The notes below the pieces were generated by a model. That model was not told the DNA's origin. It did not search any database and saw nothing but the letters and a program-made list of their open reading frames with translations. Both the position numbers and the translations under genes were made by a program. A DNA stretch of 64,000 nucleotides from a bacterium (GTDB taxonomy: Bacteria > Krumholzibacteriota > Krumholzibacteriia > LZORAL124-64-63), in assembly GCA_020049465.1 (NCBI GenBank), contig JAIFKS010000007.1:1-64000 (forward strand). The letters run 5' to 3'. Positions 1 through 64,000 of this stretch are shown here, in pieces; position 1 is the stretch's first letter; every line of letters begins with the position of its first letter.

Positions 1-1101
1 CACGTCCTTCACTTCGCCCTCGACGCCAAAAGACCGCAGCGTCGACTCCAGGAGATCGGCCGCGGCGTCCAGTTCGGTGGCCGCCACGGGCTGTCCTTCC
101 GGACCGGCCGGGGTGAGCAGTTCCAGTCCCGGCAGCTTCATCGGACCGCGGGCCGGGCGGCGCGCCTTCGCCGCCGCGCGCGCGGGACGGGCCGCCGCCG
201 CATCATCGTCCAGTTCCTCGCCGTCGGCGCCGGGCAGGGCGACGGCTTCGGCCAGGTCGTCGGCGAAATCGGCGTCGTCGTCATCAATCGTACCGGAAGC
301 CGGTACCGGCGGATTGTGCACGACTCTTTCACGGGCTTTGGCCGCGGCGGCGACCGCGGCGCGCGACATCTCCGGTTCGGCGGGCGCCGACTCCCCCGTC
401 TCGTCCGCGTCCGCTGCGCTGCGCCGCGGCCGCGCCGCCCACGCCTGCGCCACGGCCGCCGCAAGCCGCGGACCGGAACCGCCCAGCCCCCGACCGATCG
501 CGCGGCCCAGCGCCGCGAACATCCGCGCCAACGGGCCTCCGATCAGGCCCAGCCACGCCAAACGGCGTCCGGCCATCAATCCCGTCACCGCCAGCAGCGC
601 GGCGGTGAGGAAAATGCGCCCTCCACCGGCACCGAAAGCCTGGTGGAACAGCCCCGCCAGATGGAACCCCGCAGCCCCACCCCAGTTCGCAGCGCCCGGC
701 GTGCCCAACGGCCAGTCCGGCTGACCGAACCAGGTCGCCGTCACCAGCCAGATCGGCAGCGCGCGCAGCACCCAGCGGCCCGGACGTGCCAGGTTCCCCA
801 TCAGGGATCCGACGCCCAACGCCAGCAGGACCACCGGCACCGCCCAGCACCAGAGCGCACCGAAGCCCAGGCGCCACCCGACATTGAGCAGGGAGCCGAC
901 CGGCCCCCCCGGATTTCCGTCGGGAAACAACTGGTCCAGCGGATGTCCGTAGATGATGTCCGTCCACGGGCCGGGATCGCCCGTGAGCGACAGGCCGCCG
1001 TACAAACCGCAGGCGACCAGCACCAGACCCGGCAGCCAGGGCGCGCGATACCAGGGGGTGTCGCCGCCGCCGCTAGCCTTCTTCCGACTTCGCCCGGCCA
1101 C
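1..1101 (-). CDS. ftsK: FtsK/SpoIIIE DNA translocase, N-terminal part (cut by window edge)
   Basis: N-terminal 367 residues of the septal DNA pump that clears chromosome ends through the closing division site; the motor and gamma domains lie outside the window. The frame has several hydrophobic segments in residues 15-190, including the FtsK_4TM-type run GGAAGFHLAGLFHQAFGAGG near residues 142-161. An acidic Ala-rich linker follows, then the lead-in to the motor (LPGLELLTP, then ADLLESTLRSFGVEGEV near the cut). I start it at a GTG with AGGAGG about 8 bases upstream; an in-frame TGA lies just before. It overlaps the end of accC by 29 bases, so the two are probably co-transcribed. The family call rests on the N-terminal pattern and linker without the ATPase being visible, but it fits well. 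Confidence 0.8.
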   Translation of the reverse strand, partial: MAGRSRKKASGGGDTPWYRAPWLPGLVLVACGLYGGLSLTGDPGPWTDIIYGHPLDQLFPDGNPGGPVGSLLNVGWRLGFGALWCWAVPVVLLALGVGSLMGNLARPGRWVLRALPIWLVTATWFGQPDWPLGTPGAANWGGAAGFHLAGLFHQAFGAGGGRIFLTAALLAVTGLMAGRRLAWLGLIGGPLARMFAALGRAIGRGLGGSGPRLAAAVAQAWAARPRRSAADADETGESAPAEPEMSRAAVAAAAKARERVVHNPPVPASGTIDDDDADFADDLAEAVALPGADGEELDDDAAAARPARAAAKARRPARGPMKLPGLELLTPAGPEGQPVAATELDAAADLLESTLRSFGVEGEVKDV

Positions 1102-2455
1102 GCAATCCCTCCTGGAGATGGGTCAGTTCCTCTTCCAGGAAGCGGGTCGTTGCCTTCCCCTGCAGGAAGACCGGATTGTCCAGCACTTCGATGTGGAACG
1201 GGGTGCTGGTCGGCAGCCCTTCGAACACACATTCGGAGAGGGCGCGGCGCATCCGTGCGACAGCTTCCTCGCGGTTCTTGCCGTGGGTCATGATCTTCGC
1301 CAGCAGCGAATCGTAATGCGGCGGCACCAGATAGTCCGAATAGACATGGGTGTCGACGCGCACGCCGGGTCCACCCGGCGCATGGTAGTAGAAAACGCGG
1401 CCCGGGCAGGGCATGAAGTCGCGCTCGGGGTTCTCGGCATTGATGCGGCATTCGATCGCGTGCCCCGTGACCGTGATGTCCTTCTGCACGAAATCGAACG
1501 GTTCATCGGCCGCCACGCGGATCATCCACTTCATCAGGTCGATGCCGGTCACCAGTTCGGTCACGCCGTGCTCGACCTGGATCCGGGTGTTCATCTCCAT
1601 GAAGTAGAACTTGCCATCGGTATCGAGCAGGAACTCGACGGTGCCGGCGCTGCGGTAGTTGACGCGTTCGGCGAGCCTGACCGCGGCCGCCCCCATCTCG
1701 CCACGCAGTTTCGGGTTGACCGCCGGGGAGGGCGCTTCCTCGATCAGCTTCTGGTGGCGGCGCTGGACCGAGCAGTCGCGCTCGCCGAAGTGCAGGATGT
1801 GGCCGTGGTGGTCGCCCATCAGCTGGATCTCCACGTGCCGCGGCGCCACCAGGTACTTCTCGATGTAGACGCCGTCGTTCCCGAACGCCGCCTTGGCCTC
1901 GTTGCGGGCCGCGACGTAGTTCTTGCGCAGTTCCGCCTCATCCCATGCCACGCGCATGCCCTTGCCGCCGCCGCCGGCGGTGGCCTTGATGATCACCGGG
2001 AAACCGAACTGCGCGGCCGCCAGGACCGCCTCGTCCTCGGTGTCGACCAGCCCCGTGCCCGGGACCACCGGCACGCCCGCTTCGACCGCCATCGTGCGGG
2101 CGGTCGCCTTGTCGCCCATCTTACGGATGACGTCCGGCGTGGGCCCGATCCAGACGAAGTCGTTGTCGACGCAGATCTCGGCGAATTCGGCGTTCTCGGC
2201 CAGGAAGCCGTACCCGGGATGGATCGCCTCGGCGCCGGTGATCTCGGCGGCGGCGATGATATTGGGGATGCGCAGGTAGCTTTCGGCGCTGGTCTTCTTG
2301 CCCACGCACACGGATTCATCGGCATATTTGACGTGAAGCGAGTCGGCGTCGGCCACCGAGTGGATCGCCACGCTCTGCACGCCCAGTTCGCGGCAGGCGC
2401 GCATGATGCGCAGGGCGATCTCACCCCGGTTCGCGACGAGAATCTTCTTGAACAT
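1073..2455 (-). CDS. accC: acetyl-CoA carboxylase, biotin carboxylase subunit
   Basis: 460-residue ATP-dependent biotin carboxylase that carboxylates the biotin on AccB in the first step of fatty acid synthesis. The N-terminus MFKKILVANRGEIALRIMR is the classic family start. The Gly-rich ATP loop KATAGGGGKGMRV, the MEMNTRIQVEHGVTE catalytic block and the C-terminal lobe are all present, and the length is close to the usual 450. The frame stays open 52 codons further upstream, but that extension lacks family similarity and the chosen ATG has AGGAAG about 7 bases before it. Its partner accB lies about 1.6 kb upstream, separated by pilT, which is unusual because accB and accC are normally adjacent. 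A tandem 14-base duplication lies just upstream of the ribosome site. Confidence 0.97.
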   Translation of the reverse strand: MFKKILVANRGEIALRIMRACRELGVQSVAIHSVADADSLHVKYADESVCVGKKTSAESYLRIPNIIAAAEITGAEAIHPGYGFLAENAEFAEICVDNDFVWIGPTPDVIRKMGDKATARTMAVEAGVPVVPGTGLVDTEDEAVLAAAQFGFPVIIKATAGGGGKGMRVAWDEAELRKNYVAARNEAKAAFGNDGVYIEKYLVAPRHVEIQLMGDHHGHILHFGERDCSVQRRHQKLIEEAPSPAVNPKLRGEMGAAAVRLAERVNYRSAGTVEFLLDTDGKFYFMEMNTRIQVEHGVTELVTGIDLMKWMIRVAADEPFDFVQKDITVTGHAIECRINAENPERDFMPCPGRVFYYHAPGGPGVRVDTHVYSDYLVPPHYDSLLAKIMTHGKNREEAVARMRRALSECVFEGLPTSTPFHIEVLDNPVFLQGKATTRFLEEELTHLQEGLRGRAKSEEG

Positions 2456-2465
2456 CAACGACTTC

Positions 2466-2493
2466 CTGCTTTGGAGACACTGCTTTGGAGACA
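2466..2493. repeat. tandem 14-base duplication upstream of accC
   Basis: CTGCTTTGGAGACA occurs twice head to tail, at 2466-2479 and 2480-2493. On the transcribed strand the copy nearer the gene ends in AAGCAG directly before GAAG, so it contributes to the AGGAAG ribosome-binding site of accC, whose ATG lies 10 bases further on. It looks like a local slippage or duplication event in the leader; no function is assigned. Confidence 0.7.
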
Positions 2494-2695
2494 TACGTCT
2501 GCGCGCCGGCAGGTCCCTGCGGGACGGCGGCTGCGGGACGGCACATTCTGGGCTGCGCCCGCGGCGATGGCAAGGGAAAACGGGCTGGCCTGAAATCGCG
2601 GCGGGCGCCAAACGCGGCGACCCGGCCGAAACAGGCCGGGCCGCCCCGATCCACCGCGATGACAGTCCGTTACGCAGCCGTCAGATACGGGCTGG

Positions 2696-3838
<1,143 letters not shown>

Positions 3839-3980
3839 CACTGCCCAGCTCCCCGGCAAAGAGGGCCGCGCCAGCACCCGGGCTGCGCGACGGGATTGAT
3901 TTGCCATAGGGTTCGGCACTCCGGCCGTCTGACTTGACGATTGATATGGGAGCAGTGACCGGCTTTCACCGGTTGTCCCC

Positions 3981-4015
3981 GAAAAGAGACGGGCCCGCTC
4001 TCGATGAGCGGGCCC
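3981..4015 (-). terminator. intrinsic terminator after accB
   Basis: A perfect 10-base stem, GGGCCCGCTC at 3991-4000 pairing with GAGCGGGCCC at 4006-4015, has a 5-base loop. It is followed on the minus strand by a short T-rich stretch at 3982-3985. It lies about 80 bases downstream of the accB stop and 150 bases upstream of pilT, so it ends the efp-accB transcript and implies a separate promoter for pilT. Confidence 0.85.
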
Positions 4016-4093
4016 ACGGATATCTTGACGAAGACGCGAGCCGCGGAGCATCCCGGCCGGATGGCCAGGCTGACGGCGGCGGCCGGTACGTCG

Positions 4094-4582
4094 TCAGTCG
4101 GGATCGATCAGGAACAAGACGGCTTCGGCTTCCACCGGGCTGCCGTTCTCGACCAGGATCTCCCGGATCGTCCCCGCCATCTCCGCTTCGATCTCGTTCA
4201 TCACCTTCATGGCTTCGATGATGCAAAGCGGCTGGCCCTTGCTGACGTGGTCCCCCACGTTCACGAAATTCGGGCTGGTCGGCGCCGGAGCGCGGTACAG
4301 GGTGCCCACAATGGGCGAGCGCAACTCCTTCCACCGGGCCCGGGCCGGGTCGGCAGCGACCGCCGGAGCGGCTGCCGGCGCCGCGACGGCCACCGGCGAG
4401 GTGGCCGCGGCGAGCACCGTTGCGGGAGCCGCCTGCGCCGCCTGCGCCATCACCGGAGCGCCCATCACCGCGGCCGGCGACTTCTGGATCCGGATCGTCG
4501 TGTCCTTGTTGACGATCTCCAGTTCCTCGATGCCGCTCTGTTCCACCAGCTTGACCAATTCCCTGACAGTCTCAATATCCAT
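4094..4582 (-). CDS. accB: acetyl-CoA carboxylase biotin carboxyl carrier protein
   Basis: 162-residue BCCP that carries carboxybiotin between the biotin carboxylase and carboxyltransferase sites. It begins [20 protein letters not shown], the typical N-terminal helix. A low-complexity Ala/Pro/Val linker occupies roughly residues 33-82, and the C-terminal biotinyl domain contains [12 protein letters not shown] with the biotinylated Lys. Length and architecture are normal. It follows efp by 27 bases and ends before a strong terminator, so efp and accB form one transcript. The efp-accB order is common in bacteria, but accC normally follows directly and here does not. Confidence 0.97.
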
Positions 4583-4609
4583 GCGTTCGCCTCCGATGCG
4601 AGCGGGGGG

Positions 4610-5167
4610 TCAGACGCGACCCAGGTATTTCCCGGTCCTCGTGTCGATCTTCAGGATCTGCCCTTCCTCGATGAAAAGCGGCACCTGGACCACGAGACCC
4701 GTCTCCATGGTTGCGGGCTTCGAGCCGCCCTGGGCGGTGTCGCCGCGCAGACCGGGGTCGGTGGTCTTGACGGCCAGCTCGACCGTGAACGGGGGCTCGA
4801 CCGACAGCGGCGTGTCCTCCTGCATGAGGATGGTGCACATCTCGCTTTCCTTGATGTACAGCAACAGGTCGCCCAGACCTTCCCGGTGCATCTGCATCTG
4901 CTCGAAGGTCTCCGTGTTCATGAAGACCAGGTAATCGCCGTCGGGGTAAAGATACTGGTACTCCCGGCGTTCGAGCCGGACCTCATCGACCTTTTCGCCG
5001 GCGCGGAAGGTCTCTTCGACCACCTTGCCGTTCTTGATGTTCTTCAACTTGGTGCGCACGAAAGCGCCGCCCTTGCCCGGCTTCACGTGCTGGAAATCCA
5101 CGATCGTCCACAGCTGTTCCTTGAACCGCAACGTGAAGCCCGTGCGAAAGTCGCTCGTATCCGCCAC
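4610..5167 (-). CDS. efp: translation elongation factor P
   Basis: 185-residue EF-P, which binds stalled ribosomes between the P and E sites and relieves pausing at consecutive prolines. All three beta-barrel domains appear present and the length matches the family. The KOW-like N-terminal domain carries the tip loop KPGKGGAF with Lys32 at the position modified by EpmA/EpmB in many bacteria. The C-terminal VPLFIEEGQILKIDTRTGKYLGRV is the standard ending. The Lys tip excludes the Arg-rhamnosylated EarP type. Neither EpmA nor EpmB is visible here, so the modification state is unknown. It heads the efp-accB transcript. Confidence 0.96.
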   Translation of the reverse strand: MADTSDFRTGFTLRFKEQLWTIVDFQHVKPGKGGAFVRTKLKNIKNGKVVEETFRAGEKVDEVRLERREYQYLYPDGDYLVFMNTETFEQMQMHREGLGDLLLYIKESEMCTILMQEDTPLSVEPPFTVELAVKTTDPGLRGDTAQGGSKPATMETGLVVQVPLFIEEGQILKIDTRTGKYLGRV

Positions 5168-5225
5168 TGATGTCCTCGCTTCGTGACCTGGATGGGAAGA
5201 GGCCTCCGGGGGCCAACCTGTTCAT

Positions 5226-5253
5226 TGATAACACGCGTTTAGAGGGAAGGCAA
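5226..5253 (-). promoter_or_regulatory. candidate sigma70-type promoter for efp-accB
   Basis: On the minus strand TTGCCT (5248-5253) and TTATCA (5226-5231) are separated by 16 bases, about 60 bases upstream of the efp ATG. It lies in the least GC-rich part of the 103-base gap between aroQ and efp. Neither hexamer is perfect, so this is a plausible rather than firm call. Confidence 0.45.
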
Positions 5254-5270
5254 CGTCCGTTGCGCCTCCG

Positions 5271-5723
5271 CTAGGGGTCGGACCCCAGCCGTAAACGGGC
5301 AGCCAAGCCCTCCAAAGCAAACCGGTAGCCGTCGACCCCGAAGCCGCGCAGACCGGCGTAAACGACGTCCTCCAAGAGGTTTCGCCGCCGGAAGGGTTCC
5401 CGCGCCGCGGGATTGCTGAGATGCACTTCGATAACGGGAATCGATATCGACGACACTGCATCCCGCACCGCCACCGAGGTATGGGTGTAGGCTCCCGCGT
5501 TCAGGATCAGGCCCTTCGCCTGGTCGCCGGCCCGGTGGATCCAGGTCACCAGCTGTCCTTCACCCTCACATTGGTCGAACGTCAGTTCCAGCCCAAGGCC
5601 CGCCGCCCAGCCGGAGCAGAGCGCCGCCAGTTCGGCCAAAGTCGTGGTGCCGTAGACCTGCGGCTCGCGCCGGCCGAGCCGCGACAGATTCGGCCCGTTC
5701 AAAATGTGGACCGGCTGGTTCAC
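5271..5723 (-). CDS. aroQ: 3-dehydroquinate dehydratase, type II
   Basis: 150-residue enzyme of the shikimate pathway that converts 3-dehydroquinate to 3-dehydroshikimate as a dodecamer. Recognisable elements are ILNGPNLSRLG at the N-terminus, REPQVYG with the catalytic Tyr, ILNAGAYTHTS, and EVHLSNPAAREPFRR with the active-site His. Family members usually have NLNxLG where this one has NLSRLG, a mild variation. Length is normal. Its ATG overlaps the TGA of the upstream TPR gene by four bases, which indicates translational coupling. Confidence 0.95.
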   Translation of the reverse strand: MNQPVHILNGPNLSRLGRREPQVYGTTTLAELAALCSGWAAGLGLELTFDQCEGEGQLVTWIHRAGDQAKGLILNAGAYTHTSVAVRDAVSSISIPVIEVHLSNPAAREPFRRRNLLEDVVYAGLRGFGVDGYRFALEGLAARLRLGSDP

Positions 5724-6481
5724 GGGGAGACCTCGCGTTCGGTCCGCAGCCGCTCGATCCAGCGGGCGAACTGTTCCCTTGCCAGTTCCCGCCGCTCGCC
5801 GGCCTCATCACGGACCGCGCCGACCGTCACCGTGGCCGGGCCGGCGGCTTCACCGGGATCCACCGCGAGCAGCTTCCCGACCGCCGTCGACGCTCCCGGC
5901 AGGGCGGCCAGGCGCCGCCCCACCTGCTGGTCGTTCGGCCTCTCATCGGCCAGGCGGCGCAGGAGCGTTTCGGCCTTCTGCCGATAACCCTGCGCCAGAT
6001 ACAGATCCACCAGCGTCAAGGTCGCGAAGCCGTCAGCACCGTCGCCACCGGCAGCTTCCGCGGCCGACGACAACCGCTGTTCACGCATCGTCGTCAGGAC
6101 CGTCTTCCAGTGGGGATCGTCCGGGTCCAGCTGCGCCAACCGCTCGTAGTGGCCGATGGCCGCCACCAGATCGCCCCGCCGGCGGTCTTCATCCGCCAGG
6201 AGTTCGAGAGCCACCAGGTTGTCCGGATCGAACTCCAGCGCCCGGGCCGCCGCCTCGGCCGCCTGTGTCGGCCGCCCGGCCGAGGCCAGCGTCCGGGCCA
6301 GCGTGACCAGCCCGCCCACGGCCTGCGGATGACGTGCCAGACCCTCGTCCAGGATCGCCAGCGCCTCTTCGTTCTTCCCGGCCTGACGCAACAGGTCGGC
6401 CAGCGGGATGAACGCCCGTGTCGAGGGCGCCGCTTCCCACCGTTTGCGGCATTCGCTGATCCTGGCGTTCAAATCGATCAC
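5720..6481 (-). CDS. tetratricopeptide-repeat protein, function unknown
   Basis: 253-residue soluble protein with no signal peptide. Residues 1-150 contain about four TPR-like helical pairs (LADLLRQAGKNEEALAILDEGLARHP, then similar AxxxARALEFDPDN and YERLAQLDPDDP units). The last 50 residues form a charged helix (REQFARWIERLRTERE). TPR modules usually bind partner proteins; nothing here names the partner. It lies 12 bases downstream of an acyl-CoA dehydrogenase gene and overlaps aroQ, so all three are probably co-transcribed, but the combination does not suggest a joint pathway. Confidence 0.8.
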   Translation of the reverse strand: MIDLNARISECRKRWEAAPSTRAFIPLADLLRQAGKNEEALAILDEGLARHPQAVGGLVTLARTLASAGRPTQAAEAAARALEFDPDNLVALELLADEDRRRGDLVAAIGHYERLAQLDPDDPHWKTVLTTMREQRLSSAAEAAGGDGADGFATLTLVDLYLAQGYRQKAETLLRRLADERPNDQQVGRRLAALPGASTAVGKLLAVDPGEAAGPATVTVGAVRDEAGERRELAREQFARWIERLRTEREVSP

Positions 6482-6493
6482 GTGCGGTCGTCC

Positions 6494-8146
6494 TCAGTCC
6501 AACGCCTTGAGTGCCGCGCCCACGCGGTTCATGTCTTCCCACAGGCCGGCCGTCGCCGACGGCGGCAACAGGGCCTCCACGGTTCGCAACAGCTCGGCGC
6601 CCGCCTCCGCGGAACCCTCCTGCGGATCGGCCAGCAGGCAACCGGCGCACAGTTCGGCGCCCTGGCGCACCATGCGCGCCACCTTGCGCGCGAAGACGCG
6701 GCTCATCGCCGGCGTCATGTCGGCCGGCAAACCGTCGTCCGGCGTTCCGCGCACGGCCTTGGCCACGAAGGCCGCGGCGACTTCCGTGGCTGTGATCATG
6801 TCGGCAAAAGTGAACATGACCATCTGGCTGCGGGTGAGCTTGGCCTGGTGCATCCTCAGGATGGTCTCGTTGAGAGCGCGCACCGACGACGCCACCAGCG
6901 CCGCGCCGGCATCCACATCGTCGAGTTCATCGACGGCGCAGGCGAGCAATTCGTAGAAGGCGCCCTTCGATCGCACCGTTTCCTTCCAGCGGAACATCGA
7001 GATGATGCTCTGCTGGATCTCGTTGGTGCCCTCGTAGATCGTGGTGATGCGCACGTCGCGCCGCATCTTCTCGACGAGGTACTCGCGCGCGTAGCCGTAA
7101 CCGCCCAGGGCCTGGATCGACGCGTCTGCCGCGCGGTTGCCGGCCTCCGTGGCCCAGTACTTCGCGATGGAACCTTCGGTCCCCATGTCCGTGCCGCCCT
7201 CGTCGATCCGCAGCGCCGTCTGCTCCATGTAGGCGCGGCCGGCCGCCAGATCGATCCAGGGCTCGACGAGCAGCTTCAGCAGATAGCCTTCCTTCTCGAC
7301 CAGCGGAGCCCCGAACTGGTGGCGCGTCTTCCCGTAGGCCAGCGCGCGGCGCAAAGGCGCCTGTCCGCCGCCCAGGCCGAAGGCGCCGACCATCAATCGG
7401 GTGTAGCCGAAGACGGCGTTCGCCTGTTTGAGCCCCTGGCCTTCGACGCCGCCGATGAGATGGTCCGCGGGAACCACGACATCGTCCAGCAGCACGCCGG
7501 TCGTGTTGGAGGCGCGGATGCCGTGCTTGTCCTCTTTCTTGCCGACGGCCAGGCCGGCGGTGCCCTTTTCCACGACGAAGAAACTGGGACCGCCCGGGGT
7601 CTTGGCCAGGATCGTGTAGAGGTCGGCCACGCCCCCGTTGGTGATGAACTGCTTGGCGCCGTTGAGGCGGTAGCCGGTCACCGCGCCGGAGGCATCCACG
7701 ATCGCTTCGGCCGTCGTCTTGAGCGCCGCGACATTGCTGCCCGCTTCCGGTTCGGTCACGCCGTACGCCACGATGAGCCCTTCGCCGGCGATGCGCGACA
7801 GCCAGCGCTGCTTCTGCCCGGGCGTGCCGCCCACCAGAATGGGGTCGGTGCCCAGACAGATCGCCAGGAAGGCCGTGGCCACGCCCAGGTCCCAGGCCGC
7901 CATCTCTTCGCTGACGCGGCAGATGTCGCGCGCGCCGCCACCGAGACCGCCGCAGTCCTCGGGCAGGAAGATCAGGTGCAGACCCACGTCCGGCGACAGC
8001 AGCTTGCGGATCAGGTCCGTCGGGAACGCATCCTGTTCGTCCATCTCCATGATCCGATGGTCGGACAGTTCACGGCCAACGACCTGCCGCAGCGTGTCCA
8101 GCACCATCGAGGACATTTCCGGGGACAGTCCGGCGGGAGCTTTCAT
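6494..8146 (-). CDS. acyl-CoA dehydrogenase family flavoprotein
   Basis: 550-residue FAD enzyme expected to introduce a trans-2 double bond in an acyl-CoA thioester and pass electrons to ETF. The N-terminal helical domain is followed by the middle beta domain (YGVTEPEAGSNVAALKTTA, then NGAKQFITNGGVADLY) and the C-terminal four-helix domain with RHQFGAPLVEKEG, QALGGYGYAREY and IYEGTNEIQ, whose Glu is the usual catalytic base position. An additional 130-residue helical C-terminus follows, as in the longer FadE/VLCAD-like members, so long-chain substrates are possible. No ETF or thiolase genes are adjacent. The start ATG has only a weak ribosome site. Confidence 0.9.
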   Translation of the reverse strand: MKAPAGLSPEMSSMVLDTLRQVVGRELSDHRIMEMDEQDAFPTDLIRKLLSPDVGLHLIFLPEDCGGLGGGARDICRVSEEMAAWDLGVATAFLAICLGTDPILVGGTPGQKQRWLSRIAGEGLIVAYGVTEPEAGSNVAALKTTAEAIVDASGAVTGYRLNGAKQFITNGGVADLYTILAKTPGGPSFFVVEKGTAGLAVGKKEDKHGIRASNTTGVLLDDVVVPADHLIGGVEGQGLKQANAVFGYTRLMVGAFGLGGGQAPLRRALAYGKTRHQFGAPLVEKEGYLLKLLVEPWIDLAAGRAYMEQTALRIDEGGTDMGTEGSIAKYWATEAGNRAADASIQALGGYGYAREYLVEKMRRDVRITTIYEGTNEIQQSIISMFRWKETVRSKGAFYELLACAVDELDDVDAGAALVASSVRALNETILRMHQAKLTRSQMVMFTFADMITATEVAAAFVAKAVRGTPDDGLPADMTPAMSRVFARKVARMVRQGAELCAGCLLADPQEGSAEAGAELLRTVEALLPPSATAGLWEDMNRVGAALKALD

Positions 8147-8185
8147 GGGTGCATTTCACTTTCCGCGCCGGCCGGTCGGCCGCGC

Positions 8186-9091
8186 TCAGGCAATATTCAG
8201 ACGGCCCCGCCCCACCAGGACGCAGGCACCGCCAACCTTGATATTCGTGGCCTGGCCGCCGCGCACCGTGGCCTCGGCCACGATCCGGCTGGGCCGGCCC
8301 ATCTCCAGGCCCTGTTCGCTGACGATGCGGACGTTCTCGTCGCACTTGATCAGCCGGTGTTTGATCAGGTAGGCGACCAGCGCGCCAGTGGCGGCGCCGC
8401 TGGCGGCGTCCTCGGGAATGCCGAAATGCGGGGCGAACATCCGGCAGTGCACGGTCGACTCGGGGTTCTCCACGTCGCAGGTGAAGACGAACAGATCGCC
8501 GAACCCGAGGTCGCGCGCGATCGCATCGGCTTCGCGCCGGCGAAGGTTGATGGCCGCCATGGCCTCGAGGGAGGTCAGCGGCACGATGTGGATCGGCAGA
8601 CCCGTCGAGATGATCTCGCACGGAAGCCCCGTGATGGCGATCTCTTCCTCGGACAGACCCAGCGTGCGCGCCACCTTGCCCCGGTGGAAATACTGGCCCA
8701 TGAAGACCGGCGGTTCCTGCGTCAGGTAGTACACCGTCCGGTCGCGCTCCAGCCTGCGTTCAACCGTGAACCGTCCCGCCTCGAGTTCCCAGGTGAACGG
8801 AACCACGGCGCCATCGGTACGCCCGAGTTCGTCCAGGGCGAACGTCGCACCCAGCACCGAATGCCCGCCGAACGGGATTTCACCGGACGGCGTGAACACG
8901 CGCAGACCGGCCGCCGGCAGTCCGGCCGACTTCGGCGGCACGATGAAAGCCGTCTCTCCCGCGCCCATTTCCATGGCCAGCTTCTGCATGAGCTGCTCGG
9001 CCACATCCGCCCCGTCGGGGAACAGATAGAGGCGGCTGCCCCCAAAGGGCTGATCCGTGAAGACGTCGATGAGCAGGAATTCGAGTTCCAT
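8186..9091 (-). CDS. PhzF-family isomerase-like protein
   Basis: 301-residue member of the PhzF/diaminopimelate-epimerase-fold family. It begins MELEFLLIDVFTDQPFGG and shows the two-lobe signature: LRVFTPSGEIPFGGHSVLGA in lobe one, and MFAPHFGIPEDAASGAATGALVAYLI in lobe two. The Glu in GAGETAFI matches the proposed catalytic acid. The usual Gly-Asn-Pro after the first strand is replaced by Gly-Ser-Arg. Most family members outside phenazine clusters have no known substrate, so I give no gene name. A GTG ten codons upstream would extend it; I prefer the ATG because the family starts there. A 39-base gap separates it from the acyl-CoA dehydrogenase. Confidence 0.82.
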   Translation of the reverse strand: MELEFLLIDVFTDQPFGGSRLYLFPDGADVAEQLMQKLAMEMGAGETAFIVPPKSAGLPAAGLRVFTPSGEIPFGGHSVLGATFALDELGRTDGAVVPFTWELEAGRFTVERRLERDRTVYYLTQEPPVFMGQYFHRGKVARTLGLSEEEIAITGLPCEIISTGLPIHIVPLTSLEAMAAINLRRREADAIARDLGFGDLFVFTCDVENPESTVHCRMFAPHFGIPEDAASGAATGALVAYLIKHRLIKCDENVRIVSEQGLEMGRPSRIVAEATVRGGQATNIKVGGACVLVGRGRLNIA

Positions 9092-9232
9092 CGCGTGGCG
9101 TCCGTCTCGGGCCTTCGGCACATGCCGGCGGCCGGGGGCAGTCCTGGGTCCGGCACCGGTCGGGTGAATTTAGCACAAGCCAGCGGGCCGGCCAAGCCGA
9201 TTGGCGTTCGCGCCGAACCCTGGCCGCCCCCT

Positions 9233-9619
9233 TCAGCGGTCGATCACGACGAATCCCACCGCCGCGTCCCGCTCGTGGCTGAGGCTGGCCAATACGGTGC
9301 CGCCGCCGCCGGCGGCCAGCGCGGCCGCCGCCAGGCCGTGCAGGACCACACGGGGCGCGCCGCCGGCGGAACGCCCGACCTCGATATCCCGGTACGGAAT
9401 GCCGCGCACGTCGCCGCCGAGGGCCTTCAGGCACGCTTCCTTGACCGCCCAGCGCCCGGCCACCTGGGCCGCGAAATCCAGCCGCCGCCGGCCGTCCGCG
9501 CCGTCCGGAAGCTCGCCGGGCCGGAAACACCGGGCCAGGAACCGCGAACCGTGCCGCTGCAGCAGCCGTTCGACACGGTCCACCGAAACGATGTCGATGC
9601 CCACGCCGCGCACGCTCAA
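9233..9619 (-). CDS. acpS: holo-[acyl-carrier-protein] synthase
   Basis: 128-residue AcpS that transfers phosphopantetheine from CoA to acyl carrier protein. VGIDIVSVDRVERLL supplies the metal-binding Asp, RWAVKEACLKALG holds the catalytic Lys-Glu, and SHERDAAVGFVVI is the C-terminal strand. I start it at a TTG whose TTGA overlaps the TGA of the upstream sugar transferase, with GGAAGG seven bases before it; GTG six bases downstream is the alternative. The open frame continues another 35 codons upstream, but that part is out of character and overlaps the neighbour. Coupling to a polysaccharide gene is probably fortuitous. Confidence 0.9.
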   Translation of the reverse strand: MSVRGVGIDIVSVDRVERLLQRHGSRFLARCFRPGELPDGADGRRRLDFAAQVAGRWAVKEACLKALGGDVRGIPYRDIEVGRSAGGAPRVVLHGLAAAALAAGGGGTVLASLSHERDAAVGFVVIDR

Positions 9620-10299
9620 TACGCGCCCTTCCGCTGGATGACCGCCGGCAGGGTCCGCAGCAGGATGCGCAGGTCCAGCCCCACCCCGGCGGCCTCGACG
9701 TACTGGCGGTCCAGTTCCATCCATTCGCTGAAATCCAGGTGGCTGCGCCCGGAAACCTGCCAGAGACAGGTCAGCCCGGGTTTGACCAGCAGCCGCCGCG
9801 CCTGGGTCGCCGTGTAATCCGCGACTTCGGACGGGATCTGGGGCCGTGGCCCGACGATCGACATGTCTCCCCGCAGGACGTTGAGCAGCTGGGGAAACTC
9901 GTCCAGACTGCTGCGGCGCAGGAATCTGCCGACGCCGGTGATGCGCGGGTCGTCCTTGATCTTGAAGGCGGCACCCGTGGCTTCGTTCAGGTGACGCAGA
10001 TCATCCTTGAGGTTCTCCGCGTCGATCGCCATCGAACGGAACTTGAAGCAGTCGAAGAGCCGGCCGCACCTCCCCACGCGGGCCTGCCGGAACAGAACCG
10101 GTCCCGGCGTCTCCAGCTTGATCAGGAACACGATGAACGGCAGCAGCGGCAGGACCAGAAACAGACCCGTCAGCGCAGCGCCCAGATCGAAGGCGCGCTT
10201 GCCGAACGCGTAGAGCCGGCCGGCCCGGGGGGCCCTGCACGAAACGCCCACGAAGGCTTCGTAGCCGGGCCGGTCGCCGTAGTAGAACTCAGCCCCCAT
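9616..10299 (-). CDS. undecaprenyl-phosphate sugar-1-phosphate transferase
   Basis: 227-residue bacterial sugar transferase (PF02397 type) that starts lipid-linked glycan assembly by moving a hexose-1-phosphate from a UDP-sugar to undecaprenyl phosphate. One membrane re-entrant helix (LTGLFLVLPLLPFIVFLIKL) precedes the catalytic part with GPVLFRQARVGR, FDCFKFRSM, SLDEFPQLLNVLRGDMSIVGPRP and KPGLTCLWQVSGRS. The protein is the short catalytic form without the PglB/WbaP N-terminal membrane domains. The ATG at MGAEFYYGD overlaps the end of the upstream glycosyltransferase by 11 bases. It is the last sugar gene of the 9.6-18 kb operon and probably initiates the repeat built by it. Confidence 0.9.
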   Translation of the reverse strand: MGAEFYYGDRPGYEAFVGVSCRAPRAGRLYAFGKRAFDLGAALTGLFLVLPLLPFIVFLIKLETPGPVLFRQARVGRCGRLFDCFKFRSMAIDAENLKDDLRHLNEATGAAFKIKDDPRITGVGRFLRRSSLDEFPQLLNVLRGDMSIVGPRPQIPSEVADYTATQARRLLVKPGLTCLWQVSGRSHLDFSEWMELDRQYVEAAGVGLDLRILLRTLPAVIQRKGAY

Positions 10300-11878
10300 T
10301 CGGGACTCCGGTGACGGGCGAACGCTCCCAGGCGAAGATCCGCGTGCCCGCCGGCTGCGCCACCAGGCGCAGCGTGCCCAGGCGCGACAGAGCCGGCGCC
10401 ATTTCACCCTGCGGGTCGAAGTACCATTCGCGGGCCAGCACGACCCAGCAGCGGTTGCGCCCCTCGAGGATCTCGGCGCAGAAGGCGTCCGCCTGCCCGG
10501 CGCCCGCCAACGGCGGCCGGCGATGGGTGTTCAGGACGGGCAAGCGGTCGTTGTCGTAGAATTCATAGACATCCGAGACCACCGGCACGAGCACCGCGTC
10601 ACCTGGCGCCGCCGCCGCCGTCACCACGCGCACGGCTTCGCGAACGTCCTCGCGGGCATAGCGATGGTCCGAACGCGCCGCTCCCAGCGACCAGACCATG
10701 AGGGACAGCAGCACCGTGGCCGTAAGCGCTCCGACAGCCCTCGGCAACCGCACCAGCCCTCTCGCGGACAACAGCAGGACCAGCGGCATCACCACCGAAA
10801 CGTAACGAGGGTTCCAGGGCTTGACGTTGCGCAGTGCCAGAGCCACCAGCACCGCCACCGGCACCAGGATCCAGATCAGCAGCCGGGCCCGGACCCGGTC
10901 GGGGCGCCGTCCCAGGCCGCCGGCCAGCGCGACGGCGATGGCAAGACCAGCCACCACGAGCATCGGCAGCGCTGTCTGCACGATCTGGGCACGGTCCGGG
11001 CGGTGAAGTTCGGCCAGCGACGGCCCCAGGCTGTAACCGTAGAAGAAGGTCAACAGCGTATAAGGCAGCGCTTCGAGAGCGAAGGTCGTCTCGCCCCTCA
11101 GCGACTCGCCGACCGCGGCTCCGGGCAGGATGCGGTCGACCGCCCAGATACCGGAAGCCTGCAGCAGCCAGGGCATGGTCACGAGCAACACTCCCCCGAA
11201 GGCGAGCGCCACCAGCAGGCGATCACGTCCCAGCCTCGGCCGATCGACGAACGTCATGGTGACCGCCATGGCCGCCCACAGGAACAGTCCCGACAGGTTG
11301 CTCAGGATGCACGCCGACAACGCCGCGATGAAGACCGTGATCTGGCGTCGCCTGAGCCGCCCTGCCGCGAGGTCCAGATAGGCCAGCGAGGCGAGCACGG
11401 CGAAGAACATCAGGAATCCGTAGCCCCGCCCCTCCTGGCTGTACCAGACGTGGAAGGGATTGATCGCGAGCAGCAGCACGGCCAGGCGCGCCGTCCTGCC
11501 GTCGACCAGCTTGCCGGCCAGCACGCCGAACAGCGGAATCGTCAGGACGCCGATCACCGCCAGCGGGAGGCGCATCATCAGTTCCGGATCGCCCAGGCGC
11601 ACCAGGAACCAGGCCACCGCGGTGTAGAGCGGGCCCTGGATCGTGTCGTGCAACTGTTCCCAGAAGTCGAGTCCCGCGCCGGGCCGGATGGTCTGCCAGG
11701 TCAGGATTTCGTCGACCCACAGGGACTGCGCGCGCAAACCAAGCAATCGGGGCACCGCGGCGAGCAGGGTCATGCCCAGCAGGAAACCCGCGCCCGGCGC
11801 GCCTTCGGACGGCGCGTCGACATCGGCCAGCCAGTCGGCGGGCGGTACGAAGGGAGAGCGGCGATGGTCAGGAGTCAT
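10289..11878 (-). CDS. GT39-type (ArnT/PMT-like) membrane glycosyltransferase
   Basis: 529-residue integral membrane protein with about 11-12 hydrophobic segments. The first periplasmic loop holds LWVDEILTW, whose acidic pair corresponds to the catalytic motif of lipid-phosphate-sugar-dependent transferases. QGPLYTAVAWFLVRLGDPELMMRLP and NPFHVWYSQEGRGYG are typical of the family. The last ~140 residues form a soluble periplasmic domain (YEFYDNDRLPVLNTH). It would transfer a sugar from polyprenyl phosphate to an envelope acceptor; donor and acceptor cannot be read from sequence. It overlaps the downstream sugar transferase and lies 33 bases after a DUF3108 gene. Confidence 0.85.
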   Translation of the reverse strand: MTPDHRRSPFVPPADWLADVDAPSEGAPGAGFLLGMTLLAAVPRLLGLRAQSLWVDEILTWQTIRPGAGLDFWEQLHDTIQGPLYTAVAWFLVRLGDPELMMRLPLAVIGVLTIPLFGVLAGKLVDGRTARLAVLLLAINPFHVWYSQEGRGYGFLMFFAVLASLAYLDLAAGRLRRRQITVFIAALSACILSNLSGLFLWAAMAVTMTFVDRPRLGRDRLLVALAFGGVLLVTMPWLLQASGIWAVDRILPGAAVGESLRGETTFALEALPYTLLTFFYGYSLGPSLAELHRPDRAQIVQTALPMLVVAGLAIAVALAGGLGRRPDRVRARLLIWILVPVAVLVALALRNVKPWNPRYVSVVMPLVLLLSARGLVRLPRAVGALTATVLLSLMVWSLGAARSDHRYAREDVREAVRVVTAAAAPGDAVLVPVVSDVYEFYDNDRLPVLNTHRRPPLAGAGQADAFCAEILEGRNRCWVVLAREWYFDPQGEMAPALSRLGTLRLVAQPAGTRIFAWERSPVTGVPNGG

Positions 11879-11911
11879 GCATCCGCCTCGTTGATCGGTC
11901 CGTGTTCCGGG

Positions 11912-12760
11912 TCAGCGGCCGGCTATCCGGCGTTGGTTCAGCGGCACGCCGGGCCGGTACTCCTTCAGGGCGACATCGATCGATCCCACCGGCACCTTCG
12001 TCCTCATCAGCACCGGCACCCGGTATTCATCCGCGCTGATGTAGATCGTGATGCGACCCTCGTGCTTGAACAGGCCTTCGCCTTCGACGACCGGTTCCAC
12101 GACGAAACATTCGAATTTCCCGGCCGGCACTTCCACCGTCTCGCGGCCGTGGACCACGACCTTCATGTTGTAGTTCCGCCGCGACGTGTGGGCCGGCAGC
12201 ATCAGGTCGGTTCCGGATTCCAGATCCAGGTTGCGCACATAATAGAAAGCCGACAGTTCGTCCTGCACTCCCGCCGGCACGGCCATGGTATGGCCGTCGC
12301 CGTAGCGGGCCAGTCCCGCCACACGGTCGAAGTTGATCTCCAGGGTCTTCTTGTAATCGCCCTCGCGCAGCCGCTTGTAGAAGTAGGCGCTGCCGAGATC
12401 GATCACATCGATATAGGTGACGATCTTGTCGCGCACCTTGTAGATCGACGAGAAGAACCGGTTGCTGTTCGCCGTGCTCTGCACATGGTAGCACGTCCGC
12501 CCCAGGTGATCGACTGTTCCGATCGTTTCGAGGATCCCTTCCCCGGCATTGATCGGACCGTAGCTGATTTCGAACACCATCCGTTCGCCCGGCCCGTAGA
12601 CGGTGGGCGCCGGTCCGCCGCGGCCGGCCAGGGTGTCGGCGACCGCTTTCGCCGCCGTCGTGTCCGCGACGGTCGCACCACCCTGCGCACCAGCGGCACC
12701 GGCCGTGGCCAGGAGGATCGCCAGCAGCAACCGTCGGCAGATGCCGGGGAATCGTTCCAT
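11912..12760 (-). CDS. DUF3108-type exported protein
   Basis: 282 residues with a clear Sec signal peptide (RRLLLAILLATAGAAGAQG, likely cut after AGA). The mature part has the DUF3108 pattern: GERMVFEISYGPINAGEGILET, then KVRDKIVTYID, YFYKRLREGDYKKTLEINFD, and VPAGKFECFVVEPVVEGEGLFKHEGRITIYIS. Such proteins are periplasmic beta-rich folds, often near envelope or polysaccharide genes; their biochemical role is not established. The ATG overlaps the stop of the upstream glycosyltransferase as TGATG, so it belongs to the same translationally coupled operon. A longer frame upstream is merely the antisense-like extension into the neighbour. Confidence 0.85.
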   Translation of the reverse strand: MERFPGICRRLLLAILLATAGAAGAQGGATVADTTAAKAVADTLAGRGGPAPTVYGPGERMVFEISYGPINAGEGILETIGTVDHLGRTCYHVQSTANSNRFFSSIYKVRDKIVTYIDVIDLGSAYFYKRLREGDYKKTLEINFDRVAGLARYGDGHTMAVPAGVQDELSAFYYVRNLDLESGTDLMLPAHTSRRNYNMKVVVHGRETVEVPAGKFECFVVEPVVEGEGLFKHEGRITIYISADEYRVPVLMRTKVPVGSIDVALKEYRPGVPLNQRRIAGR

Positions 12761-13860
12761 CAACACGTTGTCGCCTTTCCCTCGGGGCCGGCAGAACGCT
12801 CCGCGGCCGTCCGGGCCCGCCCGTGGGCGCGCAGCAGATCCAGCGTCGCGGCGGCCACGGGTTCGAACCCCAGGTTCTCCAGGCAGGGCCGGCCGGGCAC
12901 CGGGCATTCCTTCAGGTCGCACGGCGAACAGGACTCCCCACGTCGCACGCAAACGTGGCGCGGGCCCGGCGGGTTCCACCCCGCCGGATCGGTGGGTCCG
13001 AACACGGTCACCGTCGGCAGGCCCAGCAGCGCGGCCAGATGCCGCAGCCCGTTGTCTGTACCGACAAAAACGTCACAGCAGCGCAGCAGCGCGGCCATTT
13101 CCACCAGCGTCGTCGGCGGCACGAATGCGCGCGACGGCATTTCCGGCAGCAGTTCCCCGACCAGCGCCTCGTCGCCTGGACCGGGCGCCAGCAGGGTTCG
13201 TACGCCCTCGGCCTCCAACCGGCGCCACAGGCCGGCGACGTGGCGGGCCGGCCAGGCTTTCGCACTCCAGGTGGCGCTCATCACCAGAATGGCCCGGGGC
13301 CCTCCCTGCATTGCGCTCCAGTTGCGCAGCCATTGTCCGAACGGCGTGTCCTTAGACACCGCCGCCTCACCCGTGGATCGCAACCCGGCGCCCGGGGTCC
13401 ACGGTTCCGGTGTCAGGCCCAGCGCCCGCAGGGGATCCAGGAACGCCTCACCGGCGAATCCCCGCAACGGGTGTGCGCCGGAACGATTGCGGGGCACGCG
13501 CAGATTGTAGGCCCAGCGTCGCCGCGGCAGATCGTACCCCACCCGCACGCCCGCGCCCGACAGGGCGGTCCAGATCGCGGTGCGCGGACTCCCGAGCCAG
13601 TCGATAACCAGTTCGTACCGTCGGCTGCGCAGCCAGCGCAGCCAAGGCTGCCCGTCCGCCCGGGGATACGCCAGCACGTTCACGTTCGGGGCCAGATCCG
13701 AAAAAAGGGGTTCCAGCGGCTTGTCGACCACCAGATCGATGATCGCCTCCGGCCAGGCGTCCGCGACCGCGGCCACCGCCGGCAGCGAGACCAGGGCATC
13801 ACCGAGCGCCCGTCGCCTGATGAGCAGGATACGGCGGAAGTCCCGCTGGCGCGCCGTCAT
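12760..13860 (-). CDS. GT9 family glycosyltransferase (heptosyltransferase-like)
   Basis: 366-residue GT-B enzyme of the ADP-heptose:LPS heptosyltransferase family. The N-terminal LLIRRRALGDALVSLPAVAA is the acceptor-side signature. The C-terminal half has AILVMSATWSAKAWPARHVAGLW and CCDVFVGTDNGLRHLAALLGLPTVTVFGPTDP, the nucleotide-sugar site. A Cys-rich C-terminus (CSPCDLKECPVPGRPCLENL) is common in the WaaF-type clade. The ATG overlaps the upstream stop by four bases (ATGA). It is one of four GT9 genes here, which together would build an inner-core oligosaccharide; which linkage each makes is unknown. Confidence 0.88.
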   Translation of the reverse strand: MTARQRDFRRILLIRRRALGDALVSLPAVAAVADAWPEAIIDLVVDKPLEPLFSDLAPNVNVLAYPRADGQPWLRWLRSRRYELVIDWLGSPRTAIWTALSGAGVRVGYDLPRRRWAYNLRVPRNRSGAHPLRGFAGEAFLDPLRALGLTPEPWTPGAGLRSTGEAAVSKDTPFGQWLRNWSAMQGGPRAILVMSATWSAKAWPARHVAGLWRRLEAEGVRTLLAPGPGDEALVGELLPEMPSRAFVPPTTLVEMAALLRCCDVFVGTDNGLRHLAALLGLPTVTVFGPTDPAGWNPPGPRHVCVRRGESCSPCDLKECPVPGRPCLENLGFEPVAAATLDLLRAHGRARTAAERSAGPEGKATTC

Positions 13861-15056
13861 GACCGCACCCCGGGTCGGCCCCCGGCGCGTCCGCCGGAAT
13901 CCGCATCCCACGCCGGAAGCGTTGTGAACATATCCCGCGCCGCTGACAGGACATCTTCGGGTGCGAGGTCGGGCAGACAAATGAAGGCATCGCAGGCATG
14001 CAGATCGCAGGGATGGCAGGGCGGTCGGGTCGCCAGCACACGGAACGGACCGCTGTCCGCATACGGGAACCACAGGCGCGGATCGGTGGGACCGAACAGC
14101 GCCAACGTGGGGACCCGCAGGCCGACCGCCGCATGCATCACGCCGCCATCGACGGTGATCAGCCCGGCGCTGGCGGCCAGCAGGTCGAGCACGTCGTCAA
14201 GCGCCAGGACCGGCAGCACGCCGCCGCGGCCCACCGGAATCCCGGTGGCCGGCCCGCCGCCGGGGGGGCTCAGCACGAACACCGATCCATTCCAGAAGGA
14301 ATCGAGTCGAGCGGCCAGCGAACGCCAATGCCCGAGGGGCCACTGCTTGGTCGCCCAAGTGGCGCCGGGCGCCAGCAGCAGGAACGGCGCTTCGGCCGGC
14401 AAACCTGCGGCGTTCAGCAGCGCCGCCGCGCGAGCCGAAGCCCCCGCCCTCGGCGCGAGGCTCGGGGCAGCCCTGCGGTTGCGTCCGGTGAACCAGGTGA
14501 GGAAATCCAGCCCGCTCTCGACGTGCATCAGCGGGGCCAGTCGCGTCAGGTGGTCGCCCAACCCGCCCGGCGCCAGGCGCGCCCAGTCGGGTCGCCCCTG
14601 CACAGCATCGGCGCCGCTCTGGTGGGTGTACAGCCAGCCGCGGCTGCCCGCCGGTCCCGCCAGACGCCTCGGGAGGCCCGCCGCGCGGAGCAGCCAGGCG
14701 CTGCGCGGATTGAAGAACAGATCCACCGCCAGATCATAGCGAATCCTGCGTATGTCCAGCACGGTGCCCGCGGTTCCGTGTGTGCGCACGGAAGCATCAT
14801 GGTCCGCCGGTGCTGCCGCACGGGCACGGGCGTCGGAGCCGCGCCGGGCCACCGCCAGCGCGTGCACACGCGCCAGCTCCGGATGGCCGGCCAGAACCGG
14901 TGCGTAGGCCTCTTCGCACAGGTAACCGATCTCGAGTTCCGGATCGCCCGCTCTCAGCGCGTCCAGGACCACGGTCGTCATCACGATATCGCCGAGATAA
15001 CGCAGGCGCGTGACCAGCACCCGCTTCACCAGGTCGTTGCCCAGGCGCCAGCTCAT
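13857..15056 (-). CDS. GT9 family glycosyltransferase (heptosyltransferase-like)
   Basis: 399-residue GT9 protein. KRVLVTRLRYLGDIVMTTVVLDAL is the N-terminal motif, LLLAPGATWATKQWPLGHWRSLA the central one, and AGLITVDGGVMHAAVGLRVPTLALFGPTDPRLWFPY the nucleotide-sugar loop. HPCDLHACDAFICL near the C-terminus matches the Cys motif of its neighbours. An Ala/Arg-rich insertion near residues 72-95 separates the N-terminal strands. It overlaps gmhB upstream and the next GT9 downstream by four bases each, so translation is coupled along the operon. Confidence 0.88.
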   Translation of the reverse strand: MSWRLGNDLVKRVLVTRLRYLGDIVMTTVVLDALRAGDPELEIGYLCEEAYAPVLAGHPELARVHALAVARRGSDARARAAAPADHDASVRTHGTAGTVLDIRRIRYDLAVDLFFNPRSAWLLRAAGLPRRLAGPAGSRGWLYTHQSGADAVQGRPDWARLAPGGLGDHLTRLAPLMHVESGLDFLTWFTGRNRRAAPSLAPRAGASARAAALLNAAGLPAEAPFLLLAPGATWATKQWPLGHWRSLAARLDSFWNGSVFVLSPPGGGPATGIPVGRGGVLPVLALDDVLDLLAASAGLITVDGGVMHAAVGLRVPTLALFGPTDPRLWFPYADSGPFRVLATRPPCHPCDLHACDAFICLPDLAPEDVLSAARDMFTTLPAWDADSGGRAGGRPGVRS

Positions 15057-15664
15057 GCGGGTCTCCCCCCGGCGGCGGGCCCCGCACCGAGAACGAGCTT
15101 CACTGCAGCCGCCAGATCAGCGGCCTGCCTCACCAGTGGATCGTGCGACCAGGCGGCACGCACGCGCGCAGCTTCGCCCGCCCCGTGTCCAGTGCCCACC
15201 AGCACCGCGCCCAGACCGTGCCGACGGCCCAGCTCCACGTCACTGGACTTGTCCCCGATCACCCACGAGCAGGCTGCATCCCAGCGGAACGACTGCGCAG
15301 CCTCTTCCAGCAGCCCCGGACCGGGCTTCCGGCAGCGGCAACCGTCCTCCGGCGCGTGCGGACAGTAGTACATCCCGTCCAGGACGACGCCGTACCTCGA
15401 CAATTCGAGATCGACGCGCGCCATCACCGCCGCCAGTTCCGCCGAACCGAAGCGCCCCCGTCCGAGACCGCTCTGGTTCGAGAGTCCGATCAGCAGGTAC
15501 CCTGCCGCCGCCGCCTGCGCCATGGCGGCCGCGGCGCCGGGCACCAGTTCGACGCCGTCGGGATCGGACAGGTAGTCCTTGTCGACGATGACCACGCCGT
15601 CACGGTCCAGGAACAGGGCCGGTCCCTCGCGCATGAATCCGGCCGGAGGGCACGTCCAGATCAT
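15053..15664 (-). CDS. gmhB: D-glycero-D-manno-heptose-1,7-bisphosphate 7-phosphatase (HAD)
   Basis: 203-residue HAD-IIIA phosphatase that removes the 7-phosphate in the ADP-heptose pathway. ALFLDRDGVV carries the nucleophile and acid-base aspartates, LIGLSNQSGLGRG is motif II, and YYCPHAPEDGCRCRKPGPG is the Cys/His zinc loop followed by the motif III Lys. WVIGDKSSDVELGRR is motif IV. The zinc loop is diagnostic of GmhB and of the related histidinol-phosphate phosphatase; the position between heptosyltransferase genes favours GmhB. Both ends overlap neighbours by ATGA, so supply of heptose precursor and its transfer are encoded together. Confidence 0.9.
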   Translation of the reverse strand: MIWTCPPAGFMREGPALFLDRDGVVIVDKDYLSDPDGVELVPGAAAAMAQAAAAGYLLIGLSNQSGLGRGRFGSAELAAVMARVDLELSRYGVVLDGMYYCPHAPEDGCRCRKPGPGLLEEAAQSFRWDAACSWVIGDKSSDVELGRRHGLGAVLVGTGHGAGEAARVRAAWSHDPLVRQAADLAAAVKLVLGAGPAAGGRPA

Positions 15665-16824
15665 CGGGCCTTCCTTTCCGGAACCACGCCGCCCCGGGCC
15701 GCCGTGACCCGGCCCAACAATCCCCGCGCGGCTGTCAGTACATCCCGGCCTTCGATGGTGTCGAGACAGAATACGGGCTGATTGCAGGTGCGGCGATAAC
15801 AGGGACGGCAGGGGAAGCCGTCGGCGGCCAGAATCTCCACGTGCGGACCGGTGGGCCGCGTCCAGTCCGGATTCGACGAGCCGAACAGACCCAGCGTCGG
15901 CGTACCGAGCGCGGCCGCCACATGCATCAGACCGCTGTCGTTGCCGACATAGAGCCCGCAGGCGCGTAGCCAGGATACCGCTTCGGGCAGCCCCGTGACA
16001 CCCGTCAGATCGAAGATGTCAGCGTCCGGGGCGGCGGTCACAGCGTCGGCGCCCGCCGCCCATTTCAATTGCGGCGCCGCCGTGCGCAATGCCGCCACCA
16101 GGGGTGCCGCGTTGCCGTCGCCAAGCAGCAGGATGCGCGCACCTTCTTCGGTAACGGCCGCCGAAACGAACGCGGCGGTCGGACGGGTCGGCCAGGTCTT
16201 CGCGGGGCCGTACGTGGTTCCCGGGCCCAGCGCCCACAGTGGGCGCGCCCCGACGACGTTCGACGGTGGCGGCACGGCCGGACCGGCCAGCCGGGCCGGC
16301 CCCGTGTCGTCGACCGGCGGCAACCGCCCGGGATCCCAACCGCCGACACGAGCGAGCGCCGCGCCGAGATCGAGCATCTCACGGCTGAAGTGACGCCGAC
16401 CCCGCGTCTCGCGCGGCAAAGCGTCCGTGAGCAACAGACCACGCCCGTCGCCCCGGTGTCCGATCCGGAAAGGGATTCCCGCCAGCGCCGCCGTCAGGCC
16501 GGCCCGCAAGGAAGGAGGGCCCAGCAGCACCGCGTCGAAACGCCGCGCCCGCCACTGCGCAGCCTGGCGCGCGAGTCCTCGCCAGCCGTCATGCGAGCCG
16601 GGGCGCTCGACGACGATCAGTTCATCGCAACGGGGATCTCCCGTGAACAACGGCGCCCACGAAGCCCGAACCGCCAGCGTGAGCCTCAGCGCGGGTCCTC
16701 CCGGTGCGCGGCGCGCGGCATCCAGCCATGTCAACAGGGGGGTCATCATGACGGCGTCGCCCAGCCAGTTCGGTGCGACCACCAGCACGCGGCTCACCGG
16801 CCGCACGTCACTTGACCGGGGCAT
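15661..16824 (-). CDS. waaF: lipopolysaccharide heptosyltransferase II-like (WaaF) protein
   Basis: 387-residue GT9 enzyme. VLVVAPNWLGDAVMMTPLLTWL is the WaaF-type N-terminal signature (Asn-Trp-Leu-Gly-Asp), absent in the other GT9 proteins here. WALGPGTTYGPAKTWPTRPTAAFV, ACGLYVGNDSGLMHVAAALGTPTLGLFGSSNPDW and the Cys-bearing PCRPCYRRTCNQPVFCLDTI follow. In WaaF the reaction is transfer of the second L,D-heptose to LPS inner core. It ends on the gmhB start (ATGA) and begins 17 bases inside the preceding GT9 gene. Confidence 0.88.
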   Translation of the reverse strand: MPRSSDVRPVSRVLVVAPNWLGDAVMMTPLLTWLDAARRAPGGPALRLTLAVRASWAPLFTGDPRCDELIVVERPGSHDGWRGLARQAAQWRARRFDAVLLGPPSLRAGLTAALAGIPFRIGHRGDGRGLLLTDALPRETRGRRHFSREMLDLGAALARVGGWDPGRLPPVDDTGPARLAGPAVPPPSNVVGARPLWALGPGTTYGPAKTWPTRPTAAFVSAAVTEEGARILLLGDGNAAPLVAALRTAAPQLKWAAGADAVTAAPDADIFDLTGVTGLPEAVSWLRACGLYVGNDSGLMHVAAALGTPTLGLFGSSNPDWTRPTGPHVEILAADGFPCRPCYRRTCNQPVFCLDTIEGRDVLTAARGLLGRVTAARGGVVPERKAR

Positions 16825-18058
16825 CGGTCGACGCTGAACGGGAGGCAGGCGTCGGCGGGACGGGCTTCACCACGGGACCGGAAGCCGCGTCCGCCGTCTG
16901 TCCGGAGCCCTCGACAGGCTTCGTCCCTGCCACCGGGGGCGCCGCGGCGCCGGCGGTCGACGCCGCGGTGCTTATCACGGTGATGGCCGCTGCGCGCCGT
17001 CGGTCGCCCGCCACGGCTTCGACCGCGGCCAGCAGTTCCTCCGGCGCGACGCTGCCATCCTCCTCCAGCGTCAGCACGCGGGTCAGTGCCCGATCCCGCG
17101 GACGCCAGCAGTCCGGATCCGAGGCATGGAACAGGCCGATGGCTGGAACGCCCATGGCAACCGCGAAATGGAAACTGTCGGTGTTGCCAGCGACGATGAG
17201 GTCACACTGCGACAGGAGCAGGACCACTTCAAGCAGGGTCTCGCGGCTGAGTCCGCTCGGAACATTGGACAGCAACACTTCCAGACGCGCCATCCGCTCG
17301 CTCTGATCCGGATGGCCAAGCGGGATCACCCGGCACTCCATATTCGCCGACAGTTGCTTCGCCACTGCCTTGAACGTCTCGATGGCCGGCGCCGCTCCCG
17401 TCAGCGGCTGCCCCGGGTCCAGGCCCACCAGCATCTGCCGTTGGTTCGGCTTGTGGAAATGAACCTGCTGCGCCATCTGCCGGACCTTGTCCATCGGGAG
17501 CGGCCAGCGCGGCTTCAGTTCCGCGGCCGTGAACCCGAGAAATGGCGCGACATGCCGGAGGCGATCGCCCAGGTAGCCGTCGGTCCCGGCGCGCAGTTCG
17601 AAATTGGTGGCCGGCCAGGCATCCGGATGCGACGGCCCGTAGCGCAGTGCGGCGCCCGTGGCCAGCGCAGCCATTTCGAGGGCCGAGTGCGGCTCGTGCG
17701 CCATCAGGATCGTCATCCCGTAGCCGCCGGATTGCACCTGACGCAGGAGCGACGTGAACGCCGGCCGCCATTGATTCAGTTGACCGGGCTTGTAGATCAG
17801 GCACTGCCGCGCCAGGCCGCTGGGGATGACCAGCGGAGCATGCTGTTCCGGCATCAGGAAATCCATGCAGGTGCCCGGATAGCGCCGCCGGATAGCCGTC
17901 AGCAGGGGCATGTGGAACAGCACATCACTGAGGTTGCCGGCGTCGATGCACAGGAGCCGCGAATCCTCCGCCAGACAATCGGGCAGAGAGAACCGGGCTT
18001 CCGTCCCCTTGCGGAAGAACGGCCGCAGCAGCGTGCTGAACAGCTTGTGCTCGGACAC
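16808..18058 (-). CDS. divergent GT9-like protein with Ala/Pro/Thr-rich tail
   Basis: 416 residues. A GT9 fold is suggested by LLCIDAGNLSDVLFHMPLLTAIRRRYPG (a Gly-Asn-Leu-Ser-Asp variant of the usual motif), MLVGLDPGQPLTGAAPAIETFK and CDLIVAGNTDSFHFAVAMGVPAIGLFHASDPDCW. The canonical acceptor-side and Gly-Pro-Thr-Asp motifs are altered, so activity is uncertain. The last ~60 residues are a low-complexity Ala/Pro/Thr/Val segment with no parallel in its neighbours. The GTG start has AGAGAGG six bases upstream. It is the first of the glycan genes downstream of lon (28-base gap). Confidence 0.75.
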   Translation of the reverse strand: MSEHKLFSTLLRPFFRKGTEARFSLPDCLAEDSRLLCIDAGNLSDVLFHMPLLTAIRRRYPGTCMDFLMPEQHAPLVIPSGLARQCLIYKPGQLNQWRPAFTSLLRQVQSGGYGMTILMAHEPHSALEMAALATGAALRYGPSHPDAWPATNFELRAGTDGYLGDRLRHVAPFLGFTAAELKPRWPLPMDKVRQMAQQVHFHKPNQRQMLVGLDPGQPLTGAAPAIETFKAVAKQLSANMECRVIPLGHPDQSERMARLEVLLSNVPSGLSRETLLEVVLLLSQCDLIVAGNTDSFHFAVAMGVPAIGLFHASDPDCWRPRDRALTRVLTLEEDGSVAPEELLAAVEAVAGDRRRAAAITVISTAASTAGAAAPPVAGTKPVEGSGQTADAASGPVVKPVPPTPASRSASTDAPVK

Positions 18059-18086
18059 CGGATTCCTCTCTCGACGTCAGTCAGGC

Positions 18087-20468
18087 TCAGGCGTCCAGAC
18101 CGGGGAAGATCGTGCTCCAGACTTCTTCCACACGGCTGACCGGCACGAATTCCACCTCTGCCCGCACTTCCTCGGGGATCTCGGCCAGATCCACCTCGTT
18201 GTCCGCGGGAATGATCACGCGGCGGATGCCCACGCGATGCGCCGCCAGGACCTTTTCGAGGAGTCCGCCGATGGGAAGCACCGCGCCCGTCAGCGTGATC
18301 TCGCCGGTCATCGCGGTACGCCGATCGATGGCACGCCCCAGCAGCAGCGACAGCAGCACCGAGGCCATCGCGATGCCCGCGCTCGGCCCGTCCTTGGGCA
18401 CGGCACCGGCCGGCAGATGGATGTGCACGTCACGCTCGGCGAAGAACGGCCGGTACTCCTTCTTTTCGCCGAACCGGTTGCGAAGGTAGCTGTAGGCGGC
18501 GGACGCCGATTCCTGCATCACGCTGCCCAGTTGTCCGGTCAGCTTCAGGTTGCCGTGCCCGTTCGGCAACGCCAGCCCCTCGATGTACAGGATCTTGCCG
18601 CCCACCTGCGTCCAGGCCAGGCCCGTGCACACGCCGACCTTGAGGTGGCTGCGCAGGCGGTCACCCGTGTAGCTGGGCGGGCCCAGATAGTCTTCCAGAT
18701 TCTTCGCGCCGATCGAATGCTTCTTCTTCTTACCCTTGGCGACGTCGGTGGCCACCTTGCGGCAGACGGCGCCGATCTCGCGCTCGAGGCTGCGGACGCC
18801 GGCTTCGCGCGTGTGGTCCTCGATCACCTTCATCAGGCCGGCGTCGGTCAGGCGCATCTGTCCGGGCTTCAGGCCGTTTTCCTCGATCTGGCGCGGCAGC
18901 AGATAGCGCTTGGCGATCTGGAGCTTCTCCAAATTCGTGTACCCGGCCAGCTGGATGACCTCCATGCGGTCCAACAGCGGGCGCGGAATCGTGTCCAGCA
19001 TGTTGGCCGTGGTGATGAACATCACCTTCGACAGATCGAACGCCAGCGTCAGGTAATGGTCGGTGAAATCCGAATTCTGTTCGGGATCCAGCACCTCGAG
19101 CAGGGCACTGGCCGGATCGCCGCGGAAGTCCTGCCCCAGTTTGTCGATCTCGTCCAGCATGAACACCGGGTTGTTGGTGCCGCATTCCTTCAGACCCGTG
19201 ATGATGCGCCCCGGCATCGAGCCGACGTAGGTGCGCCGGTGGCCGCGAATCTCGGCTTCGTCGCGCATGCCGCCCAGCGAGAACCGGAAGAACTTCCGGC
19301 CCACGGCCTCGGCGATGCTGCGCCCCAGCGATGTCTTGCCCACTCCGGGCGGACCCGTCAGACACAGGATGGGACCCCGGTGGTTCTCCTTCAACTTGCG
19401 CACGGCCAGGTATTCGATGATGCGCTTCTTGACGTCGTCCAGCCCGAAGTGATCGCGTTCGAGGATCTCCTCGGCGCGCTTCAGGTCGAGCTTGTCCTCC
19501 GAACTGTGCGACCACGGCAGATCGAGCAGCCAGTCGACGTAGGTCTTGCTGACCGTGTATTCGCTGGCGCCCGGCGACATGCGCGCCAGCCGGTCGAACT
19601 CGCGGTTCGCCGCCGTCAGGACCTTTTCGGGCAGTTCGGCCTTGTCGATGCGTTCGCGCAGGTCCTCGAGTTCGACCGAGCCTTCTTCGGTCTCGCCCAG
19701 TTCGCGCTGGATCGCCTTCAGCTGCTGACGCAGGTAGTATTCGCGCTGGTCCTTGTCAATCGACTTGCGAACCCGCGACTGCAGCTTCTGCCCGAGCTCG
19801 AGAACATCCAGTTCCCGCATCACGATCTTCGACAGCAGTTGCAACCGTTTGCGGGGTGAAAGCTCCTCGAGGATGGCCTGCTTCTCGGCCACCTCGATGT
19901 CCAGATTCGACGCGATCAGGTCCGCGAGCCGGCCCGGATCGTCGATGTTCATCACGACGACCTTCAGTTCATCGCTGAGCGTTTCACTGGCGTCGATGAT
20001 CTTGAGGAAATTGTTCGCCACGCCGCGCATGTATGCCAGTGTGCGCGGGTCGTCCTGCACCTCTTCCTCGATGAGTTCGACGCGGGCGACCATGTACGGT
20101 TCGTCGCGGACGAATTCCATGATCCGGCAGCGGGCGATGCCCTGCCCGAGCATGCGCATGCTTCCATCGGGGAAGCGCAGCATCTTCTGGATCTTGACCG
20201 CGGTGCCGATCTTGTAGATCAGGTCGCGATCGGCCGGGTCCTCGTCGCCTTCGCTCTCGGTGTCCCGTTGCGCAAAGGTGCCGAGGATCTTGTCGCCGGC
20301 CAGGCAGTCGTCCGCCAGACGCACCAGATTGGTGTCGGTCAGAACCAGCGGCACCATCATGGCCGGAAAGATCACAGCCTCGCTGATAGGCAGCACCGGC
20401 AGTTCCCGGGGCAGGGTGACCTCGGACGAGTGCTCCTGGTCCTCGTGATCCGGGTGGTTGTCCGCCAT
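18087..20468 (-). CDS. lon: ATP-dependent Lon protease
   Basis: 793-residue LonA: an N-terminal substrate-binding domain ([21 protein letters not shown]), a coiled-coil region near 190-260, an AAA+ ATPase with [17 protein letters not shown] (around residue 370) and [17 protein letters not shown], and a C-terminal peptidase. The catalytic Ser696 lies in [16 protein letters not shown] and the dyad Lys in [21 protein letters not shown]. It degrades misfolded and regulatory proteins. AAGGAG precedes the ATG. It is 68 bases downstream of hsp20, so both probably use the promoter at 21025-21053 as a stress operon. Confidence 0.97.
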
Positions 20469-20536
20469 ATCGTCGAGCTCCTTCCCTTGCCGCTGTCGGC
20501 CGTTGTCCGTCCGTCATCACGCCGCGTGCCGGATCC

Positions 20537-20971
20537 TCAGCGTTCGATCGCGATCTGCCGCCGGTCGCCCTGCCCCCCCCCGCCCTTGCGGAAGGTCACG
20601 TACAGGAAGCCGCCGCGGTAACGCGCGGTGGCCGAAGCAGGGTCGATCACCACGGTGATCGGTACGCGGCGCGCGAAAGGGCCCACGCTGATTTCCATCT
20701 TGTGGAAATGCTTTTTTCCCGGCCCCGAGGCTTCGGGGCGGATGCCGCGGACCAGAAGGCTCTTCTCGTCCGCCAGCACCTCGATCCGCGACGGATCCAT
20801 CCCGGCCAGATCCATCTGCACGATGAATTCCTCGTCGGTCTCCCAGGCGTCCGTGGCCGGCCGCCAGCAGAGGTCGCTTTCACCCGGTACGGTGCCACCC
20901 TTCTGGGCATAGGCGGTCACGAGGATCTCGAAGATCTCTTCCAGTTCGCCCGGCCTGTCCTTGCTGCCCAT
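20537..20971 (-). CDS. hsp20: small heat shock protein (Hsp20/alpha-crystallin)
   Basis: 144-residue ATP-independent holdase. The alpha-crystallin domain runs roughly from residue 40 to 132: WRPATDAWETDEEFIVQMDLAGM, IEVLADEKSLLVRGIRP, GPFARRVPITVVIDPASATARYRGGFLYVTFRK. The last stretch corresponds to the consensus Ala-x-x-x-Asn-Gly-Val-Leu region but reads Arg-Gly-Gly-Phe. The C-terminal RRQIAIER supplies a probable Ile-x-Ile oligomerisation motif. It precedes lon and has its own promoter and a hairpin-forming leader, which suggests heat-responsive control. Confidence 0.92.
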   Translation of the reverse strand: MGSKDRPGELEEIFEILVTAYAQKGGTVPGESDLCWRPATDAWETDEEFIVQMDLAGMDPSRIEVLADEKSLLVRGIRPEASGPGKKHFHKMEISVGPFARRVPITVVIDPASATARYRGGFLYVTFRKGGGGQGDRRQIAIER

Positions 20972-20995
20972 GGTCGACCCGCTCCGCTCCAGGAA

Positions 20996-21024
20996 ACCCG
21001 AAAGTGCATGCCCGGCTTTCGGGT
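20996..21024. promoter_or_regulatory. inverted repeat at the hsp20 transcription start
   Basis: ACCCGAAAG (20996-21004) and CTTTCGGGT (21016-21024) form a perfect 9-base inverted repeat with an 11-base spacer. It abuts the -10 box at 21025 and ends 25 bases before the hsp20 ATG, so it spans the likely transcription start and 5' leader. It could be a repressor operator or an RNA hairpin; it does not pair directly with the ribosome site, so it is not a standard ROSE thermometer. Confidence 0.55.
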
Positions 21025-21053
21025 ATGCTACCTGTCCGGAACGGGGGCGTCAA
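21025..21053 (-). promoter_or_regulatory. sigma70-type promoter for hsp20-lon
   Basis: Minus-strand TTGACG (21048-21053) and TAGCAT (21025-21030) are separated by exactly 17 bases, placing the start about 45-50 bases upstream of the hsp20 ATG. It is the best promoter match in the 190-base gap between lexA and hsp20. Confidence 0.65.
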
Positions 21054-21161
21054 CCAGCCGGAGCCGATTATGGCCGGGAATGCCGCGGCCGGGGCCCTGC
21101 CGGACCCCGGCCATGCGTGCACCTGCGACCGCTCCGAGCGGAATCAACGAGCCGCGCGGTA

Positions 21162-21767
21162 TTAACTGTAACGGCGAAGCACCCCGATGACGACACCCTG
21201 CACCGCGACCCGCTCCTCGGGAAAACGCATGACCGGCACCGCCGGATTGGCCGGCTGCAACCGGATCAACGCTCCTTCGCGGAAGTACTGCTTGACCGTG
21301 ACCGACTCGCCGTCGACCAGCGCGATGACCGTTTCACCGTTGCGCGCCGTTTCGCGCGCCTCGACCACGACGGTGTCGCCGCTGCGGATCTGCTCGTCGA
21401 TCATCGAATCGCCGCGTACTTTCAGGGCATAGGTCCGGCCTTTGCCGAGCCACTCCTCGGGCACCCGCAGTTCCTCGTGTTCGGCGAGCGCCTCGATCGG
21501 CCTTCCCGCCGCGACGGTGCCCAGCAGGGGAATCGAGACCAGTCCGGACCCGGCCGCCCCGACGACTTCGATGTCCCGGCTCGCATTGCGCCGTTCGCGC
21601 TTCAGGTAGCCTTTGTCGACCAGGTGTTTGACATGCTTGTGGACCGTCGCCACCGACGACAGGCCGAATCGTGTCCCGATCTCCTGGAGCGTCGGGGCAA
21701 ACCCCCTTTCCTCGGTGTACGCCGTGACGAAGTCGAGTATCTCGGCCTGGCGCGGGGTCAGTCCCAT
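21162..21767 (-). CDS. lexA: SOS repressor LexA
   Basis: 201-residue self-cleaving repressor of DNA-damage genes. The N-terminal winged helix (LTPRQAEILDFVTAYTEERGFAPTLQEIG, then SSVATVHKHVKHLVDKGYL) binds operators. The C-terminal S24 peptidase has the cleavage bond Ala87-Gly88 in GTVAAGRP, nucleophile Ser121 in VRGDSMIDEQI and Lys159 in VTVKQYF. All autolysis residues are intact. AGGAGGG precedes the ATG. Two related CGGTT(N11)AACCG elements lie within 120 bases upstream and are candidate autoregulatory operators. Confidence 0.97.
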   Translation of the reverse strand: MGLTPRQAEILDFVTAYTEERGFAPTLQEIGTRFGLSSVATVHKHVKHLVDKGYLKRERRNASRDIEVVGAAGSGLVSIPLLGTVAAGRPIEALAEHEELRVPEEWLGKGRTYALKVRGDSMIDEQIRSGDTVVVEARETARNGETVIALVDGESVTVKQYFREGALIRLQPANPAVPVMRFPEERVAVQGVVIGVLRRYS

Positions 21768-21788
21768 GGGATCCCTCCTGGGAATTGT

Positions 21789-21809
21789 CGGTTCTGGACG
21801 AGCGAACCG
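21789..21809. promoter_or_regulatory. candidate LexA operator, proximal copy
   Basis: A 21-base dyad with arms CGGTTC and GAACCG, centred about 32 bases upstream of the lexA ATG and just before its AGGAGGG. It shares the form CGGTTCT(N7)C(N)AACCG with a second copy at 21866-21886. The spacing differs from the E. coli and Bacillus LexA boxes, so the assignment rests on position and duplication only. Confidence 0.5.
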
Positions 21810-21865
21810 CCGGCATACCGCGGTCCGGCGGTGTTTCAGGCATCGACAAGGCTTCGCAGCCCAGC

Positions 21866-21886
21866 CGGTTCTTACGACTCAAACCG
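21866..21886. promoter_or_regulatory. candidate LexA operator, distal copy
   Basis: Second 21-base CGGTT(N11)AACCG dyad, 77 bases further from lexA than the proximal one. The first seven and last five bases are identical between the copies, as is one inner C. The outer C and G here extend the arms to CCGGTT and AACCGG. Confidence 0.45.
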
Positions 21887-21922
21887 GATGGGGCGTCTCG
21901 CAGAGCGCCCTCGGAGGTCACA

Positions 21923-22015
21923 TTGGACGAAACATTGGCGAAAGTCCAGCAAATAAAAAGAGAAAATCGGGGCCACGGGCCGTTCGACCGGCATCAGGGC
22001 CGGATGGCTCGATAG
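21923..22015 (+). CDS. possible 30-residue charged peptide
   Basis: A TTG codon with GGAGG exactly five bases upstream opens a 30-codon frame ending in TAG. The peptide is strongly charged (MDETLAKVQQIKREN at the N-terminus, Arg/His-rich after). It uses ATA and AGA codons, rare in this GC-rich setting, and sits in the A/T-rich patch upstream of the HINT gene. No family is recognised. It may be a true small protein, a leader peptide or a chance frame over a promoter; the ribosome site is the only positive evidence. Confidence 0.25.
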   Translation: MDETLAKVQQIKRENRGHGPFDRHQGRMAR

Positions 22016-22027
22016 CCGGCACCGAGG

Positions 22028-22055
22028 CCGGTTCGCGGGATGTCCGAAGAACCGG
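22028..22055. repeat. inverted repeat with 7-base arms upstream of the HINT gene
   Basis: CCGGTTC (22028-22034) and GAACCGG (22049-22055) are separated by 14 bases, about 105 bases before the HINT ATG. The arms resemble the lexA-proximal dyads but the spacing is five bases longer, so it is either a hairpin or a differently spaced relative of those sites. Confidence 0.4.
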
Positions 22056-22158
22056 TCGTGTGGAGATAGCGCTTGCCCGCCCACGGCCGTCCGGGGATCA
22101 TCCGTGAGCGCCGGTGGTCCGTCACCCCGAATTGGTCCTCCACGCGGGAGAGTCCCGG

Positions 22159-22503
22159 ATGAGCACCTGCCTGTTCTGTGAGATCGCGTCCGGACGCATC
22201 AAAGCCGAAATCATCCACCAGGACGATGACTACGTGGCGTTCCGCGACGTCAACCCCAAGGCGCCGAGCCACGTGCTGGTGGTCCCGCGCCGCCACATCT
22301 CCGGATTGAATGAACTGGTCGGCCCTGATTGTGGCCTGGCTGACGGATTGCTCGGCGCCGGCGTTGCCGCCGCACACGCCGAAGGTCTGGCTCCCGGCGG
22401 CTATCGCTTCGTCATCAATTGCGGCGAGGACGCCGGGCAATCGGTGGCGCACCTGCATCTGCATGTTCTGGGCGGGCGGCCGCTGGCCTGGCCGCCGGGG
22501 TGA
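22159..22503 (+). CDS. HINT-type HIT family nucleotide hydrolase
   Basis: 114-residue protein that likely hydrolyses nucleoside phosphoramidates or adenylated substrates. STCLFCEIASGRIKAEIIHQDDDYVAFRD and NPKAPSHVLVVPRRHIS are characteristic of HINT, and the active site triad is in AHLHLHVLGGR. CxxC at residues 4-7 is the usual zinc-binding pair seen in bacterial HINT. The frame extends 15 codons upstream, but the chosen ATG has GGGAG about 8 bases before it and gives the family N-terminus. One of only two plus-strand genes in the window, it converges on the metalloprotease gene with 16 bases between stops. Confidence 0.92.
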   Translation: MSTCLFCEIASGRIKAEIIHQDDDYVAFRDVNPKAPSHVLVVPRRHISGLNELVGPDCGLADGLLGAGVAAAHAEGLAPGGYRFVINCGEDAGQSVAHLHLHVLGGRPLAWPPG

Positions 22504-22519
22504 TCCGACAGTGCGAGGA

Positions 22520-24085
22520 TCAGGGCGCGTAGCGACGCATGTCGACACCCTGCGCCAGTCGGCGGATCGTGCGTACCGCGCGCATCTCGTCGGGGTGGAT
22601 CGGAAATTCGAGATCCAGGTTGCCGCCGCCACCGCCGTCCAGCATCAGATGGCCCGATCCCGGACAGAGGTCGGAGTGCTTGACCAGGCCCAGGGCATGA
22701 CCGAACTCGTGAAGGACCACTTCCATGAAGAACTGGTCCGCTTCGATGACCGCCGCGACCCGCACGCGCACCCGGATCGGCGCGACGTCCCCCAGCACGC
22801 CGCCGGCAGGCAGATCCAATGCCGTACTGCCGTAACCGCCCAAAATGTCCGGCGTCCACTCCACACGCACGTCCGCAGTCGCCGCCGACGTCGCCTCGAC
22901 TACGTATGTCTCGCCCATTTCCGAATTCCAGAGCTCCAGCATTGCGCGCGCCAGTCCGTCGAGATCACGCCCCGAGGCCGTGGTCGAGTCCGGCAGGAAA
23001 ACCGACACCGGATAACGCTCCCACTTCCAGAGCCGCGAGGCCGCCGTATCCGCATCCGCTGACTGCGTGCGCGTCATGTGGCGCAGATAGGTCAGGAAAT
23101 CGCCGTCGTAGCCAGTGCATGACGGGTCGACGCCGTGCTTGAACGGCAGCACGATGTCGCGTTCCACGTCCACGGCACTTCCCAGGCGAGCTGTCGTCAG
23201 GTCGTAATATTCGATCGTGGCCGTCTGCACCGTCACCGTGTCGATGCTCCGGTAGGGGCCGAGCCGAAACCGCCCGCCGCCATCGCTGTTGCCGTTGCGC
23301 ACCTGTGGAGACGACGCCAGGCTCACGGCGACCAGCGGCTCGCCGGCATCATCCGTCACCCTGCCATAGATCCACCACTCCGTCGTGATGCGGGTGAACC
23401 GGTTCGTGAACTCGGCGGACAGCTGGCCGCGGTCGTCACGCGCGCGGATCGCGATCCAGGCCTCGGCGCCGGGCACCAGACCGGCGTCCAGGTGGCCGAA
23501 GGTCCGGGTATAGTTGACCTGCCCCGCCACATGGGCAACCTCGCCCAACACCTGCGCGTCGCCCCAGTTCTGGACCGTGATCTGGCCGGCGTAGCTGATA
23601 GCCACGACGTAGTCGACAAGGGGGTAGGTCGAAGCGTTGACGCGGGACCAGGAAACCGTGACCTGCACCGGGTCCTGTCCGGGTGCCACGGAGACGCCGG
23701 GTACGGGCGGCGGCACGGTCTGGGCCTCAGGTGCGACATCGATGACCCAATAGTAGTCGCGTGAAGCTCTCGCAGCTTCGGCACGGACCCGCAGCGTGTC
23801 GCGTCCGACCTGCGACGCCGCGAAGGCGTAGTCCCTCGACGTCCCCACAACGGCGGCGCCACGGCGCCAGGTCACCGTCAGGGCAACCTCCGGATCCACC
23901 GCTACCCGGAAGATAGTGTTCTGCCCGACGGTAATCTGCTGCGCCTGGGCCTCCGGCGTGAAGGTGATCACGGGCGTCAGACCGTCGTCGGGTGTCGTGC
24001 CGCCACCACCGCACCCGAACGTGAGCGCGAGGGCCGCAACCGCCATCGCGCCCGCCAACCGCCGGAATTTCAGGATTCGTTTCAT
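22520..24085 (-). CDS. metzincin-like zinc metalloprotease lipoprotein
   Basis: 521-residue exported protein. The signal peptide (AGAMAVAALALTFGC) ends in Cys followed by Gly residues, a loose lipobox. Residues ~40-260 contain Ig/fibronectin-like beta repeats (APEAQTVPPPVPGVSVAPG, PLVDYVVAISYAGQ), residues ~265-350 a carboxypeptidase-regulatory-like beta domain (IYGRVTDDAGEPLVAVSLAS), and the C-terminal third a protease with VVLHEFGHALGLVKHSD. There His459, His463 and His469 would bind zinc and Glu460 is the catalytic base. No Met-turn could be assigned with certainty. It lies 35 bases downstream of an oligopeptide-binding lipoprotein gene, which suggests peptide scavenging, an inference from context. 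Confidence 0.75.
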   Translation of the reverse strand: MKRILKFRRLAGAMAVAALALTFGCGGGGTTPDDGLTPVITFTPEAQAQQITVGQNTIFRVAVDPEVALTVTWRRGAAVVGTSRDYAFAASQVGRDTLRVRAEAARASRDYYWVIDVAPEAQTVPPPVPGVSVAPGQDPVQVTVSWSRVNASTYPLVDYVVAISYAGQITVQNWGDAQVLGEVAHVAGQVNYTRTFGHLDAGLVPGAEAWIAIRARDDRGQLSAEFTNRFTRITTEWWIYGRVTDDAGEPLVAVSLASSPQVRNGNSDGGGRFRLGPYRSIDTVTVQTATIEYYDLTTARLGSAVDVERDIVLPFKHGVDPSCTGYDGDFLTYLRHMTRTQSADADTAASRLWKWERYPVSVFLPDSTTASGRDLDGLARAMLELWNSEMGETYVVEATSAATADVRVEWTPDILGGYGSTALDLPAGGVLGDVAPIRVRVRVAAVIEADQFFMEVVLHEFGHALGLVKHSDLCPGSGHLMLDGGGGGNLDLEFPIHPDEMRAVRTIRRLAQGVDMRRYAP

Positions 24086-24120
24086 GGCTTCAATGTACGT
24101 CGGCGGGGCGTCCGCGACAA

Positions 24121-25797
24121 TCATCGGATCGGCGCCTGGGCAGAGGGTCCCCGTCGACGATCCGGCGGTGCGATCCACCACTCCGACAGGTTGTTGACCG
24201 GCGAGAGCAGGTGCGGCCGTACGTCCCGCAGCCGGCCGCGGACAGCCACCAGGTTGTCCGCATAGAACAGGTAGGCCGCAGGCGGGTCGATGACCAGATC
24301 CTCCTGCAATTTCTCCCAGACCGGCAGCGCCTGCTCCCGATCGCCCATGCCGAGCGCCAGGTCGAGCAGCGAGTCGATGCCGGCGTTCGCGTAATGGCCC
24401 TGGTTGAATTCATCCACTGCGGAGGACCGCACGTACGGCGCCGGATTGCCGTACAGATTGGCGTTCAGCAGCCCGAAATAGGCGTCGAACAGGCCATCGC
24501 GCAAGCGGGCCAGGCCGGCCACATGCTCCATGCTCCGGACTTCGACCGCCGCTCCCACTGCCGCCAGATTCTCGCGGAGAATCACAACGCCGAGTTCCCG
24601 CGCAGGATCGCCGCCGCGGGTCAGGATCTCGAACCGCAGCGGAAGCCCGTCCCTTTCGATGACACCGTCGCCGTCGCCGTCGAGCCAGCCGGCCTCCGCC
24701 AGCAGGCGACGGGCGGCGTCGGGATCGCAGACCGGCGGCGCCAGACGGCGGTGATGGTTCCAGAGCGCCGGCGGGATCGGGCCGACCGCCGGCCGGCCGT
24801 AACCGGCCACCAGCGTCGCGACCAGGCGCTCGCGGTCCAGCGCCAGCGAAAGAGCCCGGCGCGTCCGCGCATCCGCCAGCGACGGATTGCGGCAGTTCCA
24901 TTGCAGGTAATAGATGCGACGGCCGCCCGTCACGACCAGTCGCAGATCCTCGCGCGAGGACAGGCGCGCGGCCGCTGACGGCGCCACGCCATCCGCCAGA
25001 TCGATCTCGCCCGTTTCGAGCATCAGCAGCCGCGAGGTCTCTTCCGGGACGATCCGGAACACCACCCGGTCCAATCGCGCCGGCTTGCCCGGGTAGAACA
25101 GATTGCGCACGAGCACGAGTTCGCGGTTGTGCGTCCAGGATTCCAGCTTGAATTCACCCGACGCCAGCGGTTCGCGATTGATGGGCCACGAACCGACTGT
25201 GGCGGGGTCCAGGCCGCCCACGACATGCCAGGGGACGATGTGGTGCCAGGTCGCCTGCACCGGATCCGGAACGCGACGGGCCAATTCGTACCGCACGGTG
25301 CTGTCGTCCAGGGCGACGGCCCGGACGATGTCACGGTACAGACCGCGCCGGGAACTCGCGACGCGCTCGTCCTTGAAGAGATCCAGCGACCCGACGACAT
25401 CGCGCGCGGTCAGCGGTGCGCCGTCTGACCACCGCCAGGGCCGCAGATGGTAGGTGATCGACAGGCCGTCGGGCGCAATCTCCCACCGGTGCGCGATACG
25501 AGGCTGATAGGAGAGGTCCTCGTCCATGTCCGTCAGGCCGTCGTGGAGTTCAGCGATGACCAGTCCGGCGATCGATGACGTCGACAACAACGGGTTGAGC
25601 ACGTCCGGATCCGCCGCGAGCGCCACGACGGCCGTGCCTCCGTTCACCGGCCCGGAAACGCCGCCGGCCCCCTCGCCCGCCGACTCCGCATCCCGCCGCC
25701 CGCAGCCGACCACGGCCGCCACGGCCGCCACTGCCAGTCCGACGACCAGCCACCGGAAGGCAGCCGTCCAGGTGCGGCTCCATTGGCGATGGGTCAT
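24121..25797 (-). CDS. ABC transporter substrate-binding lipoprotein (SBP family 5)
   Basis: 558 residues of the DppA/OppA type. The lipobox VVGC after a hydrophobic helix (LVVGLAVAAVAAVVGC) anchors it at the membrane. GGTAVVALAADPDVLNPLL, YQPRIAHRWEIAPDGLSITYHLRPW and WSDGAPLTARDVVGSLDLFKD are the standard family blocks. Near residue 360 the segment DGDGDGVIERDGLPLRF is also family-like. It would bind peptides or nickel/sugar chelates in the periplasm. No permease or ATPase gene is adjacent, so its transporter must be encoded elsewhere. A candidate promoter lies 50-75 bases upstream. Confidence 0.9.
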   Translation of the reverse strand: MTHRQWSRTWTAAFRWLVVGLAVAAVAAVVGCGRRDAESAGEGAGGVSGPVNGGTAVVALAADPDVLNPLLSTSSIAGLVIAELHDGLTDMDEDLSYQPRIAHRWEIAPDGLSITYHLRPWRWSDGAPLTARDVVGSLDLFKDERVASSRRGLYRDIVRAVALDDSTVRYELARRVPDPVQATWHHIVPWHVVGGLDPATVGSWPINREPLASGEFKLESWTHNRELVLVRNLFYPGKPARLDRVVFRIVPEETSRLLMLETGEIDLADGVAPSAAARLSSREDLRLVVTGGRRIYYLQWNCRNPSLADARTRRALSLALDRERLVATLVAGYGRPAVGPIPPALWNHHRRLAPPVCDPDAARRLLAEAGWLDGDGDGVIERDGLPLRFEILTRGGDPARELGVVILRENLAAVGAAVEVRSMEHVAGLARLRDGLFDAYFGLLNANLYGNPAPYVRSSAVDEFNQGHYANAGIDSLLDLALGMGDREQALPVWEKLQEDLVIDPPAAYLFYADNLVAVRGRLRDVRPHLLSPVNNLSEWWIAPPDRRRGPSAQAPIR

Positions 25798-25844
25798 GGC
25801 CCTATCTCCCCTCTGCGCGGCGCCGGCGTCGACTCGTTGCGATG

Positions 25845-25874
25845 ACGTTAGGGTGCGGCCGGTGATTCCGTCAA
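25845..25874 (-). promoter_or_regulatory. candidate promoter for the substrate-binding protein gene
   Basis: Minus-strand TTGACG (25869-25874) and TAACGT (25845-25850) with an 18-base spacer, about 40 bases from the start codon and just beyond the terminator of the upstream C25 peptidase gene. Confidence 0.5.
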
Positions 25875-25903
25875 CGGCGACCTGCCCTGCTCCGTAAACG
25901 ACC

Positions 25904-25933
25904 CGGCCGCCGGGTCAGCAGACCCGGCGGCCG
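25904..25933 (-). terminator. hairpin terminator after the C25 peptidase gene
   Basis: A perfect 13-base inverted repeat, CGGCCGCCGGGTC at 25904-25916 and GACCCGGCGGCCG at 25921-25933, with a 4-base loop. It begins 28 bases downstream of the C25 peptidase stop. The following minus-strand tract (GGGTCGTTTACGG) is only weakly T-rich, so efficiency is uncertain. Confidence 0.65.
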
Positions 25934-25960
25934 AATCGTCAACCTGGCAAAGCCCGCGGA

Positions 25961-28900
25961 TCACTTCACGAGCGTCATCTTCTGCAGCCCCTCGTGTCCG
26001 GCCGCCTGCGCCCGCACCAGATACACGCCGCTGGCCTGCCCGCGGCCCGCGTCGTCGCGGCCGTCCCAGACCAGCGTGTGCCAGCCGGCATCGATCGGTC
26101 CGGCATGCAGCGCACGCACTCGGCGCCCCTGGACATCGTAGATGTCCACGACCAGTTCGCCGCGTGCCGCCACGTACAGGCTGAACTTCGTGGACGGATT
26201 GAACGGGTTCGGGTACGGACGGTCCAGTTGCAATGCCGCCTTCGGCAGGGCCGGACCATCTTCCACACCCACCAGTTCCACCGGGAAATAGACGCCCGTC
26301 CGCTGCATGTTTCCCTTGTACGTCGGCCAGGGCACGGACTGGCGATCGTACGCGAACGGCATGTCCCAGACGTGGCACAGGAAGTCCCAACCGGCGTAGA
26401 CCAGATCGACGTCTCCGTCCTCGTCCAGGTCGGTGATCGTCACGCCGGGCATGAGCGGGCCTTCGAGGGTGATCGGGAAGCCCGCCACCGCCTGTCCGTT
26501 CGCATGGTAGGCATACAGGTTGTAAGGTGCCGCCTCGTTCCCGCCGCCGATCCCGTGCACGATCTCCGGCGACCCGTCGCCATCGATGTCGCCGATGACC
26601 GGGCTGCCTTCCGAACTGCCGGGCAGGGTCACGGGCCAACCGGGCAGGAACTGCCCACTGGTACCGCCGGCGTAATCGGTGTCGATGGCCGCCAGTTTTC
26701 CGATCAGGCCCGTCTGGTTCGGCGCGTAGACGATATCGAGGTGGCCGTCACCGTCCAAATCGCCCAGGGCCGCACTACCCACCCATTCGTCGCTCACGAC
26801 CAAACCCGTCGCCTTCGGGAACCCCGGATAATTCGTCCCGTTCTGGCGCACGGCGTAGACGTAGCCCGATTTGCAGAAGAAGACGAGCTCTTCGGCGCCG
26901 TCGCCGTCCAGGTCACCGATGACGACGTCGTCGTTGATGGCGCCTAGAGCCGTATACGGGAAGCCGGGCACGTTCGTCCCGTCGTACCGCAACGCCATGA
27001 CCCGCCTCAGTCCGGTGGCGTCGTTTTTCGTGCCGAAGATGACGTCCAGCGCGCCGTCCCCGTCCAGGTCATGCAACGACGGCCCGCTGCGCGACCACTC
27101 GAAGTCGGCGCCCGCGCGCTTGTAGAAGACGCCCGTCGTCGCAGCGTTCGCGTCTCCGTCGCGCACCTCGGTGCCGTCGGCGTTCCAGGCCCAGACCACG
27201 CCGTTCAGGGTGTTGACAACGATCTCCGGCGCCCCGTCCCCGTCGATGTCGCCGACCGACGGCGCCGCCCAGTTCCAGCCGCTGTTGGCCGGCAGGATGA
27301 GGCTGCGCGGCCAGCCCGCCAGTTCGGCGCCCGTCTTCGTGTAGATATGGATCTTGAATGACGGCGCGCGCTCGCTGACGATCAATTCCAGTCCGGGCAC
27401 GTCGTCGAGATCAGCCAGGGTCACCGCGGCCGGCTGCAGCACGGCGCCGACGGCGAAATCCGTGAAATTGCCCAGCGTCTGCGAATCGCCGTCGCCGTCC
27501 AGGAGTTCCTCGCCGTTGTGGCGCCAGACGAAGACCTGGTTGCTCGCCACGACGATCTCCAGGTTGCCGTCGCCATCGACGTCGCCGACCGCGAGCGGGC
27601 TGCTGGTCTCTCCGGCGAAGGGCCGCGGGAAGTTCGCGGCTTCGGCAGGCGCCGTGCTCCGGCTGACCGCTGCCGACAGCAGACTCGGCACACCCGACTG
27701 GTCGACCGCACCGATCCGGTAGTAGTACGTGGTCAACTGGTCCAGGCCCGTATCCGCGTAATAGGACGAGCCGATGATCACGTCCGTATTCGCACGCACG
27801 TACGGCCCGCCGGGGGTTTGGCTGCGATACACGTTGTACCCGCGCGTGTCGGTTGCAAGCGAAGGCGACCACGACAGGGCGATCACATCGGCGCCGAGCG
27901 TGGTGTTGGTCGAGATTCCGCCGGGCGTGTCCGGACGCTCCAGCGTGAAATCATGCCGCAACGTGCGGCCGTAGGAATCCGTCAGCAGGATCCGCGCGGC
28001 ATTGTTGCGGCTGGGATCGATCGCCATCGAGAAGGCAGGCGCGCCCGTCGCTTCGGCCAGCAGTCCGAACGACGGCCAGGTCGCCACCGAGTCGTACCGG
28101 GTCACGAAGGCGCTGTCGGTGCGCAGACGCCCGGTTAACGCGCCGCTGGCGCCGGTGCCGAAATTCTTGAGGATGATGGTCACGCCCAGGCGCTCGCCCG
28201 CTTCCAACGCCCCGTCCCCGTCGCCCCAGGTCTCGTCCTCCCAGTTCAGCGACACCACTTCCACCTGGGGAGCCCGGATCGTGACCGGATACTCGGAAAG
28301 GGAATGGCTTCCCGCCGCCTCTGCATCGAACGCGAGCGTCACCGTCGTCGCGTCGACGACATTGTTGTTAATGGCCAGGAGCATCGGCGTCAGAGCCGCT
28401 GTGGCGCCGCCAGCGGTCACCGCGGCGAATCCGGATCCCGGAGTCAGCACAGTCACGCCGGGATCGGTGCAGGAGACCGTGGCGGTAATGCCGGCGGCCG
28501 GCAATCCGCCCGTTTCCCGGAGCACCGGCCAGACGGCGATCGTCTCGCCCGCGTCAGGGTAGCCGTCGCCGTTGCCGATGCTGCCGCTGGTGCCGTTGTC
28601 CAGCAACGCCACGGTTTCCACCGCGAGATAGGCGCCGCCGCTGACGACGGGCAGGGCCAGCGTCGTGCGCGCAAGATCACGCCCCGTGACCGTGACGACC
28701 GCTGATCCGGAACTGGTCGGCAGGAACGGCAGGGTGACCTGGCCGAGCGCGTCGGTCAGCCCCTGGACCAGATCCTGTCCCGCCTTCTGCACGCACACCA
28801 GCGCGCCCGCGACCGGCACTCCGGCACTGGTCACCGTCAGCGCCACGTTCTGGGGACCGACACCCAGCGAGACAGGGCCGGCGACGGACACGACCCGCGG

Positions 28901-30805
28901 TGAATCCGTCCAGATCGGGAGCGTCGGGTCACCCAGCAGTGTGTAGTTCTCGAAAGTCCAGCGATCGACGTAGTTGTTGGAAGTCAGTCCGATGAACGGC
29001 AGCCGGCTCAGGGCCATCAGGCGGCCGACCCGCATTTCGCTGGTGCAGTACAGTTTGCTGAAAAACTCCTGCTGGTAGCTGTTGGCGTTGTTCGGGAACG
29101 CCGCTCGCGCCGAGCCCAGGGAGCAGATCGATCCACCGTTCGGATTCTGCACGAAGCGTTCGAGCAGGCAACTGTTGTCGAAAGCCGCCGAAGCGCAGTT
29201 CAGCGCGTACATGACGAACGACCGGCCGGTGTTCGTCAGGTTGTCCGCGTCGCCGGTCATGAAGTTCCCATCACCCACCGACATGTTGAAATAATAGCCG
29301 TGGCCGATCTGGTTGAAGATCCCGTAATGGCCCGTGTTCAGCGTGTCGATGAGCGCGGCCCGCGTCAGCGGCGCGTCACGGACATAAAGCTGATCCGTCT
29401 CGTACATCCGCGTGTATTCCATGTCCGTACAGGGCTCGATGTGCGTGACCACCTGTTCGTTCGCGAATTTCGCGCCGTCCAGGATGATGAAGTTCTGGAT
29501 GTGGAAATCGTCGGGGAACAGCACTTCCGCCGCGAACAGCGTGCGCTTCGTCCAACCGGCGCCGGCAGCCGTGTTCTCGTAGGCGAGCACCTTGTTGACG
29601 AAGACCGTGGCGGCCGCGGCGGAACTGACGGCGGCCCGGCCGAGGTAGACCTCTTCGGCGAAGTCGGCGAGATCGCCGGTCGTGGTCCCGCTCACGGGCT
29701 CACCGTAGAAAGAATCGCCGTCGGCGTTCCAGTTACCGTCGAGACAGGCGAAATAGAGGTCACTCGGAATCAACGTCGAGCCGTTCGTCGGGTAGAACGT
29801 GTTCCTGACATACCGCGGCGGCAGGATGTCGGAGTCCCCGCCCAGCAGGACGTAGTCCACGCCCCACTTCTGGTACGCGTCGCGGATGAACATCCGCAGC
29901 GTCTCCTGGAAATCGGCGCCCCGGCGGAAATTCGCCTCGATGTACTCCCGTGTCGCCACGACCGCGGGCAGACCCTGGGCGGTCTTGAAGGCGGCCAGCG
30001 TCTCGAACGCCGGACGCATTTCCTCGTTGGTGATGATCAGGTAGCTGACGGCGCTGCCGGTTAGGCTGGGCGTCTTGTCCGGACTGAAACCGCCGCTCGC
30101 TGCGGCCACGGACACACCGTCCTGGCGCGAGTAGCCGCTCAACAGTTCCGGATTCGCCACCAGCTGCGTGAGCACCGAACGGTTCGCCTCGAAGTCGGAA
30201 ACGACCAGGCGTTCGCGCACGGCCATCTCCGCGGCCGGGATATCGCCGGCGCTGACGCCGTTGAAGTTCACCCGGACGGCATAGCTGTCGAGGAACTCGA
30301 GCGCTTCGCCGGCGCCGTCCTGGATCTGGCGGAACGGATAGACTTCCAGGGAAAGCAGCCGATAGCCGCGCCAGGTGTGGGTCCCCCCGAAGCGCCCCCA
30401 CGCGGCGGGAAACGACTCGCCTCCCGCGGGCAGCCGACCCTCGCGGACATAGACACCGGTGTCGGTGAACAGCGGATCGGCGACGGCCAGCGCACCATCA
30501 ACCTTCACGCGGTGCGTCGCGAGCGGCTCGATCCAGGCGTCCTGGACCTGGGCGTCGGCCGGCACCAGCAGCAACAGCGTGCGCAGTGGCAGGCGCGGCC
30601 GACCCGGATCGTCGATCCCCTTCAGTTCTTCCAGCACCGGATACGCTGCGCCCTCGCGGTCACGCTGCCAGACGATCCGACCGGCGTCGAATGATCCTTC
30701 ATGGATCACCGCGCCGCCGGCTCCGGCAGCCGCCGCCGCGGGCATCGCGACACTCAGCGTAGCGAGAATGATGGTGACAAAAAAACGGGCGCCGAACGCT
30801 TTCAT
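25961..30805 (-). CDS. secreted gingipain-like (peptidase C25) protein with FG-GAP repeats and C-terminal sorting-type tail
   Basis: 1614-residue exported protein. Domains in order: signal peptide (residues 1-27); gingipain-type propeptide to about 225; peptidase C25 catalytic domain about 235-620 with GHGYYFNM (His502) and ALNCASAAF (Cys537) as the dyad; Ig-like beta segments about 640-960; a fibronectin type III domain about 985-1065; eight FG-GAP/VCBS-type calcium repeats between about 1070 and 1460 (GDVDGDGNLEIVVAS and similar Asp-x-Asp-Gly-Asp-Gly units); and an FlgD-like tail with PYPNPFNPST at about 1528. Such tails direct type IX-like export or surface attachment in FCB bacteria. GGAGG lies seven bases before the ATG. 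It is likely a surface protease; cleavage specificity cannot be read. Confidence 0.88.
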   Translation of the reverse strand: MKAFGARFFVTIILATLSVAMPAAAAAGAGGAVIHEGSFDAGRIVWQRDREGAAYPVLEELKGIDDPGRPRLPLRTLLLLVPADAQVQDAWIEPLATHRVKVDGALAVADPLFTDTGVYVREGRLPAGGESFPAAWGRFGGTHTWRGYRLLSLEVYPFRQIQDGAGEALEFLDSYAVRVNFNGVSAGDIPAAEMAVRERLVVSDFEANRSVLTQLVANPELLSGYSRQDGVSVAAASGGFSPDKTPSLTGSAVSYLIITNEEMRPAFETLAAFKTAQGLPAVVATREYIEANFRRGADFQETLRMFIRDAYQKWGVDYVLLGGDSDILPPRYVRNTFYPTNGSTLIPSDLYFACLDGNWNADGDSFYGEPVSGTTTGDLADFAEEVYLGRAAVSSAAAATVFVNKVLAYENTAAGAGWTKRTLFAAEVLFPDDFHIQNFIILDGAKFANEQVVTHIEPCTDMEYTRMYETDQLYVRDAPLTRAALIDTLNTGHYGIFNQIGHGYYFNMSVGDGNFMTGDADNLTNTGRSFVMYALNCASAAFDNSCLLERFVQNPNGGSICSLGSARAAFPNNANSYQQEFFSKLYCTSEMRVGRLMALSRLPFIGLTSNNYVDRWTFENYTLLGDPTLPIWTDSPRVVSVAGPVSLGVGPQNVALTVTSAGVPVAGALVCVQKAGQDLVQGLTDALGQVTLPFLPTSSGSAVVTVTGRDLARTTLALPVVSGGAYLAVETVALLDNGTSGSIGNGDGYPDAGETIAVWPVLRETGGLPAAGITATVSCTDPGVTVLTPGSGFAAVTAGGATAALTPMLLAINNNVVDATTVTLAFDAEAAGSHSLSEYPVTIRAPQVEVVSLNWEDETWGDGDGALEAGERLGVTIILKNFGTGASGALTGRLRTDSAFVTRYDSVATWPSFGLLAEATGAPAFSMAIDPSRNNAARILLTDSYGRTLRHDFTLERPDTPGGISTNTTLGADVIALSWSPSLATDTRGYNVYRSQTPGGPYVRANTDVIIGSSYYADTGLDQLTTYYYRIGAVDQSGVPSLLSAAVSRSTAPAEAANFPRPFAGETSSPLAVGDVDGDGNLEIVVASNQVFVWRHNGEELLDGDGDSQTLGNFTDFAVGAVLQPAAVTLADLDDVPGLELIVSERAPSFKIHIYTKTGAELAGWPRSLILPANSGWNWAAPSVGDIDGDGAPEIVVNTLNGVVWAWNADGTEVRDGDANAATTGVFYKRAGADFEWSRSGPSLHDLDGDGALDVIFGTKNDATGLRRVMALRYDGTNVPGFPYTALGAINDDVVIGDLDGDGAEELVFFCKSGYVYAVRQNGTNYPGFPKATGLVVSDEWVGSAALGDLDGDGHLDIVYAPNQTGLIGKLAAIDTDYAGGTSGQFLPGWPVTLPGSSEGSPVIGDIDGDGSPEIVHGIGGGNEAAPYNLYAYHANGQAVAGFPITLEGPLMPGVTITDLDEDGDVDLVYAGWDFLCHVWDMPFAYDRQSVPWPTYKGNMQRTGVYFPVELVGVEDGPALPKAALQLDRPYPNPFNPSTKFSLYVAARGELVVDIYDVQGRRVRALHAGPIDAGWHTLVWDGRDDAGRGQASGVYLVRAQAAGHEGLQKMTLVK

Positions 30806-31037
30806 CTACAGGCCTCCGGTCGGTCGTTCATCCGGCGTGCCGGACGGTGACATCAACAGCTGTGACGAGGCATGCGCCTCAGGATCTCCGGTTGTCGTAC
30901 TTTCCCGCTGGCCAAGGCCGGCGGGAATGATGCGCGTTAGCCGTGTGTCCTGACGTCCTCCCGGGCAGGTGCCGCCGCCGGGGCTGCCATCCCGGCGCAC
31001 GCGTTCGGCGTGAGTGTCCTTGTGGTCCATCTGAGAC
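30806..31037 (-). other. 232-base transcribed leader of the C25 peptidase gene
   Basis: Between the predicted start near 31037 and the ATG lies a leader with several short hairpins, for example CCCGC/GCGGG around a 12-base loop near 30903-30924 and GAGGC/GCCTC near 30868-30881. A possible frame beginning MDHKDTHAERV at 31030 runs to a TAG touching the gene, but it has no room for a ribosome site. I could not match any known riboswitch. Confidence 0.4.
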
Positions 31038-31043
31038 CGTAAG

Positions 31044-31072
31044 ACTATACCAAAACTGACAAAATGGGTCAA
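31044..31072 (-). promoter_or_regulatory. strong sigma70-type promoter for the C25 peptidase gene
   Basis: Minus-strand TTGACC (31067-31072) and TATAGT (31044-31049) are separated by exactly 17 bases, inside an A/T-rich island (about 31040-31135) in otherwise very GC-rich DNA. It is one of the closest matches to the sigma70 consensus in the window. Confidence 0.75.
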
Positions 31073-31125
31073 TGACACAAATCTTGCCACATGACCGAAT
31101 GAAATTGTATTATCTTGTTATCCGA

Positions 31126-32484
31126 TTATGGCGCAACAGATTCCGCCAATTCGACCGTGTTCCGTGCGCCGGAAATCCATCTTCCATGCCGTCCCGCATC
31201 GAGGATCAACAACGTCTTTGTTCCCTCCGGACCGCTCCCGGCGCCCGGCATGGCCACCAATCGCCTCGCGTGAGTCCCGTTGCGCACGACCACCCCGGCC
31301 CCGTCCGTCCGCACGCTGCAACCGTGGCGCGCCAGCGAGGCGATCTCGACGTCGGCGACGAACAAGGGGCCAGCCCCGGGCAGCGCCCCCACCCCATCGA
31401 GGTAGTCGCTGAGGGCGCGCCGGCCGAGTGCGACCACGGCGGTTTCGGCATGGGCGAAGTTCACGCGGTGTGTTTCGACGATGGCGGGTTCACCGCGTCG
31501 CCACGCGCGCGCCGTCTCGCGGATGCAGGCCGCCACCGTCGCCTCGGGATCCGGGCTCTGCGCCGGCTCCAGACGGCAGTTCCGCTCGAGATAGGTGCTT
31601 CCGGTCCGCGTCGTCTTCACCCATTGACGCTCCAGCACCTTCAGGACACGCCCGGCCGCTCCCGACGGCAAATCGGGATGCCGTTGTTCGCGCTTGGCCT
31701 GGATCACGTTCAGGGAGCGCGACGACCAGAGACGCTCGACGCGGCCATTCCAGGTGTAATCGGGGGCGATCAGGGATCCCGGACGGCGATCGAAAGTCCG
31801 TTCGAAAACAACCAGCGCGTCGTCCAGTTCGCGGGCGAGTTCCGGCGTCGACCTCCAGGGCCCCAATTCGCGCGCGGCTTCACTCCCGGGAAACAGCATG
31901 ATGCCCCGCGACGCGGCCTCGAGCGCCACGGCGGAGGACTTCGTGGCCTCGCGACGGTGCGCCGGATCGTAGTGCCAGGCGGCGTGGAACTCCGGATACC
32001 AGACGCCCAGGCGCCGCGCTCCCGCCACCGCCTCCCACAGGCCCGGCCGCCGGTATTCCCGCGGCAGATCCGGCAGATCGTAGCGCTGCCACCGCCCGTC
32101 CTCCCAGGCCAGCGCCGACATCACGTAATTCGGCTGCAGCACGGCCGGCAGTCCGTCACGCCCCCGGTGCGACGCCAGCACCGCCGCCAGCTCAGCCACC
32201 GTGGCGCTGTCCTCGAGCGTCGAGTTCCAGTACACCTCGGGGAAGGCGCCGGGCGAGAGGTCCTCACGACGCAACCCGTCCCAGACCCCGGCCGAAGGGA
32301 CGAAGCCGGCCAGCCCCCAGTCGTCGCTCTCCAGGGCCACCGCGCGCAGGCTCCGCCAGTCCACCGCGCTCCGCGGTCCGGCCGTGAGCAGCGCGCAGGC
32401 CGCCAGGGCCGCCGGCGCCAACCAGACAAGGACACGCGCGAAGAAGCCGCGCCCTTTCGCTCCTGACCTCGGTTCGGGATTCAT
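31126..32484 (-). CDS. polysaccharide deacetylase-like membrane-anchored protein
   Basis: 452 residues with one N-terminal membrane helix (FFARVLVWLAPAALAACALLTAG). The mature part begins with ALESDDWGLAGF, the Asp-Asp signature of a deacetylase-related group found in exopolysaccharide loci. The later segments PEFHAAWHYD and IVETHRVNFAH could supply metal-binding His residues. A catalytic NodB domain is not fully recognisable, so the enzymatic call is tentative. It is the last gene of the 31-39 kb polysaccharide locus and follows the methyltransferase by two bases. The A/T-rich promoter island of the C25 gene starts at its end. Confidence 0.6.
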   Translation of the reverse strand: MNPEPRSGAKGRGFFARVLVWLAPAALAACALLTAGPRSAVDWRSLRAVALESDDWGLAGFVPSAGVWDGLRREDLSPGAFPEVYWNSTLEDSATVAELAAVLASHRGRDGLPAVLQPNYVMSALAWEDGRWQRYDLPDLPREYRRPGLWEAVAGARRLGVWYPEFHAAWHYDPAHRREATKSSAVALEAASRGIMLFPGSEAARELGPWRSTPELARELDDALVVFERTFDRRPGSLIAPDYTWNGRVERLWSSRSLNVIQAKREQRHPDLPSGAAGRVLKVLERQWVKTTRTGSTYLERNCRLEPAQSPDPEATVAACIRETARAWRRGEPAIVETHRVNFAHAETAVVALGRRALSDYLDGVGALPGAGPLFVADVEIASLARHGCSVRTDGAGVVVRNGTHARRLVAMPGAGSGPEGTKTLLILDAGRHGRWISGARNTVELAESVAP

Positions 32485-32486
32485 CG

Positions 32487-33170
32487 TCACGTTTGCCCAC
32501 CCAAATCCTGAGAAGCGATCAGACGGCACCACCATTGGCGGCTGCACGCAAGTCCATCGGCGGCGATCGCGTCGGCCAGCCGCGCGGCCTCGCCGCCCGC
32601 GGCCGGCGCGCCGGCCCTCAACATCGCGACCACCGCGTCCGCGTCCTGGGGCCAATGATTGGCCCCAGTGCCGAAATCCGCCACCCGGGTGGCCACCGCC
32701 GGCGGCAGGCGACGGCGGAATTCGCTGCCCGTCACGAGCGGCCCACGCGCCGAGGGCCAGAGCCGGGCCAGGAAATCCTGGAGATCGCGGTAGTGCGCCG
32801 CGGCCGGCGTTGTCCCGGTCGGTTCATCTTCGAGAATGAAAATCGAGCCACCGGGCTTCAGCAGTCCCAGCCACGTTTCGAGGAAACCGAGTGTGGGCTG
32901 CGCCGGCAGGAGGTGCCGGACGAGATTGGCGGCCAGAACCAGATCCAGGGAGCCCGGCCGCAACGGCGGCTGGCAGGCGTCACCCCTCACCTCGGCGGTT
33001 GATCCCGCCGCCCGCGGCATCCGGTCCACTCCCAGACAGGCCAGACCACTTCGTCGCAGCAGTCCCAGCAGGCGACCGTCGCCGCAACCGAGTTCCACCG
33101 CGCGCAGCCGCTCGGTGTCCGGCCGCCCGAGCAGTTCAGTAAGGCTCTCCGGAAGGGGGTCGAACGGCAT
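32487..33170 (-). CDS. class I SAM-dependent methyltransferase
   Basis: 227 residues. AVELGCGDGRLLGLL is motif I (SAM loop), GVDRMPRAAGS the acidic end of strand 2, GSLDLVLAANLVRHLL motif II, and LGLLKPGGSIFILEDE the post-II strand. It resembles small-molecule or glycan methyltransferases of the UbiE/Methyltransf_11 type. The N-terminus overlaps the WecA-like gene by 35 bases, and AGGAG lies seven bases before the ATG. In this locus a sugar or glycan-end methylation role is reasonable but inferred. Confidence 0.85.
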   Translation of the reverse strand: MPFDPLPESLTELLGRPDTERLRAVELGCGDGRLLGLLRRSGLACLGVDRMPRAAGSTAEVRGDACQPPLRPGSLDLVLAANLVRHLLPAQPTLGFLETWLGLLKPGGSIFILEDEPTGTTPAAAHYRDLQDFLARLWPSARGPLVTGSEFRRRLPPAVATRVADFGTGANHWPQDADAVVAMLRAGAPAAGGEAARLADAIAADGLACSRQWWCRLIASQDLGGQT

Positions 33171-34395
33171 CGGGGGTCTCCTCGGCCACCGTCAGCGAGC
33201 CGGTGGTGCCCTCACGCATGCCGGATTTGAGCCGCGCCACGCGCTGCCGCTCGGCCTGCAGATCGATGATGTCGGCCACATCCTGCTCGATGCGTCCGGT
33301 CAGTTTGTCGAGCCGGTCGTCCATGCCCAGCGCGTAGGAAACCTCGCTGAAGAGATCCAGCCCGTGCCGACGGTTCTGCAGATGCCTCTGGGCGCCGAGC
33401 TGCGCGGCCAGCATCCAGATCCCCATCGCAGGCAGCCCGAGCCAGGCGACGCCCAGGAAATCGCTCAGCGCGAACATCGTGGTGCCGAGGGTGACCAGCA
33501 GCAGGCACAGCGTGGCCCCGGCCGGCGAGAAACCCAGACGCAACAGTCGATGATGCAGGTGGAAATCGTCCGCCTGGAAGATCGAGGTGCGCCGTCGGCA
33601 GCGACGCACGATCGTGGTGCCCGTGTCCCAGATCGGCACGATCATCGGCGCCAGCAGCACCGGCAGCTGGATCGGCGTGATCTGGCTCAGATTCAGCATC
33701 AGGCTGGCCAGGACCAGGCCCATCCACATGCTGCCGGAATCGCCGAGGAAGATCTTCCGCTTGCTGACGTTCCAGTAGAAGAAAGCCACGGTGGCGCCGC
33801 ACAACGTGGCGGCGAACAGCGTCGAGTACATCTCCTGGACAGCCATCGAGATGATCACCAGCGCGGCCGACGCCAGGATGCTGATGCCGCTGGCCAGCCC
33901 GTCGAGACCGTCGATCAGGTTCATCGAGTTGATGAATCCGAGGTACCACATCAGCGTGAACGGCCAGGCCCAGCCGCCCAGCGCGATGGTGCCGAGCAGG
34001 GGCAGTGTCACCGTGTCCATGCGTTGGCCGAACAGCATCAGGCCGACGATGACCACGAGTTGCCCGTAGAGCTTCTTTTCCGCGTGGATGCCGAATCGGT
34101 CGTCCCCCACGCCCAGGGCCAGGATCGCCAGCCCGGCGCCGCTGAGGATGCCGAGCCAGGACCAGGGCAGCCTGGTGCCCAGGATCACGTGCTCCAGGAA
34201 GAACAGGGCGCAGAAGAACGAGATGAAGATGGCCATGCCGCCCGTGCGAGGCACCGGCTCGCGGTGGGCCCGCCGGTACCCCGGATGGTCGACGATCTCC
34301 GTCAGGAAGCCCAGGTTGCGAAAATGCGGCTGCACGAGCCATGACATCAGGAACGCGGCCGCAAATCCCAGCAGGGCAACAATTTCGAGATCCAC
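33136..34395 (-). CDS. WecA/TagO-type undecaprenyl-phosphate GlcNAc-1-phosphate transferase
   Basis: 419-residue polytopic membrane enzyme that transfers a HexNAc-1-phosphate from UDP-sugar to undecaprenyl phosphate, starting a glycan chain. About 10-11 helices. VPRTGGMAIF, GVGDDRFGIHAEKKL (Asp-Asp pair), NLIDGLDGLASG, KRKIFLGDSGSMWMG and ADDFHLHHRLLRLGFS are the ordered cytoplasmic motifs. A 100-residue cytoplasmic C-tail (GRIEQDVADIIDLQAERQRVARL) is unusual and looks coiled-coil. The start is a GTG with AGGGAGG four bases upstream. Priming by this enzyme defines the second polysaccharide locus as distinct from the one at 9.6-18 kb. Confidence 0.9.
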   Translation of the reverse strand: MDLEIVALLGFAAAFLMSWLVQPHFRNLGFLTEIVDHPGYRRAHREPVPRTGGMAIFISFFCALFFLEHVILGTRLPWSWLGILSGAGLAILALGVGDDRFGIHAEKKLYGQLVVIVGLMLFGQRMDTVTLPLLGTIALGGWAWPFTLMWYLGFINSMNLIDGLDGLASGISILASAALVIISMAVQEMYSTLFAATLCGATVAFFYWNVSKRKIFLGDSGSMWMGLVLASLMLNLSQITPIQLPVLLAPMIVPIWDTGTTIVRRCRRRTSIFQADDFHLHHRLLRLGFSPAGATLCLLLVTLGTTMFALSDFLGVAWLGLPAMGIWMLAAQLGAQRHLQNRRHGLDLFSEVSYALGMDDRLDKLTGRIEQDVADIIDLQAERQRVARLKSGMREGTTGSLTVAEETPDAVRPPSGEPY

Positions 34396-34480
34396 TGTTC
34401 CTCCCTGAAACACCAAAACGGCCGCGATCCGCGTCGAGCCGGCCCCTCTGCAAGTTACGCCAGGGTTCCGGGGCGGGCAA

Positions 34481-35620
34481 TCATTTTCTCCGGCCGGGGC
34501 CGCCGAGGATTTCCGCGTAAGCCGCTGTCGTCAGATCAGCTGTGTGCGCCCAATCCCATTGGCGTGCCCGCACCGGTCCGGCGGACCGGAACCGTTCGCG
34601 CAGTCCGGCATCGGCCAGCAGGCGTTCCAGCGCGGCGGCGATCGCGTCGACATCCAGCGGATCGACCAGCAGGGCATCGCCGCCAGCCACCTCGGCCAGG
34701 GCCCCGCGGTCGGACGTCAGCACCGGCAGACCGCAGGCCATCGCTTCGAGCACCGGCAGCCCGAACCCCTCGTGCAGCGACGGGAAGACCAGAGCAACAG
34801 CCGTGCCGTAGAGACGCCGCAGCTCCGCACGTTCACAATAACCGGACACGAGCACCCTGCCGCGCAGCGCCGGTCGCGCGAGCCTCTCCATCAGCGGCGC
34901 CGTCAGCCAGCCGGACGGCCCGACCAGCCGCAAGTCCGGCGCCCCGGCACCACGCACCTCCAGCAGCCGTTCGTAGGCCTCGAGCAGCCGCGGCAGGTTC
35001 TTGCGGGGCTCGAGCGCGCCGACGAAGAGAAAGAACGGACGGAGCGGCCGTATCCCGGGCACCGGCTTCCAAGGTTCGAGCGCCCAAGCCGGTGTTCCCA
35101 GGGGAGTGATCCGGATTCGCGCGGCCAGTTGCGGGAAATGCGCCGCCAGTTGTCGTCCGGTCGCCGCGCTGTTGGCCAGGATCAGACGCGCCCGGCGCAG
35201 TGCGACCGGGATGACCGCGTCGTAGTACAGCCGCCGGGACCTCGGTACCACGTGGGGCATTTCGCGCCAGGCCAGGTCGTGCACGGTCACCAGCAGGGGG
35301 CAGTGAGGCCGGACGGGCGCGACCGGCTGCAGGCTGTGCAGAAGGCCGGCGCCCGAAGCGCGGCAAAGAGCGGGCAGTCCCCGCTGGATGTACCAGGCCC
35401 GGCTCAGATCCCGGTCCGCCTCCGGACAGACAGCCAGGCGCCAGTGGGGCGCGTCTTCCAGCCAGGCGAACGGCTCCTTCGATACGGCGGCGACGACGAA
35501 ATCGAATCCCCGGTCGTCCGCCGCGAGCGCGCGCACCAGTTCCACGACGGCGCCGGCCACACCCGTGGGCTGAGCCCGCACCGACAGCGCGTCGAGCACG
35601 ATGGTCGGCCGCGACGTCAT
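34481..35620 (-). CDS. GT4 family glycosyltransferase
   Basis: 379-residue GT-B enzyme. The N-terminal half opens with VLDALSVRAQPTGVAGAVVELVRAL, and the C-terminal GT4 half has FLFVGALEPRKNLPRLLEAYERL, LVFPSLHEGFGLPVLEAMACGLPVLTSDRGALAEV. The Glu-x7-Glu catalytic pair lies in HEGFGLPVLE. The donor nucleotide-sugar and the acceptor are not inferable. It begins on the stop of the upstream O-antigen ligase gene (ATGA overlap). No trans-membrane segment, so it acts on the cytoplasmic face. Confidence 0.9.
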   Translation of the reverse strand: MTSRPTIVLDALSVRAQPTGVAGAVVELVRALAADDRGFDFVVAAVSKEPFAWLEDAPHWRLAVCPEADRDLSRAWYIQRGLPALCRASGAGLLHSLQPVAPVRPHCPLLVTVHDLAWREMPHVVPRSRRLYYDAVIPVALRRARLILANSAATGRQLAAHFPQLAARIRITPLGTPAWALEPWKPVPGIRPLRPFFLFVGALEPRKNLPRLLEAYERLLEVRGAGAPDLRLVGPSGWLTAPLMERLARPALRGRVLVSGYCERAELRRLYGTAVALVFPSLHEGFGLPVLEAMACGLPVLTSDRGALAEVAGGDALLVDPLDVDAIAAALERLLADAGLRERFRSAGPVRARQWDWAHTADLTTAAYAEILGGPGRRK

Positions 35621-37020
35621 CGCCCACCCCATTCCCGGATCCCGGCCCGCGCCTCCAGCAGCGCCGCCATCAACAATCCCAGCGCCACCCATGCGTGCGG
35701 CAGGTTGTACTGGGCGAAGGTCATGGTCTGGACCGCGATCGCCGCACCGGCCGCCGACAGCGCCCCTGCAGCGACCCACGACCATCGGTCTCCTTCACCC
35801 GGCTCCGGAACCGCAGCCCGGCGCCGCCACACCGCACGCACGAGTCCACCGGCACCGAACATCAGGGCCGCGAAGCCCAAAAGCCCCGTTTCGCACAGGA
35901 CCAGCAGCGGAAAATTCGCCACGACCGGCCAGGTGAACATCGCCTGGAGCCCAGCCGGGTCCACGAGAGCCGGGAAATGCCACCCGAACTGTCCCCAGCC
36001 GATCCCCACCACCGGGCTGAGCGTGAAAGCGCGCCAGGCGGCCTGCATCGAATAGAGCCGCGTGAGATTCGACCAGTCGTTCACGCTGAACGTCTGCGCC
36101 AGGCGGCGCGCCGGTAGCAGGACCGGCTCCCAGCCGGCGATGGCGGCCGTCACCAGGACGAGCGCTGCAGCACCGCCGAGGATCAACCCCAGGCGCCGCT
36201 TCCGACGCCGGACCGCCCCCGCCAGCGTCGGTGCCGCCCACCACGCCGCCACCACCACCCCTCCCACCGCCCCGAGCCAGGCGCCGCGCGACCAGGTCAG
36301 CAGCAACAGCAACGACAGCGCACCGGTTGCCGCCCGACGCGCGAACGCCGACCAGCCCGTCAGTGCGACCACGGGCAACGCCAGGAGCAGGTAGTTGCCC
36401 AGGTACAAGGGTTCACAGGCCGTGCCGCGCAGCCGCGGAATCTCGAGGAATCGGTTCCCGACATACAGTTCGGCTGAACCGCTGAGGATCGACGGATTGG
36501 AGGTGAAGATCCGTTCAAGGTCTGCGAGCAGCATCGACGAACGGTGGTAGCCGACTTGCTGCAGCAGTCCGTACGCCGCCTGTAGCAGTGCGCCGGCCAC
36601 GAGCCAGCGGGCCGTGCTGCGCCACGCCGAAGGTCCCCGCAGGTGCACCACCGGCCAGAGCGTGAAGGCCGCCATCACCGTCATTTGGACCACCTGCCGC
36701 AGGTAGCGGCTCCACGCGGCGGCGGCGCCAACTTCCGCGGGCGCCAACCAAAGGCCACCGGCCGACATCAGCACGGCCACCACGGCCGCGCCCAGTCCCC
36801 ATCGCCACGAGCGCGGCAGGTCGTTCCAGAGGTTTCCCGGTCCGGAAACAAGCCAGGTCAGCGCCATGAACAGCCACGACGGCTGCAGTCCCGCGCCCGC
36901 ATCCCGTCCCGTGGTCAGGATGATCAGATCAGCCCCGATCCAGGGCAGCATGACGAGGGTCAGCCCCCACAGAACCCCAGCGGCGCGATCCCGGGGGGAA
37001 AGGGATTTCGCCGTGGGCAT
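35617..37020 (-). CDS. O-antigen ligase/polymerase family membrane protein
   Basis: 467-residue protein with about 12 hydrophobic helices and the Wzy_C/O-antigen-ligase pattern: EIPRLRGTACEPLYLGNYLLLALPV, the LTWSRGAWLGAVGGVVVA helix, and the large periplasmic loop with RLYSMQAAWRAFTLSPVVGIGWGQFGWHF. It would polymerise or ligate lipid-linked chains at the periplasmic face. Whether it is a Wzy polymerase or a WaaL ligase cannot be decided from sequence. The ribosome site is weak. It lies 188 bases downstream of the degenerate kinase-like gene. Confidence 0.85.
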   Translation of the reverse strand: MPTAKSLSPRDRAAGVLWGLTLVMLPWIGADLIILTTGRDAGAGLQPSWLFMALTWLVSGPGNLWNDLPRSWRWGLGAAVVAVLMSAGGLWLAPAEVGAAAAWSRYLRQVVQMTVMAAFTLWPVVHLRGPSAWRSTARWLVAGALLQAAYGLLQQVGYHRSSMLLADLERIFTSNPSILSGSAELYVGNRFLEIPRLRGTACEPLYLGNYLLLALPVVALTGWSAFARRAATGALSLLLLLTWSRGAWLGAVGGVVVAAWWAAPTLAGAVRRRKRRLGLILGGAAALVLVTAAIAGWEPVLLPARRLAQTFSVNDWSNLTRLYSMQAAWRAFTLSPVVGIGWGQFGWHFPALVDPAGLQAMFTWPVVANFPLLVLCETGLLGFAALMFGAGGLVRAVWRRRAAVPEPGEGDRWSWVAAGALSAAGAAIAVQTMTFAQYNLPHAWVALGLLMAALLEARAGIREWGGR

Positions 37021-37208
37021 GGGATCAGCGGGGCCACCGCGCCGGGCGCGGCGGTGCGATCAGGGGAGCACCGGTTCTCGGGAACGAAACAGGCAGCATC
37101 GTGGGCCTCGCGGCAGCGGTGATCAAGACAGGCGGCGGCAGCCGGCTCCGTGGCGGACCCTAGGGCAGCGCCCGGGCCCGGTCCACCGAAATCCGGCGGG
37201 CGTCCGTT

Positions 37209-38054
37209 TCAACGACGTTCACTTGCGGGCAGGACCCCGGCCACGGCGGCCGCAATCTCCGCGAGCATGACGGCTCCGGCTTCGGCGCCGCCCGGTGGCG
37301 CGGCTGGGAACACCCTCACCGTCACCGGCGAAGGCCCGACGGCACCGCGGGCCAGTTCCTGCAGGTGTGCCTGGTTACGCCAGCCGGGATCGCCCCTCCT
37401 GCCGACCGGTCGATGGGACCCGGGTCGCTCGTCCCAGGCATCGGGGACGACCAGAATCTCGATCCTTTCGGGTCTCAGCAGGGCGGTCAGCCGCCGCAGA
37501 CATTCCGCGGAACCGGGCGCCGCCGCTTCCCCGGCCACGACGCACCAGACCAGTGCCGACCAGCGCACCGGCGCCGCCCGGGCGACGGCCGGCAAACCGG
37601 CCGCGATTTCCCAGATCGGCAGGGTTGCCCCCGAAGCTTCACCGAGCAGACGCCAGCGAAGCCACAACGGCGAACCGGGACCGAACCCGCCGTTGGGCGC
37701 CAGCCATTGCGCGCGCAATCCCGCCGGCAGGTCCGCCCGCACCGCGGGCGGGGGTTCAGCGGGATCAGCGCCGCCCAGATAGCTGAAGGCGGACCAGGCC
37801 ACGGTCTCGTCTTCGAACAGACAGCTTCCCCAGCGGTCCGACTGTCCGGCCGCCGCCGCCGCCAGACCCGCCGCCGCGCAGGCGGCCGCGCGCCCGGCGC
37901 CGGGCGTCGCCACGGCGACATCACGGCAGACCACGGCCGCGTCGTCCGGCACCGGGTCGCCGTCGGCGGAGAGGAAATGATGCGCGATCGCATCGATATG
38001 GTGGGAACGCAGGGCCCCTTCGGCCGCGCCGGCGGGGCGTTGCTGTCGGCTCAT
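37209..38054 (-). CDS. P-loop-less relative of ParA/BY-kinase ATPases (tentative)
   Basis: 281-residue soluble, Ala-rich protein. Residues ~45-70 read AAVVCRDVAVATPGAGRAAACAAAGLAAA, which lines up with the Walker A of bacterial tyrosine kinases (Ser-Ala-x-Pro-Gly-Glu-Gly-Lys-Ser-Thr) with the Lys replaced by Arg and the Thr by Ala. Near residue 178, WSALVWCVVAGEAAAPGSAECLRRLTALL resembles the segment following Walker B. No intact nucleotide-binding motif remains, so it would be a pseudo-ATPase. It sits between ParA-CBM48 and the polymerase gene, where a chain-length regulator often occurs. If this alignment is wrong it is simply an orphan of unknown function. The GC-rich stretch 38055-38146 upstream holds only an imperfect hairpin. 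Confidence 0.4.
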   Translation of the reverse strand: MSRQQRPAGAAEGALRSHHIDAIAHHFLSADGDPVPDDAAVVCRDVAVATPGAGRAAACAAAGLAAAAAGQSDRWGSCLFEDETVAWSAFSYLGGADPAEPPPAVRADLPAGLRAQWLAPNGGFGPGSPLWLRWRLLGEASGATLPIWEIAAGLPAVARAAPVRWSALVWCVVAGEAAAPGSAECLRRLTALLRPERIEILVVPDAWDERPGSHRPVGRRGDPGWRNQAHLQELARGAVGPSPVTVRVFPAAPPGGAEAGAVMLAEIAAAVAGVLPASERR

Positions 38055-38146
38055 GCTGCGGACTCCGGGCTGCGCTGACAAGGGCTCACGTGGCACGGGC
38101 AACGGTGGCGGGGGGCGGCGGCGACAAGCGCCCCCGCCCCCAGGGT

Positions 38147-39223
38147 TCAGGACACCGTGATCAGACTGTTGGCGCCGCCGAATTCGTTGGGAGCGGTCTC
38201 CGCGTTGTGCGGATCCGGCAACCAGGCGCCGTCGACGATGAACCGATACTGGTGGGGGCCGGGCTCCATCATCAGGTATGTCTCCCAGATCCCGTCTTCA
38301 CGGCGCGCCAGCGGCAGCCCCTTCGCCGACCAGTCGCAGAAGGATCCGGTCAGCCGTACCGAACGCGCACGCGGGAAATCAGCCTCGAAGTGCACGCCCG
38401 CCTTGGTCACCTGCGGCCCGTGCAGCAGGGCGGTCCAGTGGTCGAGCGCCGCCACGGCCACCGTGGCCTCCGCCTTGCCGGCCACTTCGCGCGCCAGCAT
38501 CCGGAAATCGTGGGCGCCGCGCGAGTCCGCGTCGAGCCGCGCCACCGGCTGCCCGGCTCCGGCCGCTTCCCGGAAACGCACCGTGTGGTGGATGATCGTT
38601 TCCATCAACTCGTCCGGGTACAATTCGGCCAGTTCCTCCATGATCCTGCGCACGAACAGCGGGCGCGTGTCGAAATCCGCCATCAGGACGCGCGGAATGA
38701 CGTCGTGCCCTTTCTTCTGCCGCAGCATCGAGAGCGTCTCGCGCATCTTGCGCACAGCCTGCAGGCTGTAGCAGCTCGGGTCCACCGGGATGATGACCTC
38801 TCCGCTGGCCAGCAGGGCGTTGAACGTCAACAGCCCCACGCTGGGCGGGCAGTCGATCAGGATGAAATCGTACGGCAGGGCACTGCGGCGCAGGTTGTTG
38901 CGCAACCGCAGGTCCTTTTCCGCTTCGCGCGCCAGGGCCATCTCGACGGCGCTGAGTTCGACGCCCGCGGGCACCAGGTGCAGGTTGGGTTCGATCTCCA
39001 GAAAGGCGTCCTCGACCAGGATGTCCGTGGTCAGAAACAGGTCGTAGGTGCTCAGCGTGAAATCGCGTTCGCGGAATCCGAAGGACAGGGTCGCGTGACC
39101 CTGGGGATCGTTGTCGATGAGCAGGACTCTGTGGCCCAATTGGGCGAGGGCGGCGGCAAGATTGGTCGCGGTGGTGGTCTTTCCGCAGCCGCCTTTCTGG
39201 TTGGCCAGGGCAACGACGCGCAT
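38147..39223 (-). CDS. ParA-family ATPase fused to a C-terminal CBM48 glycan-binding domain
   Basis: 358 residues. Residues 1-250 are a full ParA/Soj ATPase: the deviant Walker A KGGCGKTTT (10-18), LLIDNDPQGHATLSFGF, FILIDCPPSVGLLTFNALLA and VIIPVDPSCYSLQAVRK. Residues ~275-358 form a compact beta domain (VRLTGSFCDWSAKGLPL, GIWETYLMMEPGPHQYRFIVDGAWLPDP), which is the CBM48/AMPK-beta glycogen-binding fold with its aromatic residues kept. A ParA attached to a carbohydrate-binding domain is an unusual architecture. No parB or parS is nearby; the neighbours are polysaccharide genes, so it may position or regulate the polysaccharide machinery. Chromosome segregation seems less likely. Confidence 0.88.
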   Translation of the reverse strand: MRVVALANQKGGCGKTTTATNLAAALAQLGHRVLLIDNDPQGHATLSFGFRERDFTLSTYDLFLTTDILVEDAFLEIEPNLHLVPAGVELSAVEMALAREAEKDLRLRNNLRRSALPYDFILIDCPPSVGLLTFNALLASGEVIIPVDPSCYSLQAVRKMRETLSMLRQKKGHDVIPRVLMADFDTRPLFVRRIMEELAELYPDELMETIIHHTVRFREAAGAGQPVARLDADSRGAHDFRMLAREVAGKAEATVAVAALDHWTALLHGPQVTKAGVHFEADFPRARSVRLTGSFCDWSAKGLPLARREDGIWETYLMMEPGPHQYRFIVDGAWLPDPHNAETAPNEFGGANSLITVS

Positions 39224-39342
39224 GCCGAATCCTTTCGATCATGGATCGCGGTCTGTCCCGTCCGTCCGGGCTTCCAGCCCGTGCGGCGCATCTATGTCGA
39301 AAGGGGCGGCCGTCGGGTCGGGGCGCCACCACCTGAAACGCG

Positions 39343-39370
39343 ACATTACGGCGATGCGATCACCTGTCAA
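39343..39370 (-). promoter_or_regulatory. sigma70-type promoter for parA-CBM48
   Basis: Minus-strand TTGACA (39365-39370, consensus) and TAATGT (39343-39348) with a 16-base spacer, about 115 bases upstream of the ParA-CBM48 ATG. A 17-base palindrome begins at the edge of its -35 box. Confidence 0.7.
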
Positions 39371-39386
39371 TCATTAATTTAATGAT
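39370..39386. promoter_or_regulatory. 17-base A/T-rich palindrome at the parA-CBM48 promoter
   Basis: ATCATTAA-T-TTAATGAT is a perfect palindrome that touches the -35 hexamer of the ParA-CBM48 promoter and stands out in GC-rich surroundings. Its place and symmetry suit an activator or repressor dimer. No regulator gene is adjacent. Confidence 0.55.
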
Positions 39387-39426
39387 CTCCTTACGCCCCG
39401 GCGCGACCTCTCTCCCACCCGCGGCG

Positions 39427-39876
39427 TCATACCCCCGACAGGCCGCGCAACCAGAAGTAGCAGCCCACGCCCACGCACATGCCGCCCGCGACCTCGCCCC
39501 AGGTATGCCCCACCAGTTCCCTCAAGCGGCCGCCGGGCAACGGCAGGCCGGCGTGCAGAGCCTCGCGCAAATCGTTCAGGAGCCGCGCCTGTTTGCCCAT
39601 TTCCTGCCGCAGCCCTGTCGCCTCGAACAGCACGAAAACGCCGAAAACGAGCGCCAGGCTGAACTGCGCCGAAGCCGCGCCGTCCGCCCGCCGGACCAGG
39701 AGAGCCAAGGTCGTCACCGTGGCGGCGTGGGAACTGGGCATGCCGCCGTTGGCGAAAAACAGCAGCGGGCGCCAGCGCCTGCGGGTCACCGCCTCCCACC
39801 CCACCTTCGCCGCCTGGGCGATCAGCCCGCTGAGCAGGGCCACCAGGCCCGCGTTCCATTCCACGTTCGCCCCCAT
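39427..39876 (-). CDS. DUF212 (divergent PAP2) membrane protein
   Basis: 149 residues with about four hydrophobic helices. NGGMPSSHAATVTTLALLV is the phosphatase-like signature of the divergent PAP2 family (YuiD type), and VLFEATGLRQEMGKQARLLNDL is its conserved second block. In full PAP2 phosphatases such motifs act on lipid phosphates; in this short family no reaction is established. The ATG at MGANVEWN is chosen because the membrane domain starts there. It ends about 40 bases before the palindrome and promoter of ParA-CBM48, so it is probably a separate transcript. Confidence 0.85.
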   Translation of the reverse strand: MGANVEWNAGLVALLSGLIAQAAKVGWEAVTRRRWRPLLFFANGGMPSSHAATVTTLALLVRRADGAASAQFSLALVFGVFVLFEATGLRQEMGKQARLLNDLREALHAGLPLPGGRLRELVGHTWGEVAGGMCVGVGCYFWLRGLSGV

Positions 39877-40118
39877 TTCCAGAATCCCCCGGACCGCCCC
39901 GGACGGGGCGGCCGACGCCAGTCTACGACATCGACCGGGCAGGGCAACGCGCAACTTGAGATTTTACCGCGGTTCTGCCATCATATACGATTGATCTGCG
40001 GTGCGGCGCGCCGGTACGCGGCGGCGCCGTCTCTTGTTGTCCTGATCCGGAACGGGCGGGCACGCCGTGCGCGCGCGCGTCCAGCGGTCCGCACCACCAC
40101 AGGCAAGGGGTTCGTTCG
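39877..40118. other. divergent promoter region between DUF212 and PpiD-like genes
   Basis: 242 bases between oppositely directed genes. An A/T-rich stretch at 39954-40000 includes TTGAGA and TATACG on the plus strand and TAAAAT on the minus strand, but no pair has ideal spacing. The rest is GC-rich and featureless to me. Confidence 0.4.
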
Positions 40119-41936
40119 ATGTTCCAGTTCCTCCGCTCCCAAGCCAAGATGTTCTACTGGGTGATCGCCGGCAGCTTCGTCCTGTTCGGATTCTTCATGT
40201 ACGCGGGCGACACCGGCTGCCGCGCCGGCGGTTCCGGAGCTGCCGGCGCCGGCATCATCGGCACCGTCAACGGCGAACCCCTCTCGGCGCAGAACTACGA
40301 CCTGGCCGTCCGCCAGCAGGTCGCCGCGATGCGCCAGCAGTCTCCCGAGCGGGAACTGAATTCGAACCAGTACGCGATGGCGCAGGACCGTGCCTGGACG
40401 CTCATGGTGCAGGACGCGCTGATCCAGAAGGCCATCGATGAGCGCAAGATCAAAGTCACCGACCAGGAAATCCTGGACGTCCTGACCAATAACCCGCCGG
40501 CCGAGATTCTGGCGCCGTACCGTACCGAGGACGGACAGCTCGACCTGAACCGTTATTACGCCGATCTGCAGAACCCCGAGAACGACTGGTCGGATATCGA
40601 GAACTACGTGCGCCAGCTGCTTCCGCGGCAGAAGCTGACCGAAGAGATCGCCGCGGGCGCGGTCGTCAGCGAAGAGGAAGTCCGCCTCGAATACGTGCGG
40701 CAGTCCGGCCTCGCCATGGCCGAGTACTTCGGCATCGCCTTCGGCGACATCTCCGACGGCTACAACCCGACGGATGCGGAGATCAGCGCCTGGTACGCGG
40801 CCCATCCCGACGACTACCGTCACGACGGCCTGGCCGCCTGCAAGGTCGTCCGTTTCGCCAAGGCGGCCAGCAGCGCCGACGAGAAGGAAGTGCTCGACTC
40901 CCTGACCGAGGTGCGGCAGGACATCCTGTCCGGCAAGCTCGACTTCGCCACGGCCGCACGGCAGTTCAGCGACGATACGGGTAGCGGAACCCGTGGCGGG
41001 GATCTGGGCACGTTCGACCGCAACCGCATGGTGCCCGAATTCACGAAGGTCGCCTTCGGCCTGCCGGTCGGGCAGATCAGCGAACCGGTGCGCACCAAGT
41101 TCGGATACCACCTCATCGAAGTCACGGCACAGGAGACCGGCGCCGACGGCGAGGTCGTCCGGATCACGGCCCGCCACATTCTGCAGAATGTCGCGCCGGG
41201 ACCGCAGACGCTGGACCTGATCGCCGAATCGGCCAACGGGTTCCGCGGCCGCGTCGACGCCGGCAGCTTCGCCTCCACCGCCCAGGCCGAAGCCCACGAG
41301 ATGCTGTCACCGGCGCCGGTCGCGCGCGGCCGGGATATCCCGGGCCTGGCCATGTCGATCATGGGCACCAATTGGCTGTTCACCGCGAAGGCCGGCACGG
41401 TCAGCCCGGTCTTCGAAAACGACGACTGCTACTACGTGCTGCTGGCCGAGCGCATCGACCCGGCTGGTATCCGCACGCTGGACGAAGTCCGCAGCCAGAT
41501 CATGCTGGCGCTGCGCAAGCAGCACAATGCGCAGGTGGCCCGTCAGCGACTGGCGCCGGCGATCGCCGCCGTCAATGCCGGTGCGGCGATGAGCCAGGCA
41601 GCGGGCCAGTTCGGCCTCAAGTACGCCGTGACCGACACGTTCTCGTACAACAGCAACGTGGCGGATGTCGGCTACGGCACCGACTTCAACAAGGAGATCA
41701 TCGAGGGCCTGGTCGGACGCCTGACGCCCGAGGTCGAGACCGCCCGCGGTGTCTATGTGGGCAAGCCCCTGTGGATCAAGCCGATCGACGAAACCGACTT
41801 CGCCATGCGCCGCGCCGGGATCCAGCAGGCCCTGCTGGCGCGCGCCCAGGGTGAGATCGTCGAGAAGTGGCTGCAGGATCTGAAGGACCAGGCCAAGATC
41901 GAGGATCGGCGCGCTCAGATGCGCGGCGACGGCTGA
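40119..41936 (+). CDS. PpiD/SurA-type periplasmic peptidyl-prolyl isomerase
   Basis: 605-residue membrane-anchored foldase. One N-terminal helix (MFYWVIAGSFVLFGFFMYAG) is followed by a SurA_N-like region (GTVNGEPLSAQNYDLAVRQQV), a parvulin domain near residues 270-345 (LDFATAARQFSDDTGSGTRGGDLGTFDRNRMVPEFTKVAF) and a second degenerate rotamase-like part up to ~480. The protein would help fold outer-membrane or secreted proteins emerging from SecYEG. It is a plus-strand gene alone between minus-strand neighbours and ends in a strong terminator. Confidence 0.9.
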   Translation: MFQFLRSQAKMFYWVIAGSFVLFGFFMYAGDTGCRAGGSGAAGAGIIGTVNGEPLSAQNYDLAVRQQVAAMRQQSPERELNSNQYAMAQDRAWTLMVQDALIQKAIDERKIKVTDQEILDVLTNNPPAEILAPYRTEDGQLDLNRYYADLQNPENDWSDIENYVRQLLPRQKLTEEIAAGAVVSEEEVRLEYVRQSGLAMAEYFGIAFGDISDGYNPTDAEISAWYAAHPDDYRHDGLAACKVVRFAKAASSADEKEVLDSLTEVRQDILSGKLDFATAARQFSDDTGSGTRGGDLGTFDRNRMVPEFTKVAFGLPVGQISEPVRTKFGYHLIEVTAQETGADGEVVRITARHILQNVAPGPQTLDLIAESANGFRGRVDAGSFASTAQAEAHEMLSPAPVARGRDIPGLAMSIMGTNWLFTAKAGTVSPVFENDDCYYVLLAERIDPAGIRTLDEVRSQIMLALRKQHNAQVARQRLAPAIAAVNAGAAMSQAAGQFGLKYAVTDTFSYNSNVADVGYGTDFNKEIIEGLVGRLTPEVETARGVYVGKPLWIKPIDETDFAMRRAGIQQALLARAQGEIVEKWLQDLKDQAKIEDRRAQMRGDG

Positions 41937-41985
41937 TCCGCCGGTTGCGGCGCTCCGCGCCGGTTGATCGACACTGATTCCGCGA

Positions 41986-42019
41986 CGAAGGGCCCGGAGC
42001 ATGCGTTCCGGGCCCTTCG
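41986..42019 (+). terminator. intrinsic terminator after the PpiD-like gene
   Basis: CGAAGGGCCCGGA (41986-41998) pairs perfectly with TCCGGGCCCTTCG (42007-42019) around an 8-base loop, followed by CTTCCTTTC. It lies about 50 bases after the stop and, being symmetrical, may also stop the converging minus-strand transcript that ends at 42061. Confidence 0.8.
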
Positions 42020-42060
42020 CTTCCTTTCGGATCCGACAACCGACCAGCGGTTCGCCGGCT

Positions 42061-42492
42061 TCAGTCCCCGCCGAACGGATTGCGCGGTTTCCGCCGCCGG
42101 AATTCGCGAAGATCGTCATCCATCTGCCGCAGTTGATCCTGGCGCAGTTTCTCGTGCTCACCCGAATCGAACAGATGCGCCAGCTTCTCCGCCTCTTCAC
42201 GTTTGCGTTCGTCGAACGCGCGCAGATCGTCGCCGATTGCCGGGCCTTCCCCGTCCTCGAGCTGTTCGATCGCCAGATGGTCACGAATCTCCAGATGCGT
42301 TTCGTAGGCGCTGCTGACCAGGGCGACCGCGCCCAGATCCTGCAGCGCCGCCGCCTGCAACCGCACCTGGCTTTCCGCGGTGCCCAGCAGCTCCGCCAAC
42401 TCCTCGGGGGTCGGACCCCGCCCGAGCCGGTGGGCCAGCACCCGCACGCCTGCCAGCAACAGATGCGCGTCCGCCCTCGGCAGTCTGATCAT
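42061..42492 (-). CDS. conserved small protein downstream of mrfB, function unknown
   Basis: 143 residues, soluble. The first 70 residues could form a winged-helix-like fold (HLLLAGVRVLAHRLGRGPTPEELAELLGTAESQVRLQAAALQDLGAVALV). The second half is strongly charged and helical (LRAFDERKREEAEKLAHLF, RQDQLRQMDDDLREFRRRKPRN). I recognise no named family. Its ATG overlaps the stop of the MrfB-like exonuclease (ATGA), so it is made with the repair pair and may be a DNA-binding or partner subunit. That role is inference from coupling only. Confidence 0.7.
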   Translation of the reverse strand: MIRLPRADAHLLLAGVRVLAHRLGRGPTPEELAELLGTAESQVRLQAAALQDLGAVALVSSAYETHLEIRDHLAIEQLEDGEGPAIGDDLRAFDERKREEAEKLAHLFDSGEHEKLRQDQLRQMDDDLREFRRRKPRNPFGGD

Positions 42493-43703
42493 GGGTCCAC
42501 TCCCTGTTCCGTTCCCGCCGAGCGGGCCAGCCGCCGCAGCAGACGTTCCTCGCGCCCCGGCTCCCCGCACTGCCGTGCATGTCCGAGAGCCTTCTCCAGG
42601 CGCGCCAGCCGATGTTCATAGAGGATCGCCGCTTCGCGGTGGGCCCAGGTTCCGGCGCCGGACGCCAGCGCCGCTTCCAGCAACGCTTCCAGGTCGACCC
42701 AGCACCGCGCCCGTTTCAGGATCCGCACCGCGTCGACCGTGAACGGAGGGGCAACGGCGAACGTCGCTTCAGCGCTGCCGGCCGCCAGCGCCGCGCAGAT
42801 CCACGCCGCCGCCGTATTGTCGTCACGCCGCCGCTCGGCGACCCTCGCCAGGGCCCACGCCCGCCGCCAGTCCGGTTCGATCGCGTCGGGCCCGGCCCCC
42901 GCGGCGCGACTTTCGGTGCAGAGCCGATCCAGAATCCAGGCCATGCCGGCCAGGTCCCACCGGTTGTGGCGCAGCACGCAGAGCAGATCGTCGGTTCCTT
43001 CGCCGGCCAGCCAGGCGCGCCATACTTCGGGAATGCGCGCGCCTTCGATGTCGCCTTCGCCGCGCGCCAGGCCGCACACCCGCGTTTCGACGGTTTGCTG
43101 CCGGCAGTCCGGCAGCGTCCGACCCCACATGCGTCGGCAGGCCGGCAGCAGATCCCAGGACAGGGCGTGCGCCAGCGGATCGGTCCGGCGGTTCATCAGC
43201 GCCCGTGTCCGCAGGAGCGGCAGGTCGAACGCCGCTCCGTTGAAGGTCGCCACCACTTCGAACGGCGCCGCCCATTCCGCCAGCGCGCAGAGCATTCCTG
43301 ATTCGCGGCCCGGACCCGGCAGCAGAAGCTGCCGTACCACCAGTTCGGGACCCTCCCACCAGGCCAGTCCCACGAGGAACGCCAGCGTGCCGGTGCCTCC
43401 GGACAGTCCCGTCGTCTCGGTGTCCAGAAGCAGGATCTTCTCGCGATCAGGCCGACGGTCGGCGTACCTCGACAGGATGCCTGCCAGATCCGGCAGGGAG
43501 ACCGGGACCGGAGGCCCGGCTTCGCGCCACTCGCGCACCCAGCACGGTCCTGCGGTCGTCGACACTTCGCGCAGGCCGAGTTCCGCCGGCGGCGCCTCGG
43601 GAATTCCAGAGCCGTCGCCGGGCGGCGACAACGCCGGGTCCGCCGCCACGGCCCCCCGGTTCGTCAGCCGATCCAGACGCGCCAGTCTCTGCCGCAGATC
43701 CAT
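42489..43703 (-). CDS. mrfB: MrfB/YprB-like DEDD exonuclease
   Basis: 404 residues. An RNase H-like 3'-5' exonuclease fold of the YprB type: LLLDTETTGL with Asp94 and Glu96, FNGAAFDLPLL with Asp160, and LRHNRWDLAGM with His246 and Asp250, giving the DEDD set. The last ~140 residues are helical repeats (TPR-like), as in YprB. In Bacillus the MrfA helicase and MrfB nuclease repair mitomycin lesions independently of UvrA. Here it follows the MrfA-like helicase by four bases and is coupled to the unknown gene after it. Confidence 0.82.
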   Translation of the reverse strand: MDLRQRLARLDRLTNRGAVAADPALSPPGDGSGIPEAPPAELGLREVSTTAGPCWVREWREAGPPVPVSLPDLAGILSRYADRRPDREKILLLDTETTGLSGGTGTLAFLVGLAWWEGPELVVRQLLLPGPGRESGMLCALAEWAAPFEVVATFNGAAFDLPLLRTRALMNRRTDPLAHALSWDLLPACRRMWGRTLPDCRQQTVETRVCGLARGEGDIEGARIPEVWRAWLAGEGTDDLLCVLRHNRWDLAGMAWILDRLCTESRAAGAGPDAIEPDWRRAWALARVAERRRDDNTAAAWICAALAAGSAEATFAVAPPFTVDAVRILKRARCWVDLEALLEAALASGAGTWAHREAAILYEHRLARLEKALGHARQCGEPGREERLLRRLARSAGTEQGVDP

Positions 43704-43707
43704 GGTC

Positions 43708-45990
43708 TCAGCCGTCCGCGGCCGCGGCCGCCGGGCCGGCCAGAAGCCAGGCGGCGCCGGCGCGCGCCGTGTCGCCCGAATCGACCGTCGCCCCCACGCA
43801 GGCCGGACAACCGTGTTCGCAGGGACAGATCGCGAGATGCCGGCGCGCCGCTTCGCAGATCTCGTCGAACTGCTCCCAGATCTTCCGCGCGAACCCGGCG
43901 CCCCCCGGCACGCTGTCGTAGAGGTACAGGGTGGGCTTGTCCGTGAACGGCGAACGGATCATGGCCGTGGCGTGCAGGTCGGCGCTGTCGGCCATCACGA
44001 AGACCGGCGCCACGCAACCGAGCAGGTGGGCCAGTCCCTTCAGCGCATCGCCCAGATCCAGACCGAGCGCCGACAGCTGTTCCGCCGCCGACTCCGGCAC
44101 TTCCCACCAGAAACTGGTCGTGTGCATCTCCATCTCCGGCAGATGCACGCGCCCGGCGCCCACGTTCTCGTGGGTGCCGAGTTTGATCTTCTTGAAGACC
44201 GTGACCTTGGAGACCAGGCCGATCTCGCCGACGGCCAGAATCCCTTCGCCGAACGGCTTCGTCTCGTCCGAGGTCAGGGTCTTCAGTTCGCTCTTTCTCT
44301 GCGCGTCGGTGTAGTAGTCCACCTGCACCGGCTTCACGTGCGCCTCGCGCCGCTCCCAGTCCAGCTTGTCCACGTGATGCTGCTGCGCACCGTGGATGTA
44401 GATGGCGTCGTCGTGAAGCATCTCCTGCGCGCTGAACAGGTCCATCTCGCCGATGACCGCGCCGCCCGGACGCGAGTCGTCGATGATCACCACGTTGTCC
44501 GGCGCGGCGCTCCGCAGGCTGACGTCCTCGGCCGGGTAGGTGTCGGCCATCCAGTGGAAACGTCCTTCGGCCCGGTGCAGCACGCGCATCGAACACAGGT
44601 ATTCCAGGATCTCGGTGACGCGGTTGCCGCCGTAGACCTCGTCCTCGGCGAAGGGCAGTTCGAATGCCGCGCACTTCAGATGACTCATCTGCACGACGAG
44701 GTTGTCCGGATCGAGCGTGGCGTACTCCGGGCTGCGGCCGAAAAAGAAGTCGGGGTTCATCACGATGTACTGGTCGGCCGGGCTGCTCGAAGCCACCAGC
44801 ACCACCGCGCTGACGTTCTGCCGGCGCCCCGCGCGCCCCGCCTGCTGCCAGGTACCGGCCACGGTGCCGGCGTAGCCGGCCATGATGCAGACATCGAGCC
44901 GGCCGATGTCGATCCCCAGTTCGAGGGCATTGGTCGACACCACCGCGCGCACCGTGCCGTCACGGAGTCCCTGCTCGATGGCCCGGCGCTCGTTCGGCAG
45001 GTAGCCGCCGCGGTAGCCGCGCACCTCGCCGGCGCGGATCCCCACCTTGCGTCCGGACTTCTCCAGATAGGTCAGCAGCAGTTCCACCCGGATGCGGCTG
45101 CGCGCGAACACGATCATCTGAGCCCCGCAGCCCAGGAAACGTTCGGCGATGGCGCGCGTCGTCTTGATCGTCGACGCGCGGATGCCCAGTTCGCGGTTGA
45201 CCACCGGCGGGTTGTAGAAAATGAAGTGCTTCAAACCGCGGGGCGCACCGTTGTCCGCGACCTCGGCCATCGGCAGTCCGGTCAGGCGCTCGGCCAGTTC
45301 GCGCGGGTTGGCGATGGTCGCCGAGCAGCAGATGAACTGCGGTTCGGCGCCATAGAACCGTGCCACGCGCTGAAGACGCCGCAGCACGTTCGCCACGTGG
45401 CTGCCGAACACGCCCCGGTACTGGTGCACTTCGTCCACCACGACGTAACGCAGATTCTCGAACAGCTTCACCCACAGCGTATGGTGCGGCAGGATGCCCT
45501 GGTGCAGCATGTCCGGGTTCGTGACCACGATGTGTCCCGAACTGCGGATGGCGCGCCGCGCGGTTTCGGGGGTGTCGCCGTCGAAGGTGAAGGTCTTGAT
45601 GTCCACACCCAGTTCGGTCACCAGGCCGTGCACTTCGTGCATCTGGTCCTGGGCCAGCGCCTTCGTGGGGAACAGATAGAGAGCGCGCGCCTGCGGATCG
45701 CGCAGGATCGTGTCGAGCACCGGCAGGTTGTAGCAGAGGGTCTTGCCGCTGGCCGTCGGGGTGGGCACCACGAAAGACCGGCCGGCCGCGGCCAGCGCCA
45801 CGGCTTCACCCTGATGGCAGTACAGGTCGGAAACGCCGCGTCGTCGCAACGCCTCGCGCAGGCGCGGATCCAGGACGTCCGGGAACGCCACCGTGCGCGC
45901 GGCCCGCGGAGGGATGACTTCCCAGCGGGTGACGTGACGCAGGAATCGCTCGTCGGCCTTCAGCTGTTCCAGCAGTTGCGAAAGGTTCAA
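43708..45990 (-). CDS. mrfA: MrfA/YprA-like DEAD/DEAH-box DNA helicase with zinc-type C-terminus
   Basis: 760 residues. Two RecA-like domains: Walker A in VVPTPTASGKTLCYNLP, VVVDEVHQYRG, QFICCSATIANP, then ALELGIDIGRLDVCIMAGYAGTVAGTWQQAGRAGRR. The C-terminal part ends with the four-Cys cluster ICPCEHGCPACVG (DUF1998-type), diagnostic of MrfA/YprA. It would unwind lesion-bearing DNA for the MrfB nuclease. The start is a TTG (then NLSQLLEQLK) with GGAGG five bases upstream, 16 bases after tatA. No ATG in the frame has a comparable site. Confidence 0.88.
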   Translation of the reverse strand: MNLSQLLEQLKADERFLRHVTRWEVIPPRAARTVAFPDVLDPRLREALRRRGVSDLYCHQGEAVALAAAGRSFVVPTPTASGKTLCYNLPVLDTILRDPQARALYLFPTKALAQDQMHEVHGLVTELGVDIKTFTFDGDTPETARRAIRSSGHIVVTNPDMLHQGILPHHTLWVKLFENLRYVVVDEVHQYRGVFGSHVANVLRRLQRVARFYGAEPQFICCSATIANPRELAERLTGLPMAEVADNGAPRGLKHFIFYNPPVVNRELGIRASTIKTTRAIAERFLGCGAQMIVFARSRIRVELLLTYLEKSGRKVGIRAGEVRGYRGGYLPNERRAIEQGLRDGTVRAVVSTNALELGIDIGRLDVCIMAGYAGTVAGTWQQAGRAGRRQNVSAVVLVASSSPADQYIVMNPDFFFGRSPEYATLDPDNLVVQMSHLKCAAFELPFAEDEVYGGNRVTEILEYLCSMRVLHRAEGRFHWMADTYPAEDVSLRSAAPDNVVIIDDSRPGGAVIGEMDLFSAQEMLHDDAIYIHGAQQHHVDKLDWERREAHVKPVQVDYYTDAQRKSELKTLTSDETKPFGEGILAVGEIGLVSKVTVFKKIKLGTHENVGAGRVHLPEMEMHTTSFWWEVPESAAEQLSALGLDLGDALKGLAHLLGCVAPVFVMADSADLHATAMIRSPFTDKPTLYLYDSVPGGAGFARKIWEQFDEICEAARRHLAICPCEHGCPACVGATVDSGDTARAGAAWLLAGPAAAAADG

Positions 45991-46006
45991 GCCGACCTCC
46001 GTGCGG

Positions 46007-46285
46007 TCAGGGCTGCGCCGGACCCTGCGGCTTGTCGCTGCCGGCGTCACGCGGTGCATCGTCGCGGCGGGGCTCTTCCCGTTTCGTCTGTCCGGCGTCC
46101 TCGATCTCGCGGCGCACTTCGCGCGAAGCGTCCTGGGTCGCGCTCTTGAACTTGCGGATGGACTTGCCCATCGCCTCGGCGATCTCGGGCAGGCGCCTCG
46201 GCCCGAAGAAGATGAGCACGAGCACGAGGATCAGCAGCATCTCGGGCCAGCCGATGCTGCCCATGATGGCGAGCACTGGATTCAT
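46007..46285 (-). CDS. tatA: twin-arginine translocase subunit TatA/TatE
   Basis: 92-residue small pore-forming Tat component. A single helix, GWPEMLLILVLVLIFFGPRRLPEIAEAMGKS, with the hinge Phe-Gly-Pro and the amphipathic helix, followed by a charged, disordered C-tail (REVRREIEDAGQTKREEPRRD). A GTG-ATG pair begins the frame; GGGAGG is five bases from the ATG, so that is chosen. Neither tatB nor tatC is adjacent. It lies between DUF4321 and mrfA with short gaps. Confidence 0.92.
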   Translation of the reverse strand: MNPVLAIMGSIGWPEMLLILVLVLIFFGPRRLPEIAEAMGKSIRKFKSATQDASREVRREIEDAGQTKREEPRRDDAPRDAGSDKPQGPAQP

Positions 46286-46301
46286 CACGGCCTCCCGTGG
46301 G

Positions 46302-46565
46302 TCAGCGGTACCACCTCAGGATCTGCGACGCGACGAACACGCCGATCACACTCATGAGGTTGAAATGGATCTGGAACCCGAACGTCAGATCGAGGATCAC
46401 CAGGTTCCAGTGGTTCACCTCGGGACCGAACGCGACATACCGTACGAAGAGCTGCTCGGCCACGCTGCCCTTGCTCAGGAACAGCCCGAGGACTTCGCTG
46501 ACGATCGCCCCGATCAGCACGCCCAGCATCAGAGTGAGGACCACCGTCCCCATCGACTTCCGCAT
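46302..46565 (-). CDS. DUF4321 family small membrane protein
   Basis: 87 residues with two hydrophobic segments (VLTLMLGVLIGAIVSEVLGLF and FNLMSVIGVFVASQIL). The intervening FGPEVNHWNLVILDLTFGFQIHFN matches the DUF4321 pattern. Function is unknown; it is often near tatA or maf in unrelated phyla. 16 bases separate it from tatA, so the two are probably co-transcribed. Confidence 0.82.
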   Translation of the reverse strand: MRKSMGTVVLTLMLGVLIGAIVSEVLGLFLSKGSVAEQLFVRYVAFGPEVNHWNLVILDLTFGFQIHFNLMSVIGVFVASQILRWYR

Positions 46566-46682
46566 CGTCCTTCGACTTTCCCCGTGTCGGTCGCCCGTAC
46601 CCCCAATGGTCCCGGGTCGCACGCCGGCGCAAGATAGCACCCAGCCGCCGCGAACGGAACCGACACTTGCCCGGACCGTCCC

Positions 46683-47204
46683 CTAGGGGCCGGCCGGAGG
46701 GGTGCCGGGAGCCGGCGAACCGGCCAGCCGATCGACTACCGGTTTGAGCCGCTCCCAGATCTGGTCCAGCGTCTGGGGCATGACCCGGGTTTCCCCCACG
46801 GTGCTCATGAAATTGGTGTCCCCTGTCCAGCGCGGCAGCATGTGGACGTGCAGATGACCCGGGATGCCCGCGCCGGCGCTGCTGCCCCCGTTGTAGCCGC
46901 AGTTGATGCCGTCGGGCCGGAATGCCTCCTGGAGCGCATCCTCCATCAGTTTCAGGTACCGCGCCAGATCGGCCAGTTCCTCCGGAGTGCAGTCCGAGAT
47001 CCGTGGGGCGTGCCGACCGAGCACCAGCAGCAGGTGGCCGCTGTTGTACGGGTACAGGTTGAGGATCAGGTACCAGCGCTCGCCCCGGTACAGCACGTAC
47101 TGGGTCCGATCGTCGCACTGCAGACGATTGCAGAAGACACAGCCATCCTCTTTCCGCTCGCCGCTCACGTAATTGTACCTCCAGGGCGTGCACAGCCGGT
47201 CCAT
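46683..47204 (-). CDS. HIT family protein of the Ap4A phosphorylase-like type
   Basis: 173 residues. MDRLCTPWRYNYV is the distinctive N-terminus of this HIT group. GCVFCNRLQCDD supplies a CxxC pair, LILNLYPYNSGHLLLVLGRH is the nucleotide-binding strand, and GHLHVHMLPRWTGDTNFM the active-site His triad. Related enzymes split Ap4A or hydrolyse AMP conjugates. The ATG starts three bases after a TGA of glmU. It differs from the shorter HINT protein at 22159, so the window has two HIT branches. Confidence 0.9.
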   Translation of the reverse strand: MDRLCTPWRYNYVSGERKEDGCVFCNRLQCDDRTQYVLYRGERWYLILNLYPYNSGHLLLVLGRHAPRISDCTPEELADLARYLKLMEDALQEAFRPDGINCGYNGGSSAGAGIPGHLHVHMLPRWTGDTNFMSTVGETRVMPQTLDQIWERLKPVVDRLAGSPAPGTPPAGP

Positions 47205-47206
47205 GG

Positions 47207-47971
47207 TCAACGATCCCGGCCGGCGAGCAGCGCTTCGACGGCAGCCAGCTCGTCCACGGTGTTGATGCCCAGGGCCTCATCGGCATCGTCGGCCTGGACG
47301 GCCTCCACCGGCCGGCCCCGGCCCACCAGATAGGCCACCGTGTCGGTAAGGTAGTATTCGCCCTGGTCGTTGTCCGTCTTCAGGCTGGCCAAAGCCTCGA
47401 TCAGATCGTCCGTGCGGAAACAGAAGACGCCGGTGTTGTACTCGCCGATCGCCTTTTCGGCAGGCGTGGCGTCGCGCGCCTCGACGATCTTCTGCACGCG
47501 CCCGGCCGCATCCTTGACGATGCGCCCGTAGGCGCCGGCGTCGTCCACCACGCAGGTCAGCACCGTGGCCGCCGCGCCTGTCGCCAGCGTTCCGTCGATC
47601 AGCCGCTCGAGCGTCGCGACCCTGAGCAGGGGCACGTCGCCGGCCAGAACGACGCACCAACCGCCCGGACGGACCGCCGGCATCGCCATCTGGACCGCGT
47701 GCCCCGTACCGAGTTGCGGCCGCTGCAGGGCGAAATCGAGTCCCGGACGGCTGCAGGTGCTCCTGACCAGTTCGGCCTCGTGACCGACCACGACCACCGT
47801 GTGGTCGATGCCGGCGCCGGCCGCCGTGTCCAGCACGTGGTCCAGCAGCGGGCGTCCCGCCAGCCGGTGCAGGACCTTGGGCAGGTCGCTCTTCATGCGC
47901 GTGCCTTTGCCGGCCGCCAGAACGACCGCGTCGATGGGACCCGGCCGTGACTTTCCGCTGATGCTGTCCAT
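47207..47971 (-). CDS. GlmU-type N-acetylglucosamine-1-phosphate uridylyltransferase, single domain
   Basis: 254 residues: the nucleotidyltransferase half of GlmU only. VVLAAGKGTRMKSDLPKVLH is the UTP-binding loop, then RPQLGTGHAVQMAMPAV, VVLAGDVPLLRVATLERLI, AYGRIVKDAAGRVQKIVEARDATPAEK and EYYLTDTVAYLV. In a full bifunctional GlmU the left-handed beta-helix acetyltransferase follows; here the frame stops after GINTVDELAAVEALL. The acetyl step must be done by another protein or the substrate is different. It lies 11 bases after panC. Confidence 0.88.
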   Translation of the reverse strand: MDSISGKSRPGPIDAVVLAAGKGTRMKSDLPKVLHRLAGRPLLDHVLDTAAGAGIDHTVVVVGHEAELVRSTCSRPGLDFALQRPQLGTGHAVQMAMPAVRPGGWCVVLAGDVPLLRVATLERLIDGTLATGAAATVLTCVVDDAGAYGRIVKDAAGRVQKIVEARDATPAEKAIGEYNTGVFCFRTDDLIEALASLKTDNDQGEYYLTDTVAYLVGRGRPVEAVQADDADEALGINTVDELAAVEALLAGRDR

Positions 47972-47982
47972 GCGTCTCCCTG

Positions 47983-48873
47983 TCAGTCGCCCGCCGGAGC
48001 CCGGTGCCCCAGCAGGCGGATCTCGGTCACGCCCCGCAGTTCGACCCGCAGGGCCACGTTGTCGATCAGCCGGGCCGGCCCCACGCGGGCGGCCACGGCC
48101 AGTACAAGCGGTCCGTCCGGAACCGATTCCGTCGCTCCCAGAGCCGGCAGCGAGCGCACCGCGGCGTAGTCGATGCTGTCCGCGGCGGCCAGCGCTTCGC
48201 CCATGGCGGCCTCGATCGCGCCGCTTTCCCGCCGGCCCGATTCCAGCAGCGCGCGGCCGCGCGCCAGCGCACGGCTCAGGCACAGGGCGCGAGTCCGCTG
48301 TTCCGGATCCAGGTACCGGTTCCGCGAGGACATCGCCAGGCCGTCCGGCTCGCGCACGGTCGGCGCGTCGATCAACGACACCGGCAGCCGCAGGTCCCGG
48401 ACCATCTGTTCGATGACCAGGCACTGCTGCGCATCCTTGCTTCCGAACACGGCGATGTCCGGCCTCACCATGCCGAACAGCTTGGCCACGACCGTCAAGA
48501 CGCCGTCGAAATGCCCCGGCCGCGCCGCGCCGCACAGGCCCTCGGCCCTTCGGCCGGCCCGCACCGTCACTTCGCCGGGACCTCCGTAAACGTCCTCGAC
48601 CGGCGGTGCGAAAACGGCAGCCACCTGCGCGTGGTCCAGCATGGCCAGGTCGCCCTCCAGATCGCGCGGATAGGCCGCGAAATCCTCGCCCGGGCCGAAC
48701 TGGGTCGGGTTCACGAAGATCGACACCACGACCTTGCCCAGCGCCGCACCCTGGCGCACCAGGCTGAGATGACCTTCGTGAAGCGCGCCCATGGTGGGCA
48801 CCAGCACCAGCGGACCGGGCTGCCGAAGGGCGTCCAGGCGGTTCAGTTCGTCCGCGTGCCGCAGAACGATCAC
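47983..48873 (-). CDS. panC: pantothenate synthetase
   Basis: 296-residue enzyme that joins pantoate to beta-alanine with ATP. Conserved blocks: LVPTMGALHEGHLSLVRQG (the HxGH nucleotidyl motif), VSIFVNPTQFGPGEDFAAYPRDLE, VRAGRRAEGLCGAARPGHFDGVLTVV, AVFGSKDAQQCLVIEQMVRDL and LAMSSRNRYLDPEQR. Length is normal. The start overlaps the panB stop by four bases, as expected for a coupled pantothenate pair. Confidence 0.96.
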   Translation of the reverse strand: MIVLRHADELNRLDALRQPGPLVLVPTMGALHEGHLSLVRQGAALGKVVVSIFVNPTQFGPGEDFAAYPRDLEGDLAMLDHAQVAAVFAPPVEDVYGGPGEVTVRAGRRAEGLCGAARPGHFDGVLTVVAKLFGMVRPDIAVFGSKDAQQCLVIEQMVRDLRLPVSLIDAPTVREPDGLAMSSRNRYLDPEQRTRALCLSRALARGRALLESGRRESGAIEAAMGEALAAADSIDYAAVRSLPALGATESVPDGPLVLAVAARVGPARLIDNVALRVELRGVTEIRLLGHRAPAGD

Positions 48874-49775
48874 GCCGCGGGCTCCCCGCCGGTCGCCGTG
48901 CCGCCCGGATAGGCGGGTCCGATCGAGCCCTCGGTCGCGGGTTCGCCGGCGGGCGTGGCCGCCACTCCGTAGCTCTGTTCGGCCGTCGGGAACCGGTGCT
49001 GCCGCACGTCGGCGGCGAAAGCAGCCACCGCGTCGGTCGCCGCCCGCCCCAGTTCCGCGTACCGACGCACGAATTTCGGCGGGCGTCCGGGCAGCAGACC
49101 CAGCAGATCATGGAACACCAGCACCTGGCCGTCGCATCCCGGTCCGGCACCGATGCCGATCGTCGGGATGGGCGCCGCCGCGGTCACCCGCGCCGCCAGG
49201 GCCGCCGGCACGCACTCCAGCACCAGGCTGAAGCAGCCCGCTTCGGCCAGGAACGCCGCGTCGTCCAGAAGGCGCGACTCGGACTCGGCCCCGCGCCCCT
49301 GCACCCGGTAGCCGCCGAGGCGATTGACCGATTGCGGCGTCAACCCCAGATGCCCCATCACCGGGATCTCGGCATCGAGCAACGCGGCGATGGCCGCGGC
49401 GCGCTGCCGGCCGCCTTCGACCTTGACCGCGTGCACGCCGGCTTCCTGCACCAGCCGCAGTCCCGCGCGCACGGTTTCTTCCTTCGAGACATGAAACGTG
49501 CCGTACGGCAGATCCGCGATCACCGGCAGCCCCGGACGGGCCCGCTGCACGGCGCGGCAATGGTGGACCATGTCGTCGAGCGTCACCGGCAGGGTGCTCT
49601 CGTACCCGAGCATGACCATCCCCAGCGAGTCCCCGACCAGCAGCGCGTCCGCCCCGCCGGCCGCGGCGATCAGCGCGCTCGACAGGTCATAGGCGGTCAC
49701 GACCACCAGCGGTTCGCCCTCGCGCTTGCGGCGGGCGAACACATCCAGACTCGGTGCCGGTCGCGGGTCCTGCAT
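48870..49775 (-). CDS. panB: 3-methyl-2-oxobutanoate hydroxymethyltransferase
   Basis: 301-residue ketopantoate hydroxymethyltransferase, the first committed step of pantothenate synthesis. DALLVGDSLGMVMLGYESTLPVTLDDM, VIADLPYGTF and HAVKVEGGRQRA carry the metal ligands Asp, Asp and Glu. IPVMGHLGLTPQSVNRLGGYRVQGR and PTIGIGAGPGCDGQVLVFHDLLGL are further blocks. The last ~40 residues are a low-complexity extension. With panC it gives a pantothenate pathway; panD and panE are not here. Confidence 0.95.
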   Translation of the reverse strand: MQDPRPAPSLDVFARRKREGEPLVVVTAYDLSSALIAAAGGADALLVGDSLGMVMLGYESTLPVTLDDMVHHCRAVQRARPGLPVIADLPYGTFHVSKEETVRAGLRLVQEAGVHAVKVEGGRQRAAAIAALLDAEIPVMGHLGLTPQSVNRLGGYRVQGRGAESESRLLDDAAFLAEAGCFSLVLECVPAALAARVTAAAPIPTIGIGAGPGCDGQVLVFHDLLGLLPGRPPKFVRRYAELGRAATDAVAAFAADVRQHRFPTAEQSYGVAATPAGEPATEGSIGPAYPGGTATGGEPAA

Positions 49776-49809
49776 GCGGAGACCTTTCCAGTGACGCCCG
49801 GCCGGCCGG

Positions 49810-50454
49810 TCAGGCCGGCCGCGAATCGGGCGCGAAGTAACGCGTGCCGGCGAACTGTTCCGTCAGCTGCTCGAACAGCATGTCGAAATCGCCGGGCACG
49901 TTGACGAAATCGAGATTGTCCGTGTTCACCACGAGCAGCGGCGCATCCTTGTAGTGATGGAAAAAATAGCTGTAGGCGCCGTTGAGCGCTTCCAGGTACT
50001 GCGGATCCATGTCCTGCTCGAACGAACGGCCGCGCCAGCGGATGCGCTGCTGCAGCACCTCGGTCCGCGCCTGCAGGTAGATCACCAGATCGGGCTTCAG
50101 CACGCGCTGCTCGAGAATCGTGGCCAGCTGCCCGTAGAGCGTCAGTTCGTCGTCGCCGAGATTCAGGTTGGCGAAGATGCGATCCTTCGCGAACAGGTAG
50201 TCCGAAACCAGTGCCGCGTTGAACAGGTCCTGCTGCCCGAGTCCCTGCTGCTGGCGGAAACGGCTCAGCAGGAAAAAGATCTGGGTCTGGAACGCATACG
50301 CCTCGCGGTCGCGATAGAATTTCGCCAGGAAGGGGTTCTCTTCCACGATCTCGAGGTTCAGCCGCCCGCCGAGCCGGGTGGCCAGCAGTTTGGTGAGACT
50401 GGTCTTCCCGACCCCGATCACACCCTCAACGACGATATAGCGCCAGGGCAGCAC
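49810..50454 (-). CDS. deoxynucleoside kinase (dGK/dAK type)
   Basis: 214 residues. The P-loop GVIGVGKTSLTKLLA, the substrate-binding EENPFLAKFYRDREAYAFQTQIFFLLSR, the DYLFAKDRIFA strand (Asp-Arg pair) and the Arg-rich lid (QRIRWRGRSFEQDM) match the deoxyadenosine/deoxyguanosine kinase family, which phosphorylates salvaged deoxynucleosides. Specificity within the family is not readable. Its start overlaps the folK end by 29 bases, so it belongs to the dapL-folB-folK operon. Confidence 0.9.
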   Translation of the reverse strand: MLPWRYIVVEGVIGVGKTSLTKLLATRLGGRLNLEIVEENPFLAKFYRDREAYAFQTQIFFLLSRFRQQQGLGQQDLFNAALVSDYLFAKDRIFANLNLGDDELTLYGQLATILEQRVLKPDLVIYLQARTEVLQQRIRWRGRSFEQDMDPQYLEALNGAYSYFFHHYKDAPLLVVNTDNLDFVNVPGDFDMLFEQLTEQFAGTRYFAPDSRPA

Positions 50455-51013
50455 CCCGCTCCTCCTTGTTCGCGCCCGGAACCTGCGTCTGCAGATCCCC
50501 TCCGTCGTACAGCCGTACCCACGGCCCAGCTTTACGCCTTATTTTCGCACAAGCTTCGTCGATTGTCTCGCCCGAATCCGGCAGTCGGATCGTGCCCGCG
50601 ATCTCGGCCAGCGGCTCCAGGACGAAAGCCCGGTTCCGCAGTTCCGGATGAGGCACCGCCAGCCGCCCGACCGCAATGACCTGGCCTCCGAAAAGCAGGA
50701 TGTCCAGATCGATCGGACGCGGCTTCAGGTGGCTGCCCGGCGCCCTGCCGGCGGCCGCTTCCTGGCGTTTCAGTTCGTCCAGGAGTTCCAACGGCGACAA
50801 ATCCGTTCGCACGGCCACGCAGGCGTTCAGGAACGCATCCTGGACCTCGGGACCGACCGGTTCGGTCTCCCAGATCCGGCTCCAGGCCGTCAGTTCCAGT
50901 CGGGCATGCGCCGCCAGCGCCGCCGCCGCCCGGCGAAGTTCACCCAGGCGATCCCCCTGGTTGCTCCCGAGCCCCAGGAACACCTCTTCGGCGACGTGCG
51001 CGGATTCGTTCAT
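50426..51013 (-). CDS. folK: 2-amino-4-hydroxy-6-hydroxymethyldihydropteridine diphosphokinase
   Basis: 195-residue HPPK that activates the pterin for dihydropteroate synthase. VFLGLGSNQGDRLGELRRA is the N-terminal signature, WETEPVGPEVQDAFLNACV the substrate loop, and KPRPIDLDILLFGG the magnesium-binding Asp-x-Asp block. A further ~35 residues at the C-terminus extend past the usual 160. The ATG overlaps folB's stop (ATGA), the usual folate gene pairing. folP is not in the window. Confidence 0.95.
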   Translation of the reverse strand: MNESAHVAEEVFLGLGSNQGDRLGELRRAAAALAAHARLELTAWSRIWETEPVGPEVQDAFLNACVAVRTDLSPLELLDELKRQEAAAGRAPGSHLKPRPIDLDILLFGGQVIAVGRLAVPHPELRNRAFVLEPLAEIAGTIRLPDSGETIDEACAKIRRKAGPWVRLYDGGDLQTQVPGANKEERGAALALYRR

Positions 51014-51411
51014 GCCCCGGTACCCTCCGACCGCTCGAGCGCATGGAGCCACGCGCGATCGCGTTCGAAAGTCACCATGGCCTGGCCGAAGAAGCCGCTG
51101 ATCGGCGGCTGGGTCTTGCGCACGGTCACCCGCACCCGTTCGGCCGCGAAAGCGGCCAGCAGCTCCCGGCACAGGTTTCCGGCCAGCGTCTCGATCAGGT
51201 GGAAGGAACCACCCGTCGCGGTGGTCACGATCACGCGGTGGGCGGCCGCATAGTCGATGCCCCGCGACAGGTCATCGGTGAGGGCTGCAGCTTCCAGGTC
51301 GGCCCACAGGTCGACATCGACGACGAACCGCTGCCCGAGTTCCCGCTCGGCGGGATGAGCGCCGTGGTGGGCGTAGACATCGATGCCTTCGAGCCGCAGC
51401 CGGTCGTTCAT
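51010..51411 (-). CDS. folB: dihydroneopterin aldolase
   Basis: 133-residue folate enzyme producing 6-hydroxymethyl-dihydropterin. LEGIDVYAHHGAHPAERELGQRFVVDVDL, the middle SRGIDYAAAHRVIVTTA, FHLIETLAGNLCRELL and VRVTVRKTQPPISGFFGQAMVTFERD (with the catalytic Lys region) are all present. Usual length about 120. The ATG overlaps the stop of the aminotransferase by four bases and its own stop overlaps folK. Confidence 0.95.
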   Translation of the reverse strand: MNDRLRLEGIDVYAHHGAHPAERELGQRFVVDVDLWADLEAAALTDDLSRGIDYAAAHRVIVTTATGGSFHLIETLAGNLCRELLAAFAAERVRVTVRKTQPPISGFFGQAMVTFERDRAWLHALERSEGTGA

Positions 51412-52562
51412 CGCCAGGCCGCCAGCCGCCGGGCGCCCTCTTCCAGGTCCGCCTCGGAAGCGGTCAGGCTGAGCCGGAACCAGCCCTCGCCCCCCGTTCC
51501 GAACCCGGTGCCGGGCGTCAGGACGACGCCGATCTCGGCCAGCGCGCGCTGGCAGAAGGCCGCCGACGTCTCGGCGGTCGGAACGCGGCACCAGACATAG
51601 AACGTCGCCTTTGCCGGGAAGATCTCCCATCCGGCCGCCGTCAGTCCGGCCACCAGCTTTTCCCTGCGTGCGCCGTAGGGCGCCGCGACTCCGGCCAGCA
51701 ACCGGTCGAACTCCGGTCCCAGCGCATACGCCGCCGTGCGCTGGATCGCCGTGAACACGCCGCTGTCCATGGTGTCCTTCACGCGGCCGAGCGCCTCGAT
51801 CAACTCCGGATGGCCCACGGCGAACGCGACCCGCCACCCGGTCATGTTGAACATCTTCGAAAGACTGTGCAGTTCGATGACGCGCTCGCGGGCGGGATCG
51901 GCCGTTCCCAGCAGACAGGGCTGTGTGCCTCCGTCCAGGGACATTTCCAGATAGGCTGCGTCATTCACCAGCGTCACGCCGCGCCGGGCGCACAGGTCCG
52001 CGACGTCCCGCCAGAAAGCGGGACCGGCCGTCGCACCGGTCGGGTTGTTCGGGTAGTTCAGGAACAGCAGGCGCGTCCGGTCATCCATCAGCGCCGCCAG
52101 TTCGTCCAGTTCCGGCAGGAATCCCGCTTCGGCCCGCAGGCGGAACACGCGCGGCTCGCCGCCGGCCAGGATCGTCGCCTGCCCGTAGACCGGGTAGCCG
52201 ATGTCCGGCACCAGGGCGTTGTCCCCTTCCTGCACACAGGTGACAGGCAGGTGGGCCAGCCCCTCCTTGCTGCCCAGCAGCACCAGCACCTGGGTCGCCG
52301 GGTCCACCGCCACGCCGTGGCGGCGGAGCAGCCAGTCGGCGATGGCCTGCCGCAGGCCGGCGTCCCCGCGCTGCGCCGGGTACCGGTGGCAGGCCGGATC
52401 GGCAATGGCTTCGGCCATCACCCGGATCAGTTCCGGAGGCGTCGGCCGATCGGGGTCGCCGATGCCCAGATCGACCACCGCCACGCCCGATTCCCGGGCC
52501 TTGCGCTTGGCCGCGTCCAGCGCCGCGAACAGATACGGCGGCAGTTTCTGCAGTCGTCCCAC
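51408..52562 (-). CDS. dapL: LL-diaminopimelate aminotransferase-like class I/II aminotransferase
   Basis: 384-residue PLP enzyme. LQKLPPYLFAALDAAKRKARESGVAVVDLGIGDPD, GSKEGLAHLPVTCVQEGDNALVPDIGYPVY, LLFLNYPNNPTGA and ELHSLSKMFNMTGWRVAF (PLP-lysine) are typical of the DapL group, which makes LL-DAP from tetrahydrodipicolinate in one step. Other aminotransferase roles are possible. GTG is chosen because GGGGAGG is five bases upstream and a longer frame lacks one. It heads the folB-folK-dNK coupled run and starts 26 bases after a strong terminator of the TPR gene, which poses a transcription puzzle. Confidence 0.82.
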   Translation of the reverse strand: MGRLQKLPPYLFAALDAAKRKARESGVAVVDLGIGDPDRPTPPELIRVMAEAIADPACHRYPAQRGDAGLRQAIADWLLRRHGVAVDPATQVLVLLGSKEGLAHLPVTCVQEGDNALVPDIGYPVYGQATILAGGEPRVFRLRAEAGFLPELDELAALMDDRTRLLFLNYPNNPTGATAGPAFWRDVADLCARRGVTLVNDAAYLEMSLDGGTQPCLLGTADPARERVIELHSLSKMFNMTGWRVAFAVGHPELIEALGRVKDTMDSGVFTAIQRTAAYALGPEFDRLLAGVAAPYGARREKLVAGLTAAGWEIFPAKATFYVWCRVPTAETSAAFCQRALAEIGVVLTPGTGFGTGGEGWFRLSLTASEADLEEGARRLAAWR

Positions 52563-52587
52563 GCGAACCTCCCCGCCCTCAGGCGGC

Positions 52588-52624
52588 AAAAAAATCCCGC
52601 GGGCCGTCAGCGCGACCCGCGGGA
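52588..52624 (-). terminator. intrinsic terminator after the TPR gene, just before dapL
   Basis: TCCCGCGGG (52595-52603) pairs with CCCGCGGGA (52616-52624) across a 12-base loop, directly followed on the minus strand by seven T at 52588-52594. It starts about 40 bases after the TPR stop and ends 25 bases before the dapL GTG. Confidence 0.85.
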
Positions 52625-52661
52625 ACAATATCGCACACGAGGGGCGGTTCATCCACCCCGG

Positions 52662-53846
52662 TCAGCGGCCACCTTCGGCCTTCTTGCGCTCCGCATCGGC
52701 CACGGCCTTGAAGCCGTCCATGCGCTCGACCTGGCGGCGGGCCGAACTCACATAACGCTCGCTGCCGCTCTCGGCACACTGGGCGAATTTCGCACGCGCA
52801 CCCTCGTAGTCCTTCTGGCATTCCAGAGCCAGACCCCAGGAGAACAGGATGGGCGCCACGGCCTGGTGGCCCTTGGAACGGTGTTCCTCGAAAGCGCTCG
52901 CGGCCTTGGTGGCGGCGTCCGTGCAGCGGCCGCTCTCGACCATGACCTGCAGCATCGCGCCCCATTCGGTCGTGTCGGTCGGCTTGAGCGTCAGGTATTT
53001 CGTGTAGGCCGCGATGCTGCCCGGATCGTCGCCGGCCTGATCCTTTGCGCGCGCCAGATTCAACCAGGCGTTGGTCAGGTCGGGGTTCTTGGCAACCATG
53101 CCTTCATACAGGGCAGCAGCCTCGGCATACTGCCCGGCCTTCATCTTCTGCTTGGCCAGGTCGTTGGTGGTCGAACCGCCGGCCTGCCCGCCGTACTGCT
53201 GCGAAAGCTCGACGTAGTACTGCGCGCGTTCGGTGTTGCCGGCCCGCTTCTGCTGGTCACCGGCGCGGCCCGCCACCTTGGAGATCATCACCAGCACCTT
53301 GTCGCGGACCTTCTCGCAGGAATCCTCGTCCAGGAGTCGCTGGCATACGTCCACGGCCTGGGTCGAGAAGCCGGCCGCGTCGTGCATCGCCGCCAGGTTG
53401 AACAGCAGGCCGCAGTCATCGGGAGCCAGCTGTTCGGCTTTCATGTATTCGGCGCGGGCTTCCTTGTATTTCTTCTGCCGCGCGTAGGCGATGGCCAGAT
53501 TGTTGAAATCCGCCGCCTGCACATCCTCGCCGCGAAGCATGATGACCTTCTGGAACGCCGGCACCGCCAGCGCGAACTCGCCCTTGCCCATGAGTGCCGT
53601 CCCGATGCCGCGCGTCGCTTCGACGTGCTCCGGACAGACGCCCACGATCGACTGCAGCCGGGCCAGGGCCTGGTCCCAGTTCTGGGCATCGAGGAACTCC
53701 TTGGCCGACTGGTAGGCCAGATTGGCCTCCTGCATCTGCCCGGGCAGGCACTCGGCCCGCGCGGCCGAACCGGCCAGCAGCATGGCCAAGGCCAGCGCGC
53801 CGACGACCGCCCGACTTCCCTCGATGAACTTGAGCATGCAAACCAC
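52662..53846 (-). CDS. secreted TPR-repeat protein
   Basis: 394 residues. A signal peptide (VVGALALAMLLAGSAARAEC, cleaved near ARA) precedes about nine TPR-like helical pairs. Examples are AKEFLDAQNWDQALARLQSIVGVCPEH, GEFALAVPAFQKVIMLRGED, KKYKEARAEYMKAEQLAPDD, GQYAEAAALYEGMVAKNPDL and GDDPGSIAAYTKYLTLKP. It is probably a periplasmic scaffold; no enzyme motif is present. GTG at 53846 is used because GGAGG is eight bases upstream; the ATG three codons later is the alternative. It has its own promoter and terminator, so it is a single-gene transcript. Confidence 0.85.
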   Translation of the reverse strand: MVCMLKFIEGSRAVVGALALAMLLAGSAARAECLPGQMQEANLAYQSAKEFLDAQNWDQALARLQSIVGVCPEHVEATRGIGTALMGKGEFALAVPAFQKVIMLRGEDVQAADFNNLAIAYARQKKYKEARAEYMKAEQLAPDDCGLLFNLAAMHDAAGFSTQAVDVCQRLLDEDSCEKVRDKVLVMISKVAGRAGDQQKRAGNTERAQYYVELSQQYGGQAGGSTTNDLAKQKMKAGQYAEAAALYEGMVAKNPDLTNAWLNLARAKDQAGDDPGSIAAYTKYLTLKPTDTTEWGAMLQVMVESGRCTDAATKAASAFEEHRSKGHQAVAPILFSWGLALECQKDYEGARAKFAQCAESGSERYVSSARRQVERMDGFKAVADAERKKAEGGR

Positions 53847-53943
53847 TTGTCCAACCTCCAGCCACGGGGAGCATCCAGGACGGCCCTGCGGGGCCGCCGG
53901 AAACAAAAACGTCCCGAAACAGATGCGGCCGGGACCCCTTCTT

Positions 53944-53972
53944 ACATAACCCCCGGTGCCCGGCTCTGTCAA
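53944..53972 (-). promoter_or_regulatory. sigma70-type promoter for the TPR gene
   Basis: Minus-strand TTGACA (53967-53972, consensus) and TTATGT (53944-53949) with 17 bases between. The -35 box overlaps the TGA of yqeB, so the promoter lies partly in the preceding gene. Confidence 0.7.
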
Positions 53973-54787
53973 TCCTGAGCGCCACCGGTGTCAACCCCAG
54001 GCGACACTCCCAGCCTCACCAGAGCCGACCGAACCCCTTCGCCGATCGCGAGTCCCTTGTCCGTAACGGCGCGCGGGTCGATGGACGCGCCGCGGGGATC
54101 CACGTCTCCAACCTTCACGCCCGCCGAAAGTTCCGCCCGCTCGTGCACCAGCCCCCTCAGGAGCCCCTCCAGCGCGCTGACCACCGGCAATCCGCCCACC
54201 TCGCCCACGGTCTGGCCCGCCCGCACCGACTCGCCGATCAAACAGAACGGACGCAGTCGTCCGGCCGCCGGGGCGCGCAGGACCCTGGCCACCGTCTGGC
54301 CGGCGACAATGCCGGGGATCCCCGTATCGGGCTCGGCCCCGCCGACATCGATCACGCGGCCCGGAACCGAGCCGCGGTGCGTCTCGACGATGAGATCGGC
54401 ATCGAGTCCGCAGGTGAACCCCGGGCCCACCCCGATCAGCGGCGTGCGACCGCGCGGCAGGGGAACGGGCGGGCGCTTCGTCAGACGTGCATCGACCACC
54501 GCGTCGGGATGCAGCCCCGGAAGGGCCGCCCCGAGCGGGTCCACGAACACGACGACCTCGCCGTCCCGCCAGGTCGCGGCGTCCGGAAAGCACAGGATTC
54601 CCGGCACCTCCTCGACGGTCGCCCGTCCTTCATACACGGCTTCGGCGAAGCACACGAGCCGGCGCACCGCCAGGGGTCGGTCGATCTCCGCCATCACCAC
54701 GCGGTAGCCGGCGCGCACCAGGCACAGGGCGGTGGCCGACGCCATCTCGCCGGCGCCCTGGATCCAGATGTGCGGCGCCACGCTCAT
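53969..54787 (-). CDS. yqeB: YqeB family protein (selenium-dependent molybdenum hydroxylase maturation)
   Basis: 272 residues. WIQGAGEMASATALCLVRAGYRVVMAEIDRPLAVRRLVCFAEAVY is the signature of the EF2563/YqeB family. VDARLTKRPPVPLPRGRTPLIGVGPGFTCGLDADLIVETHRG and PGIVAGQTVARVLRAPAAGRLRP follow. YqeB is encoded with selenium-dependent molybdenum hydroxylases and is thought to help install labile selenium in the cofactor. Its precise reaction is not established. It overlaps xdhC by four bases, and xdhC, mocA and yqeC are upstream in the same direction. Confidence 0.9.
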   Translation of the reverse strand: MSVAPHIWIQGAGEMASATALCLVRAGYRVVMAEIDRPLAVRRLVCFAEAVYEGRATVEEVPGILCFPDAATWRDGEVVVFVDPLGAALPGLHPDAVVDARLTKRPPVPLPRGRTPLIGVGPGFTCGLDADLIVETHRGSVPGRVIDVGGAEPDTGIPGIVAGQTVARVLRAPAAGRLRPFCLIGESVRAGQTVGEVGGLPVVSALEGLLRGLVHERAELSAGVKVGDVDPRGASIDPRAVTDKGLAIGEGVRSALVRLGVSPGVDTGGAQD

Positions 54788-55653
54788 GGCCGCCGCCGCC
54801 GCAACCGGATCCCGAGATCGCCGCCTTCTTCATCCTTCAGGAAAGTTCGTCCGCGCAGGACCGCGAGTGCTTCGGACAGGACGCTGAGGGCGATCTCGGC
54901 CGGCGTTTCGTCACCCAGATCCAGTCCGACCGGGGCCCGCACCCGGTCGAGCTCGGCGGCCGCGATGCCACGGCGCAGCAGGTCCTGGCGGGTCACCGCG
55001 GTCTTGACGCGGCTTCCGAGCAGCCCGAGGAACGCGAACGGCCTGTCGGCGGCACGTTCCGCCAGAAGCAGGGCTTCCAGATAGTCGGCATCCTGGGCGT
55101 GGCCCCGGCTGGCCACCAGCGCCGCGCCGCCCAGCGCCGGGCCCAGTTGCGCTGCCAGTTCAGCAGGCGTGCAGGTCAGGGTCCGCACGCCGGAATCCTC
55201 ACCGAGGCCGGCCAGGATTTCGGAGCGATCGTCGACCAGCAGGAAGCGGAACGGCAACGTGCGCCCGACCTCCACCATCGCCCGGCCGACATGGCCACCT
55301 CCGATGACGATGAACGGGATGGCACGCAGCACCGGTTCCAGGAAGATCTCCATGCGTCCGCCGCAGATGCCGTGACCACCGTCCAGGTCGACACTCTCCA
55401 GCCGGCAACAGCCGCCGGCAGCCACTTCCCGGGCGCATGCCACCACATGCGCTTCGGCTGTACCGCCGCCGACGCTTCCGGTCAGATGTCCGTCCGCGTG
55501 CACGATCATTTTGGCTCCCGGCCCCCGGGGCGTAGAGCGTTCGGTGCGCACGACCGTGGCCAGCACGCCGGGGCGCTGCTCGCGCACCATGCGGGCCAGT
55601 TCGAGCAGGACCTCGCCTTCACGCGGCGTACGCCAGGGATCGGAGTCCGTCAT
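54784..55653 (-). CDS. xdhC: XdhC/CoxI family molybdenum hydroxylase maturation factor
   Basis: 289 residues. An N-terminal XdhC/CoxI domain (LATVVRTERSTPRGPGAKMIVHADGHLTGSVGGGTAEAHVV) precedes a C-terminal Rossmann domain with IVIGGGHVGRAMVEV. In xanthine dehydrogenase systems XdhC binds the molybdopterin cofactor, sulfurates it and inserts it. DGGHGICGGRMEIFLE is the conserved Cys-bearing stretch. A double ATG is present; the second has GGAGG five bases upstream and is chosen. No hydroxylase subunit gene is seen in the window. Confidence 0.92.
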   Translation of the reverse strand: MTDSDPWRTPREGEVLLELARMVREQRPGVLATVVRTERSTPRGPGAKMIVHADGHLTGSVGGGTAEAHVVACAREVAAGGCCRLESVDLDGGHGICGGRMEIFLEPVLRAIPFIVIGGGHVGRAMVEVGRTLPFRFLLVDDRSEILAGLGEDSGVRTLTCTPAELAAQLGPALGGAALVASRGHAQDADYLEALLLAERAADRPFAFLGLLGSRVKTAVTRQDLLRRGIAAAELDRVRAPVGLDLGDETPAEIALSVLSEALAVLRGRTFLKDEEGGDLGIRLRRRRP

Positions 55654-55675
55654 CATCGCCTCCTGCGGCGTGGGG

Positions 55676-56329
55676 TCAGAATTCGTCGCCCGCGCAATCA
55701 TGATCCAGAACGACGCCGGGGTCCGCCACGGCAACCGCCCGGGGCGGCGCCACGCGTCCTTCGGCACAGGCGCGCTCCAGCAGGTCGCGCCAGGGGCCGG
55801 GCCACGCGAGCGCCCCGGGTGCCAGCGATTCCAGAACCGGAGCCGGCAGGATCACCGGGTGACCCGGCCGCCCGCCCCAGACCGGACGCACGACGGCCAA
55901 GGGGCTCCCACCGGAAACGGCCGCGAGTTGCGCGATCGTCCGCGGGTTCACGCACGGCAGATCGACCGGATGGGCCCAGACGTGCGTGCATGGCGGATCC
56001 AGGCGCCGCACATGATCCCAGGCCAGCCCCAGAGTCAGGGCCGTGTCACCGCCCGCCGGCCCGGACACCACCGTGACCGCACCGAGGTCAGCCACGAGCG
56101 CCGCACAGGCCTGCCGCAGGTCATCGGTCGTCATGACGATCACGGGTGCGTCGAGGCAACCGGCGTACAGTTCGGCCACGCGCCGCAACAGCGCACGCGC
56201 ACGCGGATCCGTCCCGATCCGCGCCAGCGCCTTGGGCCGTCCCAGGCGGCGGCTCTGCCCCCGGCACAGGATGACCACCGCGTCGCGGCGGGTCCCCCGG
56301 CCCGGTTCAGCCGCGAGCGGGTTCATCAT
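55676..56329 (-). CDS. MobA-like nucleotidyltransferase (MocA type)
   Basis: 217 residues. VILCRGQSRRLGRPKALARIG is a variant of the nucleotide-sugar loop (usual AAGxSxRMGxPK; here Cys-Arg-Gly replaces Ala-Ala-Gly). THVWAHPVDLPCVNPRTIAQL is the metal-binding strand and GHPVILPAPVLESL the C-terminal block. By analogy MocA makes the cytidine-dinucleotide form of molybdopterin; with yqeB/yqeC this is the dinucleotide step for selenium-dependent hydroxylases. The start has no clear ribosome site, but it overlaps yqeC by 23 bases, which suggests coupling. Confidence 0.8.
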   Translation of the reverse strand: MMNPLAAEPGRGTRRDAVVILCRGQSRRLGRPKALARIGTDPRARALLRRVAELYAGCLDAPVIVMTTDDLRQACAALVADLGAVTVVSGPAGGDTALTLGLAWDHVRRLDPPCTHVWAHPVDLPCVNPRTIAQLAAVSGGSPLAVVRPVWGGRPGHPVILPAPVLESLAPGALAWPGPWRDLLERACAEGRVAPPRAVAVADPGVVLDHDCAGDEF

Positions 56330-57101
56330 CCGCGTCGTCTTCGCGGCAGGCCGCGCGCAACGACAGGCCGTCCTCGAGCCGGCTGCAGAAAACCACCAGC
56401 GGCAACCGCGGGTGCGCCATCGCCCGCGCCGTGAATGCGAACAGGCCCACACTGTCCGGCTGCTGCTCCAGTCCGGCCAGAGCCAGCACCACCGGGACGT
56501 GTTCGGGAACCTGGTCCAGATAGCCGCCGGGCCCCGTCAGGAGCGTGAAGGCATGGTCCCACTCCCATACGGCGTCCGCGCTCACGCCGACCGGATCGCT
56601 GACGCCGTCCCGGCCCAGGCGGTGGACGACATCGCCGGCCCGTTCGCCGATCCCGCCGACACCCATCACCACGATGGCCAGCGAGGTCCGCGCCGGCCAG
56701 ACCGGTTCGCCCGCGCGGTAGTACTTGAACGGGTGCTTGGCCGCGCCGTCGACTTCGGCCACGATCAGGCGCCCGGGCAGCGAGGCGTCGAGGTCATCGA
56801 CGGTGGCAGCCGTCAGCCCTTCCCATTTGCCGTCGGGCCGTTCGCCGGCATGCCGGTACGCCGGCGCCGCAGGCTCCTTCGCGGGACCGGTTCCGGCAGC
56901 CCCGGTCAGGATCGGCAGGAAGCCTTCCACCGGTTCGGTGCGTGTGGTCGTGGTCGCCGTCACCGGCAGACCCTGCGCGGCCCAGACCCCGGCGACCGCC
57001 TTCAGCAGCGTGGTCTTGCCGCCTGAACCGCACAACGCCACGACGTGGCCGGGCTCCCGGGGCAGGAAGAGATGCCAAGGGTCGAGAAAACTGAATCGCA
57101 T
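56307..57101 (-). CDS. yqeC: YqeC family selenium cofactor biosynthesis protein
   Basis: 264 residues. VALCGSGGKTTLLKAVAGVWAAQG is the P-loop, TATTTTRTEP follows, and LIVAEVDGAAKHPFKYYRAGEPVWPARTSLAIVVMG is the family core. YqeC is encoded with SDMH systems, presumably as a GTPase/ATPase helper of selenium insertion. The ATG at MRFSFLDP has GGGGAG five bases upstream; the frame extends another 83 codons into the GT4 gene without similarity. It opens the yqeC-mocA-xdhC-yqeB run, 16 bases after the GT4 stop. Confidence 0.9.
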   Translation of the reverse strand: MRFSFLDPWHLFLPREPGHVVALCGSGGKTTLLKAVAGVWAAQGLPVTATTTTRTEPVEGFLPILTGAAGTGPAKEPAAPAYRHAGERPDGKWEGLTAATVDDLDASLPGRLIVAEVDGAAKHPFKYYRAGEPVWPARTSLAIVVMGVGGIGERAGDVVHRLGRDGVSDPVGVSADAVWEWDHAFTLLTGPGGYLDQVPEHVPVVLALAGLEQQPDSVGLFAFTARAMAHPRLPLVVFCSRLEDGLSLRAACREDDADDEPARG

Positions 57102-57117
57102 CAACGCTCCCCGTCTC

Positions 57118-58269
57118 TCATCGCCGACTGCCGGGACTGTCGGCACCCGGTGCCAGAGTGCGGTACCAGGCCAGCAGCCGCGCCACCATCGACTCGCGCG
57201 TGAAATGCTCGGTGAAGCGGCGGCGCCCGGCCTCGCCCAGACGCATCGCCAGTCCATCATCGTTCCAGATCGCCGCCAACGCCGCCGCCAGAGCCGCGAC
57301 ATCGCCCGCGGGCGTTTGCAGGCAGGTTCGCCCCGGTAGCCCCACTTCACGCACCCCGGTCGGCAGATCCGTGCAGATCACCGCCACACCGGCGGCCATC
57401 GCTTCCAGCTGGACCAGTCCGAAAGCTTCGCTGCGGTCCAGGCTCGGCAGCACCAACGCGCGCGCCCGACTCAGCCGCCCCGCGATGGCGGCGCCGTCCA
57501 TCTCGCCCAGGAATCGCACCCGCCCGGCAACGCCCAGCCGCTGCGCCAGCGCGCGCAGGTCCGCCTCCAGCGGTCCCTCGCCGACCAGATCGAGCGCGGC
57601 CGCCGGCACCCGGGCCAGCGCCTCCAGCAGCACGCCGACGCCCTTGTAGCCGACCAGCCGCCCGACGAAAAGCAGTGGGCCATCACGCCTAGGCACGACC
57701 TCCGTCCACGGGTGCGACTCGATGCCGAAAGGAATGACCGCGACCTTGTCCCGCCAGGGAGCCAGCACCGGTGAACCGTCACGCAACGCTACCGAAGAGA
57801 CGCAGATCCCCTCGGCTTCTCGCAGGCAGGCGCGGACCAGGGGCGCGACCAGCCGGCCGCCCACGCGCTGTCTCGTGATGTCGGCGTGGTACCAGACCGC
57901 AAGTGGCAGGCGGAGCGCCGCGGGATCGCGTCGCAGAGCCAGACAGACCGCCGCCGCCAACGGGTTGGGCAGATGGACGTGCAGGACGTCCGGGCGTCCC
58001 AGCGCCAGTTCCCGCCGCACCAGCCCCGCGAGACCAGGATTCAGCGGCTGCGAGTTCAGCAGGCCCAACCGCGCGGCCCGGCACAACCGGCCCTCGCGTC
58101 CCAGACGCGGACCGCGCACCGTTTCGAACGTGCCGCGCGGTCCTTCGGCGGACGTCACCAGCGTGACGTCGCAGCCCTCGTCCAGGAGGCCCTCGGCCAT
58201 CGTCTGGAGGATGGTCTCCATGCCGCCGCGGTACGGCGCATAGTACTTGCCCAGGTGGAGGATGTGCAT
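57118..58269 (-). CDS. GT4 family glycosyltransferase
   Basis: 383 residues. MHILHLGKYYAPYRGGMETILQTMAEGLL is the classic N-terminus of the WbuB/MshA-like group, and LHVHLPNPLAAA is a mid-domain block. The GT4 domain has LLFVGRLVGYKGVGVLLEALARV and RALVLPSLDRSEAFGLVQLEAMAAGVAVICTDLPTGVREV with the Glu-x7-Glu pair. No membrane helix. The acceptor is unknown. It is isolated from both polysaccharide loci, sitting between groEL and yqeC, which suggests an additional glycan pathway. Confidence 0.9.
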   Translation of the reverse strand: MHILHLGKYYAPYRGGMETILQTMAEGLLDEGCDVTLVTSAEGPRGTFETVRGPRLGREGRLCRAARLGLLNSQPLNPGLAGLVRRELALGRPDVLHVHLPNPLAAAVCLALRRDPAALRLPLAVWYHADITRQRVGGRLVAPLVRACLREAEGICVSSVALRDGSPVLAPWRDKVAVIPFGIESHPWTEVVPRRDGPLLFVGRLVGYKGVGVLLEALARVPAAALDLVGEGPLEADLRALAQRLGVAGRVRFLGEMDGAAIAGRLSRARALVLPSLDRSEAFGLVQLEAMAAGVAVICTDLPTGVREVGLPGRTCLQTPAGDVAALAAALAAIWNDDGLAMRLGEAGRRRFTEHFTRESMVARLLAWYRTLAPGADSPGSRR

Positions 58270-58334
58270 GACAGCAGTGTAGCCTGCGGCGGCGGCCAGG
58301 TCAAAACGACGACGCACCGCCGAAGCGGACGACA

Positions 58335-58365
58335 AAGCCCCCTCCAGCCGGGCCGGAGGGGGCTT
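58335..58365 (-). terminator. intrinsic terminator after groEL
   Basis: AAGCCCCCTCC (58335-58345) pairs perfectly with GGAGGGGGCTT (58355-58365) around nine bases, followed by TTGTCG on the minus strand. It starts about 24 bases after the groEL stop, closing the groES-groEL transcript. Confidence 0.85.
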
Positions 58366-58388
58366 GTCCGTCGCGGGAGCGCGAACGA

Positions 58389-60029
<1,641 letters not shown>

Positions 60030-60095
60030 GCTTGCTCTCCTTGCTCGTGGACCGGTCGGCGGCTCGTCCGCCCCGGCGGTGTTACCGGTTCAGCG

Positions 60096-60386
60096 CTAGC
60101 CCAGGATGGCCAGCACGTCGCTCTCGCGCAGGATCAGGTAGTCGACGCCGTCGACATTGACTTCCGTTCCCGAATACTTCCCGTACAGCACGACGTCGCC
60201 CTTCTTGACCTCGGGCTTCACGCGCTCGCCGCTGTCGCTGATCGAACCGGGGCCGACGGCGACGATGGTGCCCTGCTGGGGCTTTTCCTTCACGGTGTCC
60301 GGAATGATGATGCCGCCCTTCATCGTTTCCTTCTCCGCGGCCTTGACGATGACACGGTCGGCCAACGGCTTGATGTTCATGGCCAT
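60096..60386 (-). CDS. groES: 10 kDa chaperonin GroES
   Basis: 96-residue co-chaperonin that caps Gro[19 protein letters not shown], the mobile loop [38 protein letters not shown] and [14 protein letters not shown] are standard. MAMN is used as start, with GGGAGG eight bases upstream. The promoter and CIRCE operator lie immediately upstream, so it is repressed by HrcA at normal temperature. hrcA itself is not in the window. Confidence 0.97.
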
Positions 60387-60439
60387 TCCTGGTTCCTCCC
60401 TGCGATGGTCTGCTCGGTTCGAAACCGCCGGAACACTGT

Positions 60440-60466
60440 TTGGCAGTCTCGTGCTTCGAGTGCTAA
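60440..60466. promoter_or_regulatory. CIRCE operator of groES-groEL (left arm degenerate)
   Basis: TTGGCAGTC (60440-60448), nine bases, then GAGTGCTAA (60458-60466). The right arm is the exact CIRCE half and the spacing is canonical; the left arm differs at two positions from TTAGCACTC. It lies about 8 bases downstream of the -10 box and so covers the transcription start. Confidence 0.85.
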
Positions 60467-60474
60467 GTGCCCGC

Positions 60475-60502
60475 AATATACCGGGACACGAAAAACGGGC
60501 AA
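60475..60502 (-). promoter_or_regulatory. sigma70-type promoter for groES-groEL
   Basis: Minus-strand TATATT (60475-60480) and TTGCCC (60497-60502) with a 16-base spacer, adjacent to the CIRCE element. The gene starts about 90 bases further on. Confidence 0.7.
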
Positions 60503-60633
60503 GGGCTTTGAGGAAGGAAGGCGTGGAAAAGTGAGTTACAGTGGCGATACTGCCATTTTGACAGACGAGGCCGCCAGTCCGCGTGACAGAGGTCTCCAAG
60601 GCGCTCGGCGAGCCATCGCCAGCGGCCACTTAA

Positions 60634-61638
60634 TCACTTGTCATATTTTGCGTTAAGATCTCTCAAGCGCTGTCTCACCGCCATGTGCTCGGCGTTCGTG
60701 GCCGCCGAGCCCGGTCCAACCGGTTCCGCGACGGGGCGGGCCGGCGCCGCCGGCTGGCGGACGTCGGACGCGCCCGCAACGCGGGGAACGCCCGCATCGG
60801 TCCGCTGATACCACGTCGCGCGTCCGCGACGGACCATCGCCAGGCCCGCGACGCCGGCGGGCAGACTCTCGCTCGCCCCCAGGAACAGGACCCCGCCCTT
60901 GTCCAGACTGCCCTGCGCCTTGCGAAGCACTTCCCGCTTGAAGTCGTCCTGGAAGTAGATGAGCACATAACGCGTCAGGATGATGTCGAACGAGCCCATG
61001 ACGATGAAAGAGTCGCGGAGATTGAATTTACGGAAAGCGACACGCTCGCGGATCTCGGGGCGGACCGCGAACCTGCCGTCGCCGACGGCGGAGAAATAGC
61101 GTTCGCGAAAGTCGTCCGGCAATCCGCGCTGGATTGCCATGCCTCCGTAGACGCCGGCGGTGGCCGTGGCCAGCGCCGAATCGGAAAGGTCGGTGGCCAG
61201 GATCTCCAGGTGACCGGGCCGAAGCGCCGGGAATCGGCGCGTGGCCTCATCGTAGATCATGGACAGGGAATACGGCTCCTGGCCCGTCGAGCAGGCGGCG
61301 GACCAGATGCGGATCCGCGAGCGGGTTCCCGCCTGGATCTCCCCGGCGTAGGCCGGCAGCAGATGGTCACGGAAAGCGTCGAAAGGCGCATTGTCGCGGA
61401 ACCACAGGGTCTCGTTGGTGGTCATGGCGTCGATCACCAGATCGCGCAGTTCGCGCGGACGGTTCGCCTGAACCGCCGCGAGCAGGGCGTCGTAGTCCGC
61501 ATGGCCGTGCGCCTTCATGATGGCCGAGAGCCGGGTCTCCACCAGATAGGCCTTGTCATCGGTCAGGCTGATCGAGGTTTCACGCTGAAGGAATTCGCGC
61601 ACGCGCTCGAACTCGCTCGTGGTGATCGTCGTGGCCAT
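60634..61638 (-). CDS. cheR: chemotaxis methyltransferase CheR
   Basis: 334 residues. A SAM-dependent enzyme that methylates glutamates of chemoreceptors. The N-terminal helical domain (FERVREFLQRETSISLTDDKAYLVETRL) and the catalytic part with TTNETLWFRDNAPFDAFRDHLLP, IRIWSAACSTGQEPYSLSM (SAM loop), ILATDLSDSAL and ILTRYVLIYFQDDFKREVLRKA are present. A Pro/Ala-rich extension near 285-310 and a charged C-terminal end follow. It is 94 bases downstream of cheB, and the three chemotaxis genes run in the same direction. Confidence 0.96.
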   Translation of the reverse strand: MATTITTSEFERVREFLQRETSISLTDDKAYLVETRLSAIMKAHGHADYDALLAAVQANRPRELRDLVIDAMTTNETLWFRDNAPFDAFRDHLLPAYAGEIQAGTRSRIRIWSAACSTGQEPYSLSMIYDEATRRFPALRPGHLEILATDLSDSALATATAGVYGGMAIQRGLPDDFRERYFSAVGDGRFAVRPEIRERVAFRKFNLRDSFIVMGSFDIILTRYVLIYFQDDFKREVLRKAQGSLDKGGVLFLGASESLPAGVAGLAMVRRGRATWYQRTDAGVPRVAGASDVRQPAAPARPVAEPVGPGSAATNAEHMAVRQRLRDLNAKYDK

Positions 61639-61732
61639 ATCCGCTCCCGGTCGCCGCCTTGGACCCGGCCGTCAGCCGCGCCCTGTCCCGTCCGCTCCAT
61701 CGCTTCCGGAATCGGAAGCGGGCGGCCACCCC

Positions 61733-62821
61733 TCAGATACGCGCCACGCGCCCACAAGCCGCCAGCGAGGTCAGCCGGCCGGCGATCTCGTCCAAAGCCA
61801 CGGATTCGTCGCTGAGACCGGCGGCATCGATGGCGCGCGGCATCCCGTAAACGACGCAGGACGATTCGCCCTGGGTCACGCACCAGCCGCCGGCGCCTTT
61901 CAGCAGCCGCATTCCGGCCAACCCGTCCTCGCCCATGCCCGTCATGACCGCCGCCAGGACGCGCTGCGGCCCGCCGATCCGGGCCAGCGACCGGAACAAC
62001 ACATCGGCCGCCGGACGGACATTCTGTTCCGGCGGATCGTCGTTCAGGCGGCACACGGACTGCGTGCCTTCGCGGAAGACGGCGAGATGGCGCCCGCCGG
62101 GCGCTATGTACACGGTCCCGGCTTTCAGAATGTCACCATCCGCGGCCTCGACCACCTGCAGCGGTGATTTCGCGTCCAGGCTCCGGGCCAGCGAGAGAGT
62201 GAACATCGGCGGCATGTGCTGCACGATCACCACCGGCAGCGGATAGCCGGCCGGCAGTTTCGGGATGACGCGTGAAAGGGCCTCCGGCCCCCCGGTCGAG
62301 ACCGCGATCGCCGTCACCCAGAATCCGCAGGTCGGCGCGCGGCCGCCGGCGGGACGGGCGGTCACCGGGGGCGGTGCGGATGTCCGGACGACGGGGCGCG
62401 ACGCCCCGCCCCCGTCGACCTGCGACCGCACGGAGGCGACCACCGGCTCCAGTTCGGCTCTGAGCATGGTCACCGACTGTTGGAATCCGCTCCCGGTCGG
62501 CTTGCGCACGAACTGCTGGGCGCCCCGCGACAGCGCGGCGATCGTCAGATCGGCGCCTTCGATGCTCAAGCCGCTGACGACGACCACCTTCAACCGCGGC
62601 CACCGTTTCTTCATCTGGTCCAGCACCGCCATGCCGTCCATGTCCGGCAGATGCAGATCCAGGAATACGACGTCCGGAGTGTTCTTTTCCGCGGCGGCCA
62701 GTCCGTCGGCGCCCCGGCCGGCGACATCGACGGTCTCCACGCACGGCAGATCGCGCAGGACCTCGGCCATGATCTTCTGGAAGACCAGGCTGTCTTCAAT
62801 CACCAGGACACGCAAACCCAT
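61733..62821 (-). CDS. cheB: chemotaxis response regulator methylesterase CheB
   Basis: 362 residues. N-terminal receiver (VLVIEDSLVFQKIM, phospho-acceptor Asp55 in FLDLHLPDMDG, Lys107 in RKPTG) and C-terminal methylesterase with Ser175 in AVSTGGPEAL, His202 in VQHMPPMFTLSLA and Asp299 in MTGMGEDGLAGM. It removes methyl or amide groups from receptor glutamines/glutamates, resetting adaptation. The linker is long and Pro-rich (about 138-162). The ATG start is 26 bases after the chemoreceptor stop. Confidence 0.96.
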   Translation of the reverse strand: MGLRVLVIEDSLVFQKIMAEVLRDLPCVETVDVAGRGADGLAAAEKNTPDVVFLDLHLPDMDGMAVLDQMKKRWPRLKVVVVSGLSIEGADLTIAALSRGAQQFVRKPTGSGFQQSVTMLRAELEPVVASVRSQVDGGGASRPVVRTSAPPPVTARPAGGRAPTCGFWVTAIAVSTGGPEALSRVIPKLPAGYPLPVVIVQHMPPMFTLSLARSLDAKSPLQVVEAADGDILKAGTVYIAPGGRHLAVFREGTQSVCRLNDDPPEQNVRPAADVLFRSLARIGGPQRVLAAVMTGMGEDGLAGMRLLKGAGGWCVTQGESSCVVYGMPRAIDAAGLSDESVALDEIAGRLTSLAACGRVARI

Positions 62822-62847
62822 GCCAACCGCCCTTTCGAGGCCCCACG

Positions 62848-64000
62848 CTAGAGATTGAACCTGGACACCAGTTCATCCATCCGGCCCGAAAGATCCGCCA
62901 GTTCGGCGGCATTGCGACGCGTCGCCTGGATGCCCTTGTCGGTCTCGTGGACCCCTTCACGCACGGCCTGGATGGTGCGTGAAATCTCCTGCGTGCCCTT
63001 GGCGCCTTCATTGACGCGCCGCGAGATCTCCTGCGCCGCCGAGTTGGCCACGCCGCCGCTCTTGGCGATCTCGTTCAGCGTGGCCGACTGCTCCTCGACC
63101 GCGCCCGCAATCGACGTCGAGATCTCGTTCACTTCGCCGATGACTCGACTGATGCCCTCCACCGCCGTGACCGCCGCGGTGGTGCGCTGTTGCATGTCGT
63201 CTATCTCGCGATGGATCTCTTCCGTCGCCTGCGTGGTCTGCCGCGCCAGCGCCTTGACTTCGCTGGCAACCACGGCGAAGCCGCGTCCGGCGTCTCCCGC
63301 GCTGGCCGCTTCGATGGTCGCGTTCAACGCCAGCAGATTGGTCTGGTCGGCGATGTCCGAGATCACCTCGAGCACGCGCCCGATCTTCTCGCTGGCGGAC
63401 TTGAGCTGCACCATGATCTCGACGGTCGACTTGCTCTGGCGGTTCGCGTTGTCCGCGATCTGGGCGCTGCGAACGCTGTTTCTGGCCACTTCCGTGATCG
63501 AAGCCGTCATCTCCTCGATGCTCGCGGCAACCGTGTTGAGCATGTCCGACATGTCCTCGGCGCTGCTGGCGATGCCCGCGATGCTGGACGACAGTTCCTC
63601 GCCCGCCGAACTGACCGTGTTGGCGACATCGGTCATCGACTCGGAATCGGACACCAGCTTGTCGCTCTGGGTGCCAAGGCTGTCGCTGGAGACCTTGAGG
63701 GTCTGGCTCCCCGACTTCATGTCGCCGATCAGCGTCCGCAGGCTGTCGGCCATCGCGTTCAACGAACGGCTCAGTTGTCCGATCTCGTCCTGACGCTCGG
63801 CGTGGGCCACGCGCGCGCCCAGGTCACCCGCGGCAAGAGCATCGGCGAACCGCACGCTCTCGCTCAGGGGGCGGATCAGGATGCGCTGCAGCGCCCACTG
63901 CAGCAGGACCGCCAGCGCCGTCAATCCCACGAGGGCGAAGGCGATCATGCGGGTCACTCCGGCCCGGAAAGCGGCATCGGCCGCATCCAGCGACTGGATG
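62848..64000 (-). CDS. methyl-accepting chemotaxis protein, C-terminal part (cut by window edge)
   Basis: At least 384 residues; the N-terminal ligand domain lies outside. It shows a membrane helix ([20 protein letters not shown]), a HAMP domain ([41 protein letters not shown]) and the long signalling coiled coil with the hairpin tip [20 protein letters not shown]. The tip [28 protein letters not shown] is conserved. Several Gln/Glu pairs suggest methylation sites. Whether a CheR-binding C-terminal pentapeptide exists is uncertain; it ends in FNL. It is linked to cheB and cheR, so all likely serve one pathway. Confidence 0.95.

Follow-up and report, generated by a model that had tools for sequence, protein, structure and literature searches.

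The 64,000-nucleotide stretch of krumholzibacterial DNA analysed here (the window) carries, among genes for polysaccharide synthesis, a gene in which a ParA-type ATPase is joined to a glycan-binding domain, and it raises the question what such an ATPase does and whether its task is tied to the genes around it. The gene is the minus-strand open reading frame at 38147-39223 and encodes a protein of 358 amino acids (Table 1); the plus-strand frame at the same coordinates does not encode it. A preliminary description of this DNA had the coordinates right and left the strand unstated. It had also assigned residues 1-250 to a ParA ATPase with the Walker A motif KGGCGKTTT and the C-terminal part to a CBM48/AMPK-beta-like domain, and both assignments were borne out: the first by Pfam, sequence and fold, the second by two Pfam families above their cut-offs and by sequence matches in the PDB. 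AAA_31 covered residues 1-170 (E 7e-48), and the motifs KGGCGKTTT, DNDPQGH and ILIDCPP can be read in the protein. E-set/CBM48 similarity is present in the C-terminal part, where AMPK1_CBM covered residues 286-358 (E 6e-12, 46.0 bits against a cut-off of 26.8) and CBM_48, starting earlier, covered residues 271-334 (E 3.7e-6, also above cut-off). A phmmer search against the PDB matched residues 1-250 to ParA/Soj and residues 287-357 to AMPK-beta glycogen-binding domains.

Table 1. Features of the fusion gene and its surroundings in the window.
Feature	Position	Strand	Evidence
ParA ATPase (residues 1-250) + AMPK-beta/CBM48 glycogen-binding domain (fusion gene)	38147..39223	minus	Pfam, phmmer, structure model, relatives
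AMPK1_CBM Pfam match (residues 286-358) within fusion gene	38150..38368	minus	Pfam; coordinates derived from ORF
DUF212 (divergent PAP2) gene directly upstream of fusion	39427..39954	minus	Pfam
Partner gene (297 aa from the called TTG; an ATG near 38054 is the likely start)	37209..38102	minus	N-terminal motif HHIDAIAHHFLS
Wzy_C O-antigen ligase/polymerase-like gene, lineage-specific neighbour	35617..37020	minus	Pfam
GT4 glycosyltransferase, lineage-specific neighbour	34481..35785	minus	Pfam
WecA/MraY-type glycosyltransferase (PF00953, Glycos_transf_4), lineage-specific neighbour	33136..34416	minus	Pfam

The AlphaFold model of the fusion protein (pLDDT 91, pTM 0.79) consists of a ParA fold, a linker and a C-terminal domain; confidence is low at residues 254-263, and the linker around these positions is predicted to be flexible. 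A VIA fold search returned the Soj chain 9a6n_A, an integrative model, with a Z score of 38.4 (1.4 A over 250 residues, 1-252) and 8ray_A with a Z score of 37.6, the latter also being found by Foldseek (E 8e-25). Among the structural matches of residues 1-255, ParA and Soj came out on top and McdA was within the first 20; the identity between Soj and the ParA domain of the fusion is 38%. As the VIA list for the whole fusion was filled by ParA chains, the evidence for the CBM fold comes from profile matches, the phmmer search against the PDB and the AlphaFold model rather than from a fold search. A promoter scan of positions 37000-40200 gave no minus-strand prediction, and the hairpin between the fusion gene and the gene that follows it was not stronger than in shuffled sequence.

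The fusion was searched for in 98 genomes, 80 of which belong to the class of the window. In 57 of the 80 class genomes (hand count) a single match spans residues 1-357 or 1-358, with 41-94% identity to the window's fusion when the window's own match is left aside, and four more have the fusion in pieces or truncated by a contig end, which brings the hand count to 61 of 80. These full-length and fragmentary matches indicate that the fusion is neither a chance product nor a mis-assembly. At least 561 relatives of the C-terminal half were found in a scan with one genome per species, and the best 80 of these are labelled Krumholzibacteriota, Latescibacterota, Auribacterota, Omnitrophota, Zixibacteria, Eisenbacteria, Gemmatimonadota, Planctomycetota, delta/Desulfobacterota or Myxococcota, or are unlabelled bins. 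Some of the labels are doubtful, since Latescibacterota bins grouped with the class of the window. Among the matches listed, the nearest labelled relatives are mostly Candidatus Krumholzibacteriia, with the closest of them, at 92% across the C-terminal half, carrying the label 'uncultured bacterium'. A pattern search of viral contigs, sensitive to close relatives only, gave no match. Judged by these sequence matches, the fusion is a widespread family with about ten phylum labels, many of them those of little-studied phyla.

Conservation of individual residues was counted in 91 unique homologues, a set that includes two incomplete sequences (L070 and L109) and leaves out nine duplicates and one sequence without the P-loop pattern (L110). 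K10, K15, D39 and D124, comprising the signature lysine of the deviant Walker A motif and the Walker A' and Walker B aspartates, are invariant (91/91), and the ATPase therefore looks intact. C13, H43 and F134, each present in 89 of the 91, are presumably points at which the family differs from Soj. Position 216 is basic in 89 and position 218 in 90 of the 91 homologues; we take these positions to be the counterpart of the DNA-binding arginine of Soj, which is suggestive, and only suggestive, of nucleoid binding. In the C-terminal domain, W298 (91/91), W334 (89/89), N352 (86/89) and R/K327 (88/89) are what we take to be the equivalents of the AMPK-beta contacts W100, W133, N150 and K126. CBM48/AMPK-beta domains bind alpha-1,4-glucan, and the fusion is thus predicted to have a binding site of the glycan type with all contact residues retained. 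The genome of the window has six further CBM48 copies that were read whole (L001-L006), and these have the same contact residues. Four of these six copies stand in tandem within one long protein.

The gene directly 3' of the fusion in the window had been described as a kinase-like orphan. Neither Pfam nor NCBIfam matched its 297-aa product, which has nothing recognisable to these collections beyond its N-terminal motif, and the kinase identity was dropped. That the gene is no orphan had been overlooked: a gene of about 260-300 codons lies directly 3' of the fusion in many loci, and three sub-group profiles match the gene downstream of the fusion in 75 of 101 loci, a count that includes 35 training proteins and 9 duplicate loci. 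The N-terminal parts of two sub-group profiles align (96.2%, E 2e-9, 77 columns), and the window-type profile aligns to another sub-group in this part as well (86.5%, E 4.5e-6, 52 columns); synteny and this 52-column match suggest that the partner in the window belongs with the others. For one sub-group, the c6-type partners, the profile matches the ParA profile along ParA positions 2-255 (93.3%, E 2.6e-7), and the Walker A motif is absent from it. In the AlphaFold model of a c6-type partner, from locus L095 (pLDDT 80), the tail is of low confidence and contains a single short helix (residues 12-17), and the fold is like that of FlhG/FleN/MinD, with FleN-FleQ regulator complexes among the structural matches of the model. 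The profile match and this fold, in a protein without Walker A, mark the c6-type partner as a pseudo-ATPase of the MinD kind. The f3-type partner profile did not match the ParA profile significantly (5%), and c6-type partners are thus the only ones for which the pseudo-ParA fold is established. The recurrence of this gene suggests that the fusion and its downstream partner form a previously undescribed ParA/partner positioning module.

The most constant part of the partner proteins is their N-terminal tail, which follows the pattern [basic]-L-x-x-[IV]-[SA]-x-[LYF]-[FY]-[LI]. Examples are HHIDAIAHHFLS in the window, RRLKDVSHLFLS in another member of the Krumholzibacteriia, RGIESIAHLFLS in Planctomycetota, KKLGKGLEDISYLFLS in Omnitrophota, KRLGRGLEHISDIFLS in Desulfobacterota and PRDLADVLHYFLP in Myxococcota. 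The pattern, which was composed post hoc once the sequences had been inspected, is present downstream of 64 of the 92 unique fusion genes, compared to 9 of 641 other genes of the same loci treated by the same procedure; this is the matched control, an earlier background of 46/1200 N-termini having come from another procedure. A looser form was judged by eye to be present in 13 more fusion loci, and 15 of the 92 have none, nine of these being of the Planctomycetota type and two having no downstream DNA. Eight downstream genes (in L088, L092, L095, L096, L104, L105, L107 and L112, from Omnitrophota, Zixibacteria, Eisenbacteria, Desulfobacterota and a delta-labelled MAG) have the core LG[KR]GL in their tail. 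Across the fusion loci this core is found in 14 of 9660 frames; eight of the 14 are the genes directly downstream of the fusion, and a ninth encodes the DUF4912 protein of L095. It is also found near the start of all seven ParB N-termini that were obtained from nine ParB loci (L149 and L151 yielded none), for example KKLALGKGLGALIPD, RRALGKGLEALIPE, KKMALGRGLDALFPD and KVLGKGLSALIN, and four of these seven ParBs share a genome with an LG[KR]GL partner (G102, G109, G118, G120). The core is absent from all Krumholzibacteriia tails read, the window's included, and from all Myxococcota tails read, so that the likeness to ParB in these groups is one of position and of the remaining motif.

The tail motif sits on varied bodies, namely the pseudo-MinD/FlhG fold, an HTH_17 protein (L086), short proteins (L088, L107, L112), a c21-like protein (L138) and the DUF4912 protein of L095, and a tail shared by differing bodies is what would be expected of adaptors. 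According to the accessible part of PMC12462528, an N-terminal motif of ParB made up of aliphatic and positively charged residues binds ParA, and the corresponding peptide stimulates the ATPase. The accessible part of PMC10241942 describes partners of A/D ATPases that touch their ATPases through a basic, disordered N-terminus; the word 'glycogen' does not occur in the main text of that paper.

With respect to the ligand, genes of glycogen metabolism were found next to the fusion in several lineages. In genome G046 the fusion, a CBM48-only protein, two glycosyltransferases, a GH57 branching enzyme and a phosphorylase are consecutive genes. The fusion has a GH57 branching enzyme no more than 5 kb away in L095 (by Pfam) and in L092 and L096 (by BLAST to the L095 enzyme), and a glycogen phosphorylase lies within 2 kb, on the opposite strand, in L107. 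Genome G050 (91% complete, one contig) has two fusion copies, one of them beside a CBM48-only gene and a GT5 gene reduced to a short remnant; a GH57 branching enzyme was not found there. Outside a myxobacterial clade, a glycogen gene adjoins the fusion in 4 of 28 loci, where about 0.64 would be expected (P 0.004; P 0.027 for three lineages), values that are rough and post hoc, exclude G046, take the flanks as complete though they are often incomplete, and set BLAST matches against profile counts. Within the class of the window, 56 of the 61 fusion-bearing genomes have GT5 or a GH57 branching enzyme, versus 12 of the 19 without the fusion (Fisher 0.006, with kinship ignored and some genomes incomplete). 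The 12, which count against a glucan cargo, include genus g6 (4/4), and G005 and others are instances of GT5 in a genome lacking the fusion. Together with the conserved glucan-contact residues, the adjacency of glycogen enzymes in several lineages makes an alpha-glucan the likeliest cargo.

The glycogen enzymes were searched for with profiles in 50 of the 55 loci L084-L138 (L098, L113, L120, L126 and L137 were left out), and one of the searches used 24. All 28 genomes tested from outside the myxobacterial clade matched GT5, the Planctomycetota matches being weak (E 1e-9 to 1e-19); GT5 is common in general (12 of 14 control genomes). The 16 of 50 genomes without a GT5 match, for which genome completeness is not given, all fall in one clade of 22 rows (support 100 in a quick tree), nearly all of which are labelled Myxococcota or Deltaproteobacteria. 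Nine of these 16 (G104, G127, G130, G132, G135, G136, G137, G138 and G144) gave no match to GT5, phosphorylase, GlgE or GH13, and GH57 was absent from them or weak and partial. The assembly of G104 is small (1.6 Mb). GlgE, as an alternative route to alpha-glucan, was found in none of the 50 genomes. With these results, a universal glycogen role was rejected for the mostly Myxococcota clade. The CBM contact residues are kept in most of the myxobacterial members that lack glycogen enzymes (L130 has Ser for N352); either the ligand differs in these bacteria, or glycogen was never the point.

From the fusion and its conservation, the recurrent partner with its tail motif, the glucan-contact residues and some glycogen-gene adjacency, all of which are observed, we infer ATPase activation, nucleoid binding, glucan binding and the nature of the cargo. 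The ParA part would dimerise with ATP and bind the nucleoid non-specifically. The downstream partner would contact the ParA part through its short N-terminal peptide, which is ParB-like in several phyla, and this peptide would trigger ATP hydrolysis and release. The fused CBM48 would act as the tether of the ATPase to the glycan. The most likely cargo would be a particle of glycogen or of another alpha-glucan, which the module would distribute or partition along the nucleoid instead of letting it drift to a pole. That the fusion and its partner are a two-component positioning module of the ParA type with a glucan-type cargo is a reading to which we give an even chance.

The same positioning system may carry something other than a glucan, with the CBM48/E-set domain serving to bind proteins or to form oligomers, and with the cargo carried by the partner bodies. 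Persistence of the fusion in those myxobacterial genomes that gave no match to the glycogen enzymes tested fits this, as does the variety of partner bodies (pseudo-MinD, HTH and others), which vary as cargo adaptors do; moreover, the fusion of the window has no glycogen gene beside it, nor could one be recognised in two Myxococcota loci that were read through (L114 and L134). What has been retained, however, even in myxobacterial members, is the set of sugar-contact residues and not the fold alone, and this set is also kept by the six CBM48 copies elsewhere in the genome of the window. We regard a non-glucan cargo as unlikely, though as the most probable of the alternatives.

A second alternative keeps the glucan and gives up the transport. 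Binding of glucan to CBM48 tunes an enzyme in the case of AMPK-beta, and glycogen or maltodextrin bound to the fusion could likewise tune its ATPase, the ATPase/partner pair, taken as MinD/FlhG-like and in some loci joined by MerR or HTH proteins, then controlling gene expression or another process. Besides this precedent, the FleN-FleQ complexes among the structural matches of the partner, the HTH_17 partner in L086 and a MerR-type gene (cluster c17) upstream of the fusion in 12 loci are consistent with such a sensor. A common set of regulated genes was not recognised beside the module, however, and the ParB-like tail in several phyla and the intact ParA core suit a positioning cycle, so that a role as glucan sensor seems to us distinctly unlikely.

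The surroundings of the gene in the window had led to the proposal that the ATPase polarises O-antigen or exopolysaccharide assembly in the envelope. The neighbours named for it, an O-antigen polymerase, a GT4 enzyme and WecA, are indeed present (Wzy_C, GT4 and Glycos_transf_4 by Pfam), and a 509-aa 'deacetylase-like' gene gave no Pfam match. Neighbourhoods in the class were compared in the window and 20 stretches of 14-19 kb, picked for long contigs and family spread; the counts refer to genes found by a gene caller that overlooks some. A gene that clusters by sequence with the Wzy_C gene of the window is near the fusion in 9 of the 21 loci, the window included, and all nine belong to families f1 and f5, in which the Wzy_C, GT4 and WecA-like genes come after the fusion. 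None is near the fusion in the 12 loci of families f2, f3, f4, f6 and f7, and in the wider locus set this sequence cluster (c7) is confined to Krumholzibacteriia loci. The survey of homologues thus upheld the fusion as a widespread gene and did not uphold a constant polysaccharide locus or a general tie to O-antigen or exopolysaccharide genes. The polysaccharide-export setting is a property of some lineages, not of the fusion gene, and O-antigen machinery was rejected as the role of the whole family. A DUF212/PAP2-like gene immediately upstream of the fusion in 14 of the 21 class loci would suit an envelope function, and BcsQ, a ParA relative, acts in cellulose secretion, but the fusion scores only 88.3 bits with the BcsQ model, far under its cut-off of 157.85. 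We consider polarisation of O-antigen assembly very unlikely.

A partition ParA of chromosome or plasmid with an acquired extra domain, which the closeness to Soj (38% identity) would favour, is disfavoured and highly improbable, because a second, Soj-like match (E 1e-40 or better, about residues 2-250) is present in 36 of the 61 fusion-bearing class genomes (hand count), ParB adjoins this separate Soj in both genomes checked (G050 and G046), more than 110 kb from the fusion or on another contig, the protein downstream of the fusion has no ParB domain, none of 745 matching plasmid records covers 80% of the fusion, and the CBM is retained across about ten phylum labels. The preliminary description had seen neither parB nor parS beside the fusion, which agrees with our finding no ParB domain downstream and no parS-like site in the 64 kb of the window. 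The partition reading gains slightly from the window's own genome (93.6% complete), in which no ParB (TIGR00180, PF02195) was found and the ParA/MinD-like matches after the fusion reach no more than E 1e-23; with neither a ParB nor a second ParA at the level of Soj found, the fusion is the best ParA of that genome.

The reading that we prefer, a ParA-type module that positions a glucan, would add a new kind of cargo to this family. Chromosomes, carboxysomes, chemoreceptor arrays and division proteins are placed by ParA/MinD ATPases. A literature search, with most subscription papers and all preprints outside its scope, found no polysaccharide placed by such an ATPase and, by title and abstract start, no ParA-CBM48 architecture. 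As described in the accessible part of PMC12706056, glycogen phase-separates in Escherichia coli, gathers at the old pole and makes divisions asymmetric; a dedicated glycogen spreader would therefore be useful. We put forward tentatively, as a possibility that we hold to be short of probable, that ParA-CBM48 and its pseudo-MinD partner, with a ParB-like trigger peptide, make use of the nucleoid to spread glycogen particles and secure their inheritance in many uncultured phyla, which would make them the first machine of the ParA family found to place a storage polysaccharide. Whatever the cargo, the fusion gene and its recurrent partner, with a tail that is ParB-like in several phyla, define an orphan ParA family for which there is a candidate activator and a ligand open to direct test.

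Among known systems, the proposed module resembles McdA/McdB in combining a ParA-type ATPase with a dedicated partner for a cargo other than DNA, and McdA is a structural match of the fusion; partners of the class of McdB use a basic N-terminal tail, as far as the accessible part of PMC10241942 describes them. It would differ in that the cargo tag, the glycan-binding domain, sits on the ATPase itself, and in its partner, which as modelled is a pseudo-MinD/FlhG protein and has the LG[KR]GL tail in some phyla. With ParA (Soj)/ParB the fusion shares the ATPase core, KGGxGKTT and the fold, and LG[KR]GL is common to ParB and eight fusion partners, whereas the fusion has an extra CBM48, its partner has no ParB domain, the window has no parS, and Soj and ParB are encoded by genes separate from the fusion in G050 and G046. 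The AMPK beta-subunit domain (CBM48, PF16561) is matched above the Pfam cut-off and at four sugar-contact positions, but in the fusion it sits on a bacterial ParA ATPase instead of a kinase scaffold. BcsQ, another structural match, is a ParA-family ATPase tied to a polysaccharide; the fusion stays under the cut-off of its model, no bcs gene was recognised nearby, and a different type of glycan is expected. Finally, FlhG/FleN, which are MinD-like, share their fold with the modelled L095 partner, whereas this partner lacks the Walker A motif and bears the tail motif by which it would reach its ATPase.

Relatives of the Peptidase_C25 gene of the window lie at most seven genes away from the fusion (the gene for a ParA-type ATPase with a C-terminal AMPK1_CBM domain) in 16 of 89 loci, duplicates counted, and these loci belong to several families of the class Krumholzibacteriia. 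The Peptidase_C25 gene and the fusion may therefore share an old gene neighbourhood. In families f3 and f7 of the class, the fusion has, at most a few genes away to one side or the other, genes of the metalloprotease-like and SBP_bac_5 kinds, which are listed for the window in the table together with other features.

Features of the window and of loci with relatives of the fusion
Feature	Position	Strand
Protein without Pfam match; relatives metalloprotease-like by eye	22520-24181	-
SBP_bac_5 solute-binding protein	24121-25797	-
Peptidase_C25 protein, 1614 aa, with FG-GAP repeats and FlgD-Ig tail	25961-30805	-
c21 gene, 180-220 aa, recurrent 3' of the partner in several phyla	L095:8670-9329 and relatives	
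c26 orphan, about 110 aa, recurrent 3' of the partner in class families	L053:10693-11037 and relatives	
Fusion member with KGGCAKTT (Walker A Gly to Ala)	L042:9090-10163	+

The genome of the window (93.6% complete assembly) was searched for the Soj/ParB chromosome-partition pair. No ParB was found with models TIGR00180 and PF02195, nor any Soj-level ParA besides the fusion. The same genome encodes a long protein (L001, G000:C162) with four AMPK1_CBM repeats in tandem toward the N-terminus.

Two kinds of gene recur after the partner, the gene directly downstream of the fusion. The c26 profile, whose orphan gave no match in Pfam and NCBIfam, matches in 17 loci and the c21 profile in 27, training members counted in both cases; for c21 there was only a faint hint of NucS (E 0.07).

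One genome carries two copies of the fusion (L054 and L055), and in L054 the frame 3' of the fusion consists of the tail motif known from the partner, joined to an NrfD-like membrane protein. The Walker A alanine of L042 is present at the same position in 3 of 91 fusion members.

Myxococcota loci (L114, L134 and others) display the recurrent gene set MerR, fusion, partner, c21, sigma-factor-like gene and hydrolase, flanked by putative 2-phosphoglycerate kinase and phosphogluco/mannomutase genes; all these names except MerR were assigned by reading the sequence.
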